Positions 1 to 64,000 of a DNA stretch of 64,000 nt are shown here, piece after piece. Within the stretch, counting starts at the first letter, position 1. The number at the start of each line of letters is the position of its first letter. Both the position numbers and the translations under genes were made by a program. Location of the stretch: contig NZ_CP015596.1 of the NCBI RefSeq assembly GCF_001644575.1, forward strand, positions 5,270,001-5,334,000, written 5' to 3'. The notes beneath the pieces were generated by a model. It did no database searches and was not told the DNA's origin. It worked only from the letters and a program-made list of their open reading frames with translations. The DNA comes from Mycobacterium adipatum. GTDB taxonomy: Bacteria; Actinomycetota; Actinomycetes; Mycobacteriales; Mycobacteriaceae.

Positions 1-995
1 GCCGCCGCGATGGTGTCACCACCGGCACTGGAGTTCCCGAACGGCAGCATCTGCGGGCCGCCCCGGCCACTGACGATCGGACCGTCGAGGGTCACCACGG
101 CCACCGTCGGCTTGGTCTTGCGGCCCGGGATCGGCGGAGCAGGTTTGAAAGAGTTCGCCTTGGCGTACCGGGACAGGAACAGCCGTGGCGGCGCATCGTC
201 GCCATCGGCTTGCGCCGGGGCGCCGGTGAGCTCGGCGATCCGCGCGTAGGCCTCGTCACGGAATCCGATGCGGTCGACCAGCTTTGCCGACACCGCGGCG
301 TCCCGCAGCAGCGGCGCCTGGTCGGCGAGCGCGTCCACGGTGGCGGTGTCGAGATGACGGGACTCGGCGACCGCGTGCAGCACCTGCGCGTGCAGGCTGC
401 CGATCAGCGCGGTGTCCGCTTCGCGGTGCGCGTCCGTATAGCTGTCCTGGGTGAAAAGGTTTGCCGCCGACTTGTATTCGCCGCGGGCCACGAACTGCGC
501 CTCGATCCCCGCCTTGTCCAGGGCGCTGCGCAGGAACAGCGCGCTGGTGGCGAATCCGATCAGGCCGACCGTGCCCGAGGGCTGCATCCATACCTCACCG
601 AAGGCCGAAGCCAGGTAGTAGGACAACGTTCCCGGGTAGGTCTCCGCCCAGGCCAGGGTGGGCTTGGCCGTGCCGAACAGCGCGATGGCGTCCCGCAACT
701 CCTGCACCGGACCCGGCGCCGCGGCGGACAGCTGGATCCGCGCGATCAGCCCGGCGACCCGGTCGTCCTCGGCGGCGCGGTGCAGCGCGTCGACCGTTTG
801 CCGCAGCGTCAACGGCTTCCCGCCGAGAGATATCAGCGCCAGCGGATCGAAGCCGAGCGACTCGGGCGGCGCGGACTGCAGGTCGAGCTCGAGCACACAG
901 CCGTCGGGCACACCGTTGTGACGGGCGGTGTCGACCTTGCGGACCAAGGACTTCAGGTCGTCGGGACCGGGCAGGCTGGGGAGGAATCCGAACAT
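1..995 (-). CDS. sppA: Signal peptide peptidase SppA (protease IV), 3' end beyond window
   Basis: Reading frame open from ATG at 995 to the window edge (331 codons seen, stop outside). The product resembles the 67-kDa-type, two-module SppA, a serine/lysine protease that degrades leftover signal peptides at the membrane. The ARGEYKSAANLF segment near residue 175 matches the catalytic-lysine region of the N-terminal module. The catalytic serine lies in the C-terminal module, just reached at the window edge. It follows rplO on the same strand, after an intrinsic terminator, so it is probably transcribed separately. Family assignment is good; activity cannot be judged from a partial gene. Confidence 0.85.
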   Translation of the reverse strand, partial: MFGFLPSLPGPDDLKSLVRKVDTARHNGVPDGCVLELDLQSAPPESLGFDPLALISLGGKPLTLRQTVDALHRAAEDDRVAGLIARIQLSAAAPGPVQELRDAIALFGTAKPTLAWAETYPGTLSYYLASAFGEVWMQPSGTVGLIGFATSALFLRSALDKAGIEAQFVARGEYKSAANLFTQDSYTDAHREADTALIGSLHAQVLHAVAESRHLDTATVDALADQAPLLRDAAVSAKLVDRIGFRDEAYARIAELTGAPAQADGDDAPPRLFLSRYAKANSFKPAPPIPGRKTKPTVAVVTLDGPIVSGRGGPQMLPFGNSSAGGDTIAA

Positions 996-1146
996 CTTCC
1001 GAGCCTACCGGCGGCGACGGCCTGCGCCGGTGGTCGACTGAACCCAGGTAGGCGAACAGGCGCAGCGAGCGCCCTGGCGTCAGCCAACTCGACGCTCACC
1101 GGCATCTGGCTGAACTCACGGAGATGGACCCGCGCGGCCGGGCAAC

Positions 1147-1176
1147 GCAAAAGGCCCCTGCCGAAGCAGGGGCCTT
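1147..1176 (-). terminator. Intrinsic terminator after rplO (end of spc operon)
   Basis: A perfect 11-bp stem (AAGGCCCCTGC at 1151-1161 and its complement at 1166-1176) with a 4-nt loop. Read on the minus strand it is followed by TTTTGCGTT, giving a U-rich tail. It lies 16 bases beyond the rplO stop codon, the expected place for the end of the spc transcript. Confidence 0.85.
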
Positions 1177-1191
1177 CGCGGTCAGAGACTT

Positions 1192-1635
1192 CTACAGCTC
1201 GGTGGCCGAACCGCCGGCGGCCGTGATGGCCTCGCGCGCGGAGCCGCTGAACTTGTTGGCCGTGACGTCGACCTTGACGGACAGCTTGCCGTCGCCGAGG
1301 ACCTTCACCAGGGTGTTCTTGCGAACCAGACCCTTGCCCACCAGTTCGTCGACACCGACGGTGCCGCCCTGCGGGAACGCCTTGGCGATATCGCCGACGT
1401 TGACGACCTCGTAGGCCACCCGGAAGCGGTTCTTGAAGCCCTTGAGCTTCGGGAGCCGCATGTGGATCGGCATCTGGCCACCCTCGAACGTCGCGGGGAC
1501 GTTCTTGCGGGCCTTGGTGCCCTTGGTGCCGCGACCCGCGGTCTTACCCTTGGAGCCTTCACCGCGGCCGACGCGGGTCTTCTTCGTCTTCGAGCCGGGG
1601 GCCGGCTTCAGGTCGTGCAGCTTGATGACACTCAT
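1192..1635 (-). CDS. rplO: 50S ribosomal protein L15
   Basis: 147 residues, usual length. The basic, glycine-rich N-terminus (motif [17 protein letters not shown]) is typical of L15, which helps assemble the central protuberance of the large subunit. It is the last gene of the spc operon here, directly after rpmD and before a strong terminator. In many bacteria secY-adk-map follow L15 in the same operon; here sppA follows instead, so those genes must lie elsewhere. Confidence 0.97.
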
Positions 1636-1640
1636 GATTC

Positions 1641-1820
1641 CTAGACCTCCTCGACCGTGATGAGGTGATGCACGGTCTTGATCAGACCCCGGGTCTGAGC
1701 GTTGTCCTCACGGACGACGGACTGGCGGATCTTCCGCAGCCCCAGCGTGCGCAGGCTTTCGCGCTGCTTCCAGCGTGCGCCGATGGTCCCGCGCACCTGG
1801 GTGATCTTGAGTTCTGCCAT
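1641..1820 (-). CDS. rpmD: 50S ribosomal protein L30
   Basis: 59 residues from ATG at 1818-1820 ([20 protein letters not shown]) to TAG at 1641. The ITQVRGTIG start and the GLRK segment are L30 signatures. It sits between rpsE and rplO with gaps of only a few bases, so it is cotranscribed. L30 is a small, non-essential-type component of the large subunit that contacts 5S rRNA. Confidence 0.95.
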
Positions 1821-1822
1821 GA

Positions 1823-2491
1823 CTATGCCGACCCCTCACGCGCGGCACTGGCGGCCAGCGCCTCGCTTTCGCGCCGGGCCTTGAGCATGCCGGCCGGCGC
1901 CACATCCTCGATGGACAGGCCACGACGGGCCGCCACCTCTTCGGGCCGCTGGATCATCTTGAGTGCGGCGACGGTGGCGTGCACCACGTTGATCGCGTTA
2001 TCGCTACCCAGCGACTTGGCCAGGACGTCGTGCACCCCGGCGCATTCGAGCACGGCGCGGCAAGCACCGCCGGCGATGACACCGGTACCGGGGCTGGCCG
2101 GACGCAGCATCACGACACCGGCCGCGGCCTCACCCTGGACCGGGTGCACGATGGTGCTGCCGATCAGCGGCACGCGGAAGAAGTTCTTGCGAGCTTCCTC
2201 GACGCCCTTGGCGATGGCGGCCGGAACTTCCTTGGCCTTGCCGTAGCCGACGCCGACCATGCCGTTGCCGTCACCGACGATGACCAGCGCGGTGAAGCTG
2301 AAGCGCCGACCACCCTTGACCACCTTGGAGACGCGGTTGATGGTGACGACGCGCTCGATGTAGTTGCTCTTCTCACCGCGGTCGTCGCCGCGGCCACGGC
2401 CGCCACGATCGTCACGGCCTCGGCCGCCGCGATCTCCGCGGCCGCCGCGATTGTCCTGCGCCGAACCGGCGCCAGCCTGGTCGGCCATCAT
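1823..2491 (-). CDS. rpsE: 30S ribosomal protein S5
   Basis: 222 residues. The N-terminal 45 or so residues are a low-complexity extension rich in RGG/DRG repeats, followed by the double-stranded-RNA-binding-like S5 core ([22 protein letters not shown], then the [12 protein letters not shown] region). S5 acts in decoding accuracy and head rotation of the small subunit. Two adjacent ATG codons (2491 and 2488) are possible starts; a GAGAGGA ribosome binding site fits either. The RGG-rich tail is longer than in E. coli. Confidence 0.96.
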
Positions 2492-2513
2492 GCAGTCCTC
2501 TCGTTGTCAGTCA

Positions 2514-2930
2514 TCAGAATTTCAGCCCGCCCTCGCGCGCGGCATCGGCCAGCGCGGCGATCCGGCCGCCGTAGGTGTAGCCGCCACGGTCGAACACGAC
2601 CGTCTCGACACCGGCTGCCTTGGCGCGCTCGGCGATCAGCTGACCGACCCGCACGCTCTGTGCCTTCTTGTCGCCGTCGACGGCACGCACATCGGGCTCG
2701 ATGGACGAGGCCGCGGCGACGGTGACGCCGGCGAGATCGTCGATGAGCTGGACGTGGATGTGCCGGGACGACCGGTTGACCATCAGACGCGGGGCGTCGG
2801 CGGTGCCGGAGACCTTCTTGCGCAACCGGGCGTGCCGACGGATCCGCGCGACCCGACGGGTCTCGGAGATGTTCTGCCCCACCGGCTTGTGCTTCGCGCC
2901 GGCGGCTGCATCAGTTTTCGTGGAAGCCAT
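2514..2930 (-). CDS. rplR: 50S ribosomal protein L18
   Basis: 138 residues. The core [25 protein letters not shown] followed by [15 protein letters not shown] is the standard L18 sequence, the 5S-rRNA-binding protein of the central protuberance. A short charged N-terminal extension ([12 protein letters not shown]) precedes it. It lies between rplF and rpsE in the spc operon. Confidence 0.97.
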
Positions 2931-2932
2931 GG

Positions 2933-3472
2933 TTACTTACCTGTCTTTCCGACCTTGCGGCGGATCTGCTCACCCTCGTACCGCACGCCCTTGCCCTTGT
3001 ACGGGTCGGGGCGGCGCAGGCGGCGGATGACCGCGGCGATCTGGCCGACCTTCTGCTTGTCGATGCCCGTGATCGAGAACTTCGTGGGTGTCTCGACCGC
3101 GAACGTGATGCCCTCGGGCGCTTCGATGAGGACCGGGTGGCTGTAGCCGAGCGCGAACTCCAGGTTGGCACCCTTGAGCGCGACGCGGTAGCCGACGCCG
3201 AAGATCTCCATCTTGCGGGTGTAGCCCTCGGTGACACCGGTGACCAGGTTGGCCACCAGGGTGCGGGACAGCCCGTGCAGCGAGCGGCTGCGCCGCTCGT
3301 CGTCGGGGCGGGTCACCACGATGGCGCCATCGTCGTTGCGCGAGACCACGATCGGCTCGGCGACATCCAGGGTCAGGGTGCCCTTGGGCCCCTTGACCGA
3401 CACGTTCTGGCCATCAATGGCCACATCGACCCCGGCAGGAACCAGGACCGGCTGCTTTCCAATACGCGACAT
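2933..3472 (-). CDS. rplF: 50S ribosomal protein L6
   Basis: 179 residues, starting [17 protein letters not shown], the usual L6 start. Two tandem L6 folds are visible, the second ending with the [19 protein letters not shown] signature. L6 sits near the factor-binding centre. The stop codon is 2 bases before the rplR start, consistent with coupled translation. Confidence 0.97.
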
Positions 3473-3485
3473 GTTTTTCGTTCCC

Positions 3486-3884
3486 CTACCAGACGTAAGC
3501 GAGGACTTCGCCGCCCACGCCTTGTCGAGTTGCCTGGCGATCGGTGAGCAGACCGGAGGACGTGGAGATGATCGCCACGCCCAGGCCGCCGAGCACCCGA
3601 GGCAGATTGGTGGACTTTGCGTAGACCCGCAGACCGGGCTTGCTCACCCGGCGCAGGCCCGCGATGCTGCGCTCCCGGCTGGGGCCGTACTTCAGCTGCA
3701 CCACAAGGGCTTTGCCCACGCGGGCATCCTCGGTGCGGTAATCGGAGATGTAGCCCTCTTTCTTGAGGATCTCGGCGATGTTCGCCTTGATCTTCGAGTG
3801 GGGCAGAGTCACCTCATCGTGGTACGCCGAGTTGGCGTTACGCAGACGCGTCAAGAAGTCTGCGATGGGATCGGTCATCGTCAT
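3486..3884 (-). CDS. rpsH: 30S ribosomal protein S8
   Basis: 132 residues with the S8 start [17 protein letters not shown] and the conserved C-terminal [12 protein letters not shown] region. S8 binds 16S rRNA helix 21 and, in E. coli, represses the spc operon by binding its mRNA; whether that control exists here cannot be read from this sequence. It lies between rpsN and rplF, with an 88-base gap to rpsN. Confidence 0.97.
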
Positions 3885-3972
3885 GACAGCCGGTTCACCT
3901 TCCTTGCGGCGGTTCCCATGTGCTCATTGCTCACAGTGGGCCTTCCGAAATTTGTATTCGAATGAATGCTGG

Positions 3973-4158
3973 TTACCAGCTGGACTTCTGGACACCGGGC
4001 AGTTCGCCCGCGTGCGCCATTTCGCGCAGGCAGATCCGGCACAGGCCGAACTTGCGGAACACTGCGTGCGGACGACCGCACCGGTTGCACCGGGTGTATC
4101 CGCGCACCGCGAACTTCGGCTTCTTGTTGGCCTTGTTGACCAGAGCCTTCTTTGCCAT
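3973..4158 (-). CDS. rpsN: 30S ribosomal protein S14, zinc-binding type
   Basis: 61 residues with four cysteines (C24, C27, C40, C43) in two CxxC pairs, which makes this the short zinc-ribbon (type Z) form of S14. Mycobacteria usually also have a longer, cysteine-free S14 induced on zinc limitation; that paralogue is not in this window. It lies between rplE and rpsH. Confidence 0.97.
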
Positions 4159-4161
4159 TGC

Positions 4162-4734
4162 TCAGTTCTCCTTGAACGGAAAGCCGAGGGCCCGCAGCAG
4201 CACTCGTCCTTCGTCGTCGTTGGTCGCCGTGGTGACGACGGTGATGTCCATGCCGCGGGGGCGATCGATGGAATCCACGTCGATCTCGTGGAACACCGAC
4301 TGCTCCGAGAGCCCGAAGGTGTAGTTACCGCTGCCGTCGAACTGCTTGGGGCTCAGGCCACGGAAGTCGCGGATACGGGGAAGCGCGATGGAGACCAGGC
4401 GGTCCAGGAACTCCCACATGCGGTCGCCGCGCAGTGTCACCCGGGCGCCGATCGGCATGCCTTCGCGCAGCTTGAACTGGGCGATGGACTTACGTGCCTT
4501 GCGGATTTCGGGCTTCTGACCGGTGATCAGGGCCAGGTCGTTGACCGCGCCGTTGATCAGCTTCGCGTCGCGGGCGGCGTCACCGACACCCATGTTGACG
4601 ACGACCTTCACCACGCCGGGGATCTGCATCACGTTGGCGTAGTTGAACTCTTGGTTGAGCGCGTCCTTGATTTCCTCGCGGTAGCGCTGCTTGAGCCGCG
4701 GCTGCACCTTGGCGGCGTTTTCTACTGTGGTCAT
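4162..4734 (-). CDS. rplE: 50S ribosomal protein L5
   Basis: 190 residues. The segments [21 protein letters not shown] and [21 protein letters not shown] are L5 hallmarks; L5 binds 5S rRNA and contacts P-site tRNA. It starts at ATG 4734, two bases after the rplX stop, and ends 3 bases before rpsN, in a tightly packed operon. Confidence 0.97.
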
Positions 4735-4736
4735 TC

Positions 4737-5054
4737 TCAGATGTCCTTGCCATTGCGCTTGGAGACCCGAACCTTCTTGCCCGACTCCTCGTCGACGCGG
4801 TAGCCGATGCGGGTGGGGTTGCCGTCGGAGTCGATGACCATCACGTTGGAGACGTGGATGGCCGCCTCCTGCGTGACGATGCCGCCGGAGGAGGCGCCGC
4901 GCTCGTTCTGCGACTGCGCGGTGTGCTTCTTGATCCGGTTCACGCCCTCGACGAGGACCTTCTCGCGGGACGGGTACGCCTCGATGACCTTGCCCTTGGC
5001 GCCCTTGTCCTTACCGGAGACCACGAGCACGGTGTCACCCTTGTGCACCTTCAT
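4737..5054 (-). CDS. rplX: 50S ribosomal protein L24
   Basis: 105 residues with the KOW motif at the N-terminus ([20 protein letters not shown]), the mark of L24, an initiator of large-subunit assembly. The gene begins directly at the rplN stop codon (5055), suggesting translational coupling. Confidence 0.97.
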
Positions 5055-5423
5055 TTACAGCACCTCCGGGGCGAGCGAAACGATCTTCATGAACTTCTTC
5101 TCACGCAGCTCGCGGCCCACCGGGCCGAAGATGCGGGTGCCGCGCGGATCGTTGTCCGCCTTGATGATGACGGCGGCGTTCTCGTCGAACTTGATGTAGC
5201 TGCCATCGGCACGGCGACGTTCCTTGACGGTGCGCACCACGACGGCCTTGACCACATCGCCACGCTTGACGTTGCCGCCCGGGATGGCTTCCTTGACGGT
5301 CGCCACGATGATGTCGCCGATGCCGGCATAGCGCCGCGACGAGCCACCGAGAACGCGGATGCACAAGATCTCCTTGGCACCCGTGTTGTCGGCGACCTTC
5401 AGCCGCGATTCCTGCTGAATCAC
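5055..5423 (-). CDS. rplN: 50S ribosomal protein L14
   Basis: 122 residues starting at GTG 5423 ([18 protein letters not shown]), with AGGAG 6 bases upstream. The start and the C-terminal [24 protein letters not shown] are diagnostic of L14, which forms an intersubunit bridge. It is the first gene of the spc operon here and is preceded by a promoter-like sequence and a 120-base leader rather than by rpsQ. Confidence 0.97.
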
Positions 5424-5543
5424 TCGATCTCCTGACCTGGTTATGTGTGCACGGCAGATACCGACCTGACGTGCGCGGTCTTTGTCACCCCGAGAGCACG
5501 CAGGGTTTTCTCACATGAGAGAACCGAGGTCTGCCCCAGGCAA

Positions 5544-5579
5544 CCCCTAGAGTCTAGGGGACGACCTGCGCAGAGCCAA
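5544..5579 (-). promoter_or_regulatory. Candidate spc operon promoter with palindrome over the -10
   Basis: On the minus strand TTGGCT (5574-5579) and TAGACT (5551-5556) are separated by exactly 17 bases, a sigma-70/SigA-like arrangement. The -10 lies inside a palindrome CCCCTAGAgTCTAGGGG (plus-strand reading, 5544-5560). The predicted start near 5544 would give a leader of about 120 bases before rplN. Pattern match only; no transcript data. Confidence 0.5.
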
Positions 5580-5606
5580 ATCCCAGCTCATCGGGGGCGG
5601 CACGGG

Positions 5607-6032
5607 TCAGACGACGGCGGCGCTGAGCTCCACTTCGACGGGCGCCCCGGACGGTAGGGCACAGACCCCGATCGCGCTGCGGGCGGGCAGCGCGGCGACG
5701 CCGAGTTCGGCCGCCAGCACGGCGGAGGCGCCGTCGGCGACCGCACTGAGCGCGGTGAATTCGGGCGTGCAGGCGATGAACACCGTCATCCGCAGGCAGC
5801 GCAACGTCCCAGGTCCCGGCATCGCCGCCCGGGCCGCGCCGAGCGCGTTGCGCGCCGCGAGCCCGGCCGCCGCGCGCGCCTCCTCGGCACTCAGGGTGGC
5901 CCCGACGACACCGGTGAAGACCAGCACACCGGCGCGTCGGGGCGTCATACCCGCGGTGTGGATGACGCCGTCGTGGCACACCGCGGGCACATAGTCGCCC
6001 TGCGGGGCGGGCACCGCCCAGTCAGTCGACAC
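5607..6032 (-). CDS. RidA/YjgF-family protein
   Basis: 141 residues from GTG at 6032, which overlaps the end of the upstream hydrolase gene by 11 bases. RidA proteins hydrolyse reactive enamine/imine intermediates; relatives such as RutC act in catabolic pathways. The PARSAIGV segment near the C-terminus carries the arginine that in RidA binds the substrate carboxylate. An ATG farther upstream (6080) would lie deep inside the neighbour and is less likely. As the last gene of the HDO operon it may deal with an imine made by the pathway, or simply protect against one. The substrate is unknown. Confidence 0.8.
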   Translation of the reverse strand: MSTDWAVPAPQGDYVPAVCHDGVIHTAGMTPRRAGVLVFTGVVGATLSAEEARAAAGLAARNALGAARAAMPGPGTLRCLRMTVFIACTPEFTALSAVADGASAVLAAELGVAALPARSAIGVCALPSGAPVEVELSAAVV

Positions 6033-7626
6033 CGAGCGCCACACCCTCCTGGCGGGGGTCGGCGGCACCGCTGAGCACACCCCGCTCGTCGACGGAGATC
6101 AGCTGGGCGCTGCCGCCGGCACCGTGATCGGGTTGCACGACGAGGCGGTGCCCGAGAACGGCCAGTTCGTCGCGCACCGCAGCGGGCAGGGCGGCCTCGA
6201 CGCGCAGTTCGTCGGGGGCGCCGACGACGTCGGCGTCCGAACCCGGGAAGACGGTGAACCGGGGTGCCGCCACCGCTTCGGCGGGATCACGGCCATGGTC
6301 GAGGAGGTGGGAGATCAGCTGCATGTTCCACTGCACCTGCCCGTCGCCGCCCGGGGTGTTGCCGACGTGCTTGAGCGCACCCGCGTCGTCGGTGACGATC
6401 CAGGCGTTGAGCGTGTGCAACGGTTTCCGGCGCGGTTTCACCTCGTTGGGATGCCCGGGTAACAGGTAGGCGCCTCGGCCGAGACGGTTGTTGAGCACCA
6501 CCCCGGTGCCCGGCACCGTGAATTTCGCGCCGAAGGTGAACGCCAGCGAATGGATGAAGCTGACCGCCCGGCCGTCGGCATCCACCGCCACCGTCGAGGT
6601 GGTGTCACCCGCCGCGACCGCGATCGGGCCGCGGACTTCGGTGCGGGCGTCGAGATCGCGGCGTTGCGCGTCCAGGCGTTCGGCGGTCAGGATGTAGTCG
6701 GCACCGTCGCGACGATTATCGCTGCCGCACAATGCAAATCGGTCTACAAACGACAGTCGGGCGGCGCGGGCGAGCCGGTCGATGCCGGCCGCCGACAGCC
6801 AGTCGGCCGCAGCGAGGACGCCGTCGCACAGCGCCGCCTGCTGCAGCACCATCCAGCCCGGCGTCGGCAGCGGCGTCTGGTGCAGCACCGCGCCGGCGTA
6901 GCGCCCGGTGACGGCGCGCTCCGGGGTCACCTGCGCGCCCGCCGCCCATTCGTCGCCGCTGAACGGCGCGCCGCCGGCCTGCAACGCCGCCACGGCGCGT
7001 TCGGCGAACTCGCCGGTGTAGAAGCTCACCGGGTGCTGCGCCAAGGCACGGATGGTGGCCGCCAGCGCCGGTTGCGGCAGCCTGCGCCCCACCGCGGCGG
7101 CAACACCGTGCGGTGCATAGATCTCGGCAAGTCCGGGATCGGCGGCGACCGCGCGGGCCGCCTCACCGACATCACCGGCGGTGCGCGCCGAACAGGGCAG
7201 CCCCTGCTCGGCGATACGGGCGGCCGGTTCCCACAGCTCCGGCAGCGACCGGGTGGCCCCGCCGTCATGCAGTGCCGCCAGCGCGGCGGGAGCGCCGGGC
7301 ACCGCGACGGCCAGCGGGCCATCCAGCGGTATCGCGGTAAGGCCTTGCCCGGCATAGAAATCCGGGGTACCCCCGTCGGGACCGAAACCGGATCCGTTGA
7401 CGGTCCACACCCGCCCGTCGGGTTCGCGGACCACCGCGAAGGCGTCGCCGCCGATACCGCACTGGCCGGGCAACGTCAGCCAGGTCAGCCCGGCCATCGC
7501 CAGGGTCGCGTCGATGGCGTTACCCCCGTCGGCCAGCACCCGGGCACCGGCCAAACTGGCCGCCGGATGACTGCTGCTGACCATGCCGCCCGCCGACAGC
7601 GCCGGCGGCCGAGGCGCCGCGTTCAT
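6022..7626 (-). CDS. Gamma-glutamyltransferase-family Ntn hydrolase, probably an amidohydrolase
   Basis: 534 residues from ATG 7626, sharing one base with the preceding stop. The fold is that of the gamma-glutamyltransferase family, which self-cleaves before a catalytic threonine; the expected nucleophile is T342 in DTTSTVAVDADG. The family NN motif (VVLNNRLGR, about 379-380) is present. However, the PLSSM segment that shapes the oxyanion hole in true gamma-glutamyltransferases reads KPLHTLNAW (H404-T405), a pattern I associate with relatives such as oxamate amidohydrolase. No signal peptide is visible, so it is probably cytoplasmic, unlike periplasmic GGT. Its place in the HDO operon suggests an amide or gamma-glutamyl-amide substrate; this is inference. 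Confidence 0.75.
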   Translation of the reverse strand: MNAAPRPPALSAGGMVSSSHPAASLAGARVLADGGNAIDATLAMAGLTWLTLPGQCGIGGDAFAVVREPDGRVWTVNGSGFGPDGGTPDFYAGQGLTAIPLDGPLAVAVPGAPAALAALHDGGATRSLPELWEPAARIAEQGLPCSARTAGDVGEAARAVAADPGLAEIYAPHGVAAAVGRRLPQPALAATIRALAQHPVSFYTGEFAERAVAALQAGGAPFSGDEWAAGAQVTPERAVTGRYAGAVLHQTPLPTPGWMVLQQAALCDGVLAAADWLSAAGIDRLARAARLSFVDRFALCGSDNRRDGADYILTAERLDAQRRDLDARTEVRGPIAVAAGDTTSTVAVDADGRAVSFIHSLAFTFGAKFTVPGTGVVLNNRLGRGAYLLPGHPNEVKPRRKPLHTLNAWIVTDDAGALKHVGNTPGGDGQVQWNMQLISHLLDHGRDPAEAVAAPRFTVFPGSDADVVGAPDELRVEAALPAAVRDELAVLGHRLVVQPDHGAGGSAQLISVDERGVLSGAADPRQEGVALGVD

Positions 7627-7982
7627 CACAGCCCCCGGCGGGCCCGGCGGGTCGGGCCCGCGGGCGCCTCCCCCGGCTCGACACCGACGAAGATCTCGCC
7701 GTCGCGTTCCTGGCACGGGAAGGTCTTGATGGGTTCGGTGGCCGGCGGGCTGATCGGTTCGCCGGTCTCCAGGTCGAACGCACTGCCATGACAGGAGCAG
7801 CCGATCCCGTCGTCGCGCAGCTTGCCCGAGGACAGCAGGCAGTCCAGATGGGTGCAGTAGTTCGACGTCGCGTAGGCCTTGCCGTTCAGCCGTGCCACGG
7901 CGAACTCGTGATCGCCGGAGTAGAACCGGCGGACTATCCCCTCGGGCACCTGCCCGGATCGCGCTACCCGAACGAATTCCAT
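7626..7982 (-). CDS. Rieske [2Fe-2S] ferredoxin (first of two)
   Basis: 118 residues from ATG 7982 with GGAGAG just upstream; an upstream in-frame start at 8012 lacks such a site. The cluster ligands are clear: CTH in NYCTHLDC and CSCH in GCSCHGSAFD, the CxH...CxxH Rieske pattern. Small cytoplasmic Rieske ferredoxins pass electrons from a flavoprotein reductase to an oxygenase. It lies between the aldehyde dehydrogenase and the Ntn hydrolase, and a second Rieske ferredoxin is in the same operon, so one may serve a different partner. Confidence 0.9.
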   Translation of the reverse strand: MEFVRVARSGQVPEGIVRRFYSGDHEFAVARLNGKAYATSNYCTHLDCLLSSGKLRDDGIGCSCHGSAFDLETGEPISPPATEPIKTFPCQERDGEIFVGVEPGEAPAGPTRRARRGL

Positions 7983-8019
7983 TGTTGCTCTCCGTGTTTC
8001 TGTGATGACCAAGGAAGGG

Positions 8020-9465
8020 TCAGGCGTCGAGATAGACGGTCTTCTCGGCCAGGTAGAACTCCATCATCGAGGCACCGGCCTGTTCCTTGAACGTCGCCGT
8101 CGATGATGCCTTGTACCCGCCGAACGGCGCATTCATCGCCATCCCGGTGGTCGGTTGATTGATCTTCACCAACCCAGTGCGCGACCGGCGGGCGAACGTC
8201 TGCGCGGTGGCCAGGTCCGAGGTGACGATGGCCGCGGACAGCCCGAACTCGGTGGCGTTGGCCAACTCGATCGCCTCCTCGAACGAGCCGGCACGCTGGA
8301 ACGCCAGCAGCGGGCCGAACACTTCTTCGGTCACGATGCGCATCGTGGGGTCGGTGTCGGTGAACACCGCGGGTCGCACGAAGTGGCCGCCCGGGCCGCC
8401 GGCCACCTCCACGGTGGTGCCCCCGCAGCGCAGCCGCGCACCTTCGGCGACACCGGTGGCCACGTAGTGCGCGAACTTGTCGAGTTGCTGTGCGCTGGCC
8501 AGTGCCCCCATGTCGACACCGGCGTCGCAGCCGGGGCCGACCACCAATGCGTCGGTGCGTCGGATGACCCGCTCGACCAGGTCGTCGTGCACCGCGTCGG
8601 TCGCGATCACCCGGCTGGTGCCGGTGCAGGCCTGCCCGGACAATCCGAAGGCGCCCTTGACGATCAGGGCCGCCGCGCGGTCGAGGTCGGCGTCATCGGC
8701 GACGAGCACCGGGTTCTTGCCACCCATCTCCAACTGCACCCGCCGGTGCGGCCCGACCTGGGCATGGATCGCCCGACCGACCCCGGTGGAACCGGTGAAC
8801 GTGACCGCGGCGATCCGCTCGTCGGCCGCCACCGCGGCGCCTGGGGCCCCGTCGCCCTGGACGAGCGCGATCACCGACGGCGGCAACCCGCCGGCCAGCA
8901 ACGCCTCGACGAGACGTTGCCCCATCAGGGGGGTGATCTCGGACGGCTTGAACAGCACCGGGTTTCCGACCGCGAGAGCGGGGCCGAGCTTGCGCGAGGG
9001 GATGTTGAGCGGGAAGTTCCACGGGGTGATCGCCCCGACCACACCGACGGGTTCGCGCAGCGTGTACAGCAGGGTGTCCCCCACCGCCGGCAGCGTCACC
9101 CCGGCGCAGCGGGTCGCCTCGGCGGCGTAGTACCGCAGGTTGGCCGGTGTCCGACTGACCTCCATGGTGGCCTCGGCGACTGTCTTGCCCTCCTCGCGCA
9201 CCAGCTCGGCGATCAGCTCGGGCGCGCGCTGCACCAGCTGGGCCGCAGCCGATTCCAGGATCGCCGCGCGGCGCTCGGGTGCGGTCGCCGCCCAACCGGG
9301 TGCGGCCTTCACCAGCCCGTCCACCGCGTTGGCGACGTCCTCGGGGCCCGACGCCGGGAAGTTCCCGATCACATCGGTGGGGTCGGCCGGATTGGTCCGG
9401 GTGAAGGTGTTTCCCGAGCGGGCGGGCACCCAGGCGCCGCCGATCAGGTTGAGTCCGGTGATCAC
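8020..9465 (-). CDS. NAD(P)-dependent aldehyde dehydrogenase
   Basis: 481 residues from GTG 9465, overlapping the reductase stop (GTGA). Full-length ALDH superfamily: the cofactor-binding FTGSTGVGR, the general base glutamate in QLEMGGKNPVL and the catalytic cysteine in GQACTGTSRV are all present. The enzyme should oxidise an aldehyde to a carboxylic acid; the operon context suggests the aldehyde comes from oxidation of an amine or related nitrogen compound by the diiron protein. Members with this look are often annotated as semialdehyde or benzaldehyde dehydrogenases, but the substrate cannot be read from sequence. Confidence 0.93.
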   Translation of the reverse strand: MITGLNLIGGAWVPARSGNTFTRTNPADPTDVIGNFPASGPEDVANAVDGLVKAAPGWAATAPERRAAILESAAAQLVQRAPELIAELVREEGKTVAEATMEVSRTPANLRYYAAEATRCAGVTLPAVGDTLLYTLREPVGVVGAITPWNFPLNIPSRKLGPALAVGNPVLFKPSEITPLMGQRLVEALLAGGLPPSVIALVQGDGAPGAAVAADERIAAVTFTGSTGVGRAIHAQVGPHRRVQLEMGGKNPVLVADDADLDRAAALIVKGAFGLSGQACTGTSRVIATDAVHDDLVERVIRRTDALVVGPGCDAGVDMGALASAQQLDKFAHYVATGVAEGARLRCGGTTVEVAGGPGGHFVRPAVFTDTDPTMRIVTEEVFGPLLAFQRAGSFEEAIELANATEFGLSAAIVTSDLATAQTFARRSRTGLVKINQPTTGMAMNAPFGGYKASSTATFKEQAGASMMEFYLAEKTVYLDA

Positions 9466-10706
9466 CGCTGCACCTGCGTTTCTTCGTCGATGTCTGCGTA
9501 CGCGAGGTCCCACAGGTCGATGTCCTCGTCGCACAGGGCCGCGATGTCGACATCGCGGCCCAGCAGTTCCCGCACCGCCATGATGTCCTCGCCGCGGTCG
9601 ATGGCGAACGCGCCGCACACGGTGGAGCCCTCCAGATAGAAGCCGGTGAAGTCCAGCGCGCCGACATCGCCGCGGATCACCGGATCCCCGGTGGCCACGC
9701 CCACGAATTGGAGGTTGCGGCCGTGCTGATCCGACCAGAACCACGGCGCATCATCGGAGACGGTGTCGCGGCCCAGCATCGCGTTGGACACCGCGACGCC
9801 CTGCCTGCTGGCGTTGTCGAAGTGTTCCGAGCGAATGTGGCGGCCCGCCCGCGCTGAATATCGGCGGGCCACATCACCGGCGGCGTAGATGTTCGGGATG
9901 CTGCTGCGGCCCGACGCGTCCACCACGACGCCGTCGCGCACGTGCAGGCCGGAGGCCTCGGCGGCGGCGGTGTTCGGTGTGATGCCGATGCCGATCACGA
10001 CGGCGTCGGCCTCGAAAGGCGTTGCGCTGCCCGATACCTCGATCACCACGCCGTCGCCGGTGGTCCGGATGCCGTCCAGCTGCACGCCGGTGCGCAGATC
10101 CACGCCGTTGTCGCGGTGCAGCCCGCTGACGGCCTGGCCCATCGCCGTTCCGAGGATGCGGGCCAGCGGCACCGGTACCGATTCGAACACGGTGACCGCC
10201 ACCCCCGCCGCGGCCGCGGTGGCCGCGATCTCCAGACCGATGAAACCCGCGCCGACGATGGCCAGCCGCTTGCCCGGTACCAGCACCCGAGCCAGCGCCA
10301 CGGCATCGTCGAGGGTGCGCAGGTAGTGCACCAGGTCCGGGCGCGGACCCTGCACCGCCACCCGGCGCGGACTGCCCCCGGTCGCGAAAAGCACTGCGTC
10401 GGCGGTGATGTCGACTCCGCTGTCCAGTGCCACGGTGCGGGTGCCGGGTTCCACCCGGGCCACGCTGGTTCCGGTGAGAATCTCTATGTCGTTGTCGGCG
10501 ATCCAGCTGGGCCGCAGAATCCACAGGGCCGACTCGCTCTCGGTGCCCGCCAGAAATTCCTTGGACAGCGGCGGCCGCTGATAGGGCGCGTGGGGTTCGT
10601 CCCCGATGAGCACGATGCGGCCGTCGAAGCCCTGCCGGCGCAGGTTGCGGGCGGCGACGGCGGCGGCCTGGCCGGCGCCGACGGTGACGATGGTGCGCGG
10701 TGTCAT
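9462..10706 (-). CDS. FAD-dependent ferredoxin reductase
   Basis: 414 residues from ATG 10706 (ATGA overlap with the Rieske stop). Two dinucleotide folds are visible: VTVGAGQAAAVAA for FAD at the N-terminus and LAIVGAGFIGLEIA for NAD(P)H in the middle, with the conserved YAAGDVA near the FAD end and a C-terminal reductase domain. This is the rubredoxin/putidaredoxin/BphA4-type reductase. With the adjacent Rieske ferredoxins it forms a complete NAD(P)H to reductase to ferredoxin chain, very likely feeding the oxygenase-like gene upstream. Confidence 0.92.
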   Translation of the reverse strand: MTPRTIVTVGAGQAAAVAARNLRRQGFDGRIVLIGDEPHAPYQRPPLSKEFLAGTESESALWILRPSWIADNDIEILTGTSVARVEPGTRTVALDSGVDITADAVLFATGGSPRRVAVQGPRPDLVHYLRTLDDAVALARVLVPGKRLAIVGAGFIGLEIAATAAAAGVAVTVFESVPVPLARILGTAMGQAVSGLHRDNGVDLRTGVQLDGIRTTGDGVVIEVSGSATPFEADAVVIGIGITPNTAAAEASGLHVRDGVVVDASGRSSIPNIYAAGDVARRYSARAGRHIRSEHFDNASRQGVAVSNAMLGRDTVSDDAPWFWSDQHGRNLQFVGVATGDPVIRGDVGALDFTGFYLEGSTVCGAFAIDRGEDIMAVRELLGRDVDIAALCDEDIDLWDLAYADIDEETQVQR

Positions 10707-11050
10707 GTCCGCGCCTCCTCTGCGGTGCGGGCCGGCACGGTTTCCGGCGCGAGGTTGACGTAGATGGTGCCGTCGTCGTCGACGCGCACCGGGTAGGTGG
10801 GCTGGCACCGATCCTGATCGGCCTCGTGGCCGGTCTCCAGGTCGAACTGCCATTGGTGGCCCGGGCAGATCACCTTGCCGTGCAGCAGCGTCCCCTTGAA
10901 CAGCGAACGATCTTGGTGCACACAGAGATCGGCGAAGGCATACACCCGCCCTTCGGTCTGGAACAGCGCGATGGCCAGACCGTCGACCTCGACCCGCAGC
11001 TTGCGGCGTCTGCCCAGTTCTCGTGCGGTGGCGACCGCGGTCCACTCCAT
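10703..11050 (-). CDS. Rieske [2Fe-2S] ferredoxin (second of two)
   Basis: 115 residues from ATG 11050. Ligand motifs CVH (in DLCVHQDRS) and CPGH (in VICPGHQWQF) give the CxH...CxxH Rieske pattern. It sits directly between the diiron protein (64-base gap) and the reductase (ATGA overlap), the most likely electron carrier between the two. It is clearly different in sequence from the Rieske ferredoxin at 7626-7982. Confidence 0.9.
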   Translation of the reverse strand: MEWTAVATARELGRRRKLRVEVDGLAIALFQTEGRVYAFADLCVHQDRSLFKGTLLHGKVICPGHQWQFDLETGHEADQDRCQPTYPVRVDDDGTIYVNLAPETVPARTAEEART

Positions 11051-11114
11051 GATTCTCCTGTCCGATCCCGGCACGCCCGCGCGTGCGTGGCTGGCGAGGG
11101 CGCGCCGAGGTCTC

Positions 11115-11834
11115 TCAGACGCCGGCGGGCTCCAGCTCGGGTGCGACATAGGTGTCGTACAGACCCTTGGTGTAAGAGAACCGCATCTCCGCGCCCCAGC
11201 GCACCATCTGCAGGCAGCGCTGCTGCAGCGCCACGGTGTCGGCGTGGTCCAGCACGATCTGGTAGCCGCGTTCGCCGTGCACCACATCGGAGGTGATGTG
11301 CAGATCGAAGAACTCGATCTCGTCCTCGGTGAACTTGTAGACCTCGCGCAGCGGCACGATCTGCTTGGTGTAGATGCTGGGCACCTGCGATTCCAGACCC
11401 ACCACCAGCGCGGCGGTGGCCACCACGAAGTGTTCGCGCTGCGACACCGCATAGCACCAGGACTGCAGGCCACGGGTGATGGCGTTCATGTTGTTCGGGT
11501 CCTCGATGCGTTCCTTGGTGGTGCCGCACGCCTCGCCGAACTTGATCAGCAGGTCGGTGTGCCGGATGTCGGCGAGCTCCTCCTCGTACATGTTCTGCAG
11601 CGTGAAATCCTTCGCGCCGGTGAACTCGTCGGGGGTGTTGGAGTAGATGTTGGCCAGGTAATCGGCGAACGGTCCGACGTAGTGAAAGTGGTTCTCCGCC
11701 CAGCGCGCGAAGTGGTGGCGCTCCAGCTGCCCCTCGGCCCACGCCTTGGAGAAGGATGCGTTCTTGGCCTCACGGCCCTTGATGGCGTTCTCGAGTTCGG
11801 CGCGGAACTCGTCCCGGCCCAGCAACTCAGTCAT
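11115..11834 (-). CDS. Heme-oxygenase-like diiron oxidase (HDO/PqqC-like) family protein
   Basis: 239 residues from ATG 11834 (GGG about 10 bases upstream; an in-frame start at 11873 is possible). All-helical protein of the iron-containing redox/PqqC-like superfamily. Candidate metal ligands: a glutamate at 84-86 (MYEEELADIRH), H92, E148, and the diagnostic H179-x3-D183-x2-H186 in DLHITSDVVHGE, the spacing seen in HDO enzymes that oxidise amines, amino acids or fatty acids with O2. Ligand assignment rests on motif spacing, not alignment. It heads an operon with its own Rieske/reductase chain and an aldehyde dehydrogenase. A TenA-like or cofactor-free PqqC-like role is less likely given the retained ligands. 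Confidence 0.82.
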   Translation of the reverse strand: MTELLGRDEFRAELENAIKGREAKNASFSKAWAEGQLERHHFARWAENHFHYVGPFADYLANIYSNTPDEFTGAKDFTLQNMYEEELADIRHTDLLIKFGEACGTTKERIEDPNNMNAITRGLQSWCYAVSQREHFVVATAALVVGLESQVPSIYTKQIVPLREVYKFTEDEIEFFDLHITSDVVHGERGYQIVLDHADTVALQQRCLQMVRWGAEMRFSYTKGLYDTYVAPELEPAGV

Positions 11835-11936
11835 GGATTCGATCCCTTCGATCTGTTGATTTCGCGAAACCACCGACTTTGAAGGGTGTTTCGCATCTGA
11901 TGGGGCTGCAAGACGCCGCTGCGCTGCGAAGTCGCC

Positions 11937-11954
11937 TGTGCACCAGCGACATTA
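11937..11954 (-). promoter_or_regulatory. Candidate HDO operon promoter with GTGCACA box at the start site
   Basis: On the minus strand a TAATGT hexamer (11949-11954) fits the mycobacterial -10 pattern TANNNT. Just downstream, where transcription would start, is GGTGCACA (11937-11944). A second GGTGCACACC lies at 12018-12027. No convincing -35 was found. The overlap of box and start site suggests repressor or PucR-regulator binding, as inference. Confidence 0.4.
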
Positions 11955-12031
11955 ACCTTCGACTCTGGGGTTGGGACATGGACAACATCACCTCCGATGC
12001 CCGTCACCCCGAGTCATGGTGCACACCGGCC

Positions 12032-12484
12032 TCAGTGCGTGCCGACCGCCGCGGTCAGCGCCTCGAACTCGGCGAGGATCGCCGCTCCGACCGCCTTGTC
12101 CTGTGCACCGTTACCACCGCTGATGCCGACCCCGCCGATGATCTGGCCGTTGAACACGAGCGGGAAGCCACCGACGAATACGGCGAACTTGCCGGGCAGC
12201 ATATGGCTGATTCCGAAGGCCTCGTTGCCCGGCAACGCCGGCCCGTCGGGTGCCTCGTTGAACAGGTGGGTGGCCCGCTCGTGACCCGCGGCGGTGAACG
12301 CCTTGGCGATCGAGATGTCCACGCCCGTCAACCGGGCACCCGGAAGTCGGTGCAGAGCAAGGACATTGCCGCCGTCATCACAGATGCACAGGGTCTGCTT
12401 GACACCGATCTCCTCGGCCTTGGCGCGCCCGGCGGCGAGCAGCGGCAGGGCGTCGTCGAGGGTGATCCGGTAGATCTGGTGCAT
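12032..12484 (-). CDS. GlcG/HbpS-like protein
   Basis: 150 residues with the GlcG/HbpS (PF03928-type) fold signatures: TLCICDDGGNVLALHRLPGA near the N-terminus and GGFPLVFNGQIIGGVGISGG near the C-terminus. Some relatives bind heme or act as PduO C-terminal-like domains; others sit beside glycolate or amine catabolic genes with no known activity. The start has a good site (CAGGAGGTCAGCAG before ATG). It lies 197 bases upstream of the HDO gene, divergent from the PucR regulator, and probably belongs to the same regulon. Confidence 0.8.
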   Translation of the reverse strand: MHQIYRITLDDALPLLAAGRAKAEEIGVKQTLCICDDGGNVLALHRLPGARLTGVDISIAKAFTAAGHERATHLFNEAPDGPALPGNEAFGISHMLPGKFAVFVGGFPLVFNGQIIGGVGISGGNGAQDKAVGAAILAEFEALTAAVGTH

Positions 12485-12726
12485 TCTGCTGACCTCCTGA
12501 GATTGTCGGCGCTGGCCGAATCCGGGTGTGACGGGCGATCTCGCCCGCCGGCGGTGTGCCTGGTGAATGTCTACCGGGGCGAGCGCACCTGCGCCTTGGT
12601 CACAATGTCGGCTTTATCGGACGCATCGTGGTCAAGGTGCACATAGTCTGTGGGCAGTCGAGAATGTGATGGTGTTGGTTCGAGCCCGCCACCTCGATGA
12701 TCGCTTCGCACAGGGCAGGTGAGGAC
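12485..12726. promoter_or_regulatory. Divergent control region between the GlcG-like gene and the PucR regulator
   Basis: 242 bases between two divergent starts. A GGTGCACA box (12636-12643) is followed immediately by TAGTCT (12644-12649), a possible -10 for the PucR gene. No strong -35 was seen. The same box type occurs at the HDO promoter and upstream of the permease at 16171. Confidence 0.35.
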
Positions 12727-14397
12727 ATGGCACCAGAGCACCCCCACGGGGACCGGATGACGGTCGCCGGTTTGCTGGACGAATCACTTATGTCCGGCGC
12801 CCGGGTGGTCGCCGGAGACGATCATCTGGGCCGCGAGTTGCATTGGGTGCTGCCCCTTTCCGAGGTGCTGTCCCGGCACGAGCCGCTCGACGGTGTGGCG
12901 GTCTACGCGCGCCCGGAGGCGCTGCTGGGCACCGCGGGCGCGCTGGCGGCGCTGGCCGCCCGCGGGGCGACGACGCTGGTAGTCGACGGTTCGGTGCCCG
13001 CCGATTTCCCGTCCGCCCTGCCGGCCGGTCTGGTGGTGGTCGAGACGGCATTTCCGGTCGGGTTCACCGCGTTGAACCGGCTGCTCGCCGAGCGGGCGCT
13101 GAGCCAGGAAGTGCACGTGATGCGGTACGCCACCCACGTGCACGCGTCCCTGGCGGGGCTGTTCCACCGTGGGGCCGGCCTGCAGATCTTGATCCGCGAG
13201 GTGTCCAACCTGGCCCGTAATCCGGCGCTGGCGCTCGACGCCCGCGGCCACATCGTGGCCCATAACGGTGTGTCCGCCGAGGCGGCGGGGGCCCTCACCG
13301 AGCTCATCGTGCCCAGGCTCACCGTCGACCTGCCGGCCGCGGCCCGGCTCTCCGGACACCACGACACCCGCGTCGAACATCTCACCGACCTGCACGCCAA
13401 CACCTGGACGGTGATCTCCACCGCCATCCGGCTCGGCAAGGCGTTCGAGGGCTGGGTGGTCGTCCTGGTCCCGGGCGCCGAGCCCGGAGCCCATGATCTG
13501 GCGCGGCACAGGGTCGTCACCGAACAGGCGACGGCGATCATCGGTTCGGAGATGCTGCGACAGCACAGCGTCGACGAGGCCGAGGAACGCGCCCGCGGCG
13601 ATTTCGTCCAGGCCCTGGTGCACGGACACTTCTCCAGCGAGCACGATATGCGCGCCCGGGCCGAGTACCACGATGTCGACATCGATTCGCAGTTCGGTGT
13701 TTTCGTCGCCCCGGGGGCGATACCGCACGGTGCGGACAATCCCGCGGCCAGCATGGTGCGGTTGGCCCGCTACGCCGCCAACGTGGCACCGGACCCGGCC
13801 GTGCGCTCGTATGTCACTGTGCTCGGCGATGTCCTGGTGGTGGTGCGGTCGCTGTGTGGTGCGGACGACGCCGCGCGGCGCCGCGAGATGGTGCATTACG
13901 CCGAGGCGATGGCCGGTGAGCTGGAGAACCGTCGCGGCGCAGCCGTCGCCGTGTGCTACAGCAGGCCGGTGACCGGCGCGCAGTCCGTCTCCGCCAGTTA
14001 CCGAGAGGCCCGTATCGCACTGGGCATCGCGCGCAGACTGGGCCTCACCGGCGCGGTGGCGTACCAGGATCTGCGCAGTTTCACCGTGCTCGCCGAGATC
14101 GCCGAGACCGAGCAGAGCAAGGCCCTGGTCAACGACATACTGGGGCCGCTGCGCGGTACTCCGGATCTGCGCGATTTCCTGACCGGCTACCTGGCCAACG
14201 GCGGGAACGTCAATGCCACCGCCAGGGTGCTCAATGTGCACCGCAACACCATGCTGACCAAGTTGGATCGGGTGTCGCGGGCGATCGGGTTGGACGTGCG
14301 CGTGCCCGACAATCAGTTCACCGTCTGGTTGGCGATCCGGCTCGACCTGCTCAGTGAGGTGCACACCGCCGTCGACCGCGAGGCCAGCTTTCGCTGA
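12727..14397 (+). CDS. PucR-family transcriptional regulator
   Basis: 556 residues from ATG 12727 (AGGTGAGG just upstream; an in-frame ATG at 12697 is weaker). The N-terminal 120 residues match the purine-catabolism-regulator sensor domain (TVAGLLDESLMSGARVVAG... then ALLGTAGALAALAARGATTLVV). The middle resembles a GAF/GGDEF-like linker, and the C-terminus is the PucR HTH (LANGGNVNATARVLNVHRNTMLTKLDRV). Such proteins usually activate catabolic operons in response to the substrate. It is divergent from the GlcG-HDO genes and convergent with the MFS transporter, so it is the likely regulator of this region. Confidence 0.88.
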   Translation: MAPEHPHGDRMTVAGLLDESLMSGARVVAGDDHLGRELHWVLPLSEVLSRHEPLDGVAVYARPEALLGTAGALAALAARGATTLVVDGSVPADFPSALPAGLVVVETAFPVGFTALNRLLAERALSQEVHVMRYATHVHASLAGLFHRGAGLQILIREVSNLARNPALALDARGHIVAHNGVSAEAAGALTELIVPRLTVDLPAAARLSGHHDTRVEHLTDLHANTWTVISTAIRLGKAFEGWVVVLVPGAEPGAHDLARHRVVTEQATAIIGSEMLRQHSVDEAEERARGDFVQALVHGHFSSEHDMRARAEYHDVDIDSQFGVFVAPGAIPHGADNPAASMVRLARYAANVAPDPAVRSYVTVLGDVLVVVRSLCGADDAARRREMVHYAEAMAGELENRRGAAVAVCYSRPVTGAQSVSASYREARIALGIARRLGLTGAVAYQDLRSFTVLAEIAETEQSKALVNDILGPLRGTPDLRDFLTGYLANGGNVNATARVLNVHRNTMLTKLDRVSRAIGLDVRVPDNQFTVWLAIRLDLLSEVHTAVDREASFR

Positions 14398-14401
14398 CCG
14401 G

Positions 14402-15796
14402 TCACCGTTGCGGTGTCGGGTCGGGCCCGATGAACGAGCCCGCCAGGCCGAGCACCGCGACACCGCAGACCATCGCGAACGCCAACGTGAAGCCGATGGT
14501 GGTGTCGAGGTCCAAGGCGATGGCGACCCACGCGGCTCCCATCGCCGACCCGCCGAAGCGCACCAGATTGAACAGCCCGAGCCCGGTGCCTTGGGCTCCC
14601 GCCGGCGAGCGAGTGGCCCCGGTGGCCGCCGGCGTCTGCACCAACGCCGTCCCGATCCCGATCAGCACCAGGATCGCGACGAAGCCGGCCAGGCCCCAAC
14701 GCCTTTCGAGCAGATGCTGACCGACAGCCACCGCGAGCAGCGCCTGACCGAAGATCAGCAGCGACAGGCCCGTCCGCAGCACCCGGCGGGCACCGATCTT
14801 GTCGAGGTAACGTCCGACCAGCGGGCCGAGGATCACCATCGAGGCCGGGATCGCCAACAGCACCACGCCGGCCAGCGACCCGGTCCGGCCGCTGCCGACC
14901 AGGTAGAGGGGCACCGCGAGCAGCGTGGCGCCCAGGCTGAACATGAACGCGAACGCACCGAGGGTGCTGCGCACGAACCGGGCCTCCGCAACCAGTCGGA
15001 CGTCCACGAAGGGTGTGGGCACCCGGAGGCAGTGCCGGACGAAGAAGACCAGGATCGCCACCGACACCACCACGGCGACGCCGACCGCGACCGAAAGTCC
15101 CTGGGCCGGGATGAGTGCCACCGCGAGGATGAGCAGCCCGGATCCCAGTGTCAGTGCGACGGCGCCGACGGTGTCGAAACGCATCCGGGTGCCCGGATGG
15201 CGGGGGATGTGGCGCAGCGTGCCCACGAACCCGGCCAGGGCGACCGGCACCAACGGCACGAAGACCCAGCGCCACCCCCAGCCGTCGGCGACAAAACCAC
15301 CCATGGTGGGACCGATGGCCTGACCGATACCGTTCACCGAGGCCCACAGCCCCACCGCTCTGCCCCGGCGCTCCCCGGCGAACAGCCAGGTCAGCAGGCC
15401 GAGCACGGCCGGGCCCAACGCCGAGGCCGCCGCACCGCCCAGGCAGCGCCACAGGATCAGCAGTTCCAGCGACGGCGCGGTCGCCGCACCGACGGCGCAT
15501 ACCGCCGTCGCGAGCATCGACGCGCAGTACATCCGGCGCCGGCCGAATCGGTCGCCGATCCAGCCGACGAGCGGCATCGTCGCGGTGAACGTCATCAGAA
15601 AGCCGACCACCACGAACACGCCGCTGCCCAGCGGTGCGTCGAACTCGGCGAGGATCGCCGGCATGGGCACGTTCACGACGTTGTTGCTCACCGTGCCGAC
15701 CAGGGTCCCGGAGAGCAGCGCGGCCAGCGCCAGCGGCGTGCCGGCTCCTTCGGGGACGGCCGGGCCCGCCGGCGCGCGGCTGTCTGTATCAGTCAT
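14402..15796 (-). CDS. MFS transporter, DHA2 (EmrB/QacA) type
   Basis: 464 residues with about 14 predicted membrane segments and the MFS motif A (GDRFGRRRM, about residues 80-88). The N-terminal SGTLVGTVSNNVVNVPMPAI is typical of the DHA2 drug:H+ antiporter group. It ends 4 bases from the convergent PucR gene and starts at the edge of a 374-base control region containing GTGCACA boxes. It could export a toxic intermediate or import a substrate; sequence does not decide. Confidence 0.85.
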   Translation of the reverse strand: MTDTDSRAPAGPAVPEGAGTPLALAALLSGTLVGTVSNNVVNVPMPAILAEFDAPLGSGVFVVVGFLMTFTATMPLVGWIGDRFGRRRMYCASMLATAVCAVGAATAPSLELLILWRCLGGAAASALGPAVLGLLTWLFAGERRGRAVGLWASVNGIGQAIGPTMGGFVADGWGWRWVFVPLVPVALAGFVGTLRHIPRHPGTRMRFDTVGAVALTLGSGLLILAVALIPAQGLSVAVGVAVVVSVAILVFFVRHCLRVPTPFVDVRLVAEARFVRSTLGAFAFMFSLGATLLAVPLYLVGSGRTGSLAGVVLLAIPASMVILGPLVGRYLDKIGARRVLRTGLSLLIFGQALLAVAVGQHLLERRWGLAGFVAILVLIGIGTALVQTPAATGATRSPAGAQGTGLGLFNLVRFGGSAMGAAWVAIALDLDTTIGFTLAFAMVCGVAVLGLAGSFIGPDPTPQR

Positions 15797-16170
15797 GGCG
15801 GGGACTTCCGTGGCCGATCTGTGGAGTGGATGCGCGGGGATGCACGCACGTGCATCGGTCCAGTTACTGTCTCACTCCCCACGCGGCAGGGGTGACGTCC
15901 GGGTGAGTCAAGGCGCACAGCGACGTTGCCCGTATTCGGGCATCATGCACACCACGCTCCGGGTGTGCACAGGGTGACACCCCCCACCGGGCCGCGGATT
16001 TTAACGTCTGCGAAACACCGCGACATCAGGATGACAATGTCGGAACACGTTGCACAGGGGCGTGCGCACAGCGTTGTGCACAGTGTGCGTTGACCCGTCC
16101 GGGCAACGGGCCCAGCATTCCTGCATCAGACTGCACAGCCCACGAGCAGTTGTGAGTGAAAAGACCCTCA
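15797..16170. promoter_or_regulatory. Divergent intergenic region with clustered GTGCAC inverted repeats
   Basis: 374 bases without a gene, between the MFS transporter (minus) and the permease (plus). It holds ATGCAC-N4-GTGCAT (15840-15855), TGCACACC-N8-GGTGTGCA (15946-15969), TTGCACA (16051-16057 region) and the palindrome TGTGCACA (16075-16082). The repetition suggests an operator cluster for a dimeric regulator. No coding sequence was recognised here. Confidence 0.45.
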
Positions 16171-17727
16171 ATGGACATACACCTGAGCGCGGCCCATTGG
16201 ATCTACCTGGCCGGGATTGTCGTCATTCTCATCACGATGGCGCTCCGCAAGAACATCGTCGTGCCGGCGGTCATCGCGACTCTGCTTACCGCGTGGGTGT
16301 TTTCGGGCAGCATCGTGACCGGACTCTCGTCGATCTTCAATGCCAGCCTGGTCGCCGCCCAGGAGCTGTTCAACATCTTCCTCATCATCGCGTTCATCAC
16401 CGCCATGCTGGGCGCGCTGCGTGAGATGGGTGCCGACAAACTGATGGTGACCCCGTTCCGGCGGGTGATGCGCGCGGGCACCAGCAGCTTCATCACCCTC
16501 GCGATCGTCACCTACGTCATCTCGCTGTTCTTCTGGCCCACGCCGGCCGTCCCACTGGTGGGCGCCGTGCTGATACCGGTGGCCATCCGCGCCGGCCTGA
16601 GCCCGCTGTCGGTGGGCATGGTGATCGCCATCGCCGGGCAGGGCATGGCGCTGTCGTCGGACTACATCATCAAGGTCGCGCCCGGTATCTCGGCGACCGC
16701 GGCCGGGGTCGACCCCGACGGTGTGGCCGACAAGGCGCTGGTGCTCTCGCTGATCACCGGTATCGCCGCGCTGCTCATCACCTACGTCATGCAGCGCAGG
16801 ACATGGCGGAAGCCGTCGGCGGATCTGCTGGTCGCCTGGGAGAACAAGGCCGACAAGCTCGGCCTGCCCGAGGACGGACCGGGTTCCGGTGCCGGTGGTA
16901 CCGGGTCGGCTCGCGACGGTGGCGACGGTCGCACCCCGGTGCCGACGGGCTCCGGTGGCACGTCGGCCACCGCAACGCTGGTGGCGGCGGACACGCTGAC
17001 CGAGCCCGCCCCGTCGAACTCGTTGGCCGCGAAGATATTCGCCACCCTGGTGCCCGCCGCCTACCTCGCGTTCATCGTCTACCTGCTGCTCGGGAAATTC
17101 ACCTCGCTGGTGCCGCCGCTGCAGGGTGGCGACGCGGCGGGCATCGTCGGCGGTATCGCGGCGATCCTGCTGTTCGCCGCCTGCCTGACCAACGACAAGC
17201 GCGACTGCCTGGAAAGCTCGTCCACCCACATCATCGACGGGCTGGTGTTCGCCTTCAAGGCGATGGGCGTCGTGTTGCCGATCGCCGGGTTCTTCTTCAT
17301 CGGCAGTGGCGACTTCTCCGCACGCGTGCTCGGGATGGGAGCCGACGCCACCGGGCCGGCCTTCCTCTTCGACCTGATCAGTGCCGCAATGGCGCATGTG
17401 ACGCCCAGCCCGTTCGTCCTCGGTTTCGGTGTGCTCTTCGTGGGAATCGTTGCCGGACTTGATGGTTCCGGATTCAGCGGTCTGCCGTTGACGGGCTCGC
17501 TGGCCGGCGCGCTCGGCCCCGCCGCCAACATGGATCCGGCCACCCTGGCCGCCATCGGCCAGATGGGCAACATCTGGTCCGGAGGCGGCACCCTGGTGGC
17601 CTGGTCCTCGCTGATCGCGGTCGCCGGCTTCGCTCGGGTCCCGGTGCTGACCCTGGCGCGCAAGTGCTTCCTGCCGGTGATGGCCGGTCTGGTGCTCTCC
17701 ACGGTCTTCGCCATTCTCGTCTTCTGA
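16171..17727 (+). CDS. Ion-transporter-like permease, unknown substrate
   Basis: 518 residues from ATG 16171; a GTG at 16156 is an alternative. About 11-12 hydrophobic segments. The FWPTPAVPLVGAVLIPVA and GMALSSDYIIKVAPGISATAAG regions resemble carboxylate/ion transporters of the IT superfamily (GntP, DcuC, NhaC-like), but I do not recognise a specific family. The centre carries a cytoplasmic-looking Gly/Ser/Thr-rich loop (about residues 230-275). The stop overlaps the start of the next gene (TGATG). Proximity to the PucR regulon makes an organic-acid or amine-product uptake role possible, as inference. Confidence 0.6.
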   Translation: MDIHLSAAHWIYLAGIVVILITMALRKNIVVPAVIATLLTAWVFSGSIVTGLSSIFNASLVAAQELFNIFLIIAFITAMLGALREMGADKLMVTPFRRVMRAGTSSFITLAIVTYVISLFFWPTPAVPLVGAVLIPVAIRAGLSPLSVGMVIAIAGQGMALSSDYIIKVAPGISATAAGVDPDGVADKALVLSLITGIAALLITYVMQRRTWRKPSADLLVAWENKADKLGLPEDGPGSGAGGTGSARDGGDGRTPVPTGSGGTSATATLVAADTLTEPAPSNSLAAKIFATLVPAAYLAFIVYLLLGKFTSLVPPLQGGDAAGIVGGIAAILLFAACLTNDKRDCLESSSTHIIDGLVFAFKAMGVVLPIAGFFFIGSGDFSARVLGMGADATGPAFLFDLISAAMAHVTPSPFVLGFGVLFVGIVAGLDGSGFSGLPLTGSLAGALGPAANMDPATLAAIGQMGNIWSGGGTLVAWSSLIAVAGFARVPVLTLARKCFLPVMAGLVLSTVFAILVF

Positions 17728-18425
17728 TGGCACTGACCGAGACCGAGGAGAAGCTGGCCCTGGCCGCGACCGTCACCCTCACCTTCGTCACCGGGGTCGT
17801 CGACGCGGTCGGCTTCCTGGCCCTGGACCGGGTGTTCACCGGCAACATGACCGGCAACATCGTCATCCTCGGCATGGGCGTGGCGGGTGCGGACGATCTG
17901 CCGGTGCTGGGTCCGGCGATCGCGCTGGCCGCGTTCACGGCGGCGGCTTTCGTCGCCGGACTGGTGTTGCGGGCCGGGGCCAAGGGCTGGCAACACCGGG
18001 TCACCGTGCTGCTCACGCTCGGCGCAGTGACGTTGGCCGCGCTGACCGCCGTCGCCGTCGTGGTGGGCGATCAGTCCGGGCCGGCCCTCCAGGTGATGAT
18101 GGCCGCCGCGACGGCCGCGGTGATGGGTTCCCAAGCCATGGTCGCCCGGGCCGTCGGGGTCGCCGACATGACCACCGTCGTGGTGACCTCCACGCTGGCG
18201 TCACTGGCGGGCGAGACCTGGACCCGCCGCGGCGGCGGGGTGCTGCTCAACCGTCGATTCGGGGCCATCGCCGCGATCTTCGCCGGAGCAGTGGCCGGCG
18301 CCCTGCTGCTGCGCTGGCACATCGCGGTGCCCTTCGCCGTGGCGACCGCACTGACCTCAGCCGTCGCGGTGCTCGGCCACCTGCGGTTGTCGCGCACGCT
18401 GCTGATCGACGTGTCCGCGCGGTAG
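17727..18425 (+). CDS. YoaK/DUF1275-family membrane protein
   Basis: 232 residues from ATG 17727, which overlaps the stop of the permease gene. The sequence FVTGVVDAVGFLALDRVFTGNMTGNIVILG is the YoaK (DUF1275) signature: a six-helix integral membrane protein of unknown function. Translational coupling to the permease suggests they work together. Confidence 0.85.
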   Translation: MALTETEEKLALAATVTLTFVTGVVDAVGFLALDRVFTGNMTGNIVILGMGVAGADDLPVLGPAIALAAFTAAAFVAGLVLRAGAKGWQHRVTVLLTLGAVTLAALTAVAVVVGDQSGPALQVMMAAATAAVMGSQAMVARAVGVADMTTVVVTSTLASLAGETWTRRGGGVLLNRRFGAIAAIFAGAVAGALLLRWHIAVPFAVATALTSAVAVLGHLRLSRTLLIDVSAR

Positions 18426-18447
18426 CCGCTGACCGCCGCAGCGGTCG

Positions 18448-19179
18448 TCACGGAATCCGGACCTCGAAATCTCCGGTCAATTCCCCTGCCGGCGCATCGA
18501 ATCCGTCGGTATCGGCCGGCGCTTCGGTGTGCACCGACACCAGGTATTGACCGGTGTTGGTCCACACGTGCACGACACGGTCGACGAACTCGACTGACCC
18601 CTCGGGGGTGTCGGACACCGCGCCGAGCATCTTCTGCCCGCTGTAGCCGCACAATTCGGCGGGCAGCACGCTCAGCGAACTCTCCGCGGCCTCAGCGGTG
18701 AGAGCCTCGGCGTACTCGGCGAATGCGGCCTGCGGGTCCAGCGTGGTCGCCGCGATCCGCACCGTCGCCGACATCCCCGCCGGACCGGTGAACTCGGCGC
18801 CGATGTCACCGGCCCCACTCTGCATGGACCAGCCCTCGGGGACGGCGACCGTGACGACGGGCGCCTTCGCGTCGGCCACCTTGGCCACCATGCCGACCGC
18901 CGGGCGCGGCTCCGGCTCGCAGGTGACGGCGCCCGCGGGGACGGCCGTCGTGCTGGTCGGCACCACACCGAAATCCGGGTGCCCGGTAACGCCGGTCGCG
19001 GTGCCGGGGTCGGCCGGCGCGGTGGTCCTCGCCGTGGTCGTCTCTGTGGTCGTCGCTGTGGTGGCCGCAGTGACGCTGTCGGCCACCGGCGTTCCCTGCC
19101 CGGGCTTCGTGCACGACACCGCCGTCAGGACGGCACAGCACAGCATCACTGCGGTCGAGGTCCTCCCGCCGCCGTTCAT
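18448..19179 (-). CDS. Secreted lipoprotein, unknown function
   Basis: 243 residues. The N-terminus is a lipoprotein signal peptide with lipobox LTAVSC, so the mature protein begins at C23 and is anchored outside the cell membrane. A Thr/Ala/Pro-rich linker (about 38-60) leads to a globular part (PVVTVAVPEGWSMQSG...) that resembles the LpqN/LpqT-type lipoproteins of mycobacteria. It starts on the last base of the atsA stop (TGATG), so it is cotranslated with the sulfatase. Confidence 0.75.
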   Translation of the reverse strand: MNGGGRTSTAVMLCCAVLTAVSCTKPGQGTPVADSVTAATTATTTETTTARTTAPADPGTATGVTGHPDFGVVPTSTTAVPAGAVTCEPEPRPAVGMVAKVADAKAPVVTVAVPEGWSMQSGAGDIGAEFTGPAGMSATVRIAATTLDPQAAFAEYAEALTAEAAESSLSVLPAELCGYSGQKMLGAVSDTPEGSVEFVDRVVHVWTNTGQYLVSVHTEAPADTDGFDAPAGELTGDFEVRIP

Positions 19180-21530
19180 CAGTCCCTCGCGAACGCCCGC
19201 GCGAGTTCGCGCTCGGCATCAGGGTACGCCGCACCCGACACATCGACCACGATGCGGCCGATCGTGCCGCCGGTGAACTCGAACGGCGCCCGGTAGGCAG
19301 TGGACACGGGTTGACCCGCGTTGCGTCCCACACTGACCCCGCCACCGGCCAGGCCGAACATCACCGGATGGGCCTTCACGTCCGCACGGGCGGCCACGGC
19401 GGCGCCGTCCACGTAGAGCGTGACATCGCCGACCGGGGTGTGGCTACCGTCCACGGTGCCGGTCCGCGCAAAGCCGACGCCGACCACATGCGCGCCGGTC
19501 GCCAGCGGTTCGGTGACGCCCACGTGTTGTTCTTCCTCGCCGAAGAAGTTGTATACGAACTGCAGCCGGCCCTCGTCGATGTAGAGCACGTAGCCACCGT
19601 GTCCGGCGCCCTGCTTGAACAACACGCCCCGCACGTCGTCGCTGTCGATGGTGACCTCGGCCAGCACCGAGAACGAGCGTCCCGCGATGTTGACGCAACC
19701 GCCGACCGCGACAGGAGCGGTGTGCGGATAGTAGACGTAGCTCGTCCGGTCACCGGCCAGCGACGGACGCCAGCGGGTGATCATCTCGAACACCCCGAGG
19801 TCGGACAGCGGTATCCCGTTGTACTTCTCGGCTTCCGAAAGCCACAACGCCTGCATCTCGGCGAGCTTGTCCGGGTGGTCTGCGGCCACATCGTGGCACT
19901 GGCTGCGGTCGGCGTCGAGGTGGAAGAGCTCCCAGCGGTCCTGGTCGAAATGCGACCATCCCGACGGAGCGGCGGGGTGCACAGCGCTGGCGAACCAGCC
20001 CCGATGCCAGATTCCCCTGGTCCCCAGCATCGTGTAGAACTGGGTCTCCTTTCCGGTCGGTGCGTCCGGATCATCAAGGGCCACTTTGAAACTGATGCCA
20101 TCGAGCGGCTTCTGCGGAATGCCCTTCACGGTCGGGGGCGCGACGATGCCCAGCAGGTCGTACACGGTCGGGGTGATGTCGCAGACATTGACATAGTTGT
20201 CTCGGATCTCCCCATGCGCGGAAAGCCCTGCGGGCCAAGAGATGATCGCCGCGTCGGCAATGCCACCCTCATGCGAGGCGTACCGCTTGTAGAGCTTGTA
20301 AGGGGTGTTGAACGCCATCGCCCAGCCGATCGGGTAATGGCCGTAGGTGGTGGGGCCGCCCAGCTCGTCGAAGAAGCGCATGCTGTCCTCGACCGTGTCG
20401 ATGTACCCGTTGAAGAACTTGCCTTCGTTGACCGAGCCGTTCGGCCCGCCCTCACCGCTTGCCCCGTTGTCGCTGATCACCACGATGATCGTGTTGTCCA
20501 GCTGGCCGGACTGCTCGAGATAGTCGAGAATGCGGCCGATCTGAGCGTCGGTATAGGACAGGAAGCCGGCGAACACCTCGGCCATGCGGGCGAACAGCTT
20601 CTTCTCTTCGTCGCTCAGCGAATCCCACGGACGCACGGTGTCCTGCTCGGGCCAGGGCTGTCCGTCCAGCCCCGTGACGTCGCCGTAGGGATTGACCGGT
20701 GACAGTTCGGTATCCGGCGGCACGATACCCATCCGCTTCTGGTTCTCCAGCACGATCTCCCGGTACCGCTCGTACCCCATGTCGAAGGTGCCGGCGTATT
20801 TGTCGGCCCACTCCTTGAACACGTGATGGGGCGCGTGTCCGGCGCCGGGGCAGACATAGGAGAACCACGGCTTGTCGGGGGCGATCATCGTCGAATCACG
20901 GATGAACTCGATTGCCCGGTCCGCGATGTCCTTGGAGAGGTGGTAGCCCTCCTCGGGGGTGGCGGGCGCCTCGACGGGATGCCCGTCGTAGATCAGCTCC
21001 GGGTACCACTGGTCGGTTTCGCCACCCATGAAGCCGTAGAACCGGTCGAAGCCACGGGACAACGGCCAATGCCTGCGGGTGGCAGCCAGATTGGACTCTT
21101 CCAGCGGTGTCAAATGCCACTTGCCCACGCACGAGGTGCTGTAGCCGTGCTCGGCCAGCACCTCCGAGATCAGCGCCGTTTCATTGGGGATCCGGCCGTT
21201 GATACCGGGGAAACCCTCGGTGAACTCTTCGACGATGGCCATCCCGACCGTGGTGGCGTTGCGGCCGGTCAGCAGCGCCGCGCGGGTCGGGGAACACAGC
21301 GCGGTGGTGTGGAACTGTGACAGCCGCACACCCTTGTCCGCGATGCGGCGCATCGCGGGCATCTCGACCAGCCCGCCGAAGCAGTCCCAGGTCGCGATGC
21401 CGATATCGTCCCAGACGAGGTAGAGCACATTGGGCGCGTCCGCGGGCGCGACGGGGGCGGCGTAGGGCCCCCAGTCAGGTTCGGAATCGCGGATGTCGAG
21501 CGCGATCTTGCCGTGGAATTCTGCGGCCAT
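19179..21530 (-). CDS. atsA: Arylsulfatase
   Basis: 783 residues from ATG 21530 (GGGAGGT just upstream). The sulfatase signature C79-S-P-T-R83 is the site that must be converted to formylglycine; D41-D42 in VWDDIG are metal ligands and the VVISDNGASGEGGPNG segment supplies more. Such enzymes hydrolyse sulfate esters to scavenge sulfur or remodel sulfated molecules. The last 160 or so residues form a C-terminal beta-rich extension. No twin-arginine or Sec signal is obvious. In M. tuberculosis atsA also lies between rpsQ and rplN, where a formylglycine-generating enzyme gene follows; none is seen in this window. Confidence 0.93.
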   Translation of the reverse strand: MAAEFHGKIALDIRDSEPDWGPYAAPVAPADAPNVLYLVWDDIGIATWDCFGGLVEMPAMRRIADKGVRLSQFHTTALCSPTRAALLTGRNATTVGMAIVEEFTEGFPGINGRIPNETALISEVLAEHGYSTSCVGKWHLTPLEESNLAATRRHWPLSRGFDRFYGFMGGETDQWYPELIYDGHPVEAPATPEEGYHLSKDIADRAIEFIRDSTMIAPDKPWFSYVCPGAGHAPHHVFKEWADKYAGTFDMGYERYREIVLENQKRMGIVPPDTELSPVNPYGDVTGLDGQPWPEQDTVRPWDSLSDEEKKLFARMAEVFAGFLSYTDAQIGRILDYLEQSGQLDNTIIVVISDNGASGEGGPNGSVNEGKFFNGYIDTVEDSMRFFDELGGPTTYGHYPIGWAMAFNTPYKLYKRYASHEGGIADAAIISWPAGLSAHGEIRDNYVNVCDITPTVYDLLGIVAPPTVKGIPQKPLDGISFKVALDDPDAPTGKETQFYTMLGTRGIWHRGWFASAVHPAAPSGWSHFDQDRWELFHLDADRSQCHDVAADHPDKLAEMQALWLSEAEKYNGIPLSDLGVFEMITRWRPSLAGDRTSYVYYPHTAPVAVGGCVNIAGRSFSVLAEVTIDSDDVRGVLFKQGAGHGGYVLYIDEGRLQFVYNFFGEEEQHVGVTEPLATGAHVVGVGFARTGTVDGSHTPVGDVTLYVDGAAVAARADVKAHPVMFGLAGGGVSVGRNAGQPVSTAYRAPFEFTGGTIGRIVVDVSGAAYPDAERELARAFARD

Positions 21531-21558
21531 CGGACCTCCCGGTTTGGCGGACGCCCGG

Positions 21559-21564
21559 ACATTA
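21559..21564 (-). promoter_or_regulatory. Possible atsA promoter -10 hexamer
   Basis: TAATGT on the minus strand, 29 bases before the atsA start, in the 101-base gap behind the polysaccharide genes. It fits the TANNNT -10 pattern; no clear -35. It suggests atsA can be transcribed apart from the upstream cluster. Confidence 0.3.
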
Positions 21565-21631
21565 CACCCGCTCGATGACCAGCACCCGCCGAATTGACGC
21601 CGACTTCACCGGCGCGCCGCTCCCTGGCCGC

Positions 21632-23311
21632 TCAGCCGGTCGTTTGGTCGACCCGGTACAGCCGCCAATCCGGCTGCCCATCACCGTCGTTGGGAATCTC
21701 CAATTCCAGTGTCGCGACCTCGGCCCCGGTCTCATACAGCGTCGGGTACCGCAGGTTCAGCGCATCGGAGGTCCCGCGCCCCGTCGGCGGAACCGACAAC
21801 AGATAGCGGACACCGTGACCGCTCGGATCATTGAGGACCTCGGTGAAATCGGGATCGGACGGGATGACGAAGGTCTTCGGACGCGACGATGCGGCGATGA
21901 TGCCGAACCCGTAGACGGTATCGGTGATCACCGAACTGTCGGGCAGGTCCAGGGTCTCCAGGTATGCGGCAATCCTGCGTTCGGTGCCGAAGGTCCGCGC
22001 GATGCGCTGTTCGGTCGCGGCGCGCTCGGACACATCGTCGGGGTCCGGTGCGAGCACCGCGACCAACCCGTACTCCTGTGGCGCGTAGTCGGGTTGGGTC
22101 ATCCCGGCGACGGTGACCGGGATCCCGATGGCCAGCGTCGCGGCCACCGCGACATGGGTTGCCGGCGATCGTCGCACGGGGACGGCCGCGGCCCCCACCG
22201 GCGCGTACTTGCCGGGCCGCTTGGCGGGGGCCAGGGCGCCGTCGGGAACGCCCAGCAGTGCCAGGGTGGCCGCCATCGGTATCGCGATGATGAAAAACCG
22301 CAGGAATCCGAAGGTCGAACCTTGCGCGTAGCTGAGCGCCTGGAACGCGAGCACCGCCCCGAACATGCCGAGCGGAACGATCATCATCTGCCAGTTGGGC
22401 CGGCCCCACCGTTGCATGACGGTCCACAGTGCCAGCGGCAGCAACGTCGGCGCGAGGAGCATCATGCACGTCGCCGCAAAGCCGATCGCTTCGGTGGTAC
22501 TGGGCGCCACCGCCCCTGACTGCTCCATGATCGCGGCATTGCCGTATTGAGAGGTGAACTGGGCGAACGCCTCTCCGGTGATCAACCATCCGGCCGCCGC
22601 CCAGCCCAGAAATGCGGCCACCCCCGGTCCGCTGACGATCAGCATGTCCATCAGCATCCGGCGCACCCGCGGCGCCGACCTGGCCCGCAGGTAGGTGGTC
22701 GCGCCGACGATCACGCCGGCCGCAGCGACGGTGGCCAACGCGTCATAGCGGGTGAGGTAGGCCAACCCCATGGCCACCCCACCCGCGGTGATCAGGTGGT
22801 GGACGTCATCGTCGACCATCCACAGCATGAGTCGGCGCACCGCCCAGACCATGAAGAACAGGAACGGCGCCTCACTCATCCCGTTGGATCCGTAGAAGAC
22901 GATCATCGGGTTGAGAGCGAACAGCGCGGTGATCGTCAGCGAATACCCGCGCGGCAGGCCACGATCGGCACCCATGCTGTACAGCTGCACCGCGGCGCCG
23001 GACATGAACAGTGCCGACATGATCGTTCCGGAGAAGGCCCGCGCGGTGATGTCGGGCAGGAGCGGACTCAGCCACACGACGGGGATCTGCACCATCGCCG
23101 CGACCGGGGTGAAGATGAAGCCGAGCGCGGCCAGGTGCGGGTCCCGGCTGAACAACACCGCCTGGGTGGAGGCCACCCGTGACAGGGTGTCGCCCATGAT
23201 GTAGCCGTGGCGGACCTGCAGCCACCAGCCGACGCCCAGGTACACCACGAGGCACACCACGAAGATGGTGAGCTTGTACCTGCGATCGGACCCGCCGAGC
23301 ACCGCGGTCAT
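21632..23311 (-). CDS. Multi-spanning membrane protein, ArnT/PMT-like glycosyltransferase candidate
   Basis: 559 residues from ATG 23311 (ATGA overlap with the GT2 stop). About 10-12 hydrophobic segments, then a soluble C-terminal domain (from about residue 430) with mixed alpha/beta character. The topology and motifs (LFALNPMIVFYGSNGMSEAPFLFFM) resemble GT-C glycosyltransferases that use lipid-linked sugars (ArnT/dolichyl-phosphate mannose protein transferase type). The usual acidic motif of the first external loop is present only as the weak MGDTLSR. Function unproven; context implies modification or extension of the glycan made by the neighbours. Confidence 0.6.
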   Translation of the reverse strand: MTAVLGGSDRRYKLTIFVVCLVVYLGVGWWLQVRHGYIMGDTLSRVASTQAVLFSRDPHLAALGFIFTPVAAMVQIPVVWLSPLLPDITARAFSGTIMSALFMSGAAVQLYSMGADRGLPRGYSLTITALFALNPMIVFYGSNGMSEAPFLFFMVWAVRRLMLWMVDDDVHHLITAGGVAMGLAYLTRYDALATVAAAGVIVGATTYLRARSAPRVRRMLMDMLIVSGPGVAAFLGWAAAGWLITGEAFAQFTSQYGNAAIMEQSGAVAPSTTEAIGFAATCMMLLAPTLLPLALWTVMQRWGRPNWQMMIVPLGMFGAVLAFQALSYAQGSTFGFLRFFIIAIPMAATLALLGVPDGALAPAKRPGKYAPVGAAAVPVRRSPATHVAVAATLAIGIPVTVAGMTQPDYAPQEYGLVAVLAPDPDDVSERAATEQRIARTFGTERRIAAYLETLDLPDSSVITDTVYGFGIIAASSRPKTFVIPSDPDFTEVLNDPSGHGVRYLLSVPPTGRGTSDALNLRYPTLYETGAEVATLELEIPNDGDGQPDWRLYRVDQTTG

Positions 23312-24801
23312 TTCTGTGCGGCCGCCCGGTGGGCGGCGTCCTCGTCGGGCCTCTCGGCCAGACCGTGAAAGGTCTTCTCCCAGAACGAGGGCTGGCGGAT
23401 CATCTGGTAGCAGCCCTTGGCCGCGGCCACGCTCATCATCAGCCAGAACAACCACACCGTCAGCGCGGCCAGCAGCAGGTCGGATCTGTCGTCCTCGCGC
23501 AGCGCGATCATGTTCATGTACATGACGGTGAAGTTGCCGATGATCATGGCGACCAGCGCCGGGAAGTAGATGAGGTCGGGAAACACCTCACCGACCACCG
23601 CGGGCTGCCCCAGAAACCACAGCACCGTGATGAACCAGAACAGCAGGTTGAGCACCGCGATGATCGGCGTCCCCGCCAGCACCAGGGTGAACCGGATGAA
23701 GCTGCGCAACCCGAGGGTCCGGTACAACTTCACCGGTCGGCGGATGTGCACCAACCAGGTCTGCAGATAGCCCTTGTACCAACGGGATCGCTGCCGTATC
23801 CAGTTGATCGGGTCGCTGTTGGCTTCCTCCAGCGTGTATGAGTCGATGACCGCGGTGCGGTAGCCGTTGGCGGCGATCCGAAGCCCGAGATCGGCGTCCT
23901 CGGTGACGTTGAACGGATCCCACGCGCCGATTCCCTGCAGCATCTGCCGGCGCAGATGATTGGAGGTGCCGCCCAGCGGGATCGGTGATGTACTGACCAT
24001 CATCCCGGGCAGCAGATAGCCGAACCACAGCCCATATTCGGCGGTGAACCACGCGGTGAGCAGATTCTGGTGGCCGTTGTGGTACACGAGTTTGGCCTGC
24101 ACACAGGCGACGTCGTCGGACAGGTCCCGAAAGGCCGCCACCACGCGACGCAGCTGCAGCGGCTCCGGCAGGTCCTCCGCGTCGAAGATGGTGACGATAT
24201 CGCCGGTGGCGAAGTGCAGTCCGTAGTTGCACGCCTTGGGCTTGGTGCGTGGTTCGGCCGGTGGAACCAGCAAGATGGTGATGACATCGGATTCCCCGCA
24301 CGCTTCGGCGGCATCGATGGTGACCTGGTCGTCGGCCTCCAACAGCAACAACACCTGCAACCGGTCGCGGGGATACTCCAGCGAGTCCATCGCGCCGATG
24401 AGGTCCGCCACCACCTCGGGTTCGTTGTAGGCCGGCACCAGGATGGTGTAGGCGGGCAGCTCGTCCTCGGGGATGGCCCTGGCGACATCGTCCGGGATCA
24501 CGATGGGCCGCGAGGCCAACCCGCGGCGAAAGATGAGCACCCGGTCGCCCAGGGTGAGAAGGTATGCCAGCGTGCACAACCCGATCAGGGTGACCGCCGT
24601 CTCCATCGGCCGCCAGAACGCGAACGCGACGGCAATGGCCAACAGACTCAGCAGTACCGGCTTCTGCCATCCCAGCAGCGGTTTGGCGGCGGACTGCCGG
24701 GGATCGTCGTCGCGCAGACCGTTGATCGCCCGGTCCAACGCATACTGCTGCTGTTCGGGCGTGACGGTGTGCGCGTCGAGAATCTCCCAGGGGGTCCTCA
24801 C
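23308..24801 (-). CDS. Processive GT2 glycosyltransferase, cellulose-synthase-like
   Basis: 497 residues from GTG 24801 (GTGA overlap with the BcsB-like gene). Two N-terminal membrane helices, a cytoplasmic GT-A domain with EADD (155-158), DAED (207-210), TED (300-302) and QRSRW (337-341), then about four C-terminal helices. The D,D,D,QxxRW set is the hallmark of processive synthases (cellulose, hyaluronan, BcsA). No PilZ domain, so no c-di-GMP control is expected from sequence. Paired with a BcsB-like subunit it should extrude a beta-linked polysaccharide. The sugar is unknown. Confidence 0.88.
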   Translation of the reverse strand: MRTPWEILDAHTVTPEQQQYALDRAINGLRDDDPRQSAAKPLLGWQKPVLLSLLAIAVAFAFWRPMETAVTLIGLCTLAYLLTLGDRVLIFRRGLASRPIVIPDDVARAIPEDELPAYTILVPAYNEPEVVADLIGAMDSLEYPRDRLQVLLLLEADDQVTIDAAEACGESDVITILLVPPAEPRTKPKACNYGLHFATGDIVTIFDAEDLPEPLQLRRVVAAFRDLSDDVACVQAKLVYHNGHQNLLTAWFTAEYGLWFGYLLPGMMVSTSPIPLGGTSNHLRRQMLQGIGAWDPFNVTEDADLGLRIAANGYRTAVIDSYTLEEANSDPINWIRQRSRWYKGYLQTWLVHIRRPVKLYRTLGLRSFIRFTLVLAGTPIIAVLNLLFWFITVLWFLGQPAVVGEVFPDLIYFPALVAMIIGNFTVMYMNMIALREDDRSDLLLAALTVWLFWLMMSVAAAKGCYQMIRQPSFWEKTFHGLAERPDEDAAHRAAAQK

Positions 24802-26792
24802 GGCTGGTCCCGGGACCGCCTGCGCGCCACGACCAGCCCGGCACCCAGCAGCGCCACGGCCAGTGCGCCCGCACCGATGGCCAGGTACAGCGTCCGACGG
24901 TCCCCGCCCGGCACCTCGTCTGTGGCCGCCGCCGTCGTCGTCAACTGGATGGGTTCGCGGCCCTGCATCGAGACCACGACATTGCCGGTCAACCCCGACC
25001 ACCGGCCGATATCGGAGTCCAGCCAGATGAGCAACCGGTCGAGTTCGGCCGGCGCACCGCTCGACGTCGCGACCAGCAGGGTGCGTCCGCCGCTGTAAAG
25101 CGTCTGCAGCGATCCGAAGCCGACGACCGGGTCGAGGGCAAGCGTGCTGGAATTGCCGCTGCCATCGACGTTCTCGACGGTGATCACCCCGTCGGCGTCG
25201 ACGGTCACCGGCAGCGTGATGCTGGCGTCGTCCCAGCCCTGCGGGCTGACCACGATCGCCGGGTTTGCCGAGGCGATGGCATCGCCGCGGGACATCACGG
25301 CCGTGTCGAACGGTAATGCGCTCAGCCGCTGCAGCCCGGTGATGATCTGCACCGCGCGGCGCAGATTGTCCAGTCCGTCATCCATGCCGACCTCGATGCG
25401 CGGCATCAGCGCCTGGGGCAGGGATTGGAATCCGGCCGCCAGCGGCGGGCGGGCCAGTGTGGACTCGACGGCCGACTCGCCGTCGATGGTCAAGGTGATG
25501 GGCTGGAACTCACCGCACCGGCCGGTGTTGCCCGCCGCATCCACCGCGATGTCCAGGTTGGTGTAGCGCTCCAGCAGGCGCTGCGGAACATCGATCCACC
25601 GGTCGATCCGACCGCTGGGATCGGTCGCCCATCGGTCCACCATCTCACCGCCGACACCCACGGTCAGCTGCCCGGCGAGCCCGTCCGGCAGCGGGGTGTA
25701 GGACCCCTGCAGATGAACCCGGACATCCCGCACCGACCTGCCGATGCGGGTCTGATCCAGCGGCACGGTCACCCGCGGATTGACCAGATCGGTGGCATTC
25801 ACGCCGGGCTGACCGAGTTTGCGGATGGTGGTGTGATCGCTGGGCAGCTGTGGGGTCGTCGACAGCGGACCCGCCACCGCACGGGACTGTACTGCCAAGC
25901 GCGACATATCACTGGACAGCAGCCGCGACTGGTTGGCCAGGTCCGCCGCCGACCCGGAGATCAACAGGGCCGGCACGGTATTGGGCCCCTGCAGGCTCAC
26001 CCCTGGCGCGTCCCCCTCCCGGATCATGATCTGGCGCTCCAACGGAACTGGCGGGGGCAGCGCGCCGTCGACCGCGACGATGTCGACGGCCGGGCGCTGC
26101 GGCCCGTACCGCGCCACGGTGGCGGTGGCCAGCCGGACGGCGGCATCGGACTCGGCACGCGAGGGGTTCGGCGGGACGGCCAGCGTCAACCGCTGCAGCA
26201 CCGGTGGCAGGAAGTCGGCGATGGTGGCCGGCGCAAGTTCCTGCCCGGAGTATCGGACCTCGGTGCCCACCAACCTCAGCGGGTTCGTCGCATCGAAGAT
26301 GCAATACCCCTCGGGCAGCGAGAGATAACTCCGAAGCAGCACCGTCACCGCATTGTCGACCACTCGCGCGCCGGCAAGCGGGATGGTGATCGGCGCCTGA
26401 TCCGCGGGCAACGGCACCCGCGCGATGATGCGATCATCCTGACTGACCTGCAGCGTGCCGCCCAGCGCGTTGATCGGAAGTGACACCGTGGCCACCAATT
26501 CCGCCGGTACCAGCCCGGGCTGCACCGGAATCGACAAGGTCTGCTGACCCTCGATACCGTACAGCGACACCGTCGAGTCGAGACCGATGGTGCGCAGGCT
26601 GAATGTCGGCGAATTGGCCAGCGACACAGCATCTTCGGGTTCGGCCACGGCAACCCCCGACAGGGCCGACGTCCCGAGCACCAGCGCCGCGGCCAGCAGC
26701 GGCAGGACCCGCGAGGCCACCTTGGAGAGCGGGTGGGCCACCTTTGTGACCGGAGCTGAGTTCACCTGAATCGCCATCCTGTTCTGCGTCAT
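24798..26792 (-). CDS. BcsB-like polysaccharide synthase accessory subunit
   Basis: 664 residues from ATG 26792 (ATGA overlap). A signal sequence (about 25-52) leads to a long extracytoplasmic domain with alternating carbohydrate-binding-like repeats (TISLYG..QTLSIPVQPGLVPAELVATVSL style) and a single C-terminal helix (about 632-655) with a basic tail, the BcsB layout. BcsB guides cellulose across the envelope beside BcsA. Cysteines in SLPEGYCIFDATNPLRL and NTGRCGEFQPITL may form a disulfide. Directly upstream of its GT2 partner. Confidence 0.85.
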   Translation of the reverse strand: MTQNRMAIQVNSAPVTKVAHPLSKVASRVLPLLAAALVLGTSALSGVAVAEPEDAVSLANSPTFSLRTIGLDSTVSLYGIEGQQTLSIPVQPGLVPAELVATVSLPINALGGTLQVSQDDRIIARVPLPADQAPITIPLAGARVVDNAVTVLLRSYLSLPEGYCIFDATNPLRLVGTEVRYSGQELAPATIADFLPPVLQRLTLAVPPNPSRAESDAAVRLATATVARYGPQRPAVDIVAVDGALPPPVPLERQIMIREGDAPGVSLQGPNTVPALLISGSAADLANQSRLLSSDMSRLAVQSRAVAGPLSTTPQLPSDHTTIRKLGQPGVNATDLVNPRVTVPLDQTRIGRSVRDVRVHLQGSYTPLPDGLAGQLTVGVGGEMVDRWATDPSGRIDRWIDVPQRLLERYTNLDIAVDAAGNTGRCGEFQPITLTIDGESAVESTLARPPLAAGFQSLPQALMPRIEVGMDDGLDNLRRAVQIITGLQRLSALPFDTAVMSRGDAIASANPAIVVSPQGWDDASITLPVTVDADGVITVENVDGSGNSSTLALDPVVGFGSLQTLYSGGRTLLVATSSGAPAELDRLLIWLDSDIGRWSGLTGNVVVSMQGREPIQLTTTAAATDEVPGGDRRTLYLAIGAGALAVALLGAGLVVARRRSRDQP

Positions 26793-28297
26793 ACGATCTG
26801 TGCGGCGATCAGAGCATGGGCAAAGATCGTCAACATCTGTTCGTCCTTGAACACCGGTACCCGCTGGTCCAGGACCGCGTTCCCGCGAAAGAGCAAGGTG
26901 GTCAAGGTGCGAAGGTTGGACGCCACGTTGGTCGACGGCGTCGGGAAGGGAGCGTCCGGATCGTGGTTGTCGACGGCGAAGATGGTCACCCGCTGCGCGA
27001 TCGTGCTGTCCCCCCAGGCGAACTGCACTGAGTTCCACGTTACCAACAGGTTGTCATCGACCACCGACACCAGCCTCGCGGTCACGCCGCTACCGAGATC
27101 GACGTGGCGGGGGGCGCTGATCCGCGCACTGGTCAACCCGTACAGCACGCGCGCGGGATAGGTGTCGAACGAGAACGGCCGCCGACTCACGGTGCTGTCG
27201 ACGACGACGGTGCGGGGCCGGGACAGTTTGTCCCAGCGCGGATCACCCGCATTGGCGAGCATGTATTGGCGCACCAGTACCGCCCCGTCCCCGTAAAGAC
27301 GCCGCACCTGGGGGTAGGTGTGCCGTTGGGTGACGGTCCAGCCGCTCGGCACGTTCAGCGGGCGACCCTGCTCGAGCCGTTCGGGACTGCTCCTGCTGAC
27401 CGGGGCGGTGCTGACCTGGGCCGGAAGACTGCACGACGCGAGGACCAGCGCAACCATCGCCACCAAGGGCACTCCCGACCAAACCTGTTTGGCGGCCAGC
27501 GGTTCCACTCGGCGGTCGAGCAGCCGCTTGGGCGCGCCACGACGTGACCGGAAGTACATCACCAGGCTCACGACACTGAGTGCCGTCACGGCGGGCACCT
27601 GCTGGTAGACCACCATGGGCGCATCCGGGGTGAGCTCGGTGATGGCGATCAGGACAGCGAATCCGACCACCCACGCTCCCAACGAACCGATGACACCGCG
27701 GCGGAACGTCCGCCCGACGGCGGTGCCGGTCCCGATCGCCGCGATCAGCAGGGTCGCCGCGCCGGCGGCGAACTTCCCGCCGCCCAACAACACCACGACC
27801 AGGAAATAGGGCAGTGGAAAGGCCAACACCACCATGGCCCACACCCAGGCGAACCGGATCACCGGCCGCAACCCGAACAGCACGATGCAGCAGCTCAGCA
27901 CGAACAGACCGGCCGCCACCACATCCAGGCGCAGCACGTGGAAGTACAGCGCGTAGCGCTCCAGCAGGGCCGCCTGGATCAACACCGCCATCCCCAAACC
28001 CATGACCCCGACGATGATGTCGGTCTGCCGGTCGTGAATGGGAAGTTCGGTGCGGTTGCGTCGCGCCACGGCGATCGCCACCAGCGCCGTGATCAGCGGC
28101 ACCGTCCAGATGTAGCCACCCAGGCCGCCCTCGCGGGTCGTGACGGCCAGGCTGGCGAACGTCTGATGGAACGCGAGCGCGGTCAGGGCGATGATCAGCA
28201 GCCAGCGGATCCCCACCCGCAGCACCGGATTGACGCCGTAATACCGCTCCAGGACAGACGGGGACCCCGGACCGTCGGCGTTCACTTCGGCAACCAT
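26789..28297 (-). CDS. Exosortase-like membrane region fused to an EpsI-like extracytoplasmic domain
   Basis: 502 residues. Residues 30-250 contain about eight hydrophobic segments; the stretch LRPVIRFAWVWAMVVLAFPLPYF (about 143-165) resembles the PLxFL-PLP helix of exosortases. An internal signal-like helix ends in a lipobox, LASC289, followed by a soluble C-terminal domain of about 210 residues resembling the EpsI/DUF3485 proteins that accompany exosortases. The exosortase Cys/Arg/His triad (ACSG motif) was not clearly found, so catalysis is doubtful. First gene of the polysaccharide operon. Assignment by eye and uncertain. Confidence 0.5.
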   Translation of the reverse strand: MVAEVNADGPGSPSVLERYYGVNPVLRVGIRWLLIIALTALAFHQTFASLAVTTREGGLGGYIWTVPLITALVAIAVARRNRTELPIHDRQTDIIVGVMGLGMAVLIQAALLERYALYFHVLRLDVVAAGLFVLSCCIVLFGLRPVIRFAWVWAMVVLAFPLPYFLVVVLLGGGKFAAGAATLLIAAIGTGTAVGRTFRRGVIGSLGAWVVGFAVLIAITELTPDAPMVVYQQVPAVTALSVVSLVMYFRSRRGAPKRLLDRRVEPLAAKQVWSGVPLVAMVALVLASCSLPAQVSTAPVSRSSPERLEQGRPLNVPSGWTVTQRHTYPQVRRLYGDGAVLVRQYMLANAGDPRWDKLSRPRTVVVDSTVSRRPFSFDTYPARVLYGLTSARISAPRHVDLGSGVTARLVSVVDDNLLVTWNSVQFAWGDSTIAQRVTIFAVDNHDPDAPFPTPSTNVASNLRTLTTLLFRGNAVLDQRVPVFKDEQMLTIFAHALIAAQIV

Positions 28298-28406
28298 GGC
28301 CGCTCAGACGGGTCGTGAGGTCACGAGCACCCAAGGCTGACCACGTCGGCGACATCGCCGGCACGGCCGCCGATCGTGCATCCCCGCCCCCCGCGTCATG
28401 TGCGCG

Positions 28407-28446
28407 ATGCTAGGTCAATCGGCGCGCGAGCAAACAGATAATCTGT
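28407..28446 (-). promoter_or_regulatory. Candidate promoter and operator of the polysaccharide cluster
   Basis: On the minus strand TTTGCT (28429-28434) and TAGCAT (28407-28412) are 16 bases apart, a SigA-like pair. Touching the -35 is the perfect palindrome ACAGAT-a-ATCTGT (28434-28446). A dimeric regulator could bind there. The predicted start near 28400 gives a leader of about 100 bases. Confidence 0.45.
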
Positions 28447-28605
28447 GATCCCACCTCGGTTGTGGCCCACCCACGCCTCGTGGGCAAATTGCACAGCACG
28501 GTTCCACAGGCGCCGTGAACCACGAGATGCGCACTGCCCCCGGCCTGCTGGCTAACCGCAGGATCCGACACGCCCGACCGCCGCCGGTGGGGTACCCACA
28601 TGACA

Positions 28606-28642
28606 CAAACCCCCGGCCCGCAGATGCGGTGCCGGGGGTTTG
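28606..28642 (-). terminator. Intrinsic terminator after rpsQ (end of S10 operon)
   Basis: A perfect 12-bp stem (CAAACCCCCGGC at 28606-28617; complement at 28631-28642), loop 13 bases, followed on the minus strand by TGTCATG. It lies 26 bases beyond the rpsQ stop and closes the ribosomal transcript before the accessory region. Confidence 0.75.
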
Positions 28643-28668
28643 GGATGTCGAATCCCGAAGGATCGTCT

Positions 28669-28965
28669 CTACTTCGCCTTTTCCAGGATCTCGACCAGGC
28701 GCCAGCGCTTGGTCGCCGAGGTCGGGCGGGTCTCCATCAGCGAGACGCGGTCGCCGATACCGGCATCGCCGTTCTCGTCGTGCGCCTTGACCTTGGTGGT
28801 GGTGCGGATGATCTTGCCGTAGAGCGGGTGGCTCTTGCGGGACTCCAGCTCGACCACGATGGTCTTCTGCATCTTGTCGCTCACCACGTAGCCGATGGCC
28901 GTCTTGCGACGTCCACGCACCTTCTCGGTGGCCGGCGTGTGGTTGGGGCCTTTAGTGTCTGCCAT
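28669..28965 (-). CDS. rpsQ: 30S ribosomal protein S17
   Basis: 98 residues. The core [33 protein letters not shown] is S17, an early 16S-rRNA-binding protein. It carries a short N-terminal extension ([15 protein letters not shown]). It is the last gene of the S10 operon and is followed by a terminator, whereas in most bacteria rplN follows directly. Confidence 0.97.
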
Positions 28966-28967
28966 GG

Positions 28968-29201
28968 TTACGAATCCTCACCAACGGGTCCGGAGGCCAG
29001 ACCCAGTTCACGTTCACGCAGCACGGTGTACACCCGTGCAATCTCGTGGCGCACAACACGCAGGCGCCGGTTGTTGGTCAGCTGACCGGTCGCCATCTGG
29101 AAGCGCAGATTGAACAGCTCTTCCTTCGATTCGCGCAGGCGAGTGGTGAGCTCCTCCTCGGTGAGCTCACGCAGTTCGCCAGGCGTAACTCCCACTGCCA
29201 T
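28968..29201 (-). CDS. rpmC: 50S ribosomal protein L29
   Basis: 77 residues, with [34 protein letters not shown] typical of L29 at the peptide exit tunnel. It starts on the last base of the rplP stop (TGATG overlap). Slightly long at the C-terminus compared with E. coli. Confidence 0.97.
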
Positions 29202-29617
29202 CAGAACTGCTCCTCTCGGGTCACGATGCGCGCCTTGATCGGCAACTTGTGGATTGCGCGGGTGAGAGCATCGCGGGCGATCTTCTCATCCGGGTAGCTG
29301 AGCTCGAACAGCACGCGGCCGGGCTTGACGTTGGCCACCCACCACTCGGGCGAACCCTTACCGGAGCCCATGCGGGTCTCGGCGGGCTTCTTGGTCAGCG
29401 GGCGGTCCGGGAAGATGTTGATCCACACCTTGCCGCCACGCTTGATGTGCCGGTTGATGGCAATACGCGCGGACTCGATCTGCCGGTTGGTGATGTAGGC
29501 GTGCTCCAGAGCCTGGATGCCGTAGTCACCGAAGCTCACCGAGGTGCCGCCGCTGGCGGTACCGCGCTGGCGCGGGTGGTGCTGCTTGCGGTGCTTGACC
29601 CTGCGGGGGATAAGCAT
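29201..29617 (-). CDS. rplP: 50S ribosomal protein L16
   Basis: 138 residues from ATG 29617 ([19 protein letters not shown]), the canonical L16 start; longer upstream readings run into rpsC. The [23 protein letters not shown] segment is an L16 signature. L16 organises the A-site tRNA region of the large subunit. Confidence 0.97.
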
Positions 29618-29618
29618 T

Positions 29619-30912
<1,294 letters not shown>

Positions 30913-30913
<1 letters not shown>

Positions 30914-31194
30914 TACCGGCGCTTCGCTTTCCGGTCATCCTTGATGTGACCCTTGAACGTGCGGGTGGGGGCGAACTCGCCCAGCTTGTGACCGACCATG
31001 GCCTCGGTGACGAACACCGGCACGTGCTTACGACCGTCGTGGACGGCGAAGGTGTGGCCGATGAAGTCGGGGATGATGGTCGAACGACGCGACCAGGTCT
31101 TGATGACCTGCTTGCTGTTCTTCTCGTTCTGGACATCCACCTTCTTCAACAGGTGGTCGTCGACGAACGGGCCCTTCTTCAGGCTGCGTGGCAT
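30913..31194 (-). CDS. rpsS: 30S ribosomal protein S19
   Basis: 93 residues, [19 protein letters not shown] at the start and the [14 protein letters not shown] end typical of S19, in the head of the small subunit. Located between rplB and rplV as in other S10 operons. Confidence 0.97.
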
Positions 31195-31206
31195 CGCTGG
31201 CTACTC

Positions 31207-32046
31207 CTAGCGCTTATTCTTGCCGGTGCGCCGGCGACGGACGATGAGTTTGTCGCTCGCCTTGTTGGGCTTGCGAGTGCGGCCCTCGGGCTTGCCCCAC
31301 GGGCTCACCGGGTGACGGCCACCGGAGGTCTTACCCTCACCACCACCGTGCGGGTGGTCGACCGGGTTCATGACGACACCACGGACGGTGGGGCGCTTGC
31401 CCTTCCACCGCATACGGCCGGCCTTGCCCCAGTTGATGTTGGCTTGCTCGGCGTTGCCGACCTCGCCGACGGTGGCGCGGCAGCGCACGTCGACGCGGCG
31501 GATCTCACCCGAGGGCATACGCAGCGTGGCGTAGGCGCCTTCCTTACCGAGCAACTGGATGCTGACACCGGCCGAGCGGGCCAGCTTGGCGCCGCCGCCC
31601 GGACGCAGCTCCACGGCGTGGATGACGGTACCGGCCGGGATGTTGCGCAGCGGCAGGTTGTTACCCGGCTTGATGTCGGCGTTGGCGCCCGACTCCACGA
31701 TGGTGCCCTGCTTGAGTCCCTGCGGCGCGATGATGTAGCGCTTCTCGCCGTCCAGGTAGTGCAGCAGCGCGATGTTCGCGGTGCGGTTGGGGTCGTACTC
31801 GATGTGCGCGACCTTGGCGTCGACACCGTCCTTGTCGTGGCGACGGAAGTCGATGAGCCGGTAGGCGCGCTTGTGACCGCCGCCCTTGTGCCGCGTGGTG
31901 ATGCGACCGTGTGCGTTACGTCCACCCGTGCTGTGCAGCGGGCGGATCAGCGACTTCTCCGGAGTCGAACGAGTGATCTCGGCGAAATCGGAGACGCTCG
32001 AACCGCGACGACCCGGGGTCGTCGGCTTGTACTTGCGAATTGCCAT
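31207..32046 (-). CDS. rplB: 50S ribosomal protein L2
   Basis: 279 residues. Starts [20 protein letters not shown] and contains the conserved [25 protein letters not shown] region needed for peptidyl-transferase function. It is full length and intact. Confidence 0.98.
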
Positions 32047-32076
32047 TTCTTAGTTCCTGAGTCTCTCTGCCCGCCG

Positions 32077-32379
32077 TTAGGCCGGCGCTCCGAACAAGTC
32101 GATCGGCTTGCTGCCCGCGGCCAGGGTCACGATGGCGCGCTTGGTGCTCTTGCGCGTGCCGTAGCCGCTGCGGGTCCGCTTGCGCTTGCCGTTGCGGTTC
32201 AGCGTGTTCACCGAATCGACCTTGACGGAGAAGATCTTCTCGATCGCGATCTTGATCTGCGTCTTGTTCGAGTCCGGGTGCACGACGAACGTGTACACAT
32301 TGTCCTCGATCAGCGAGTACGACTTCTCCGAGATGACCGGGGCCAGGATGATGTCGCGGGGGTCAGTGATCGTTGCCAT
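32077..32379 (-). CDS. rplW: 50S ribosomal protein L23
   Basis: 100 residues. [38 protein letters not shown] is the L23 signature; L23 is the docking site for trigger factor and SRP at the tunnel exit. The start overlaps the rplD stop by one base. Confidence 0.97.
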
Positions 32380-33026
32380 CAGACCGACGCCTCCTGCTTC
32401 GTGTTGGAGCTGATGTAGGCATCCAGCGCCTCGACGCTGAAGATCACGTCGTCGGCGTGCAGCACGTCGTACGCGTTGAGCTGATCCGCCGGAAGAACAT
32501 GAACGTTCGGCAGGTTGCGCACGCTCTTGGCGCCGACCTCATCGCTACGGCCGATGACGATCAGGATGTTCTTGTTGGTGGTCAGGCTCTCCAGGAACGA
32601 CTTGGCCGCCTTGGTCGACGGGGTCTGCCCGCTGACCAGTTCGGTGATCGCATGGATGCGGTCGTTGCGCGCCCGGTCCGAGAGCGCCCCGCGGGTGGCG
32701 GCGGCGATCATCTTCTTGGGGGTGCGCTCGCTGTAGTCGCGCGGCTTGGGGCCGTGCACCACGCCACCACCGGTGAACTGCGGTGCGCGGGTCGAGCCCT
32801 GACGGGCGCGACCGGTGCCCTTCTGGCGGTACGGCTTCTTGCCACCACCGGAGACCTCGGCGCGCGTCTTGGCCGAGTGCGTGCCCTGCCGCTTGGCGGC
32901 GAGCTGCGCGGTCACGACCTGATGCAGCAGTGCGATGTTGGGTTCCACATCGAAGAGGGCAGCCGGCAGTTCGACAGAACCGTCCTTCTTGCCGTCCGGA
33001 GTGTGAACGTCAAGCTTGAGAGCCAT
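32379..33026 (-). CDS. rplD: 50S ribosomal protein L4
   Basis: 215 residues with the tunnel-loop segment [32 protein letters not shown]. In E. coli L4 also represses the S10 operon by acting on its leader; the long leader predicted upstream of rpsJ here would leave room for control, but no homologous structure was demonstrated. Confidence 0.97.
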
Positions 33027-33703
33027 TACTTCTCACCTCGTTTGATCGCGGTGCGGACCACGACGAGTCCACCGTTGCGCCCGGGGACGGCGCCCTTGAT
33101 CAGCAGCACACCGTTCTCGGCATCGACCTTGTGCACCTTCAGGTTCTGGGTGGTGACGCGGTCACTACCCATCCGCCCCGACATGCGGGTGCCCTTGAAG
33201 ACGCGGCCCGGGGTCGCACAGCCACCGATGGAGCCGGGGCGGCGGTGCACGGCCTGGGCGCCGTGGCTGGCGCCCTGGCCGGAGAACCCGTGGCGCTTCA
33301 TGGTGCCGGCGAAGCCCTTGCCCTTGCTGGTGCCGGTCACGTCGACGTACGCGCCGTCGGCGAAGATCTCGGCGGTCAGCTCCTGGCCGACCTCGTAATC
33401 GGCGGCGGCGGCCTCGTTCTCGAGCCGGAGCTCAGCGAGGTGACGGCGCGGGTTCACACCGGCGGCGGCGTACTGGCCGGCAACCGGCTTGTTCACCTTG
33501 CGCGGGCTGATCTCGCCGTAAGCGAGCTGGACGGCGCTGTAGCCGTCGCGCTCCGGGGTGCGGATGCGCGTCACGACGTTCGGGCCGGCCTTGACGACCG
33601 TGACCGGGACGACCTTGTTGTTCTCGTCGAACACCTGCGTCATGCCCAGCTTGGTGCCCAAGATGCCACGGCGCGGAGCGCCGGACGTAGCACTGTTAGC
33701 CAT
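33026..33703 (-). CDS. rplC: 50S ribosomal protein L3
   Basis: 225 residues. [31 protein letters not shown] at the start and the [28 protein letters not shown] segment are L3 hallmarks; L3 nucleates large-subunit assembly and its loop reaches the catalytic centre. Immediately after rpsJ (13-base gap). Confidence 0.97.
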
Positions 33704-33716
33704 TCTTCAGGGTCCT

Positions 33717-34022
33717 TTACTGGATGTTGACGTCGACGCTGGCCGGCAGATCGATGCGCATCAAGGCGTCAACGGTCTTCGGGGTGGGGTCGAGGATGTC
33801 GATAAGGCGCTTGTGGGTACGCATCTCGAAATGCTCCCGCGAGTCCTTGTACTTATGGGGGGACCGGATGACGCAGTACACGTTCTTCTCGGTCGGCAGC
33901 GGCACCGGGCCGACCACGCTTGCTCCCGTACGGGTGACCGTCTCGACGATCTTGCGCGCCGAGGCGTCAATCGCCTCGTGGTCGTAGGCCTTCAGCCTGA
34001 TGCGGATCTTCTGTCCCGCCAC
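33717..34022 (-). CDS. rpsJ: 30S ribosomal protein S10 (NusE)
   Basis: 101 residues, [33 protein letters not shown] to DIQ-type end SVDVNIQ. S10 works in the small-subunit head and, as NusE, in transcription antitermination. First gene of the S10 operon. Confidence 0.98.
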
Positions 34023-34305
34023 GCTTTCCTACCTCACTATTAAGGGCTTCCGCGCTGAGGGCGCAGAAATACCTCTGGTCTTCGTGCGCTCCGCCGGCGG
34101 GTCTCCCCGCACGACAGCGCGCTGGCTATGCCGCCGCTGTTTACCTGTCTCTGGTTCACCGACCCCCGCGCTCGGGTGTGTCGCCCTTACGCACACTCTT
34201 TTGCGCAGATATTTCGTCGCAATCGAGGTGGGGACCGGGTGCGTCCGCGAAGGACGCTGGTCGGATGCCCGCGGCCGGGCGAACCCGGCTGAAGGCAACC
34301 CGAAC

Positions 34306-34334
34306 AGTATGCCTCAGATCCCGGCGTCCTCCAA
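34306..34334 (-). promoter_or_regulatory. Candidate S10 operon promoter
   Basis: On the minus strand TTGGAG (34329-34334) and CATACT (34306-34311) are exactly 17 bases apart. The predicted start near 34299 gives a 5' leader of about 277 bases ahead of rpsJ. Same general form as the candidate spc promoter at 5551-5579. Confidence 0.5.
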
Positions 34335-34457
34335 ATCCGCATTTGAGCAGCTTGGAGCCCCGGCGAGCGGCGGTCGAGGTGCCCAAACTCCCCCGATGGC
34401 CCACCTCACGTCAGCCGGCCGCGGCGCCCTTCGCACCCAAGCGCACCGCGCGTCGAT

Positions 34458-34473
34458 CTTACTCGTGAGTAAG
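34458..34473 (+). promoter_or_regulatory. CTTACTC-GT-GAGTAAG near-palindrome, likely TetR-type operator
   Basis: Perfect 7-base arms (34458-34464 and 34467-34473) with a 2-base centre, ending right at the AAGG ribosome binding site of the gene at 34482. The TTACTC/GAGTAA form resembles operators of TetR regulators of lipid metabolism in actinobacteria. The regulator is unknown. Confidence 0.5.
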
Positions 34474-34481
34474 GTATGTCC

Positions 34482-34958
34482 ATGACCGAGAGTTCCACCT
34501 ATCGCGCCTGGCAGCAGCTCTCTTCGAAACCGCTGGGCAGCCGACTGTTCTCGGCGGCCGCGATGATCCGGGTCCCGTACTTCGCATCCGTACTCCCCCA
34601 CGTCCGGGTGATGGAACCCGGGCGCGCGGAGGTGGACATCCCGAAGTGGTTCTTCGTGTACAACCACCTGCACACCGTGCATGCCATCGCCTCGTGCAAT
34701 GCGGCCGAGGTCGCGATGGGCATGGCCATGGAAGCCACCGTGCCGGGGACGCACCGCTGGATCCCCAAGGCGATGACGGTGCAGTACCTGGCCAAGGCCA
34801 GCACCGCACTGCGGGCACGTGCCGAGTTCACCCCGCCGGACTTCGCCGCGATCGCCGAGGGCACCGAGGTGGTGGTCGCGGTCGGCATCACCGACCGCGC
34901 CGGGGTGGAGGTGGTGCACGCCGACATCACCACCTGGGTGACACTGGTCAGCGGCTGA
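34482..34958 (+). CDS. Hotdog-fold DUF4442 protein, thioesterase-like
   Basis: 158 residues from ATG 34482 (AAGG at 34471-34474; the ATG at 34476 leaves too little spacing). The pattern YFASVLPHVRVMEPGRAEVDIPKWFFVYNHLHTVHAIASCNAAEVAMGMAM matches DUF4442, a single hotdog fold related to PaaI-type acyl-CoA thioesterases. The enzyme may hydrolyse acyl-CoA; substrate unknown. It converges on the carboxylesterase gene with an 11-base overlap at the 3' ends. Confidence 0.8.
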   Translation: MTESSTYRAWQQLSSKPLGSRLFSAAAMIRVPYFASVLPHVRVMEPGRAEVDIPKWFFVYNHLHTVHAIASCNAAEVAMGMAMEATVPGTHRWIPKAMTVQYLAKASTALRARAEFTPPDFAAIAEGTEVVVAVGITDRAGVEVVHADITTWVTLVSG

Positions 34959-36540
34959 GGCCCGCCCAGAACTCGCACTGGTGCTGCGCGTCGAAATCAT
35001 CGATGACCCGGTTCCCGTCCGGGCGCAGCGACATCCAGGGTGCCGCGCCGTCGAGCTGCGGCCAGTCCGCCGCCCCGGGCGCGCTGGGCGCACCGTCGGT
35101 CACGAACCGCGACCAGTAGTCGATCATCTGATTCGACAGTTGTTGCTGCGCCGGGTTCAGCGCCGGCGCGCCACCGACGTCGAACAGGTAGCGCAATTCC
35201 AGCGAATGACTGGCTCCGACGGGGAACGGCAGGGTGCGCATGGGTTCCGGCGTCGGCGGATGGGGATCGTCGAACTGGTAGGCATACACCCGGTTGGCGC
35301 CGGACAACTCGCCGGCCATCCGGGCGGCGACACAGGCGAAGACACCGTCGGTGACCGCCGCCGCGTAAGCCAGGGCCGCACTGCCCCCGTGCCGCTGCAA
35401 CGGGTATCGCGCGGCCACCGCCGGCGCCTCGGGACCGAACGTGTTCTCCAGCAGGCCGGGATACTCCTCGGCCGCGTACTGCCGTCCCGCGCGCAGGTAC
35501 TGCAGCGCCACGAACAACGTGAACTCGTCGCGGTTGGTGCCGATCAGGATGGGCACATCGGCGACCCGCCCGGCGCGCAGCGCCACCATGGGATCCTCGG
35601 GCAGAACCGCGCTGCCGTACACCGGCCCGCTGAGGGTGTCTTCTCCGATCCGGTCGTACCACACCGGTTTCTGCAGCTTGTGCACCGGCAAGGCGCGCAG
35701 GCAGGCGGCAGCCACCGCTGGGTCGCCGCAGCCCACCTCCCGCGCATAGTCCGCGCTGATCCGCTCGGCGGCCGGCAACGCCAACTGCGCCTGACACGGC
35801 CCGCTCTGGATGATCGCCGCCCGGAACAGGCCGGCGGACCCGGGCGCGACCAGGTGATCGCACACCGACATCGCACCGGCGGACTCACCGGCGATGGTCA
35901 CCTTGTCCGGGTCGCCGCCGAACGCCGTGATGTTGTCGCGCACCCAACGCAGCGCCGCCTGCTGGTCCGCCAGACCGTAGTTGCCGACGGCGCCGGCCGG
36001 CCCCAGCGCAGGATGCGCCAGAAAGCCGAGCGCACCGAGACGGTAGTTGAGCGTGACGACGACGATATCGCCCCGGTCGACGAACCAGCGCGAGTCGTAC
36101 ATGCCGCCGTTGCCGTTGATGAACGCACCGCCATGGATCCAAACCATCACCGGCCGAAGCTCTTTCGCCGGCGGTGGAGTCCAGACGTTGAGGGTCAGGC
36201 AGTCCTCGTCGGTCTGCCTGCCCATCTCCAGGTCGCTGCCCTCGTCCTGGATGCAGCGCGGCCCCACCTTGGTGGCGTCGTGCACGCCCGACCAGGGCCG
36301 CACCGGTTGCGGAGGCTGCCAGCGCAGTGGCCCCACCGGCGGGGCCGCATAGGGAATGCCGGCAAAGTGGCGTTTGTCGAGGGTCGCCACCCCGCGCAGC
36401 AGGCCCGCGCTGGTCGCGACGACCGACGGGTCCGGCGGCAGCGCCGCAGGCCGCTCGGCATGACCACCGCAACCCACTGTGAGTACCCCGACGATCAGTA
36501 ATGCCAGCGCGCAGCGCACGATTCGCGACAAGGGGGGCAC
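34948..36540 (-). CDS. Type B carboxylesterase, lipoprotein
   Basis: 530 residues from GTG 36540. A signal peptide with lipobox LTVGC24 predicts a lipid-anchored protein outside the cell membrane. The catalytic serine is S220 in GESAGA; the oxyanion-hole HGGAF is at about 136-140, and the EDCLTLNVW (112-120) type B signature is present. It should hydrolyse carboxylic esters; mycobacteria have several such enzymes, substrate unknown. The full length agrees with the family. Confidence 0.9.
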   Translation of the reverse strand: MPPLSRIVRCALALLIVGVLTVGCGGHAERPAALPPDPSVVATSAGLLRGVATLDKRHFAGIPYAAPPVGPLRWQPPQPVRPWSGVHDATKVGPRCIQDEGSDLEMGRQTDEDCLTLNVWTPPPAKELRPVMVWIHGGAFINGNGGMYDSRWFVDRGDIVVVTLNYRLGALGFLAHPALGPAGAVGNYGLADQQAALRWVRDNITAFGGDPDKVTIAGESAGAMSVCDHLVAPGSAGLFRAAIIQSGPCQAQLALPAAERISADYAREVGCGDPAVAAACLRALPVHKLQKPVWYDRIGEDTLSGPVYGSAVLPEDPMVALRAGRVADVPILIGTNRDEFTLFVALQYLRAGRQYAAEEYPGLLENTFGPEAPAVAARYPLQRHGGSAALAYAAAVTDGVFACVAARMAGELSGANRVYAYQFDDPHPPTPEPMRTLPFPVGASHSLELRYLFDVGGAPALNPAQQQLSNQMIDYWSRFVTDGAPSAPGAADWPQLDGAAPWMSLRPDGNRVIDDFDAQHQCEFWAGLSR

Positions 36541-36643
36541 ACAGCGAGCCTACTGACGACGATTCCCGCATTCGCGGCCGCGCGGGCGGCGGCGTCGCCT
36601 AAACTGCGACTTGACACCCGTCAACGAAGAAGGAGCCGTGTGG

Positions 36644-37909
36644 ATGAGCACTCCGACCAAGGACGACAGGGCCAGCCAGTACGCCAACGTCTTCGTCGAG
36701 CCGAAGGCCTACGCCGATGACGCGCGGCTGCACGAGGCGCTGACCTATCTGCGCGCCCACGAGCCGGTCGTGCGCGTCGAATCCAGGCTCTACCGCCCGT
36801 TCTGGGCGATCACCAAGCACGCCGACATCATGGCCATCGAGCGGGAGAACGACCTGTTCCTCAGCGAACCCCGTCCGCTGCTGGCCACCGCGGCCGCCGA
36901 CGATCTGGCCAAACAGCAGCTGGAAGCGGGCATGGGGCTGCGCACGTTGATCCACATGGACGACCCGCACCACCGCAAGGTTCGCAAAATCGGCGCCGAC
37001 TGGTTCCGCCCCAAGGCCATGCGCGATCTGAAGATCCGCGTCGACGAACTCGCCAAGCGGTACGTCGACCGGATGCGCGATATCGGGCCCGAGTGCGATT
37101 TCGTCACCGAGATCGCCGTGCATTTCCCGCTCTACGTCATCATGTCGCTGCTCGGCCTGCCCGAGGACGACTACGAGCGCATGCACATGCTCACCCAGGA
37201 GATGTTCGGCGGTGACGATGACGAGTACAAGCGCGACGGCGGATCGCTGGAGGATCAGCTGCAGGTGCTGCTCGACTTCTTCGCCTACTTCTCCCAGCTG
37301 ACCGCGTCGCGCCGGGAGAACCCGACCGACGATCTCGCCTCGGCCATCGCCAACGGCCGCATCGACGGCGAGCCACTCAGCGATGTGGACACCGCGTCGT
37401 ATTACGTGATCGTCGCCAGCGCCGGCCACGACACCACCAAGGACGCTATCTCCGGTGGGCTGCTCGCGCTGATCGAGAATCCCGATCAGCTTGAGCGGTT
37501 GCGCAAGGATCCGTCGTTGATGGGCACCGCCGTCGAGGAGATGATCCGCTGGGCGACACCGGTGAAGGAATTCATGCGGACCGCCGCCGCCGACACCGAG
37601 GTGCGCGGCGTGCGCATCGCCGAGGGCGAATCCGTCTATCTGGCTTACGTTTCCGGCAACCGCGACGAAGAAGTTTTCGATGAGCCGTTCCGCTTCGATG
37701 TCGGTCGTGACCCGAACAAGCATGTCGCGTTCGGGTACGGGGTGCACTTCTGCCTCGGCGCCGCGTTGGCCAGGATGGAGATGAACAGTTTGTTCTCCGA
37801 ACTGATTCCGCGTCTGGAGTCGATCGAACTGACCGGCACGCCCGAACTGTCGGCGACGACATTCGTCGGCGGGCTCAAGCATCTGCCGATCAGGTACTCC
37901 GTGCGTTAG
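36644..37909 (+). CDS. Cytochrome P450
   Basis: 421 residues from ATG 36644 (AAGGAG 8 bases upstream; an in-frame TTG at 36611 and GTG at 36638 are less likely). I-helix oxygen-binding motif AGHDTTKD, ExxR in EEMIRW, and heme-binding FGYGVHFCLGAALAR with C370 as the iron ligand. Soluble bacterial class I P450, so it needs a ferredoxin and reductase encoded elsewhere. CYP family and substrate cannot be named from motifs. Its 3' end overlaps the convergent TetR gene by 4 bases. Confidence 0.93.
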   Translation: MSTPTKDDRASQYANVFVEPKAYADDARLHEALTYLRAHEPVVRVESRLYRPFWAITKHADIMAIERENDLFLSEPRPLLATAAADDLAKQQLEAGMGLRTLIHMDDPHHRKVRKIGADWFRPKAMRDLKIRVDELAKRYVDRMRDIGPECDFVTEIAVHFPLYVIMSLLGLPEDDYERMHMLTQEMFGGDDDEYKRDGGSLEDQLQVLLDFFAYFSQLTASRRENPTDDLASAIANGRIDGEPLSDVDTASYYVIVASAGHDTTKDAISGGLLALIENPDQLERLRKDPSLMGTAVEEMIRWATPVKEFMRTAAADTEVRGVRIAEGESVYLAYVSGNRDEEVFDEPFRFDVGRDPNKHVAFGYGVHFCLGAALARMEMNSLFSELIPRLESIELTGTPELSATTFVGGLKHLPIRYSVR

Positions 37910-38520
37910 AGCCCGCGCGCCGCCAGGAAGCCGTCGACGGCCGCCCTGGCAACCTCGCGGTAGTCGAAATCGGTCAAGGTGCTGAGCTTGCCCAGCACGA
38001 TGGGCCCGAGCAGCAGCGCCACCGCCTGCATCCGGTCGACCTCTCCGAACGCCGCGACGGCATCGGGGCTGTCGAAGATCGCGTCGAACGGCGCCGCATA
38101 CTGCTCGGCCACCCGCTCCCGCAGGGTGCGCACCGCATCGCTCTCGATCTCGCGATCGCCCCTGCCCCACCAGGACGGGTCCAGTCCGCCGCCGAGCGCC
38201 AACCACGATGTCGCGGCCAGACTGATCGGCGCCTCGGCGACCAGGTCCGCGAAGCCGTCCAGCGCGGCGACCAACCGATCCCGCAGTGTGCCGTCCTGCG
38301 GCGGCAGCGGCGCCGGTGGAATCAGCGCGTAAAAGGCCGCGGCCAGCAGGTCATTCCCGCTCGGAAAGTGCCGATACAGCGTCGCGCGCGCCACATTGGA
38401 GGCGCGGACGACGGCATCCACCGTCACCGCGCTCGGCCCGCCGGCGCGCAACAACGCGGCAGCGGCCTCCAGCAAGCGGGCGCGGGATCGCGCCGGCCGC
38501 GGATCGGTACTCGCCGCCAT
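37906..38520 (-). CDS. TetR-family transcriptional regulator
   Basis: 204 residues from ATG 38520 (GGGAGTTTGGCG before it). N-terminal TetR HTH: SRARLLEAAAALLRAGGPSAVTVDAVVRASNVARATLYRHFPSGNDLL. The C-terminal ligand domain is family-specific. It is divergent from an MFS efflux gene with a perfect inverted repeat between them, the usual layout of a repressor controlling its own pump. Confidence 0.9.
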   Translation of the reverse strand: MAASTDPRPARSRARLLEAAAALLRAGGPSAVTVDAVVRASNVARATLYRHFPSGNDLLAAAFYALIPPAPLPPQDGTLRDRLVAALDGFADLVAEAPISLAATSWLALGGGLDPSWWGRGDREIESDAVRTLRERVAEQYAAPFDAIFDSPDAVAAFGEVDRMQAVALLLGPIVLGKLSTLTDFDYREVARAAVDGFLAARGL

Positions 38521-38546
38521 CGCCAAACTCCCTTCCCCGCGCGGAA

Positions 38547-38563
38547 CGAGACTGTTAGTCTCG
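38547..38563. promoter_or_regulatory. Operator candidate CGAGACT-GTT-AGTCTCG
   Basis: Perfect 7-base arms with a 3-base centre, lying in the 92-base divergent gap between the TetR gene and the MFS transporter. Very likely the binding site of the adjacent TetR protein. Confidence 0.7.
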
Positions 38564-38612
38564 AAACAAGACGGGCAGTACTAAAAATAACGTACCCGTC
38601 GAAAGAGGGGCA

Positions 38613-40205
38613 ATGGTCGACACACTCGCCGAGTCGGAGCGGCCCACCGACCCGACCCTGGCCGGCCTCTCCGCGAGATCCCGCGCCTGGACCCTGCTCA
38701 TCGCATGTCTCGGTGTGCTGCTGGTGATCTCGTCGATGGTCGCACTGAACACCGCACTCCCCGATCTCGCCGTGGCCACCTCGGCCACCCAGGCTCAACT
38801 CACCTGGATCGTCGACTGTTACACCCTGGTGCTCGCCTGTCTGTTGCTGCCGGCCGGCGCACTCGGCGACCGCTACGGCCGCCGCGGCGCACTGCTGTTC
38901 GGACTTGTCGTGTTCGCGGTGGCCTCGGTCGCCCCGGTGTTCTGGTCCGAGCCGCTACAACTGATCATCGGCCGCGCAGCCGCCGGGGTCGGTGCCGCGT
39001 TCGTGATGCCGGCGACGCTGTCACTGCTGACCACCGCCTATCCGAAGGACCAGCGCAACAAGGCCGTCGGCATCTGGGCCGGAGCCGCGGGCAGTGGCGC
39101 CGTGGTGGGGATGCTCGGATCGGGCGGGCTTCTTCACTTCTTCGAGTGGCAGTCCATCTTCTGGGCGTTCGCGGCCGCCGGCGCGCTGCTTTTCCTACTG
39201 ACCCTCACCATCTCGACGTCCAAGGAGTCGGTGCCCCGGCCGCTGGACTGGATCGGCGCCGTCCTGATCGGCGGCGGCCTGGCGATTCTGGTTTTCGGCA
39301 TCCTGGAGATCCCCACGCTCGGATGGTCCGACGGGTTGGTCATCGGATCCATGGTCGCCGGCGTCGGACTCTGCGTGGCGTTCGGCATCTTCGAACTCCG
39401 GCAACGCCATCCGCTGCTCGATGTCCGCCTGTTCTCCAACCCGACGTTCGCCACCGGCGCCGCGGCCATCACGGTGTTCTTTCTTGCCAACTTCGGCTTC
39501 TTCTACATCGTCATGCAGTACATGCAGCTGATCCTGGGCTACAGCCCCATCAAGACCGCATTCGCCGTTGCGCCGTTGATAGGCCCGGTACTGGTGCTTT
39601 CCACCACCGCGTTCTGGTTTCTGCCCCTGCTCGGACTACGCCTGGTGGTGTTCTCGGGCCTGGGGCTCATCTCGATCGGCTTCCTGATGATGGGCGGGAT
39701 CGCCGTCGCCGACGGCTACAGTGCCATCGCATGGCCGATGCTCGTCATGAGCTTCGGTATCGGATTGCTCACCGCACCAATGACTTCGGCAATCATCAAC
39801 ACCGCGCCCGACGACAAGCAGGGCGTGGCCTCGGCGGTCAACGACACCACCCGCGAGGTCGGCGCCGCACTGGGCATCGCACTGGCCGGTTCCCTGCTGG
39901 CCGCACAGTACACCGACCTACTCGCACCGCGGTTACCCGAACAACTTCCCGAACCGGTCCGCCAGGCTGCTCTGGGATCGCTGGGCCAGGCCCTGGAGGT
40001 ATCGGCGAAACTGGGCCCGCAGGGCGCGCAGATCGCCGAACTGAGCAAGGCCGCCTTCGTCGAGGCGATGAATTCCTCGACGTTCGGCCTCGCGGTCATC
40101 GTCGGCGTCAGCGCGGTGCTCATCGGCCTCTGGGCGCCCGGACGTGACGAACGCCAGCTTCGCCCGCTGCGCACTCTGCGCAGCACCGGCCGACACCGCG
40201 CCTAA
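38613..40205 (+). CDS. MFS efflux transporter, DHA2 (14-helix) type
   Basis: 530 residues from ATG 38613 (AGAGGGG upstream). About 14 membrane helices. Motif A appears as GDRYGRRGALL (about 83-93), and ALNTALPDLAVATSATQAQLTWIVDCYTL is the DHA2 start region. It should be a proton-driven exporter of drugs or lipids, repressed by the divergent TetR protein. It ends inside the stop of mftG on the other strand. Confidence 0.88.
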   Translation: MVDTLAESERPTDPTLAGLSARSRAWTLLIACLGVLLVISSMVALNTALPDLAVATSATQAQLTWIVDCYTLVLACLLLPAGALGDRYGRRGALLFGLVVFAVASVAPVFWSEPLQLIIGRAAAGVGAAFVMPATLSLLTTAYPKDQRNKAVGIWAGAAGSGAVVGMLGSGGLLHFFEWQSIFWAFAAAGALLFLLTLTISTSKESVPRPLDWIGAVLIGGGLAILVFGILEIPTLGWSDGLVIGSMVAGVGLCVAFGIFELRQRHPLLDVRLFSNPTFATGAAAITVFFLANFGFFYIVMQYMQLILGYSPIKTAFAVAPLIGPVLVLSTTAFWFLPLLGLRLVVFSGLGLISIGFLMMGGIAVADGYSAIAWPMLVMSFGIGLLTAPMTSAIINTAPDDKQGVASAVNDTTREVGAALGIALAGSLLAAQYTDLLAPRLPEQLPEPVRQAALGSLGQALEVSAKLGPQGAQIAELSKAAFVEAMNSSTFGLAVIVGVSAVLIGLWAPGRDERQLRPLRTLRSTGRHRA

Positions 40206-41575
40206 TCGACGACCAACCCGGCGGCCCGGTGCCCGATCATCGCGATCGTGGCATGCGGCCCGCGTGACGTCGCCGCCGGCATGATCGAGCCGTCGGCCAC
40301 CCACAGCCCATCCAGACCCTGCACCCGACACCGCGGGTCCAGCACCGCACCCAGCGGCGCGGTACCGCACAGATGCTGTGTGGTGGACCAGTTCGCCTCG
40401 CGATCAACGATTCCGGCGATATCGCGAGCCAGGTCGGCGCCGCGACGTAGCGCCTCGACATCCTCGGTGACGCTGTCATAGTGATGTTCGATCACCGGCG
40501 CCACCGCGATATCCGGGGATGTCACCGTCAGCCGGCCGCGAGCCGCGGGACGCATCAGGGCCACCCCGATATGCGGCGGATCCGATGGCATCTCACCGGT
40601 CATCTGGGCGAAACCCGCTGTATACAAACGGATCTCCAAACCGTCGACCGACAACGCGGCCTCGATCGGGGTGCGCCCGGCGGCCGCGGGCCAGTCGACC
40701 GGTAGCACCCACTCCGGGTGATCGTGGAACCACGCACCCACCGGCAGATCCGCGAGCACCGGGATCCCGGCGGCACCGAGGACATCGGCGGGACCACACC
40801 CGGACACCATCAGCAGGTGCGCGGTGCCGATCGCCCCCGCGCACAGCACGATGCGGTCCGCGGCGTAGGACACCGGACCCGACGGCCCGAGCGCATCGAC
40901 CCCCACCGCCCGGGTACCGCTGAACCGGACCCGCTGCACCCGGGTTGCCGGGTGCACGACCAGGTTCGGCCGCGCCAGCGCGGGCCCGAGGAAGGCGGCA
41001 CCGGGACCGACCCTGGTGCCGCCGCGCACGTTGAGCGGCAGCGCACCCACACCGTCGGCCGGCCCACCCCCGTTCAGATCATCGACCCAGCGAAATCCTC
41101 TCGCCAAGACCGCGTCTACGAAAAGCCTTGTTCCCGCGCTGAACTCATGCGTTCTGCGGATCGGTATCGGCCCATGCTCGCCGTGCAGCGGCCCGCCGAA
41201 GTCCAGGTCCGTCTCGATCGCCCGGAAGTGTGGCAGTACGTCATCCCAGGACCAGCCGGGTATCCGCCAGCCCGCGAAGTCCGCGGGCACACCCCGGCAG
41301 AAGTAGCCGCCGTTGACCGCACCGGACCCACCGACCACCGCGCCGCGCACCAGGTCGACCTCGCGGCGGGGGGCATCGGTCAGCGTCGCCGGATACCGGA
41401 TGACAACCGGACTACCGGGACCGATCGGCACCAGGTGCGCGTCCCCGACTCGCGGCGGCACCGCCCGCGGGCCCGTCTCCAGCACCGTGACCCTGCGCCC
41501 GGGATCGGATGAAAGACGTTCGGCAAGAATCGAACCAGCGCTGCCGGCGCCGACGATCAGGACATCGGACTGCAA
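40202..41575 (-). CDS. mftG: Mycofactocin-system GMC oxidoreductase MftG
   Basis: 457 residues, probable TTG start at 41575 (12 bases past the mftF stop; no ATG or GTG fits). GMC family: FAD-binding VLIVGAGSAGSILAERL, GGSGAVNGGYF, and the C-terminal catalytic-histidine region TQHLCGTAPLGAVLDPRCRV. MftG is thought to reoxidise mycofactocinol and link it to respiration, supporting growth on alcohols. It closes the mftA-G operon and meets the MFS gene tail to tail. Confidence 0.92.
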   Translation of the reverse strand: MQSDVLIVGAGSAGSILAERLSSDPGRRVTVLETGPRAVPPRVGDAHLVPIGPGSPVVIRYPATLTDAPRREVDLVRGAVVGGSGAVNGGYFCRGVPADFAGWRIPGWSWDDVLPHFRAIETDLDFGGPLHGEHGPIPIRRTHEFSAGTRLFVDAVLARGFRWVDDLNGGGPADGVGALPLNVRGGTRVGPGAAFLGPALARPNLVVHPATRVQRVRFSGTRAVGVDALGPSGPVSYAADRIVLCAGAIGTAHLLMVSGCGPADVLGAAGIPVLADLPVGAWFHDHPEWVLPVDWPAAAGRTPIEAALSVDGLEIRLYTAGFAQMTGEMPSDPPHIGVALMRPAARGRLTVTSPDIAVAPVIEHHYDSVTEDVEALRRGADLARDIAGIVDREANWSTTQHLCGTAPLGAVLDPRCRVQGLDGLWVADGSIMPAATSRGPHATIAMIGHRAAGLVVD

Positions 41576-41586
41576 TGCGGTGCGCT

Positions 41587-42999
41587 TCAGGATCGGATCT
41601 GCGGCTTGAGCGCACCGACGTGGCGTTCGCGAACCACGCCCGTCCACAACCCCAGCCCATAAGCGATGTCGTCGAGACGTTTGAGCAGCAGATAGCTCAG
41701 CAGGCCCACACGGTGATTGTCCTCTGCGACCGAGTTGCGACGATTCGCCCAGTCGGCCAACCCGTCCACGACAGCCGCGGCGAGCACCACGTGCCGGCAG
41801 CGCCGGAACAACACCGCGGCCAGCACCGCCACTGGCCAGTAGTGCCGGCAGATGGCCGACGCGACCTGCAACGCGGCACCCCACAATCCGCCGGCCGCGA
41901 CGGCGGCCACCTCCCTGGGTCCGGTCTCGACGGCTTCCAGCGTGGCCGAGATGCGTCTGCCGAAGAACACCGCGGCCACGGCGGCGAAAATGTAGCCAAG
42001 ACCCGACCGGGTGGCCGCCAAGATCAGAAGTACCAGCATCCATCGCGAGAGCACCATCGGTGCCGTCTTGCCTGGATGCCGCACCGCGAGCGGAGCGGCG
42101 GACTGCCCATAGAAAGCCTTGCGCTGGAACCATTCCCGCAGCTGGGTGCGGTGGTCATGGCCGACCAAAGCAATGGGTTCATAACGCAGCCGGGCGCCGG
42201 CCTCGATGAACCTCCAGCACAGGTCGACGTCCTCGCCGGACGGCATGGTCTCGTCGAACCCGCCCACCTCGGTCAAGGCGCTGCGCCGGCAGATGATGGC
42301 GGCGCTGGGCACATAGGACACCGTGCCATAGGGCACCACCGGCGCCTCCCGCATGCCCAGGTCCAGCGAGGACCGCACGGCCTCGTACCGGGCCACCAGA
42401 TTGTCCGGTTCGTTCAGGCTGACGATCCTGGGCGCCACCAGCGCCACGGCGGGATCGCAGAAGTGCCCCAGCAGCGCCTCCATCCAGCCGCGGCGTGGCA
42501 CCACGTCGGAGTCCAGGAAGGCCACGAAGTCGGTACTGCAGGCACGCAGGCCGGTGTTGCGGGCCGCCGCGGGGCCGCGGCTGCGCTCATGTCGCAGCAC
42601 CCGCACCTCGCAGCGCGCCCCGGCGAAGTCGGTGTCCTGCAGCGGCACCGCGGAGCCGTCGTCGACCACCACGACATTCATCCCGCGCAGCGCACGGACC
42701 AGTCGGCTTACGCCGAATACATTGTCGCGCACCGGGATAACCACGGTGACATCGTGGTGTGACGGACCACTCGGCGGCCGCGGATGCGCCACGGTCGCGT
42801 CCAGCAGGGTACGCGCCAGCTGCGCCGACAGTGCGTCATGCACCTCGAGGCGGCCGCCGTCGATCATCGTCTGAGCGACCGGGGCCAGCCGCAGCAAACG
42901 GGTGGGCGAGCCACCCAGCAAAGCCGAACCGGCACCGAGCACCTTCACTCGGCGGTCCACCTGGACGGCAAATCCGTCGGGCAGACGCGGCCCCGTCAT
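41587..42999 (-). CDS. mftF: Mycofactocin glycosyltransferase MftF
   Basis: 470 residues from ATG 42999 (ATGA overlap with mftE). GT2 domain with [18 protein letters not shown] and the DSD of AFLDSDVVP, followed by [11 protein letters not shown]-terminal hydrophobic segments suggest membrane association. MftF adds the beta-1,4-glucose chain that makes oligoglycosylated mycofactocin. Confidence 0.95.
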
Positions 43000-43751
43000 A
43001 TCAGCATCCCGTGCCCGTTCGCCGTCCAAGCCAGGAGTCTGCGGGCACACCCGTCGACCATATCGGCAAAGTACCGTTCTCCGTCGAGCACGGTGGCGGT
43101 CGTCGGATCGCCGAGCACTCCCAGCGCGCTGACCGCGGCGACGCCACCGGCACGCATCGCGGGCATCAGCTCGGCCAGCGGCGCGCTGTTTCCGGGCACC
43201 ATCGCGTCGACGTGCACGACTTCCGGCGAAATATGTAGCAATACAGAAGTTTCGGTGTGCCCGGCATGCGCGTCAGCGCCGCGGACCAGACACGAGGTCC
43301 AGCCGACGTCACGGCCCTCGGTGCGCAGCAGACCCACCGCGGCGACCAGCGCCTCGACATTGCCGCCGTGGCCGTTGACGAAGACCAGCCGGGAGGCCCA
43401 GTTGCAGGCGGACCGACCGAACTCGACGAGCACCATCCGCAGCGCTTCGGTGCCGATCGAGACCGTGCCGGCGAAACCCTCGTGCTCGCCGCTGGCCCCG
43501 TAGCTCAGCGCGGGCGCCAGCAGCCAGCCGGCGCCGAGTCGGGCCGCCACCGCCCGCGCCACGGCCGTGGCGATGCGGGTATCGGTGTCCAGCGGCAGGT
43601 GCGGCCCGTGTTGTTCGGTGGAACCGAGCGGCACGATGAGCGTCGGGGATCCGCTGGAATCCTGGTTAGCCGGGGTGCTGAGCAGTCCACTCGACGTCAG
43701 ATCGCCGAGCTCCCCGGGTGCGGCCACCCGGTGATGGTAGGCCGAATTCAC
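42996..43751 (-). CDS. mftE: Mycofactocin precursor peptide peptidase MftE
   Basis: 251 residues from GTG 43751 ([16 protein letters not shown]). Creatininase-family metallopeptidase; metal ligands lie in [14 protein letters not shown] (E46, H48, D57) and NGHGGN. It cuts the decarboxylated MftA to release the C-terminal VY-derived AHDP core. The frame is open for another 32 codons upstream with ATG at 43847, but the shorter form matches the start I recall for this family. Confidence 0.93.
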
Positions 43752-43824
43752 CTGGTATGCACCAATTGTTGGCGCATGCGCTGCAATTGATTTCCGCGGC
43801 TGTCGCCCACTCGGCGGACAACAG

Positions 43825-43851
43825 GTCACGTCCGTCACGTCAGTCACGCCC
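43825..43851. repeat. Three tandem 9-base repeats between mftD and mftE
   Basis: GTCACGTCC, GTCACGTCA, GTCACGCCC follow each other without gaps in the 120-base space between mftD and mftE. Small, near-perfect array; function unknown. Confidence 0.7.
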
Positions 43852-43871
43852 GCATCAGGGCTACCCGCGCG

Positions 43872-45056
43872 TCAGGACGCCGGCACTCCGAGCGTGCGGG
43901 TGAAGCCCTCGGGGATCAGGATGTCCTCACGGGTCAGGTCGTGGATAGAGGACTTGCCCAGTCCCCGCAGCGCCGAGTCGATGCCTCCGGACAGGATGTC
44001 GAGCACGTTCTCCACGCCGGCCTGTCCGTTCGCCGCCAGACCCCACAGGTACGCCCGTCCGATCATGACGGCGCGGGCACCGAGCGCGACGGCCTTGACG
44101 ACATCGCTGCCGCGGCGCACGCCGCCGTCCAGCAAAACTTCGACCTGATCGCCGACGGCGTCGGCAATCGCCGGCAGGCACCGGATCGCCGCCGGGGTGC
44201 CGTCCAGGTTGTTGCCGCCGTGGTTGGACACCGTGATCGCCGAAACACCGGCGTCCACAGCGCGTTTGGCGTCATCGACGCGGACCATGCCCTTCAGCAG
44301 GAACGGTCCGCCCCACTGCTCGCGCAACCAGGCCACATCCTCCCAGGTCGGCGGCGGGGTGCCCATCCACTGGCCGTAGGCCTCGAAGAACGTCGGCCCG
44401 GGCTCGCCGCGCCGGCCCTGGTTGGGAACCCGCAGGTCCGGTGCATGCAGCGTCTTGGCGAAGCTGTAGAACCAGCGCGGCTTGGTGATGACCTCCGGGG
44501 CCATCTTGACCATGGTCTTGAGGTCCATCCGTTCCGGGATCTTGGGGCTGCCCCAGTCCCGGCCGTGGCTGAAGCTCCAGTCGGTGGTCAAGATCAGGCC
44601 GACCGCACCGGCCTCGCGCGCCCGCACCATGCGGGCCAGGATCTCGTCCCGGCTGCCCAGCCAGTAGATCTGGAAGAAGATCTTGCCGTTGACGGCAGTC
44701 ACTTCCTCCATCGGCTTGCTGGCGAACGAGGACAACCCCATTGCGGTGCCGCGCGCGGCCGCCGCCCGGGCCACGGCGACCTCGCCGTCCGGATCCACCG
44801 CCTGCACGCCGGTCGGAGAGATGACCACAGGCATCGAGATGTCCTGTCCCATCACCGTTGTCGCCATCTCACGTTTCTCGGTGGCACCGATGACATGCGG
44901 CGCGAAACCGAGTTGGGAGAACGCCTCGACGTTATCGGAGACCGACACCCCCTTCTCGCTCGCCGAGATCAGCGACGAGTAGGCGGAGCGGGGCAGCCGT
45001 TTCTTCGCGCGCTGTTGGGCGATGGCAACGGTCTCGAACCAGGTATCGCGAGCCAT
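43872..45056 (-). CDS. mftD: Mycofactocin FMN-dependent oxidase MftD
   Basis: 394 residues. TIM-barrel FMN enzyme of the alpha-hydroxyacid oxidase family. The SNHGGNNLDG segment (277-286) is kept, but the arginine that binds the substrate carboxylate in lactate/glycolate oxidases (SNHGGRQLD) is N282 here, as expected because MftD acts on the AHDP lactam to form the alpha-keto amide of premycofactocin. 5 bases after mftC. Confidence 0.95.
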   Translation of the reverse strand: MARDTWFETVAIAQQRAKKRLPRSAYSSLISASEKGVSVSDNVEAFSQLGFAPHVIGATEKREMATTVMGQDISMPVVISPTGVQAVDPDGEVAVARAAAARGTAMGLSSFASKPMEEVTAVNGKIFFQIYWLGSRDEILARMVRAREAGAVGLILTTDWSFSHGRDWGSPKIPERMDLKTMVKMAPEVITKPRWFYSFAKTLHAPDLRVPNQGRRGEPGPTFFEAYGQWMGTPPPTWEDVAWLREQWGGPFLLKGMVRVDDAKRAVDAGVSAITVSNHGGNNLDGTPAAIRCLPAIADAVGDQVEVLLDGGVRRGSDVVKAVALGARAVMIGRAYLWGLAANGQAGVENVLDILSGGIDSALRGLGKSSIHDLTREDILIPEGFTRTLGVPAS

Positions 45057-45061
45057 GATCT

Positions 45062-46312
45062 CTACACAGGACTTTCGTTACAGAACTTCTTGGGCGGGAC
45101 GGTGAGGAGTTTGAGCGGTATGGGTGCTTTTCTCCCGCCGGCGCGGGAGTGATCGACACTGGAGCGAGGTTTGTCCCGCTCGGCGGCCAGGGCGGGTTCG
45201 CCATAGCCCTGCACGCACTCGGGATCCGGGCCGTCCATCGGCAGGCCGGTGAAGAACTTGGCCGCCATGCAGCCACCCCGGCACGAGTCGTAGTGTGCGC
45301 ACCCACTGCAGGCGCCCGCGGACTGCGGTTCGCGCAGTTCCTGGAACAACGGCGAGCGCTGCCAGACGTTCTTGAAGCCGGTACCGAATCCGGTGTCCTC
45401 CAGGATGTTTCCGGCGTGGAACTTCTCGTGGATGGCGAATGGGCAGGCGTAGACGTCGCCGATCGGGTCGATCAGGCAGACCACCCGGCCCGCACCACAC
45501 AGGTTCAGTCCGGCCAGCGCACCCGGCTCGCCCAGCCCGGACAGGTGGAAGAACGAGTCACCGGTGAGGACGCCCTCGCCGTGGGCGACCAGCCAGTCAT
45601 AGAGCTGGACCTGCTGAGCCGGCGTCGGGTGCAGGTCGTCCCAGACATCGGCCCCACGCCCGGACGGCCGCAACCGGGTGATGCGCAGGGTGGCTCCGTA
45701 AGTGTCTGCCAGGGCCTTGAACTCGTCGAGTTGGTCCACGTTCTGGCGGGTCACGACCACCGAGATCTTGGCATCCTTGAAGCCGGCGTTCTTCAGGTTC
45801 TCCAGCGCGCGGATCGCCATCGCGAACGAGCCCGGACCGCGCACCTCGTCGTTGATCTCCGCCGTCGCACCGTCCAAGGAGATCTGCACGTCGACGTAGT
45901 CGCTGGCGGCGAGCTTGGCCGCGACCTCTTCGTTGATGCGAACCCCGTTGGTGGAGAACTTCACTCCCACGTGATGCTCGGTCGCGTAGTCGACGAGTTC
46001 CCAGAAGTCCGATCGGACCGTGGGTTCCCCGCCGCCGATGTTGACGTAGAACACCTGCATGCGTTCCAGCTCGTCGATGATGTCCTTGCACTGTTGGGTG
46101 CTCAGCTCACGCGGGTCGCGCTTTCCCGACGAGGAAAGGCAATGCACACAGGACAGGTTGCAGGCGTAGGTCAGTTCCCAGGTCAGGCAGATCGGGGCAT
46201 CGAGCCCGCCCTCGAACTGCTCAACCAGTTTCGGGACTCTGGCGGGTGACTCCACGGGCACCAACGCCGGGGGCGGGCCGCTCCGCGCGGGCGCGCTATC
46301 GAGCACGGTCAT
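45062..46312 (-). CDS. mftC: Mycofactocin radical SAM maturase MftC
   Basis: 416 residues from ATG 46312 (ATGA overlap with mftB). Radical SAM cluster C51-x3-C55-x2-C58 in YACNLSCVHC, GGGEPT for SAM binding, and a C-terminal SPASM domain with the CGAGRVVCLIDPIGDVYAC and CSGCAHYDSCRGGCM cysteines for auxiliary clusters. It decarboxylates the MftA C-terminal tyrosine and cross-links it to valine. Confidence 0.97.
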   Translation of the reverse strand: MTVLDSAPARSGPPPALVPVESPARVPKLVEQFEGGLDAPICLTWELTYACNLSCVHCLSSSGKRDPRELSTQQCKDIIDELERMQVFYVNIGGGEPTVRSDFWELVDYATEHHVGVKFSTNGVRINEEVAAKLAASDYVDVQISLDGATAEINDEVRGPGSFAMAIRALENLKNAGFKDAKISVVVTRQNVDQLDEFKALADTYGATLRITRLRPSGRGADVWDDLHPTPAQQVQLYDWLVAHGEGVLTGDSFFHLSGLGEPGALAGLNLCGAGRVVCLIDPIGDVYACPFAIHEKFHAGNILEDTGFGTGFKNVWQRSPLFQELREPQSAGACSGCAHYDSCRGGCMAAKFFTGLPMDGPDPECVQGYGEPALAAERDKPRSSVDHSRAGGRKAPIPLKLLTVPPKKFCNESPV

Positions 46313-46611
46313 GGGGTGTTCTCCTTGGCGACCAGCATGTTGGATTTCACCAGCACACCCAGCGCGTGTAGGTAGGGGCCTTGCGCGTCGTCGTCGATTC
46401 CGGCGGCGCGACAAGCGGATCGGATGTCGGGGTACTCGGGCAGGGAGTTGACCACCGCGACGATCGTCCGGTTCTTCAGGAAGGACAGCTTGCGGGTACC
46501 GAAGTGGTACAGCAGCGCTCCGAACGGCTCCGGCCGCACCGCCACCTGGTGGTGCAGCCGCCAGCCGCGATCGGGATCGAACGCCACTGCATCAGCAGTG
46601 GGTGCGGTCAC
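46309..46611 (-). CDS. mftB: Mycofactocin precursor-binding chaperone MftB
   Basis: 100 residues from GTG 46611, two bases after the mftA stop; an ATG at 46629 inside mftA is an alternative. FDPDRGWRLHHQVAVRPEPFGALLYHFGTRKLSFL is characteristic of MftB, a RiPP recognition-element protein that presents MftA to MftC. Confidence 0.93.
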   Translation of the reverse strand: MTAPTADAVAFDPDRGWRLHHQVAVRPEPFGALLYHFGTRKLSFLKNRTIVAVVNSLPEYPDIRSACRAAGIDDDAQGPYLHALGVLVKSNMLVAKENTP

Positions 46612-46613
46612 GA

Positions 46614-46709
46614 TCAGTAGACCCCGCACATGCCGTCGATCGAGACCTCTTCGACGAGGGACTCGGTGACGAGCTCGGTGTCGTTGTCAACCTGCTGGTT
46701 CTTGTCCAT
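46614..46709 (-). CDS. mftA: Mycofactocin precursor peptide MftA
   Basis: 31 residues from ATG 46709, with AAAGGTG 8 bases upstream. The peptide has an acidic leader and ends IDGMCGVY; the terminal Val-Tyr is the part converted by MftC, MftE and MftD into the redox cofactor. First gene of the mft operon. Confidence 0.97.
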
Positions 46710-46734
46710 GGATGGCACCTTTCTGGCTGTAATG

Positions 46735-46771
46735 AGGTCACCCGGGTTCGAGCTTTTGTGACCTGGGTCGC
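46735..46771. promoter_or_regulatory. Candidate MftR operator between mftA and mftR
   Basis: An inverted pair AGGTCAC (46735-46741) and GTGACCT (46758-46764), and at the same place two direct repeats, GTCACCCGGGT (46737-46747) and GTGACCTGGGT (46758-46768), 21 bases (two helical turns) apart. It lies in the 103-base divergent gap, as expected for TetR-family MftR. Confidence 0.6.
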
Positions 46772-46812
46772 AACAATATGGCATTGGGTGCAGAAATGGA
46801 AGGGGTGGTTTG

Positions 46813-47403
46813 ATGGGCCAGGTGTCAGGACCTCGCGTCGGCCGGCGACCCTCCACCACCCAGGACCACATCACCTCGGTGGCACTCGACCTTTTCGCCA
46901 ACCGGGGCTTCGACGAGGTGAGCGTCGACGATGTCGCCCGTGCCGCCGGGATCGCCCGCCGCACCCTGTTCCGCTACTACCCGTCCAAGAACGCCATCCC
47001 CTGGGGTGACTTCGATGCCCACCTCAACCTCATGCGCGAATTGCTCGCCGAGGGGGACCCGCAGGCCGATATCGCGACCGCGCTCCGGACGGCCCTGCTT
47101 GCGTTCAACCGTTTCGACGACGAGGAGCGCCACCGCCAACGGATGCGGTTGATCTTGGGAACCGATGCGCTGCAGGCGCATTCGATGACGATGTATGCCG
47201 GGTGGCGCACGGTGGTCGCGGAGTATGTGGCACGGCGGCGCGGCGAGAAGGCGGACAGCCTGGTACCCCAGACCGCCGCCTGGACACTGCTGGGCGTCGC
47301 GCTGACCGCCTACGAGCAATGGCTGGCCGGCGAAGCGGTCTCCCTGGAACAACTCCTCGGCGATTCCTTCGACGTGGTCGGCCGCGGTCTCACCCACCTG
47401 TGA
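46813..47403 (+). CDS. mftR: Mycofactocin system TetR-family regulator MftR
   Basis: 196 residues from ATG 46813 (AGGGG at 46801-46805; the frame also allows TTG at 46810). HTH in [42 protein letters not shown]. MftR represses the mft genes and, in M. smegmatis, is reported to respond to long-chain acyl-CoA. Divergent from mftA. Confidence 0.95.
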
Positions 47404-47449
47404 AAAATGGGGGTGTCGGAGTTCGGCTTCGGGCGGCGACGATAAGGGT

Positions 47450-47974
47450 GTGAGCGTCGAATCGGGTCACCGCGATGCCCCTCGGGAGCTGTTGGAGCTC
47501 TACGACGAGGCACTGCCGGTGGTGTACGGGTACTTCACCCGGCGCTGCGGTGACCGCGCCACCGCCGAGGATCTGACCTCCGACACCTTCCTGGCGGCCA
47601 TGGATGCGGCGCGCAAACCGGCACCGCCACCGATGACGGTGCCGTGGCTGATCGGGGTGGCCCGGCACAAACTCGCCGACCACTATCGGCGTAGGCACGC
47701 GCGCTTGAGCGTGCCGATGGCCGAACTGCCCGAAGCCGAGGATCCCGCCGACGACTGGGATGCCGAACTGGACCGCATCGTCGCCGAGGCGGTGCTCGCG
47801 CAGTTGCCCGAGCACCACCGCACCGTGCTGGCGCTGCGGTATCTCGACGACTGCACGGTCGGTGAATGCGCGGAATTGATCGGGCGCACCGTGCACGCCA
47901 CCGAGACCCTGCTGGTGCGGGCCCGCCGCGCCTTCAGATCGCACTACCCGTCACCGGAAGGAGGGCCGTCGTGA
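47450..47974 (+). CDS. ECF RNA polymerase sigma factor
   Basis: 174 residues from GTG 47450 (AAGGG upstream). Region 2: YDEALPVVYGYFTRRCGDRATAEDLTSDTFLAAM; region 4: LPEHHRTVLALRYLDDCTVGECAELIGRTVHATETLLVRARRAF. No C-terminal SnoaL-type extension. The downstream gene overlaps its stop (GTGA), so the partner protein is cotranslated, but that partner is not a recognisable zinc anti-sigma factor. Confidence 0.9.
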   Translation: MSVESGHRDAPRELLELYDEALPVVYGYFTRRCGDRATAEDLTSDTFLAAMDAARKPAPPPMTVPWLIGVARHKLADHYRRRHARLSVPMAELPEAEDPADDWDAELDRIVAEAVLAQLPEHHRTVLALRYLDDCTVGECAELIGRTVHATETLLVRARRAFRSHYPSPEGGPS

Positions 47975-49257
47975 ACAACCACCGGGACATCAACAGCCAG
48001 GATCCCCTGGCCGTGCTGCACGGCGACGAACTCCCGGTGGCACCCGATCCGGCGTTCGCAGACCGGCTGCGCGCACGACTGGAATCGGCCCTCACCCTGC
48101 CCGCGAACACGTCAGGAGTTGTCATGAGCGGCACCGATACCGCTATCGCAGAACTGAATTCGACCACCACGAGCGCTCCCCCGCGACCCGCCGCGATCCC
48201 GTACCTGGCGGTGCCCGACGCGCAGGCCGCCATCGCCTGGTACGTCGAGGCGCTGGGGGCGACCGTCCTCGGCGAGCCGATCCTGATGGGCGACGGCCGG
48301 GTCGGTCATGCCGAACTCGCCATCGGCGACGGGGTACTCTACCTGGCCGATGAGTTCCCCGAGTTGGGCCTCAAAGCCCCTGCTCCGCAGTCTGTTTCGG
48401 TGAGCTTGATGCTGCCGGTCACCGACACCGACGCCGCACTGCAACGAGCCCGCGACCACGGGGCCACCGTGCTGCGCGACGTCTACGAGGACCACGGCTC
48501 ACGGGGCGCCACCATCATCGACCCCGCCGGGCACCGCTGGATGCTCTCGGGCCCGATCACCGGCGCCCGGGTGCGAATCAAGCACGGCGACGTCGGCTAC
48601 GTGTCGATCAACACCCCCGACGCAGCGCGGGCCGAGGCGTTCTACTCAGCCGTGCTCGGCTGGTCTTTCGACGGGCACCACGTCGCCGGATCCAGCCTGT
48701 CGATGGGCGTCCACGAGACCGCCGGCCCGGGCACCCTGTTCTGCTGCTACGCCGTCGACGATCTGGATGCCGCCCGCGAGGCCATCCTGGCCGGCGGCGG
48801 CTCCGTCGGCGAACCGCAGCGGCGCGAGTTCGGCACCGTCCTGGACGCCGTCGACCCGTCCGGCACCGCGTTCGCGGTGTACCGGGACACGGTGGGCACC
48901 GCACGGCCTGCACTCAACGGCACCGGTCCGGGCGAACTGTCCTACATCACCTACTTCGCCGAGGACTCCGCGGACTTCCGGGCGTTCTACTCCCGGGTGC
49001 TGCACTGGACGTTCGAACCCGGGCGGATCCACGACGGCTGGGCGGTGCAGAACGCGCACCCGATGGCCGGCATGGCCGGCGGGTCGCAGACCCCGGTGAC
49101 CGTGCCGATGTGGACCGTCGAGGATGTCGACGCCGCCGCCGAACGGGTGCGGGCGGCCGGCGGAACCGTCATCGAGGAGCCGTCGACACAGTCCTACGGC
49201 AAGTCCGCGCTGTGCGCCGACGACCAGGGCGCCCGGTTCTACCTGGGCCAGCACTAG
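47971..49257 (+). CDS. Protein with N-terminal sigma-linked segment and three VOC modules
   Basis: 428 residues from GTG 47971, preceded by GGAAGGAGG and overlapping the sigma stop. The first 50 residues (DPLAVLHGDELPVAPDPAFADRLRARLE) are not VOC-like and may touch the sigma factor. Three vicinal-oxygen-chelate modules follow at about 70-190, 195-305 and 315-428, each with the DAQ/DAARAEAFYS start and DPAG/DPSG motifs. The VOC fold serves glyoxalases, dioxygenases and antibiotic-binding proteins; enzymatic ligands were not verified. An ATG at 48124 is a shorter alternative start. Confidence 0.75.
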   Translation: MNNHRDINSQDPLAVLHGDELPVAPDPAFADRLRARLESALTLPANTSGVVMSGTDTAIAELNSTTTSAPPRPAAIPYLAVPDAQAAIAWYVEALGATVLGEPILMGDGRVGHAELAIGDGVLYLADEFPELGLKAPAPQSVSVSLMLPVTDTDAALQRARDHGATVLRDVYEDHGSRGATIIDPAGHRWMLSGPITGARVRIKHGDVGYVSINTPDAARAEAFYSAVLGWSFDGHHVAGSSLSMGVHETAGPGTLFCCYAVDDLDAAREAILAGGGSVGEPQRREFGTVLDAVDPSGTAFAVYRDTVGTARPALNGTGPGELSYITYFAEDSADFRAFYSRVLHWTFEPGRIHDGWAVQNAHPMAGMAGGSQTPVTVPMWTVEDVDAAAERVRAAGGTVIEEPSTQSYGKSALCADDQGARFYLGQH

Positions 49258-49258
49258 C

Positions 49259-49307
49259 GATTTGTGGAGTCTTAGCCGGAATGGTTCCGGCTAAGACTCC
49301 ACAAATC
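49259..49307. terminator. Bidirectional 23-bp perfect hairpin between convergent genes
   Basis: Two perfectly complementary 23-base arms (49259-49281, 49285-49307) with a TGG loop. The 5' arm starts right after the VOC stop; the 3' arm runs into the stop codon region of the convergent flavoprotein (stop at 49306-49308). No U-tail, but a very stable structure; likely a two-way terminator. The sequence is unrelated to the similar hairpin at 61059. Confidence 0.7.
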
Positions 49308-50493
49308 ACGAAGAAGCGGGCAGTACGTCGGCGATCGGGGCGCCGGCGGCGATCTTGCCGCGGGCTTTCATCACCCTGCCGGGCATGCCGCCGCCCACGA
49401 CGGCGGTCACCACACCGTCGCGCTCGTAGTAGGCGAGGAACTTGCGACCGTCGTCCTCGACGATGTGCACCACATCGTCGGCCGCCGGTTCACCGAGGCA
49501 TTGGATCTTGACGTCGTACTGGTCACTCCAGAAATACGGCACCGAGATCGCGGCGCTGCCCGGCTCCTGACCGAGAATCGCCGGCACCAGCACGCGGGCC
49601 TGCTCGGCGACATTGCTCCAGTGCTCGACGCGTACCTGGTGGCCCACCTCGGAACGCCAGGACGCCACATCGCCGATGGCCCAGACATGTTCGGCGCTGG
49701 TCCGGCCGGCGTCATCGCACACCACGCCGTTGTCCACCGCGATACCGCTGCCCTCGAGCCACCCGGTCACCGGATACGAACCGATACCGACCACCACGAC
49801 ATCGGCGTCCAACTCGGTGCCGTCGGAGAGCACCACCTTCTCCACCTTGCCGGTGCCGGCCACCGAGGCCACCCCGACGCCGCAGCGCACATCGACGCCC
49901 TCGGCCTCGTGCAGCCGGGTGACCAGCGCACCGATCTGCTCACCGAGCACCGAGGCCAGCGGGGTCGGCTGGGGTTCGACGATCACCACATCGACGCCGA
50001 GCTGACGCAGGCTGGCGGCCACCTCACATCCGATGAAGCCGGCACCGATGATGACCGCGCGCCGGGCGGTGGCGGCGTGCTCACGCAGCGCCGCGCTCTC
50101 GCCGATGGAGCGCAGCACCCGGATGCCCTCCAGATCGGGAAAGGAGGGGATCCGTTTGGGCGCAAGGCCGGTGGCGATGACCAGTTCGTCATATTCCAGC
50201 GCCGAGCCGTCGGCCAGGGTCAGCACCTTCGCCGCGGTGTCCACCGATTGCGCGGCCGCACCGAGACGCAGCGTGATGTTGCGCTCGTCGTAGAACTCCT
50301 GCGGCTTGAGCACCACATCGTGCTCGGGGTTGCGCAGAACTTCCTTGGACAGCGGCGGCCGGTCGTACGGCAGGTGCTGTTCGTCGCTGACGATGGTGAT
50401 CGGTCCGGTGTATTCGGCGCGGCGCAATTGTTCGGCCGTGCGGGCTGCAGCCAGCCCACCACCGACAATGACGATGCCCCCATTGGTTGCCAC
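49306..50493 (-). CDS. FAD-dependent NAD(P)H:ferredoxin/rubredoxin reductase-like protein
   Basis: 395 residues from GTG 50493. Double dinucleotide-binding folds (IVIVGGGLAAARTAEQL and AVIIGAGFIGCEVAASL), HVWAIGDVA near the FAD end, and PYDRPPLSKEVL, all typical of rubredoxin/ferredoxin reductases. Partner not encoded nearby; it could serve the P450 at 36644, which lacks its own reductase, but that is a guess. Related to but distinct from the reductase at 9462. Confidence 0.88.
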   Translation of the reverse strand: MATNGGIVIVGGGLAAARTAEQLRRAEYTGPITIVSDEQHLPYDRPPLSKEVLRNPEHDVVLKPQEFYDERNITLRLGAAAQSVDTAAKVLTLADGSALEYDELVIATGLAPKRIPSFPDLEGIRVLRSIGESAALREHAATARRAVIIGAGFIGCEVAASLRQLGVDVVIVEPQPTPLASVLGEQIGALVTRLHEAEGVDVRCGVGVASVAGTGKVEKVVLSDGTELDADVVVVGIGSYPVTGWLEGSGIAVDNGVVCDDAGRTSAEHVWAIGDVASWRSEVGHQVRVEHWSNVAEQARVLVPAILGQEPGSAAISVPYFWSDQYDVKIQCLGEPAADDVVHIVEDDGRKFLAYYERDGVVTAVVGGGMPGRVMKARGKIAAGAPIADVLPASS

Positions 50494-50549
50494 GTGGAGT
50501 TTCTTACACGATGGCGCGCTTGTGTAGTCCACCACCCCGGCGGTACCGC

Positions 50550-50987
50550 TCAGGACCGGCTGCGCTCGATGATGTTCGAGAGCACCACGATGCTCTCGCT
50601 GCGCTCGATGTCGGCGCTGGCCCGGATGCGCTCCAGGGCGTCCTCCAGATGGCGCATATCGCGGGCCAGCACGTGCAGGATGGCATCGGCGGTGCCGGTC
50701 ACCGTGGCCGCGCTGACCACTTCCGGAATGTCCACCCAGGCCTGGCGCAGCGCACTCGGTGCGATGGTGCCGTGGCAATAGACCTGCACATAAGCCTCCG
50801 TGGTCCAGCCCAGCGCGTTGCGATCCACCACCGCGGTGAATCCGCGGATGACGCCGCGCTCCAGCATCCGGTCGACCCGTCGTTTCACCGCGGGCGCCGA
50901 CAGGTTCACCCGCTGCCCGATGTCGGCGAAGGTCGCGCGCGCGTCGTCGGTCAACTCGGCGAGGATGCGCTCATCGGTCTCGTCCAC
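50550..50987 (-). CDS. Lrp/AsnC-family transcriptional regulator
   Basis: 145 residues from GTG 50987 (GAGGTGG upstream). HTH: DETDERILAELTDDARATFADIGQRVNLSAPAVKRRVDRMLERGVI; C-terminal RAM effector domain follows. Divergent from the ddaH-rocD genes, so probably an arginine- or ornithine-responsive regulator of them, the arrangement I recall for the Rv2324-rocD region of M. tuberculosis. Confidence 0.9.
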   Translation of the reverse strand: MDETDERILAELTDDARATFADIGQRVNLSAPAVKRRVDRMLERGVIRGFTAVVDRNALGWTTEAYVQVYCHGTIAPSALRQAWVDIPEVVSAATVTGTADAILHVLARDMRHLEDALERIRASADIERSESIVVLSNIIERSRS

Positions 50988-51030
50988 CGTCCACCACCTC
51001 TCGTTGAACAATGAATCGCCGCCTGGGCAT

Positions 51031-51081
51031 CTGTAGCGCAATAAATCGATACTACAGACGCAATATACGGCGATTGATTGC
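51031..51081. promoter_or_regulatory. Candidate Lrp-type operator region
   Basis: In the divergent gap: inverted pair CTGTAG (51031-51036) and CTACAG (51052-51057), direct repeats CGCAATA at 51037-51043 and 51059-51065 (22 bases apart), and GCAAT...ATTGC (51060-51064 and 51077-51081 region). AT-richer than surroundings. Fits repeated half-sites on one face of the helix, as Lrp proteins bind. Confidence 0.45.
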
Positions 51082-51109
51082 TTCACCGATGCCGAATACC
51101 GTCATCATC

Positions 51110-51970
51110 ATGACGGTCTCCGATCTCACCGCCGCCGTGACCACGCCCGTCCGCCGGGCCCGCACCCGCCACTTCGTGATGACGGCGCCGCACCACTTCG
51201 CCGTCGAATACGCCATCAACCCGTGGATGGACCCCAGCGTCCCCGTCGACGTGAATCACGCACTGCGCCAGTGGGAGGCACTGCGGGACACCTACACCCA
51301 GCTGGGCCACACCGTCGAGGCGGTGGACCCGGTCGCCGGACTGCCGGACATGGTCTACGCCGCCAACGGCGGGCTCATCGTCAACGACCGGGCCGTCGTC
51401 GCGAACTTCACCTTCGCCCAGCGCGCGGCCGAGGCCGACGCCTATGCCGCCTGGATGGCCGCGGCCGGTCATCGGCCCGAGCGCACCCACCACCACAACG
51501 AAGGGCAGGGGGATCTCCTGGTAGCCGGCTCGACGGTCTTGGCCGGCTACGGTTTTCGCACCGACCGGCGCGCGCACGACGAGGTGGCCGCGATCACCGG
51601 ACTGCCGGTGATCAGCCTGGAGCTCATCGACCCGCGCTTCTACCACCTCGACACCGCGCTCACGGTGCTCAGCGACGGAGCCGAGGACGGCGAGGTCACC
51701 CTCGCCTACTACCCGCCGGCCTTCTCCGAGACCGCACTCACCCAACTGCGCGCGCTGTTTCCCACCGCCATCGAGGTGGCGACCGCCGACGCCTTCGTAC
51801 TCGGCCTCAACGCGGTCTCCGACGGCCGGCACGTCATCCTGCCGGTCAACGCGACCGGATTCGCCGAGCAATTGCGCGAAGCCGGCTTCGAGCCGATCGG
51901 CGTGGACCTGTCCGAACTGCTCAAGGGCGGCGGGTCGATCAAATGCTGCACGCTGGAGGTGCACCCATGA
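51110..51970 (+). CDS. ddaH: Dimethylargininase/amidinotransferase-family protein (DDAH-like)
   Basis: 286 residues from ATG 51110; an ATG at 51089 adds 7 residues and neither has a clear ribosome binding site. Guanidino-group-modifying fold: MTAPHHFAVEYAINPWM start, EGQGDLLVAGSTVLAGYGFRTD, the YHLDTAL histidine (about H184) and the C-terminal GGSIKCCTLEV with the catalytic cysteine. Family members hydrolyse methylarginines or arginine derivatives to citrulline. The stop overlaps the ATG of a mini-ORF leading to rocD. Confidence 0.82.
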   Translation: MTVSDLTAAVTTPVRRARTRHFVMTAPHHFAVEYAINPWMDPSVPVDVNHALRQWEALRDTYTQLGHTVEAVDPVAGLPDMVYAANGGLIVNDRAVVANFTFAQRAAEADAYAAWMAAAGHRPERTHHHNEGQGDLLVAGSTVLAGYGFRTDRRAHDEVAAITGLPVISLELIDPRFYHLDTALTVLSDGAEDGEVTLAYYPPAFSETALTQLRALFPTAIEVATADAFVLGLNAVSDGRHVILPVNATGFAEQLREAGFEPIGVDLSELLKGGGSIKCCTLEVHP

Positions 51971-52022
51971 GCGAGCGAACCATCGGCCCCGGGTGCGGGC
52001 GGCGAGTGTGCGAGGGGTCCGC

Positions 52023-52026
<4 letters not shown>
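51967..52026 (+). CDS. 19-codon coupling mini-ORF between ddaH and rocD
   Basis: The ATG shares bases with the ddaH stop (ATGA) and its TGA shares bases with the rocD GTG (GTGA). It encodes MSERTIGPGCGRRVCEGSA. The arrangement resembles MIRU-type intergenic elements of mycobacterial operons, which carry small ORFs linking upstream stop and downstream start. It may only serve translational coupling; no product function is claimed. Confidence 0.5.
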
Positions 52027-54136
<2,110 letters not shown>

Positions 54137-54179
54137 CTAGCAGTAGAACTGAAACGTGTTCTAGTGATTGCGGCGGCAA

Positions 54180-55430
54180 CTAGAAGACGACCGCGTCCCG
54201 GATGATGGGGCAGGTCATGCAGTGTCCGCCACCGCGTCCGCGGCCCAGTTCGGCGCCCACGATGGTGATGACCTCCACGCCGGCCTTCCGCAGCAACGAG
54301 TTGGTGTGGGTGTTGCGGTCGTAGGCGAAGACCACTCCGGGTTCGACCGCGACGAGGTTGTTGCCGCTGTCCCACTGCTGGCGCTCCGAGTCGTACTGGG
54401 TGCCGCCCGTCTCGACGATGCGCAACCGCGGCAGACCCAATGCGGCGGCCACCACTTCGGTGAACGGCTTGCCCTCCTCGATCACCTCGACGCCGGGATC
54501 TGAGTCGCTGGGCAACAGGGTGAACGACGCGATGTTGTCCACGATGTCGGGATAGATCGTCACCACATCGCGGTCGGCGAAGGTGAACACGGTGTCCAGG
54601 TGCATGGCGGCGCGGAGCTTCGGCATCCCGGCCACAATCACCTTCTCGGCACCGCCGTTGGCGAACAGTTCGGCGGCCACCTGGGTGATGGCCTGGCGTG
54701 ATGTGCGCTCACTCATCCCGATGAGCACCACACCGTTACCGGGAATCAGTACGTCGCCGCCCTCGATGGTGGCCAGTCCCCACTGTTTCTCGGGATCGCC
54801 CCACCACACCGTCGATCCCACATAGTCCGGGTGGAACTCGTAGATCGCCTTCATCAACAGCGTCTCGTCCTGACGGGCCGGCCAGTACAGCGGATTCAGC
54901 GTCACCCCGCCGTAAATCCAGCAGGTGGTGTCCCGGGTATAGAGCGTGTTGGGCAATGGGGGCATCAGGTATTCGGCGACCCGGGTGTCCTCCCGGGTCA
55001 GCGCGCGGTACCCGGATTGGATGTCCGCGGGCAGGTCGAGGGTCGACATGCCACCGATGAGCAGCTCGGCCAGTCGACGCGGCTGCAGGGAATCCAGGAA
55101 GCCGCGGGTGTCCTCGACGAGGCCCAGACCCACCTCGTTGGCCGTGATCTTGCGGTCGAGCAACCAGTCCTTCGCCTCGGCGATCGCCATGGTCTCGGTG
55201 AGCAGGTCGTGCAGTTCGACGACCTCGACACCGCGTGCGCGCATCTTGTCCATGAAGTCCAGGTGGTCGCGTCGGGCGTTCTGCACCCACAGCACATCGT
55301 CGAAGAGCAAGTCGTCGCAGTTGGTCGGTGTCAGCCGTTCGTGGGCGAGGCCCGGCGCGCACACCAGCACCTTGCGCAGCGTGCCGACCTCGGAGTGCAC
55401 CCCGTAGGCGTCAGACGGTTTGGTGGTCAT
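54180..55430 (-). CDS. arcA: Arginine deiminase
   Basis: 416 residues. Catalytic cysteine C404 in [18 protein letters not shown] and the [10 protein letters not shown] segment are all conserved. Converts arginine to citrulline and ammonia. Only 15 bases from the antiporter gene and surely cotranscribed; the usual partners ornithine carbamoyltransferase and carbamate kinase are not here. Confidence 0.96.
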
Positions 55431-55445
55431 AGCTGCTCAGTCCTC

Positions 55446-56900
55446 TCAGATCGTGATCGCGCCGGTGACCAGGGACACCACGCCGGCAACGGCACCGGCC
55501 ACGATGACGGCGAACAACACGGCCTCGGCCGGGGTGAACACCCGCAGTCCGCGTTGGCGGCGGGCCATCCAGTACAGCAGCGCTCCGGGGGCGTAGAGGA
55601 TGCACGACAACAGTAGGTGATCCCAGCCCGCCGCGTAGACCAGGAACAGCGTGTACAACGTGGCGACCGCCGAGACCACCATGTGGGGAATCAATGACGT
55701 TGCATCCGAATATGTCTCACGCGTGATCGTGAGCTTCAGGGCGTAACTTGCCGCGAGCAGGTACGGGATGAGCGCGAGCGCGGCGGTCAGATCGAGCATG
55801 AAATTCAGCGCATCGTCGGAGAACACCAGCAGGATCAGCAGCAACTGCACCAGTCCGGCGGCCATGATCAGGGCATTGACCGGCGCGCCGTTGGCGTTCT
55901 CGCGGGCCAAGAATCTCGGCATGTCCTCGGATCGGGCGGGCAGGAACAGGATCTCCGCGGCCATCAATGTCCACGCCAGATAGGCGCCCAGCACCGAGAT
56001 GATGACCCCGACCCGGATGAGCACCGAACCCCACGGTCCGACAACGGATTCCAGCACCGCGGCCATCGAGGGCTGCGCGGCACCGGCCAGCTCGGACTGC
56101 GACATCACGCCGTAGGACGACAGCGTGACGAGCATAAACACCGACAGCACGGCCAAGAAGCCGACCACCGTGGCCCTGCCGACGTCCGCACGTCTCTTGG
56201 CGAACCGCGAATAGACGCTGGCGCCCTCGATTCCCATGAACACGAACACCGTGATCAGCATCGTGCCCTTGGCCTGATCGAAAAGCGCTGACCACGAGTA
56301 GTTCCCGTCACCGCCCCAAAAGTTCCCGGCAAATACATCGGCCTCGAACGCGATGATGACGATGACGACGAACATCAGGATCGGGATGATCTTGGCGAAT
56401 GTCGCGATGCGGTTGATGATTGCCGCTTCCTTGACACCGCGCAGGATCAGATAGAAGAACAACCACACCCCGACCGACGACACGATCACGGCCAGGACGG
56501 TCGACCCGTCTCCCAGCGCCGGGAACAGGGCCGGGAACAGCGTGCCCAGCGTGGCCATGATGAGCACCCAGTACGACGTGTTGCCCGCGCACGCAGATGC
56601 CCAGAACCCGAACGCGGAATTGAACCCGACGTAATCACCGAAACCGGCTCGGGCGTAGGCGTAGATCCCGGCGTCCAGGTCGGGCTTGCGGGTCGCCAGC
56701 TGCTGGAATACGAAGGCCAGCATGAGCATCCCGGCACCGGCGATGGTCCAGGCGATCAGGGCACCCGCCACGCCGGTCTCCACGCCGAACCGACGCGGCA
56801 GCAGGAACACTCCGGAGCCGATCATCGAGCCGATGACCATGGCGGTCAGGGTCGGCAGGCTGACCTTGTTGTCCTTCGTCTCGGCTTCCGTCGCGGTCAC
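55446..56900 (-). CDS. arcD: APC-family amino acid antiporter (arginine:ornithine type)
   Basis: 484 residues from GTG 56900 (GGAGGGG upstream). Twelve hydrophobic segments; VSLPTLTAMVIGSMIGSGVFLLPRRFG matches the basic amino acid/polyamine antiporter group. Directly upstream of arcA, so likely exchanges arginine for ornithine or citrulline. The specific substrate is inferred from context. Confidence 0.85.
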   Translation of the reverse strand: MTATEAETKDNKVSLPTLTAMVIGSMIGSGVFLLPRRFGVETGVAGALIAWTIAGAGMLMLAFVFQQLATRKPDLDAGIYAYARAGFGDYVGFNSAFGFWASACAGNTSYWVLIMATLGTLFPALFPALGDGSTVLAVIVSSVGVWLFFYLILRGVKEAAIINRIATFAKIIPILMFVVIVIIAFEADVFAGNFWGGDGNYSWSALFDQAKGTMLITVFVFMGIEGASVYSRFAKRRADVGRATVVGFLAVLSVFMLVTLSSYGVMSQSELAGAAQPSMAAVLESVVGPWGSVLIRVGVIISVLGAYLAWTLMAAEILFLPARSEDMPRFLARENANGAPVNALIMAAGLVQLLLILLVFSDDALNFMLDLTAALALIPYLLAASYALKLTITRETYSDATSLIPHMVVSAVATLYTLFLVYAAGWDHLLLSCILYAPGALLYWMARRQRGLRVFTPAEAVLFAVIVAGAVAGVVSLVTGAITI

Positions 56901-56983
56901 GGCACCGCCCCTCCCCAGGACTTCGGTAGCTGAGCCGGACGCTACCGCAACCGGATCGGGGAGGCGGCCGTTATCGCCGTCGT

Positions 56984-57829
56984 CTAGAGCTCGGCGATGA
57001 TCTGCTGGCGTTTGGCGGTGTATTCGTCATCGGAGATGGCCCCGGTGGCGCGCAGGGTCTCCAGCTCCTGCAAGCGTTGCGCGGTGCTGGGTTCGGGCAC
57101 CGGCGGCGGGTATACCCCGACCGGTGGGGCCGGGTACGCGGCGGCCGGCTGAGCCGCCGGGGGCGCCTGGTGCGCCGCGGCCCGGCGGACCGCATCCTGC
57201 ACCTGGGCCCGCACCGCGGGATTGTTGCGCAGATCGATCATGCGGTTCATGCCGATTCCGTTGTCCTTCATGATCCGCAGGATCTCCATCAACGGCTCGA
57301 CCTGTCCGGACAGGTCGTAGGTCTTGTTGTCCGCGTCGATGGTGAACGTCGCCGGCATCTGACCGGTGATCAAAGCACTGCGTTCCCAGTCGATCTGGAA
57401 CTGACCGGTGGCCGGATCGACGAGCACCGCCAGACGCCGCGACGTCAGCATCGCCAACCGGGTCACGTCGGCGATCACCCGGTCCTCGGCGTCGAAGGTG
57501 TTGATACCGGGACCGGAGATGCGCAGGTTGAGCTTCACCACCGGCCGCTCGTTGATCCGGGTGTTCGTCTCCGCCATCCCGGTGATCTGCGCCAGCGCCA
57601 GCACACCGTGCGCCTCGAGTTGCTCGGTCCTGACCTGCGCCTGCGCGCCATAGCCGGCGATCCCCAACGCGACCAGCACGTCGACGGCGGTCACCAGCAG
57701 ACCGGTCCAGAACATCCACTTCATCAGCTCGCTCTGCCCGGTCGCGAAGTAGACGGCAAGGAAGATCGGCCCGACCAGGCCGCCGCACAGCAACACCATG
57801 AGCTGTGCCTTCACATAACGCCACACCAT
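56984..57829 (-). CDS. Membrane protein with C-terminal SHOCT domain
   Basis: 281 residues from ATG 57829 (GAGGAGCGG upstream). Two N-terminal helices (about 8-30 and 36-60), a beta-rich middle region, a Pro/Ala-rich linker (about 220-248) and a SHOCT domain (LQELETLRATGAISDDEYTAKRQQIIAEL), a short oligomerisation module found at protein C-termini. Function unknown. Divergent from the kinase gene. Confidence 0.8.
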   Translation of the reverse strand: MVWRYVKAQLMVLLCGGLVGPIFLAVYFATGQSELMKWMFWTGLLVTAVDVLVALGIAGYGAQAQVRTEQLEAHGVLALAQITGMAETNTRINERPVVKLNLRISGPGINTFDAEDRVIADVTRLAMLTSRRLAVLVDPATGQFQIDWERSALITGQMPATFTIDADNKTYDLSGQVEPLMEILRIMKDNGIGMNRMIDLRNNPAVRAQVQDAVRRAAAHQAPPAAQPAAAYPAPPVGVYPPPVPEPSTAQRLQELETLRATGAISDDEYTAKRQQIIAEL

Positions 57830-57890
57830 GGACCGCTCCTCGTCTCGACGCGCTCAGATAATGACACCCGTCGGCCCGGGGCGGTTTGGC

Positions 57891-57940
57891 AATGTCCGTC
57901 AATTGGCCGACGTTGACACTGACATTCGGTACATAATGTC
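57891..57940 (+). promoter_or_regulatory. Kinase promoter region with AATGTC/GACATT repeats
   Basis: GACATT (57921-57926) and AATGTC (57935-57940) form a palindrome with an 8-base centre over the core promoter; a third AATGTC is at 57891-57896. CATAAT (57932-57937) is a likely -10, predicting a start at or next to the GTG at 57943, i.e. a leaderless transcript. TTGACA (57913-57918) is too close to act as the matching -35. Confidence 0.5.
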
Positions 57941-57942
57941 CT

Positions 57943-60216
57943 GTGCTCGAGCGCGGCCACAACCCGGCGGTACATGTATCCGAACAGCAGGTGATCGCCC
58001 ACGCTCAAGACCTCGCCGTCATCCTCCTGAACACCGTCACCCTGGTGGCGTCAATCAGTGCGCTGTTGCTGCCGAACACCCCGGAATCGAATATCGGCCT
58101 GGTGGCGCTGGCGCTGCTGGTGTGCTGGTCGGTCTACCGGTTGGCGACCCGGTCTCGGTCGACGACGTTCCAGGCGCTCGACTTCTGCTACGTCCTGGTG
58201 GTGTCGGCATCGGTGCCCGTATTCGGCACCGACCCGCATCTGCTCTACACCAACTCGGTACCCCAGGTCATCGCCGGCGTCGCCGTGATCACCGTCGCCA
58301 TCGCTCAACCACCACGGGTCAGCTTCCCGGCCGCTCTGGCGATCACGGCGGCCTACACCGTGGGGTCCGCACAGGTGGTCGGCTGGGACCGGGTGCTGCA
58401 CATCCCGATGCTCTACTACATGCTGGCCGTCGAGTGGGCCATCACGACGGTCCTGGTGCTGACCGCCCGGACGGTGGCCCGTCGCGTCGACCAGGCCCGC
58501 GCCGACAACCATGATGCCGCGCTGCGCGACGCGATCGCCGCGGCGGTGCGCGATCACGAACTCGAGCACATGGCGCTGGTGCACGACACCGCCGCCTCCA
58601 CCCTGCATCTGGTCGGTGAGGGCGCCGAGGTGTCACCGGAACGCATCGCCGCACAGGCCAGTCGCGACCTCGCGCTGCTGGCCGGCGAACCGATCGGACT
58701 GGACACCGGATCGGCCACCGATATCGCCGCCGCGATCAGGGTGGAGGTCCAGCACTCGACGACTCCGATCGAGGTGACCGGGCTGCACCGCCTGGCGCTG
58801 GACGGCCGCACCGCCAATGCCGTCGTCGCCGTGGTGCGGGAGGCGATCAACAACGCCGATCGGCACGCCCGGGCGCAGCGCATCGTCATCGACATCTCAC
58901 CGTCGACGGTGACCATCACCGACGATGGGGTCGGTTTCGATCCCCTCACCACCAGCCTCGGCCACGGCCTCGCGGAATCGATCGTCGGCCGGATGCGACG
59001 CGCCAACGGCACCGCCTCGGTGCGCTCCACCCCGGGGGAGGGCACCGTCGTCACCATCAACTGGCACCAGCTGCAGGGCGCACCCCCCGGCGGCCCGCAC
59101 GTCGAGGACGTCGACCAGCTCACCGAGCGGATCTTCGTGCGATTCGGCCTGGGCATCGTGGCCTTTGCCTTTGTCCAGCTGGCGCTGGCGGTGCCCTACG
59201 CGGCGAACAGCACCGATCATCCCGTGGCGCAGTTCGTCCTCGGCGGGCTGGCGGCGCTGGTGGCGCTCGCCGGCATCCCGCGGGTGCTGGACCGGCAACC
59301 GAATCTCACCGTGCCCGCGCTGATCGTGATGGCGGCGATCATCTACGTGCAAGCCAATCTGCTACCGCACAACATGCTCGGCGGGCCGGCGCAATGGCCG
59401 CTGCTGGCGACCACCCTGTGCGTGCTGCCCTACCTGCTGCGGCTGCGGCCGGCACTGGCCGCAGGGGTGATGATCGCGTTCTGGCTGGGCACCGCCATCC
59501 TGAACTTCGTGGCCTATCCGGGCATGGCCACCGCCTACAACCTGGCGCTCTACACCGCCGGCATCTTCGTGGTGCAGCTCTTCGTGCTGGCCTTCCCGGT
59601 GATGCTGCGTAACGCCAACGCCACTGCCGCCGAGGAGATCCGGGACCGCTGGGCCAAAGATGCGCAACGGCGGATCAACGAGGCCTTGTACGACGACTAC
59701 GTGCGGCGCACCGCCAAGCTGATCCGCGGGGTGTTCCCCTTGCTGCAGACGTTGAGCACCGGCACCATCGACGCCGATATCCGGTGGCGCGCCCGCATCG
59801 AATCACGCCGGCTGCGGCTGTACATCTTCCAGGCCCGCACCTTCGGGCACCCCCTGGTCGCCGAGCTGCGCCAGGCCATCGAGGATGCCGACGCGCGCGG
59901 GGTGGTGGTGTCGCTGAACGCCGACAACGACCTGCCGCGGCTGGACCGCGAGCAGCGTCGCCGGCTGCTGGCGCCCATCGAAGCCGCCCTGTCCCGCGCC
60001 ACCGAGCACGCCCGGCTGGGCCTGACCGTGGTTCCCGGCGAACTGATCGCCAGCATCCTCTGCGATGACGGCGGGATGGGTGTCCAACCGCGGCCCGGCA
60101 CCGTCGACGAGCCGCGCATCGAGGTGACCGAGATCGGCGGAACCGTGTGGATCAGCGTGCATCACGAGATGGCCGATACCGCCATTGACTCCGTGCCGCG
60201 CGCCGAGATCGCTTAA
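57943..60216 (+). CDS. Sensor histidine kinase with a second, degenerate kinase-like half
   Basis: 757 residues from GTG 57943. First half: five or six helices (about 20-175), dimerisation helix with phospho-acceptor H214 (ALVHDTAAST, HisKA_3 type), and ATPase domain with N box REAINNADRHA (299-309) and DDGVGFD (327-333), like NarX/DesK kinases. Second half: six more helices (about 400-560), a helix lacking histidine (DDYVRRTAKLIRGVFPLL) and a region resembling a worn ATPase domain (EAALSRATEHARLGLTVV, CDDGGMG). The response regulator follows. Signal unknown. Confidence 0.85.
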   Translation: MLERGHNPAVHVSEQQVIAHAQDLAVILLNTVTLVASISALLLPNTPESNIGLVALALLVCWSVYRLATRSRSTTFQALDFCYVLVVSASVPVFGTDPHLLYTNSVPQVIAGVAVITVAIAQPPRVSFPAALAITAAYTVGSAQVVGWDRVLHIPMLYYMLAVEWAITTVLVLTARTVARRVDQARADNHDAALRDAIAAAVRDHELEHMALVHDTAASTLHLVGEGAEVSPERIAAQASRDLALLAGEPIGLDTGSATDIAAAIRVEVQHSTTPIEVTGLHRLALDGRTANAVVAVVREAINNADRHARAQRIVIDISPSTVTITDDGVGFDPLTTSLGHGLAESIVGRMRRANGTASVRSTPGEGTVVTINWHQLQGAPPGGPHVEDVDQLTERIFVRFGLGIVAFAFVQLALAVPYAANSTDHPVAQFVLGGLAALVALAGIPRVLDRQPNLTVPALIVMAAIIYVQANLLPHNMLGGPAQWPLLATTLCVLPYLLRLRPALAAGVMIAFWLGTAILNFVAYPGMATAYNLALYTAGIFVVQLFVLAFPVMLRNANATAAEEIRDRWAKDAQRRINEALYDDYVRRTAKLIRGVFPLLQTLSTGTIDADIRWRARIESRRLRLYIFQARTFGHPLVAELRQAIEDADARGVVVSLNADNDLPRLDREQRRRLLAPIEAALSRATEHARLGLTVVPGELIASILCDDGGMGVQPRPGTVDEPRIEVTEIGGTVWISVHHEMADTAIDSVPRAEIA

Positions 60217-60248
60217 AATCTACCCCGGCGACAATTCTGTTAGCCAAC

Positions 60249-60270
60249 ATGTGAAGTTGGGGCTTCACAT
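60249..60270. promoter_or_regulatory. ATGTGAAG-N6-CTTCACAT palindrome between kinase and regulator genes
   Basis: Perfect 8-base arms with a 6-base centre in the 135-base gap upstream of the response regulator. Could be its own binding site or an mRNA hairpin. GTAC-N7-GTAC follows at about 60287-60301. Confidence 0.5.
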
Positions 60271-60351
60271 CGAGTTTGCTGGGGGTACAGTCTGTGTACT
60301 GGAATGCGCTGAGGTCCGGGTTTCTGGCCTCCTTGACGCCGGTTGGCCTGC

Positions 60352-61044
60352 ATGACTAGGACCGTGAATCGCGGGGTGGGTAAAACGACGGAAGCCATCA
60401 CGGTTGCACTGATCGACGATCACGATGTGATCCACGCCGGCGTCCGCGCCTGGTTTGCCGGCTGCACCCCGCCCATCGATCTGGTCGCCGACTACCCGAA
60501 CCCCACCTCCTTCCTCGCCGACCACCCCGTGGGCGGCGAGGACATCGAGGTGGTCCTGTTCGATCTCCAGTACGACCGTTTTCAGCCCGAATTCGACACC
60601 CTGCGGCAGGTCTGCGAAGCCGGGCACCGGGTGATCGTCTACTCACACATGGCCACCGATGAGGTCATCCTGTCCAGTCTGGATGCCGGTGCCACCACGT
60701 TCCTGGCCAAGGGCGAGGACAAGCAGCATCTGTTCGACGCGGTGTATGCCGCCCACGCCAACACCCCGTATGTGGGCCCGCGGATGGCCAAGGCGTTGTT
60801 CAACGACCGCACCGTCGGGCGGCCCGGGCTGAGCACCCGGGAACGCGAGGTGCTGATCGCCTGGTTCCAGACGGAGAACAAGGAGTTCGTCGCCAAGCGG
60901 CTGTTCATCGAACCGTCGACGGTGCGCACCCACCTGCAGCGGGCCCGGGCGAAGTACGCCGCCGTCGGCAGGCCGGCACCCACCAAGGCCGCGCTGATCG
61001 CCCGCGCGGTGCAGGACGGCATCCTGAGCATCGAGGACCTCTAG
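60352..61044 (+). CDS. NarL/FixJ-family response regulator
   Basis: 230 residues from ATG 60352 (in-frame TTG 60343 and GTG 60364 are alternatives). Receiver domain with D22-D23, phospho-acceptor D71 in VVLFDLQYD, S98 and K119; C-terminal LuxR-type HTH (LSTREREVLIAWFQTENKEFVAKRLFIEPSTVRTHL). The partner of the upstream double kinase. Its gene ends before a strong hairpin. Confidence 0.9.
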   Translation: MTRTVNRGVGKTTEAITVALIDDHDVIHAGVRAWFAGCTPPIDLVADYPNPTSFLADHPVGGEDIEVVLFDLQYDRFQPEFDTLRQVCEAGHRVIVYSHMATDEVILSSLDAGATTFLAKGEDKQHLFDAVYAAHANTPYVGPRMAKALFNDRTVGRPGLSTREREVLIAWFQTENKEFVAKRLFIEPSTVRTHLQRARAKYAAVGRPAPTKAALIARAVQDGILSIEDL

Positions 61045-61058
61045 CCCCCAAAGGCGCG

Positions 61059-61118
61059 GCGAAACTCGCGTACCGGTTGCTGTCTGCGTGCTTGCAGCAA
61101 CCGGTACGCGAGTTTCGC
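61059..61118. terminator. 24-bp perfect inverted repeat between the response regulator and tuf
   Basis: Perfect 24-base arms (61059-61082 and 61095-61118) with a 12-base loop. It lies 14 bases past the response regulator stop, between convergent transcripts, and contains the GCGAAACTCGCG / CGCGAGTTTCGC form. Probably a two-way terminator without a U-tail. Confidence 0.65.
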
Positions 61119-61144
61119 ACAGACGGGGTGTGGGCGAAAAGCAA

Positions 61145-61176
61145 AGCGGCGCCCACCCTTTCGGGTGAGCGCCGCT
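61145..61176 (-). terminator. Intrinsic terminator after tuf
   Basis: 14-bp stem with one mismatch (AGCGGCGC, C/A, CACCC at 61145-61158; complement 61163-61176), loop TTTC, followed on the minus strand by TTGCTTTTCGC. It begins 17 bases beyond the tuf stop. Confidence 0.8.
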
Positions 61177-61192
61177 CTGGTGTGGAACAGAC

Positions 61193-62383
61193 TTACTTGA
61201 TGATCTTGGTAACCCGGCCGGCGCCGACGGTGCGTCCACCCTCACGGATGGCGAACCGCAGGCCCTCGTCCATGGCGACGGGCTGGATCAGCTTGACGGA
61301 GATGTCGGTGTTGTCACCGGGCATCACCATCTCGGTGCCCTCGGGCAGGGTCACAACGCCGGTCACGTCCGTGGTGCGGAAGTAGAACTGCGGACGGTAG
61401 TTGTTGAAGAACGGCGTGTGGCGGCCACCCTCGTCCTTGGACAGGATGTAGACGCTGCCCTCGAACTCGGTGTGCGGGGTGGTGGTGCCGGGCTTGACGA
61501 CAACCTGGCCACGCTCGACATCTTCGCGCTTGATGCCACGAACCAGCAGACCGACGTTGTCACCGGCCTGGCCCTGATCGAGCAGCTTGCGGAACATCTC
61601 GACACCGGTGACCGTGGTCTTGGTGGTGGTCGGACGGATGCCGACGATCTCGACGTCCTCGTTCACGTTGATCACGCCACGCTCGACGCGACCGGTCACC
61701 ACGGTGCCGCGGCCGGTGATGGTGAAGACGTCCTCGACGGGCATCAGGAACGGCTTGTCGGTCTCGCGGACCGGGTCCGGGATGGACTCGTCGACGGCTT
61801 CCATCAGCTTCTGGACGGACTCGACCCACTTCGGGTCACCCTCCAGCGCCTTGAGCGCCGAGACCTGAACGACCGGGGCGTCCTCGTCGAAGTCCTGCGC
61901 GGCCAGCAGCTCGCGGACCTCGAGCTCGACGAGCTCCAGCAGTTCTTCGTCGTCGACCATGTCCGACTTGTTCAGCGCGACCAGGATGTAGGGCACGCCG
62001 ACCTGGCGGGCGAGCAGCACGTGCTCGCGGGTCTGCGGCATCGGACCGTCAGTGGCGGCGACCACCAGGATTGCGCCGTCCATCTGGGCGGCACCGGTGA
62101 TCATGTTCTTGATGTAGTCAGCGTGACCGGGGGCGTCGACGTGCGCGTAGTGACGCTTCTCGGTCTGGTACTCCACGTGGGAGATGTTGATCGTGATACC
62201 GCGCTGACGCTCTTCGGGCGCATTGTCGATCTGGTCGAATGCGCGCGACTCGTTCAAATCGGGGTACTTGTCGTGCAGAACCTTGGTGATTGCTGCAGTC
62301 AGCGTGGTCTTGCCGTGGTCAACGTGACCGATGGTCCCGATGTTGACGTGCGGCTTCGTCCGCTCGAACTTCGCCTTCGCCAC
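61193..62383 (-). CDS. tuf: Elongation factor Tu
   Basis: 396 residues from GTG 62383 with an ideal AGGAGGA upstream. GTPase motifs: GHVDHGKT (19-26), [16 protein letters not shown] and SALKAL, then domains II and III. It delivers aminoacyl-tRNA to the ribosome. Downstream of fusA with an 85-base gap, as in the str operon. Confidence 0.99.
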
Positions 62384-62409
62384 TGTGGTGTCCTCCTGGA
62401 CTTGTTGGT

Positions 62410-62423
62410 GCTTTACGTAAAGC
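62410..62423. promoter_or_regulatory. GCTTTACGTAAAGC palindrome in the fusA-tuf gap
   Basis: Perfect 14-base palindrome 27 bases before the tuf start. It may be an mRNA hairpin or a protein-binding site; nothing else supports a role. Confidence 0.4.
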
Positions 62424-62468
62424 AGGTTGTGTTGATGTGTTCAGTTATGCGGTCTGCAAAGTACCGGA

Positions 62469-64000
62469 CTACTGCCCGGTCGCCTTCGCGATGATCTCCT
62501 TCGACACGTTCGCCGGAACTTCGGCGTACGAGTCGAACACCATGGAGTAGTTAGCCCGGCCCTGGGTCTTCGACCGAAGGTCGCCGACGTAGCCGAACAT
62601 CTCCGACAGCGGAACCTGCGCCTTGACGACGCGCGCACCGCTGCGCTCCTCCATGGCCTGGATCTGACCACGGCGGGAGTTCAGGTCGCCGATCACATCG
62701 CCCATGTAATCCTCGGGCGTGGTGACCTCGACGGCCATGATCGGTTCCAGGATCACCGGCTGCGCCTGCTGCGCCGCCTTCTTCATGACCTGCGAACCGG
62801 CCACCTTGAAGGCCATTTCCGACGAGTCGACGTCATGGTAGGCGCCGTCGAGCAGCGTGACCTTGACGTTCACCAGCGGGTAGCCGGCGAGCACGCCGTA
62901 CTGCATGGCGTCCTGCGCACCGGCATCCACCGACGGGATGTACTCGCGCGGGATACGGCCACCGGTGACCTTGTTCTCGAACTCGTAGGTCGCACCGTCC
63001 TCGCCGACGAACGGCTCCAGGTTGATGATGACCTTGGCGAACTGGCCGGAGCCACCCGTCTGCTTCTTGTGGGTGAACTCGACGTTGTTCGCGGCGCGGC
63101 GAATGGTCTCGCGGTAGGCCACCTGCGGCTTGCCGACGTTGGCCTCGACCTTGAACTCGCGACGCATGCGGTCGACCAGGATGTCCAGGTGCAGCTCGCC
63201 CATGCCGCCGATGACGGTCTGGCCGGTGTCCTGATCCAGGTGCACCTTGAAGGTCGGGTCCTCTTCGGCCAGCTTCTGGATGGCCGTGCCCAGCTTCTCC
63301 TGGTCACTCTTGGTCTTGGGCTCGATGGCGACCTCGATGACCGGATCCGGGAAGGTCATCGACTCCAGCACGATCTGGTTGTTCGGATCGCTCAGGGTGT
63401 CACCGGTGGTGGTGTCCTTGAGGCCGATGACCGCGTAGATGTGGCCGGCACTGGCCGTGTCCACCGGGTTCTCCTTGTTGGAGTGCATCTGGAACAGCTT
63501 GCCCAGGCGCTCCTTCTTGCCCTTGGTCGAGTTGATGACCTGGGCACCGGAGTCGACCTTGCCCGAGTACACCCGGACGTAGGTCAGCTTGCCGAAGAAC
63601 GGGTGGGTGGCGACCTTGAAGGCCAGCCCGGAGAACGGCTCGTCCGCGGAAGGCTTACGAGAGATGATCTCGTCTTCCTTGTTCGGGACATGTCCTTCGG
63701 CGGCCGGGACGTCCAGCGGGTTGGGCAGGTAGTCGATGACGGCGTCGAGCATGGGCTGCACGCCCTTGTTCTTGAACGCCGAACCGCACAGCACCGGGTA
63801 GGCCGCCGAGGTGATGGTCAGCTTGCGCAGACCGGCCTTGATCTCGTCGACCGTCAGCTCTTCGCCGCCCAGGTACTTCTCCATGAGCTCGTCGTCGGTC
63901 TCGGCGACGGCCTCGATCATGGCGGTGCGGTACTCCTCGGCCTTCTCCTGCAGATCGGCCGGGATGTCGACGGTCTCGTACTTCTCGCCGAGCTTGGTCT
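62469..64000 (-). CDS. fusA: Elongation factor G, 5' end beyond window
   Basis: The frame is open to the window edge; the visible 510 residues cover the end of the G domain through domain V ([66 protein letters not shown]). EF-G drives translocation. Ends TAG at 62469, followed by tuf on the same strand. Confidence 0.98.

Follow-up and report, generated by a model that had tools for sequence, protein, structure and literature searches.

The genome of Mycobacterium adipatum contains a catabolic-looking operon in which an HDO-superfamily protein is accompanied by a Rieske chain. It is part of a set of some eleven genes that is tightly conserved yet occurs patchily. The studied HDOs described in the literature considered are enzymes that make molecules rather than degrade them. 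The window analysed here is a 64,000-nt stretch of the forward strand (GCF_001644575.1, NZ_CP015596.1, 5,270,001-5,334,000), and its own numbering is used throughout. In minus-strand order, a GlcG/HbpS-like DUF336 protein (GlcG; 12032..12484, 150 aa, PF03928) is followed by HDO (11115..11834; PF14518, 114.6 bits), the adjoining Rieske ferredoxin R1 (10703..11050, 115 aa, PF00355), an FAD ferredoxin reductase of the HcaD/AndAa type (FNR; 9462..10706, 414 aa, PF07992 and PF14759), an aldehyde dehydrogenase (ALDH; 8020..9465, 481 aa, GTG start, PF00171), a second Rieske ferredoxin, R2 (7626..7982, 118 aa, PF00355), a GGT-family Ntn hydrolase (6022..7626, 534 aa, PF01019), and a RidA-like protein of the Rid family (5607..6032, 141 aa, GTG start, PF01042). 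A PucR-family regulator (PF13556, PF17853) diverges on the plus strand at 12697..14397; like every gene from GlcG to RidA, it has a Pfam match above the curated cut-off. Next come a DHA2-like MFS transporter on the minus strand (14402..15796, PF07690) and, on the plus strand, a 523-aa permease without a Pfam or NCBIfam match (16156..17727) and a DUF1275 membrane protein (17727..18425, PF06912). The original prediction had placed the gene set at 5607..12484, with GlcG upstream and PucR divergent, and all of its genes were found there; as bounds of the unit, these positions enclose those genes but miss its extent, since PucR, the MFS transporter, and the permease also belong to it. The accompanying description of mostly overlapping stops and starts holds for four of the six HDO-to-RidA junctions (overlaps of 4 bases at R1/FNR and FNR/ALDH, 1 base at R2/GGT, and 11 bases at GGT/RidA) but not for HDO/R1 and ALDH/R2, which are separated by 64 and 37 bases. 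Because gaps remain, including one of 197 bases between GlcG and HDO, a second promoter ahead of HDO is possible; the 197-base gap also counts against the main catabolic reading set out below. No riboswitch or other RNA was found at the gathering threshold within window positions 1-30000.

Gene content was compared around the best 80 of 512 confirmed HDO relatives (HDO identity, 81-100%), so that the counts describe the closest ones, with the 63 loci whose flanks reach 7.5 kb or more to either side of HDO as their basis. R1, FNR, R2, and the permease were each matched in all 63, although in 13 loci the best single piece of the permease match covers half of the protein or less, and a variable central loop may split the match. 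ALDH and PucR were matched in 62 of these loci, RidA and GlcG in 61, the MFS transporter in 59, and the GGT-family hydrolase, the least constant enzyme, in 58; DUF1275 is a frequent but inconstant neighbour (31/63). The conserved gene set anticipated among relatives does exist: all eleven genes (HDO, R1, FNR, R2, ALDH, GlcG, RidA, GGT, PucR, MFS, and permease) were matched in 54 of the 63 loci drawn from the best 80 of 512, and the seven-gene order is intact in 48. Because GGT is absent from five loci and RidA from two, neither the amide step nor the imine step is needed at every locus, which weighs against the main catabolic reading. Across the 80 loci the same gene content recurs over many genera, and among the partners of HDO (median identity, 90.0%) the best conserved is GlcG (86.4%). 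Locus L098 has no ALDH, GlcG, or PucR match, and some lineages have an ALDH of just ∼40% identity, perhaps a different enzyme; both observations count against the main catabolic reading. Among 198 genomes of the genus, presence is all-or-none: HDO and GGT are present in the same 23 (E limits of 1e-40 and 1e-100, respectively), and the permease (1e-40) occurs in 24, namely, these 23 plus one 73%-complete genome. At 28 remote HDO-like loci with flanks of up to 1.5 kb, only 19 of which gave an HDO match at threshold and some of which lie on short contigs, R1, FNR, R2, GlcG, and PucR were all absent. The same 1.5-kb cut of the best 80 of 512 recovered R1 in 80 loci, FNR in 79, R2 in 57, and GlcG and PucR in 44 each; this control hardly informs on ALDH (8/80 in the cut) and not at all on GGT and RidA (0/80). 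The association of these genes thus exceeds chance.

By its ligands and predicted fold, the HDO protein is a member of the HDO superfamily with a predicted dimetal O2-activating centre. The available text of two papers describes the superfamily site as three histidines and three carboxylates (PMC13108848, PMC13185094). In the M. adipatum protein, the six predicted ligands (E85, H92, E148, H179, D183, and H186) make up such a set and do not vary across 30 sequences (30/30) or across 11 divergent loci (11/11), some of the latter being also among the 30. They were assigned by alignment with the ligand residues of CADD. The predicted model has a heme-oxygenase-like fold, and CADD, UndA, HrmI, and PolF are among its structural matches. 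Its best match is PqqC, which the excerpted review classes as metal independent (PMC13108848). Mean pLDDT is 73.3, with values below 50 over residues 76-90, which include E85; the low values around E85 and the PqqC match count against the main catabolic reading as well. By sequence, CADD is the nearest named family and, together with PabS, provides the nearest solved relatives, yet neither the CADD model (TIGR04305, 85.8 bits versus a cut-off of 200) nor the PqqC model (TIGR02111, 43.4 versus 240) is reached. No HDO match was found in PHROGs. CADD and PabS are self-sacrificing p-aminobenzoate synthases that share the ligands of the protein studied here, but CADD Tyr27, the sacrificed tyrosine, aligns with Ser29, and CADD Lys152 aligns with Gln158. 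Both substitutions are invariant in the same 30 sequences and 11 loci, and the serine at the Tyr27 position rules out a p-aminobenzoate synthase.

The pairing of HDO with electron carriers is well supported. In 79 of the 80 loci (best 80 of 512), R1 follows HDO on the same strand within 400 bp; an R1 count of 80/80 includes L056, where the best match (33%, with 2,958 bases between it and HDO) probably represents R2. FNR was likewise matched in 79 of the 80. The closest solved structure to R1 is the Rieske ferredoxin of biphenyl dioxygenase, FNR scores below the cut-off of the HcaD model (342.3 versus 450 bits), and both Rieske proteins, at 115-118 aa, are ferredoxin-sized. The three carriers resemble those of the Bph, Hca, and And ring-hydroxylating dioxygenase chains, except that a Rieske oxygenase subunit stands there where HDO stands here. 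No terminal subunit of this kind occurs among the Pfam families of the operon proteins, which rules out a Rieske oxygenase system. Other lineages alter the carriers: FNR and R2 are fused in one (L127), a [2Fe-2S]-ferredoxin-like gene accompanies R1 in six loci (L031, L125, L126, L128, L129, and L130), a rubredoxin-like gene occupies the carrier role in L131, and a BenC-like reductase stands alongside two ferredoxin genes in the Cupriavidus and Caballeronia loci. Since carriers are swapped for carriers, HDO probably depends on electrons from outside, and the adjacency of R1, the L127 fusion, and the swaps in Burkholderiales and in lineages of the same phylum bear out the proposal that it has its own Rieske/reductase chain. 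A dedicated NADH-fed redox partner and a 3-His/3-carboxylate HDO also characterize MboA/MboB of mangotoxin production, which its authors, in the excerpted text, suggest may be the first characterised HDO/redox-partner pair (PMC13185094). The Cupriavidus version of the unit comes close to it in also having a BenC-like reductase. However, MboB is a single flavin/Fe2S2 reductase within a biosynthetic cluster, whereas the M. adipatum unit has a separate FNR and two Rieske ferredoxins and is without peptide ligases.

Conservation extends in part to more distant lineages, in which HDO identity is 62-76% in seven genomes, 49% in one, and 65-68% on six plasmids or chromids of Burkholderiales. Of 11 divergent loci, 8 have ALDH and GlcG close to HDO; in L128, L129, and L130, both are absent from the flanks, the sequence of L128 breaking off 0.9 kb before HDO. 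Three of the six HDO-bearing Burkholderiales plasmid records were examined for gene content, and matches to R1, R2, FNR, GGT, and RidA were absent from these loci over about 30 kb. This absence, and that of ALDH and GlcG in L128-L130, counts against the main catabolic reading. The HDO clade as a whole travels with electron carriers and mostly with ALDH and the permease. The neighbours yielded no substrate clue, whether at the 80 loci, at the 11 divergent ones, or at three loci on plasmids selected by permease, GGT, or ALDH similarity.

A regulator, transporters, a hydrolase, and an ALDH in one place are typical of catabolism. With a probability of about one half, we read the set as a self-contained, substrate-induced catabolic unit in which HDO would turn a small nitrogen compound into an imine/aldehyde by oxidation, with RidA and ALDH completing the route. 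The permease, a relative of which in L125 has a weak DctM match, would import a small, probably anionic nitrogen compound. An amide substrate might be opened by the GGT-fold Ntn hydrolase or, elsewhere, by an amidase or alpha/beta hydrolase. The assignment of this hydrolase to the GGT family stands, given its PF01019 score (297.6 bits versus 27) and the retained nucleophilic threonine (motif GDTT in 10 of the 11 sequences aligned and GTS in L031). It is not a true GGT: the substrate-binding arginine of GGT 4y23 is replaced by serine, and the NCBIfam GGT score of 233.1 is below the cut-off of 357.85. With this arginine missing and a glutamylamide synthetase absent from the unit, a gamma-glutamylamide pathway is ruled out. 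The two-metal, O2-activating HDO would then oxidise the compound next to the nitrogen over many turnovers, fed by electrons that would pass, in this putative order, from NAD(P)H through FNR, R2, and R1. The unstable hydroxylated product may break into an imine and an aldehyde. The former would be handled by RidA, or in other lineages by an ornithine-cyclodeaminase-family protein; RidA itself belongs to the wider family (PF01042, 46.7 versus 27.3), scores below the narrower model (TIGR00004, 25.9 versus 106.25), keeps the arginine in the alignment, and has PA0814 as its closest solved relative. ALDH would convert the aldehyde into an acid. Its best curated models, for dioxovalerate and alpha-ketoglutaric semialdehyde dehydrogenases, are both below cut-off (488 versus 750 and 441.9 versus 770, respectively), and its solved relatives (E ≤ 1e-80), betaine and phenylacetaldehyde dehydrogenases, are uninformative on the substrate. 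GlcG may bind or sense the aldehyde, and PucR, from its place, probably controls the unit.

A different use of the same enzymes, which we consider rather unlikely, is that HDO with O2 opens an N-heterocycle or lactam, after which the GGT-fold hydrolase or an amidase would cut the amide, RidA would hydrolyse the enamine/imine, and ALDH would oxidise a semialdehyde. The Rut pyrimidine pathway comprises the oxygenase RutA (a flavin enzyme), the amidohydrolase RutB, the Rid protein RutC, and an aldehyde step, and the M. adipatum operon contains equivalent step types. Its oxygenase is an HDO, however, and its Pfam families do not include those of RutA, RutB, or RutD. The resemblance of ALDH to alpha-ketoglutaric semialdehyde dehydrogenases, albeit below cut-off, is in line with ring opening. 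So are the surroundings of HDO in L129/L130 (families mostly from L129), where it lies beside dihydroorotase/allantoinase-like amidohydrolase, luciferase-like, and arylmalonate-decarboxylase-like genes, with xanthine-dehydrogenase-like genes ∼8 kb away; these two loci count as one genus-level lineage, however, and their neighbours may serve another pathway. Similarly, an Arthrobacter plasmid carries a permease relative beside a luciferase-like enzyme, an amidase, an ALDH, and a Rid protein but yielded no HDO match. The loss of GGT from 5 of the 63 loci weighs against ring opening, and such a reaction is absent among the HDO reactions in the excerpted review (PMC13108848).

Unlikelier still is a C-C cleavage like that of BesC, which gives off formaldehyde and ammonia according to the same excerpts (PMC13108848); HDO would fragment an amino acid-like substrate into formaldehyde or another aldehyde plus ammonia, GlcG would sense the aldehyde, and ALDH and RidA would clear by-products. 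EfgA, a DUF336 protein, senses formaldehyde and contacts it at K57, S114, and D121 (PMC8153426, in excerpt); GlcG, of the same DUF336/HbpS-like family, keeps the counterparts of all three in the alignment. Because these residues are largely conserved among DUF336 homologues in the portion of that paper considered (PMC8153426), their retention is weak evidence for sensing; efgA, moreover, is described there as lacking a conserved context, whereas GlcG sits inside a catabolic-looking operon. ALDH has no formaldehyde-specific model among the matches listed, and a C1 gene was not found among the genes of the unit. It is improbable that the unit serves biosynthesis or protection and that its MFS transporter exports an HDO-made metabolite: characterised HDO roles are biosynthetic in the excerpted review (PMC13108848) and the transporter resembles drug exporters (score below cut-off), but ligase, carrier protein, and synthetase are absent among the unit's genes, the gene content is constant over many genera, and ALDH, a Rid protein, a hydrolase, a permease, and PucR are what catabolic units typically contain. 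Riboflavin catabolism was set aside, as it uses a Rieske dioxygenase and, in the text available, a different gene set (PMC12746152).

The view of the locus as an uncharacterised, catabolic-looking operon held up: in contrast to the characterised HDOs in the excerpts of the review (PMC13108848), its HDO is accompanied by electron carriers. In that review, UndA, BesC, HrmI, SznF, PolF, and AetD have related ligand sets and biosynthetic functions and are not mentioned with a Rieske chain; "ferredoxin" does not occur in it, and both places with "Rieske" concern a Rieske dioxygenase (PMC13108848). The claim that no described pathway has this set likewise agrees with the open-licence full-text literature, which contained no description of it among the matches listed. 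More broadly, and tentatively, the unit could represent a catabolic branch of HDOs, in which a Rieske chain would end in a multi-turnover diiron oxygenase instead of its terminal oxygenase. This enzyme would open or cleave an N-heterocycle, lactam, or amine in Rut-like steps, and the genes would have spread as a cassette through both actinobacteria and Burkholderiales; we hold this possible but doubtful. Of the superfamily, >10,000 members are predicted and about a dozen validated, the roles described in the excerpted review being biosynthetic (PMC13108848). Since the gene set is constant, the question can be tested directly by induction screens. The unit may lead to the first catabolic HDO, gives an opportunity of studying a multi-turnover HDO together with its natural reductants, and points to a soil nitrogen pathway that includes a permease family without an assigned function.

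The HDO gene (11834-11115) encodes a predicted two-metal, O2-activating enzyme with a heme-oxygenase-like fold class and conserved ligands, and it heads a minus-strand series of seven genes in the window (C1:5270001-5334000, part of a 6.05-Mb genome). It is followed by genes for a Rieske ferredoxin (R1; 11050-10703), a reductase (FNR; 10706-9462), an aldehyde dehydrogenase (ALDH; 9465-8020), a second Rieske ferredoxin (R2; 7982-7626), a GGT-family protein (7626-6022), and a Rid-family protein (RidA; 6032-5607). Four of the six junctions overlap, the others being gaps of 64 bases (HDO/R1) and 37 bases (ALDH/R2), and 197 bases separate HDO from the GlcG/DUF336 gene (12484-12032, minus strand). 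Beyond GlcG lie genes for PucR (12697-14397, plus), an MFS transporter (15796-14402, minus), a permease (16156-17727, plus), and a DUF1275 protein (17727-18425, plus). Mycolicibacterium frederiksbergense LB 501T has an HDO with 100% identity to the one in the window, for which a role as pABA synthase was rejected. The ribosomal protein genes of the window are split, with S17, L29, and L16 at 28669-29617 and L14 and L24 at 4737-5423; the intervening ∼23 kb is occupied by the HDO unit together with a sulfatase gene and glycosyltransferase genes. Two large proteins without a Pfam match (659 and 502 amino acids; 24798-28297) adjoin a weakly PMT-like protein and a glycosyltransferase of the GT2 family. 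In 18 of 80 other loci (best 80 of 512 relatives), L14 is again located downstream of the unit, which indicates a repeated or old insertion site.

Conservation of the gene set was assessed in named genomes carrying the best 80 of 512 HDO relatives, 63 of which have at least 7.5 kb on either side of HDO. At an E value of ≤1e-6, R1, FNR, R2, and the permease were matched in all 63 loci (the matched permease piece spans half or less in 13), ALDH and PucR in 62 each, RidA and GlcG in 61 each, MFS in 59, GGT in 58, and DUF1275 in 31. All eleven genes, counting HDO and leaving out DUF1275, were matched in 54/63 loci. In 79/80 loci, R1 lies no more than 400 bp downstream of HDO and shares its strand. 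The one-strand order HDO-R1-FNR-ALDH-R2-GGT-RidA is intact in 48/63; in the remaining 15, including Streptomyces, Pseudonocardia, Actinomadura, and Nonomuraea, genes are rearranged or some are missing. That the set stays together while its order changes argues for a functional unit more strongly than a fixed order would. R1, R2, FNR, GlcG, and PucR had no match in the flanks (up to 1.5 kb) of 28 control loci, which carry remote HDO-like genes (22 to 30% identity) from a phylum search; the 80 loci, cut equally, retained R1 in 80, FNR in 79, R2 in 57, and GlcG and PucR in 44 each. This control has no bearing on ALDH, GGT, and RidA, since the same cut left ALDH in only 8 of the 80 and the other two in none. 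The unit is rare and patchily distributed. Within the genus, HDO occurs in 23 of 198 genomes; these 23 are also the ones with GGT, and the permease is present in all of them plus one 73%-complete genome. In the phylum sample, 58/396 genomes have some HDO-like match (E ≤ 0.001), and only 2/396, the window's own among them, have one below 1e-100; in the class of genome G031, 8/395 have a match at E ≤ 1e-40.

R1, R2, and FNR are similar to the electron carriers that serve ring-hydroxylating dioxygenases, but the unit lacks their oxygenase subunit, and a Rieske oxygenase system was accordingly rejected. In the divergent locus L127, FNR (44% over 378 amino acids) and R2 (57% over 99 amino acids) form one protein adjoining HDO and R1, which suggests the carrier order FNR, R2, R1, HDO. 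In six other divergent loci (L031, L125, L126, L128, L129, and L130), the gene between HDO and R1 is like the Caballeronia/Cupriavidus [2Fe-2S] ferredoxin; in L131, a rubredoxin-like protein comes after HDO; and each of the three Burkholderiales loci examined has a BenC-like reductase gene and a pair of ferredoxin genes in its cluster. A one-electron carrier match near HDO in all 91 loci (80 named and 11 divergent), though the parts vary, fits an HDO needing electrons every turnover, and HDO probably draws them from this chain. MboA/MboB has been described as perhaps the first HDO with a dedicated redox partner to be characterised (PMC13185094). L131 (8888-19500) is a minimal version of the unit, with HDO (48%), the rubredoxin-like protein, ALDH, GlcG (69%), and PucR (40%) in succession; the genes after PucR resemble, by eye, a branched-chain-amino-acid-type ABC transporter.

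The GGT-family protein, absent from 5/63 loci, retains its Thr in an alignment of relatives but has Ser in place of an Arg of the aligned GGT 4y23. A gamma-glutamyl substrate is therefore unlikely on alignment grounds, and a true GGT was rejected. A gene of two amidase clusters, one member of each confirmed as PF01425, adjoins a permease-like gene in 13/80 loci, and the Caballeronia cluster has an alpha/beta hydrolase; this variation may mean that one substrate occurs in different amide or ester forms. In several loci of Mycolicibacterium and Actinomadura, an amidase-cluster gene is paired with a second permease copy (42 to 48% identity to the window permease), for instance beside the unit at L033:16468-19418, L036:16418-19371, and L079:16725-19624. 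An ornithine-cyclodeaminase-family protein occurs in L031 (in addition to a Rid protein), L126, both Cupriavidus loci examined, and Caballeronia. The window permease has no Pfam or NCBIfam match, DctM included; its L125 relative gives a weak DctM match, at 24.1 bits against a cut-off of 23.8, a hint from sequence at anionic substrates.

The original prediction of an oxygenase operon holds in its main point. The operon is real and uncharacterised; no description of the unit was found among the papers listed by full-text searches of open-licence literature (the top 12 to 25 of the larger hit lists). Its order of chemical steps, from amide hydrolysis through oxidation and imine clearance by RidA to aldehyde oxidation, goes beyond the evidence. 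There is an even chance that HDO would yield an imine or aldehyde handled by RidA and ALDH, and the opening of an amide can be proposed only tentatively. A rival reading casts the unit as a nitrogen-ring-opening pathway of the Rut type. It draws on L129 (8014-19901) and L130, where HDO adjoins dihydroorotase/allantoinase-like amidohydrolase, arylmalonate-decarboxylase-like, FrhB-like, and luciferase-like monooxygenase genes, with xanthine-dehydrogenase-like genes about 8 kb away, a neighbourhood that looks like a nitrogen-heterocycle pathway. It draws also on the Arthrobacter sulfonylureivorans plasmid, whose permease, without HDO, neighbours a luciferase-like enzyme, an amidase, an ALDH, and a Rid protein; six of the seven plasmid records with the permease also have HDO. 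Another rival has HDO cleave a C-C bond, as BesC does, with release of aldehyde and ammonia, and is based on GlcG. Of the partners of HDO, GlcG is the best conserved (its median identity to the window protein is 86.4%, against 90.0% for HDO, 80.3% for R2, and 54 to 70% for the others), and in the alignment it retains all three formaldehyde-contact residues of its relative EfgA. EfgA is a formaldehyde sensor, though its contact residues are described as largely conserved in DUF336 (PMC8153426). The HDO roles given in the consulted part of a 2026 review are biosynthetic (PMC13108848). We put the probability that the present HDO unit is catabolic at roughly 75%.
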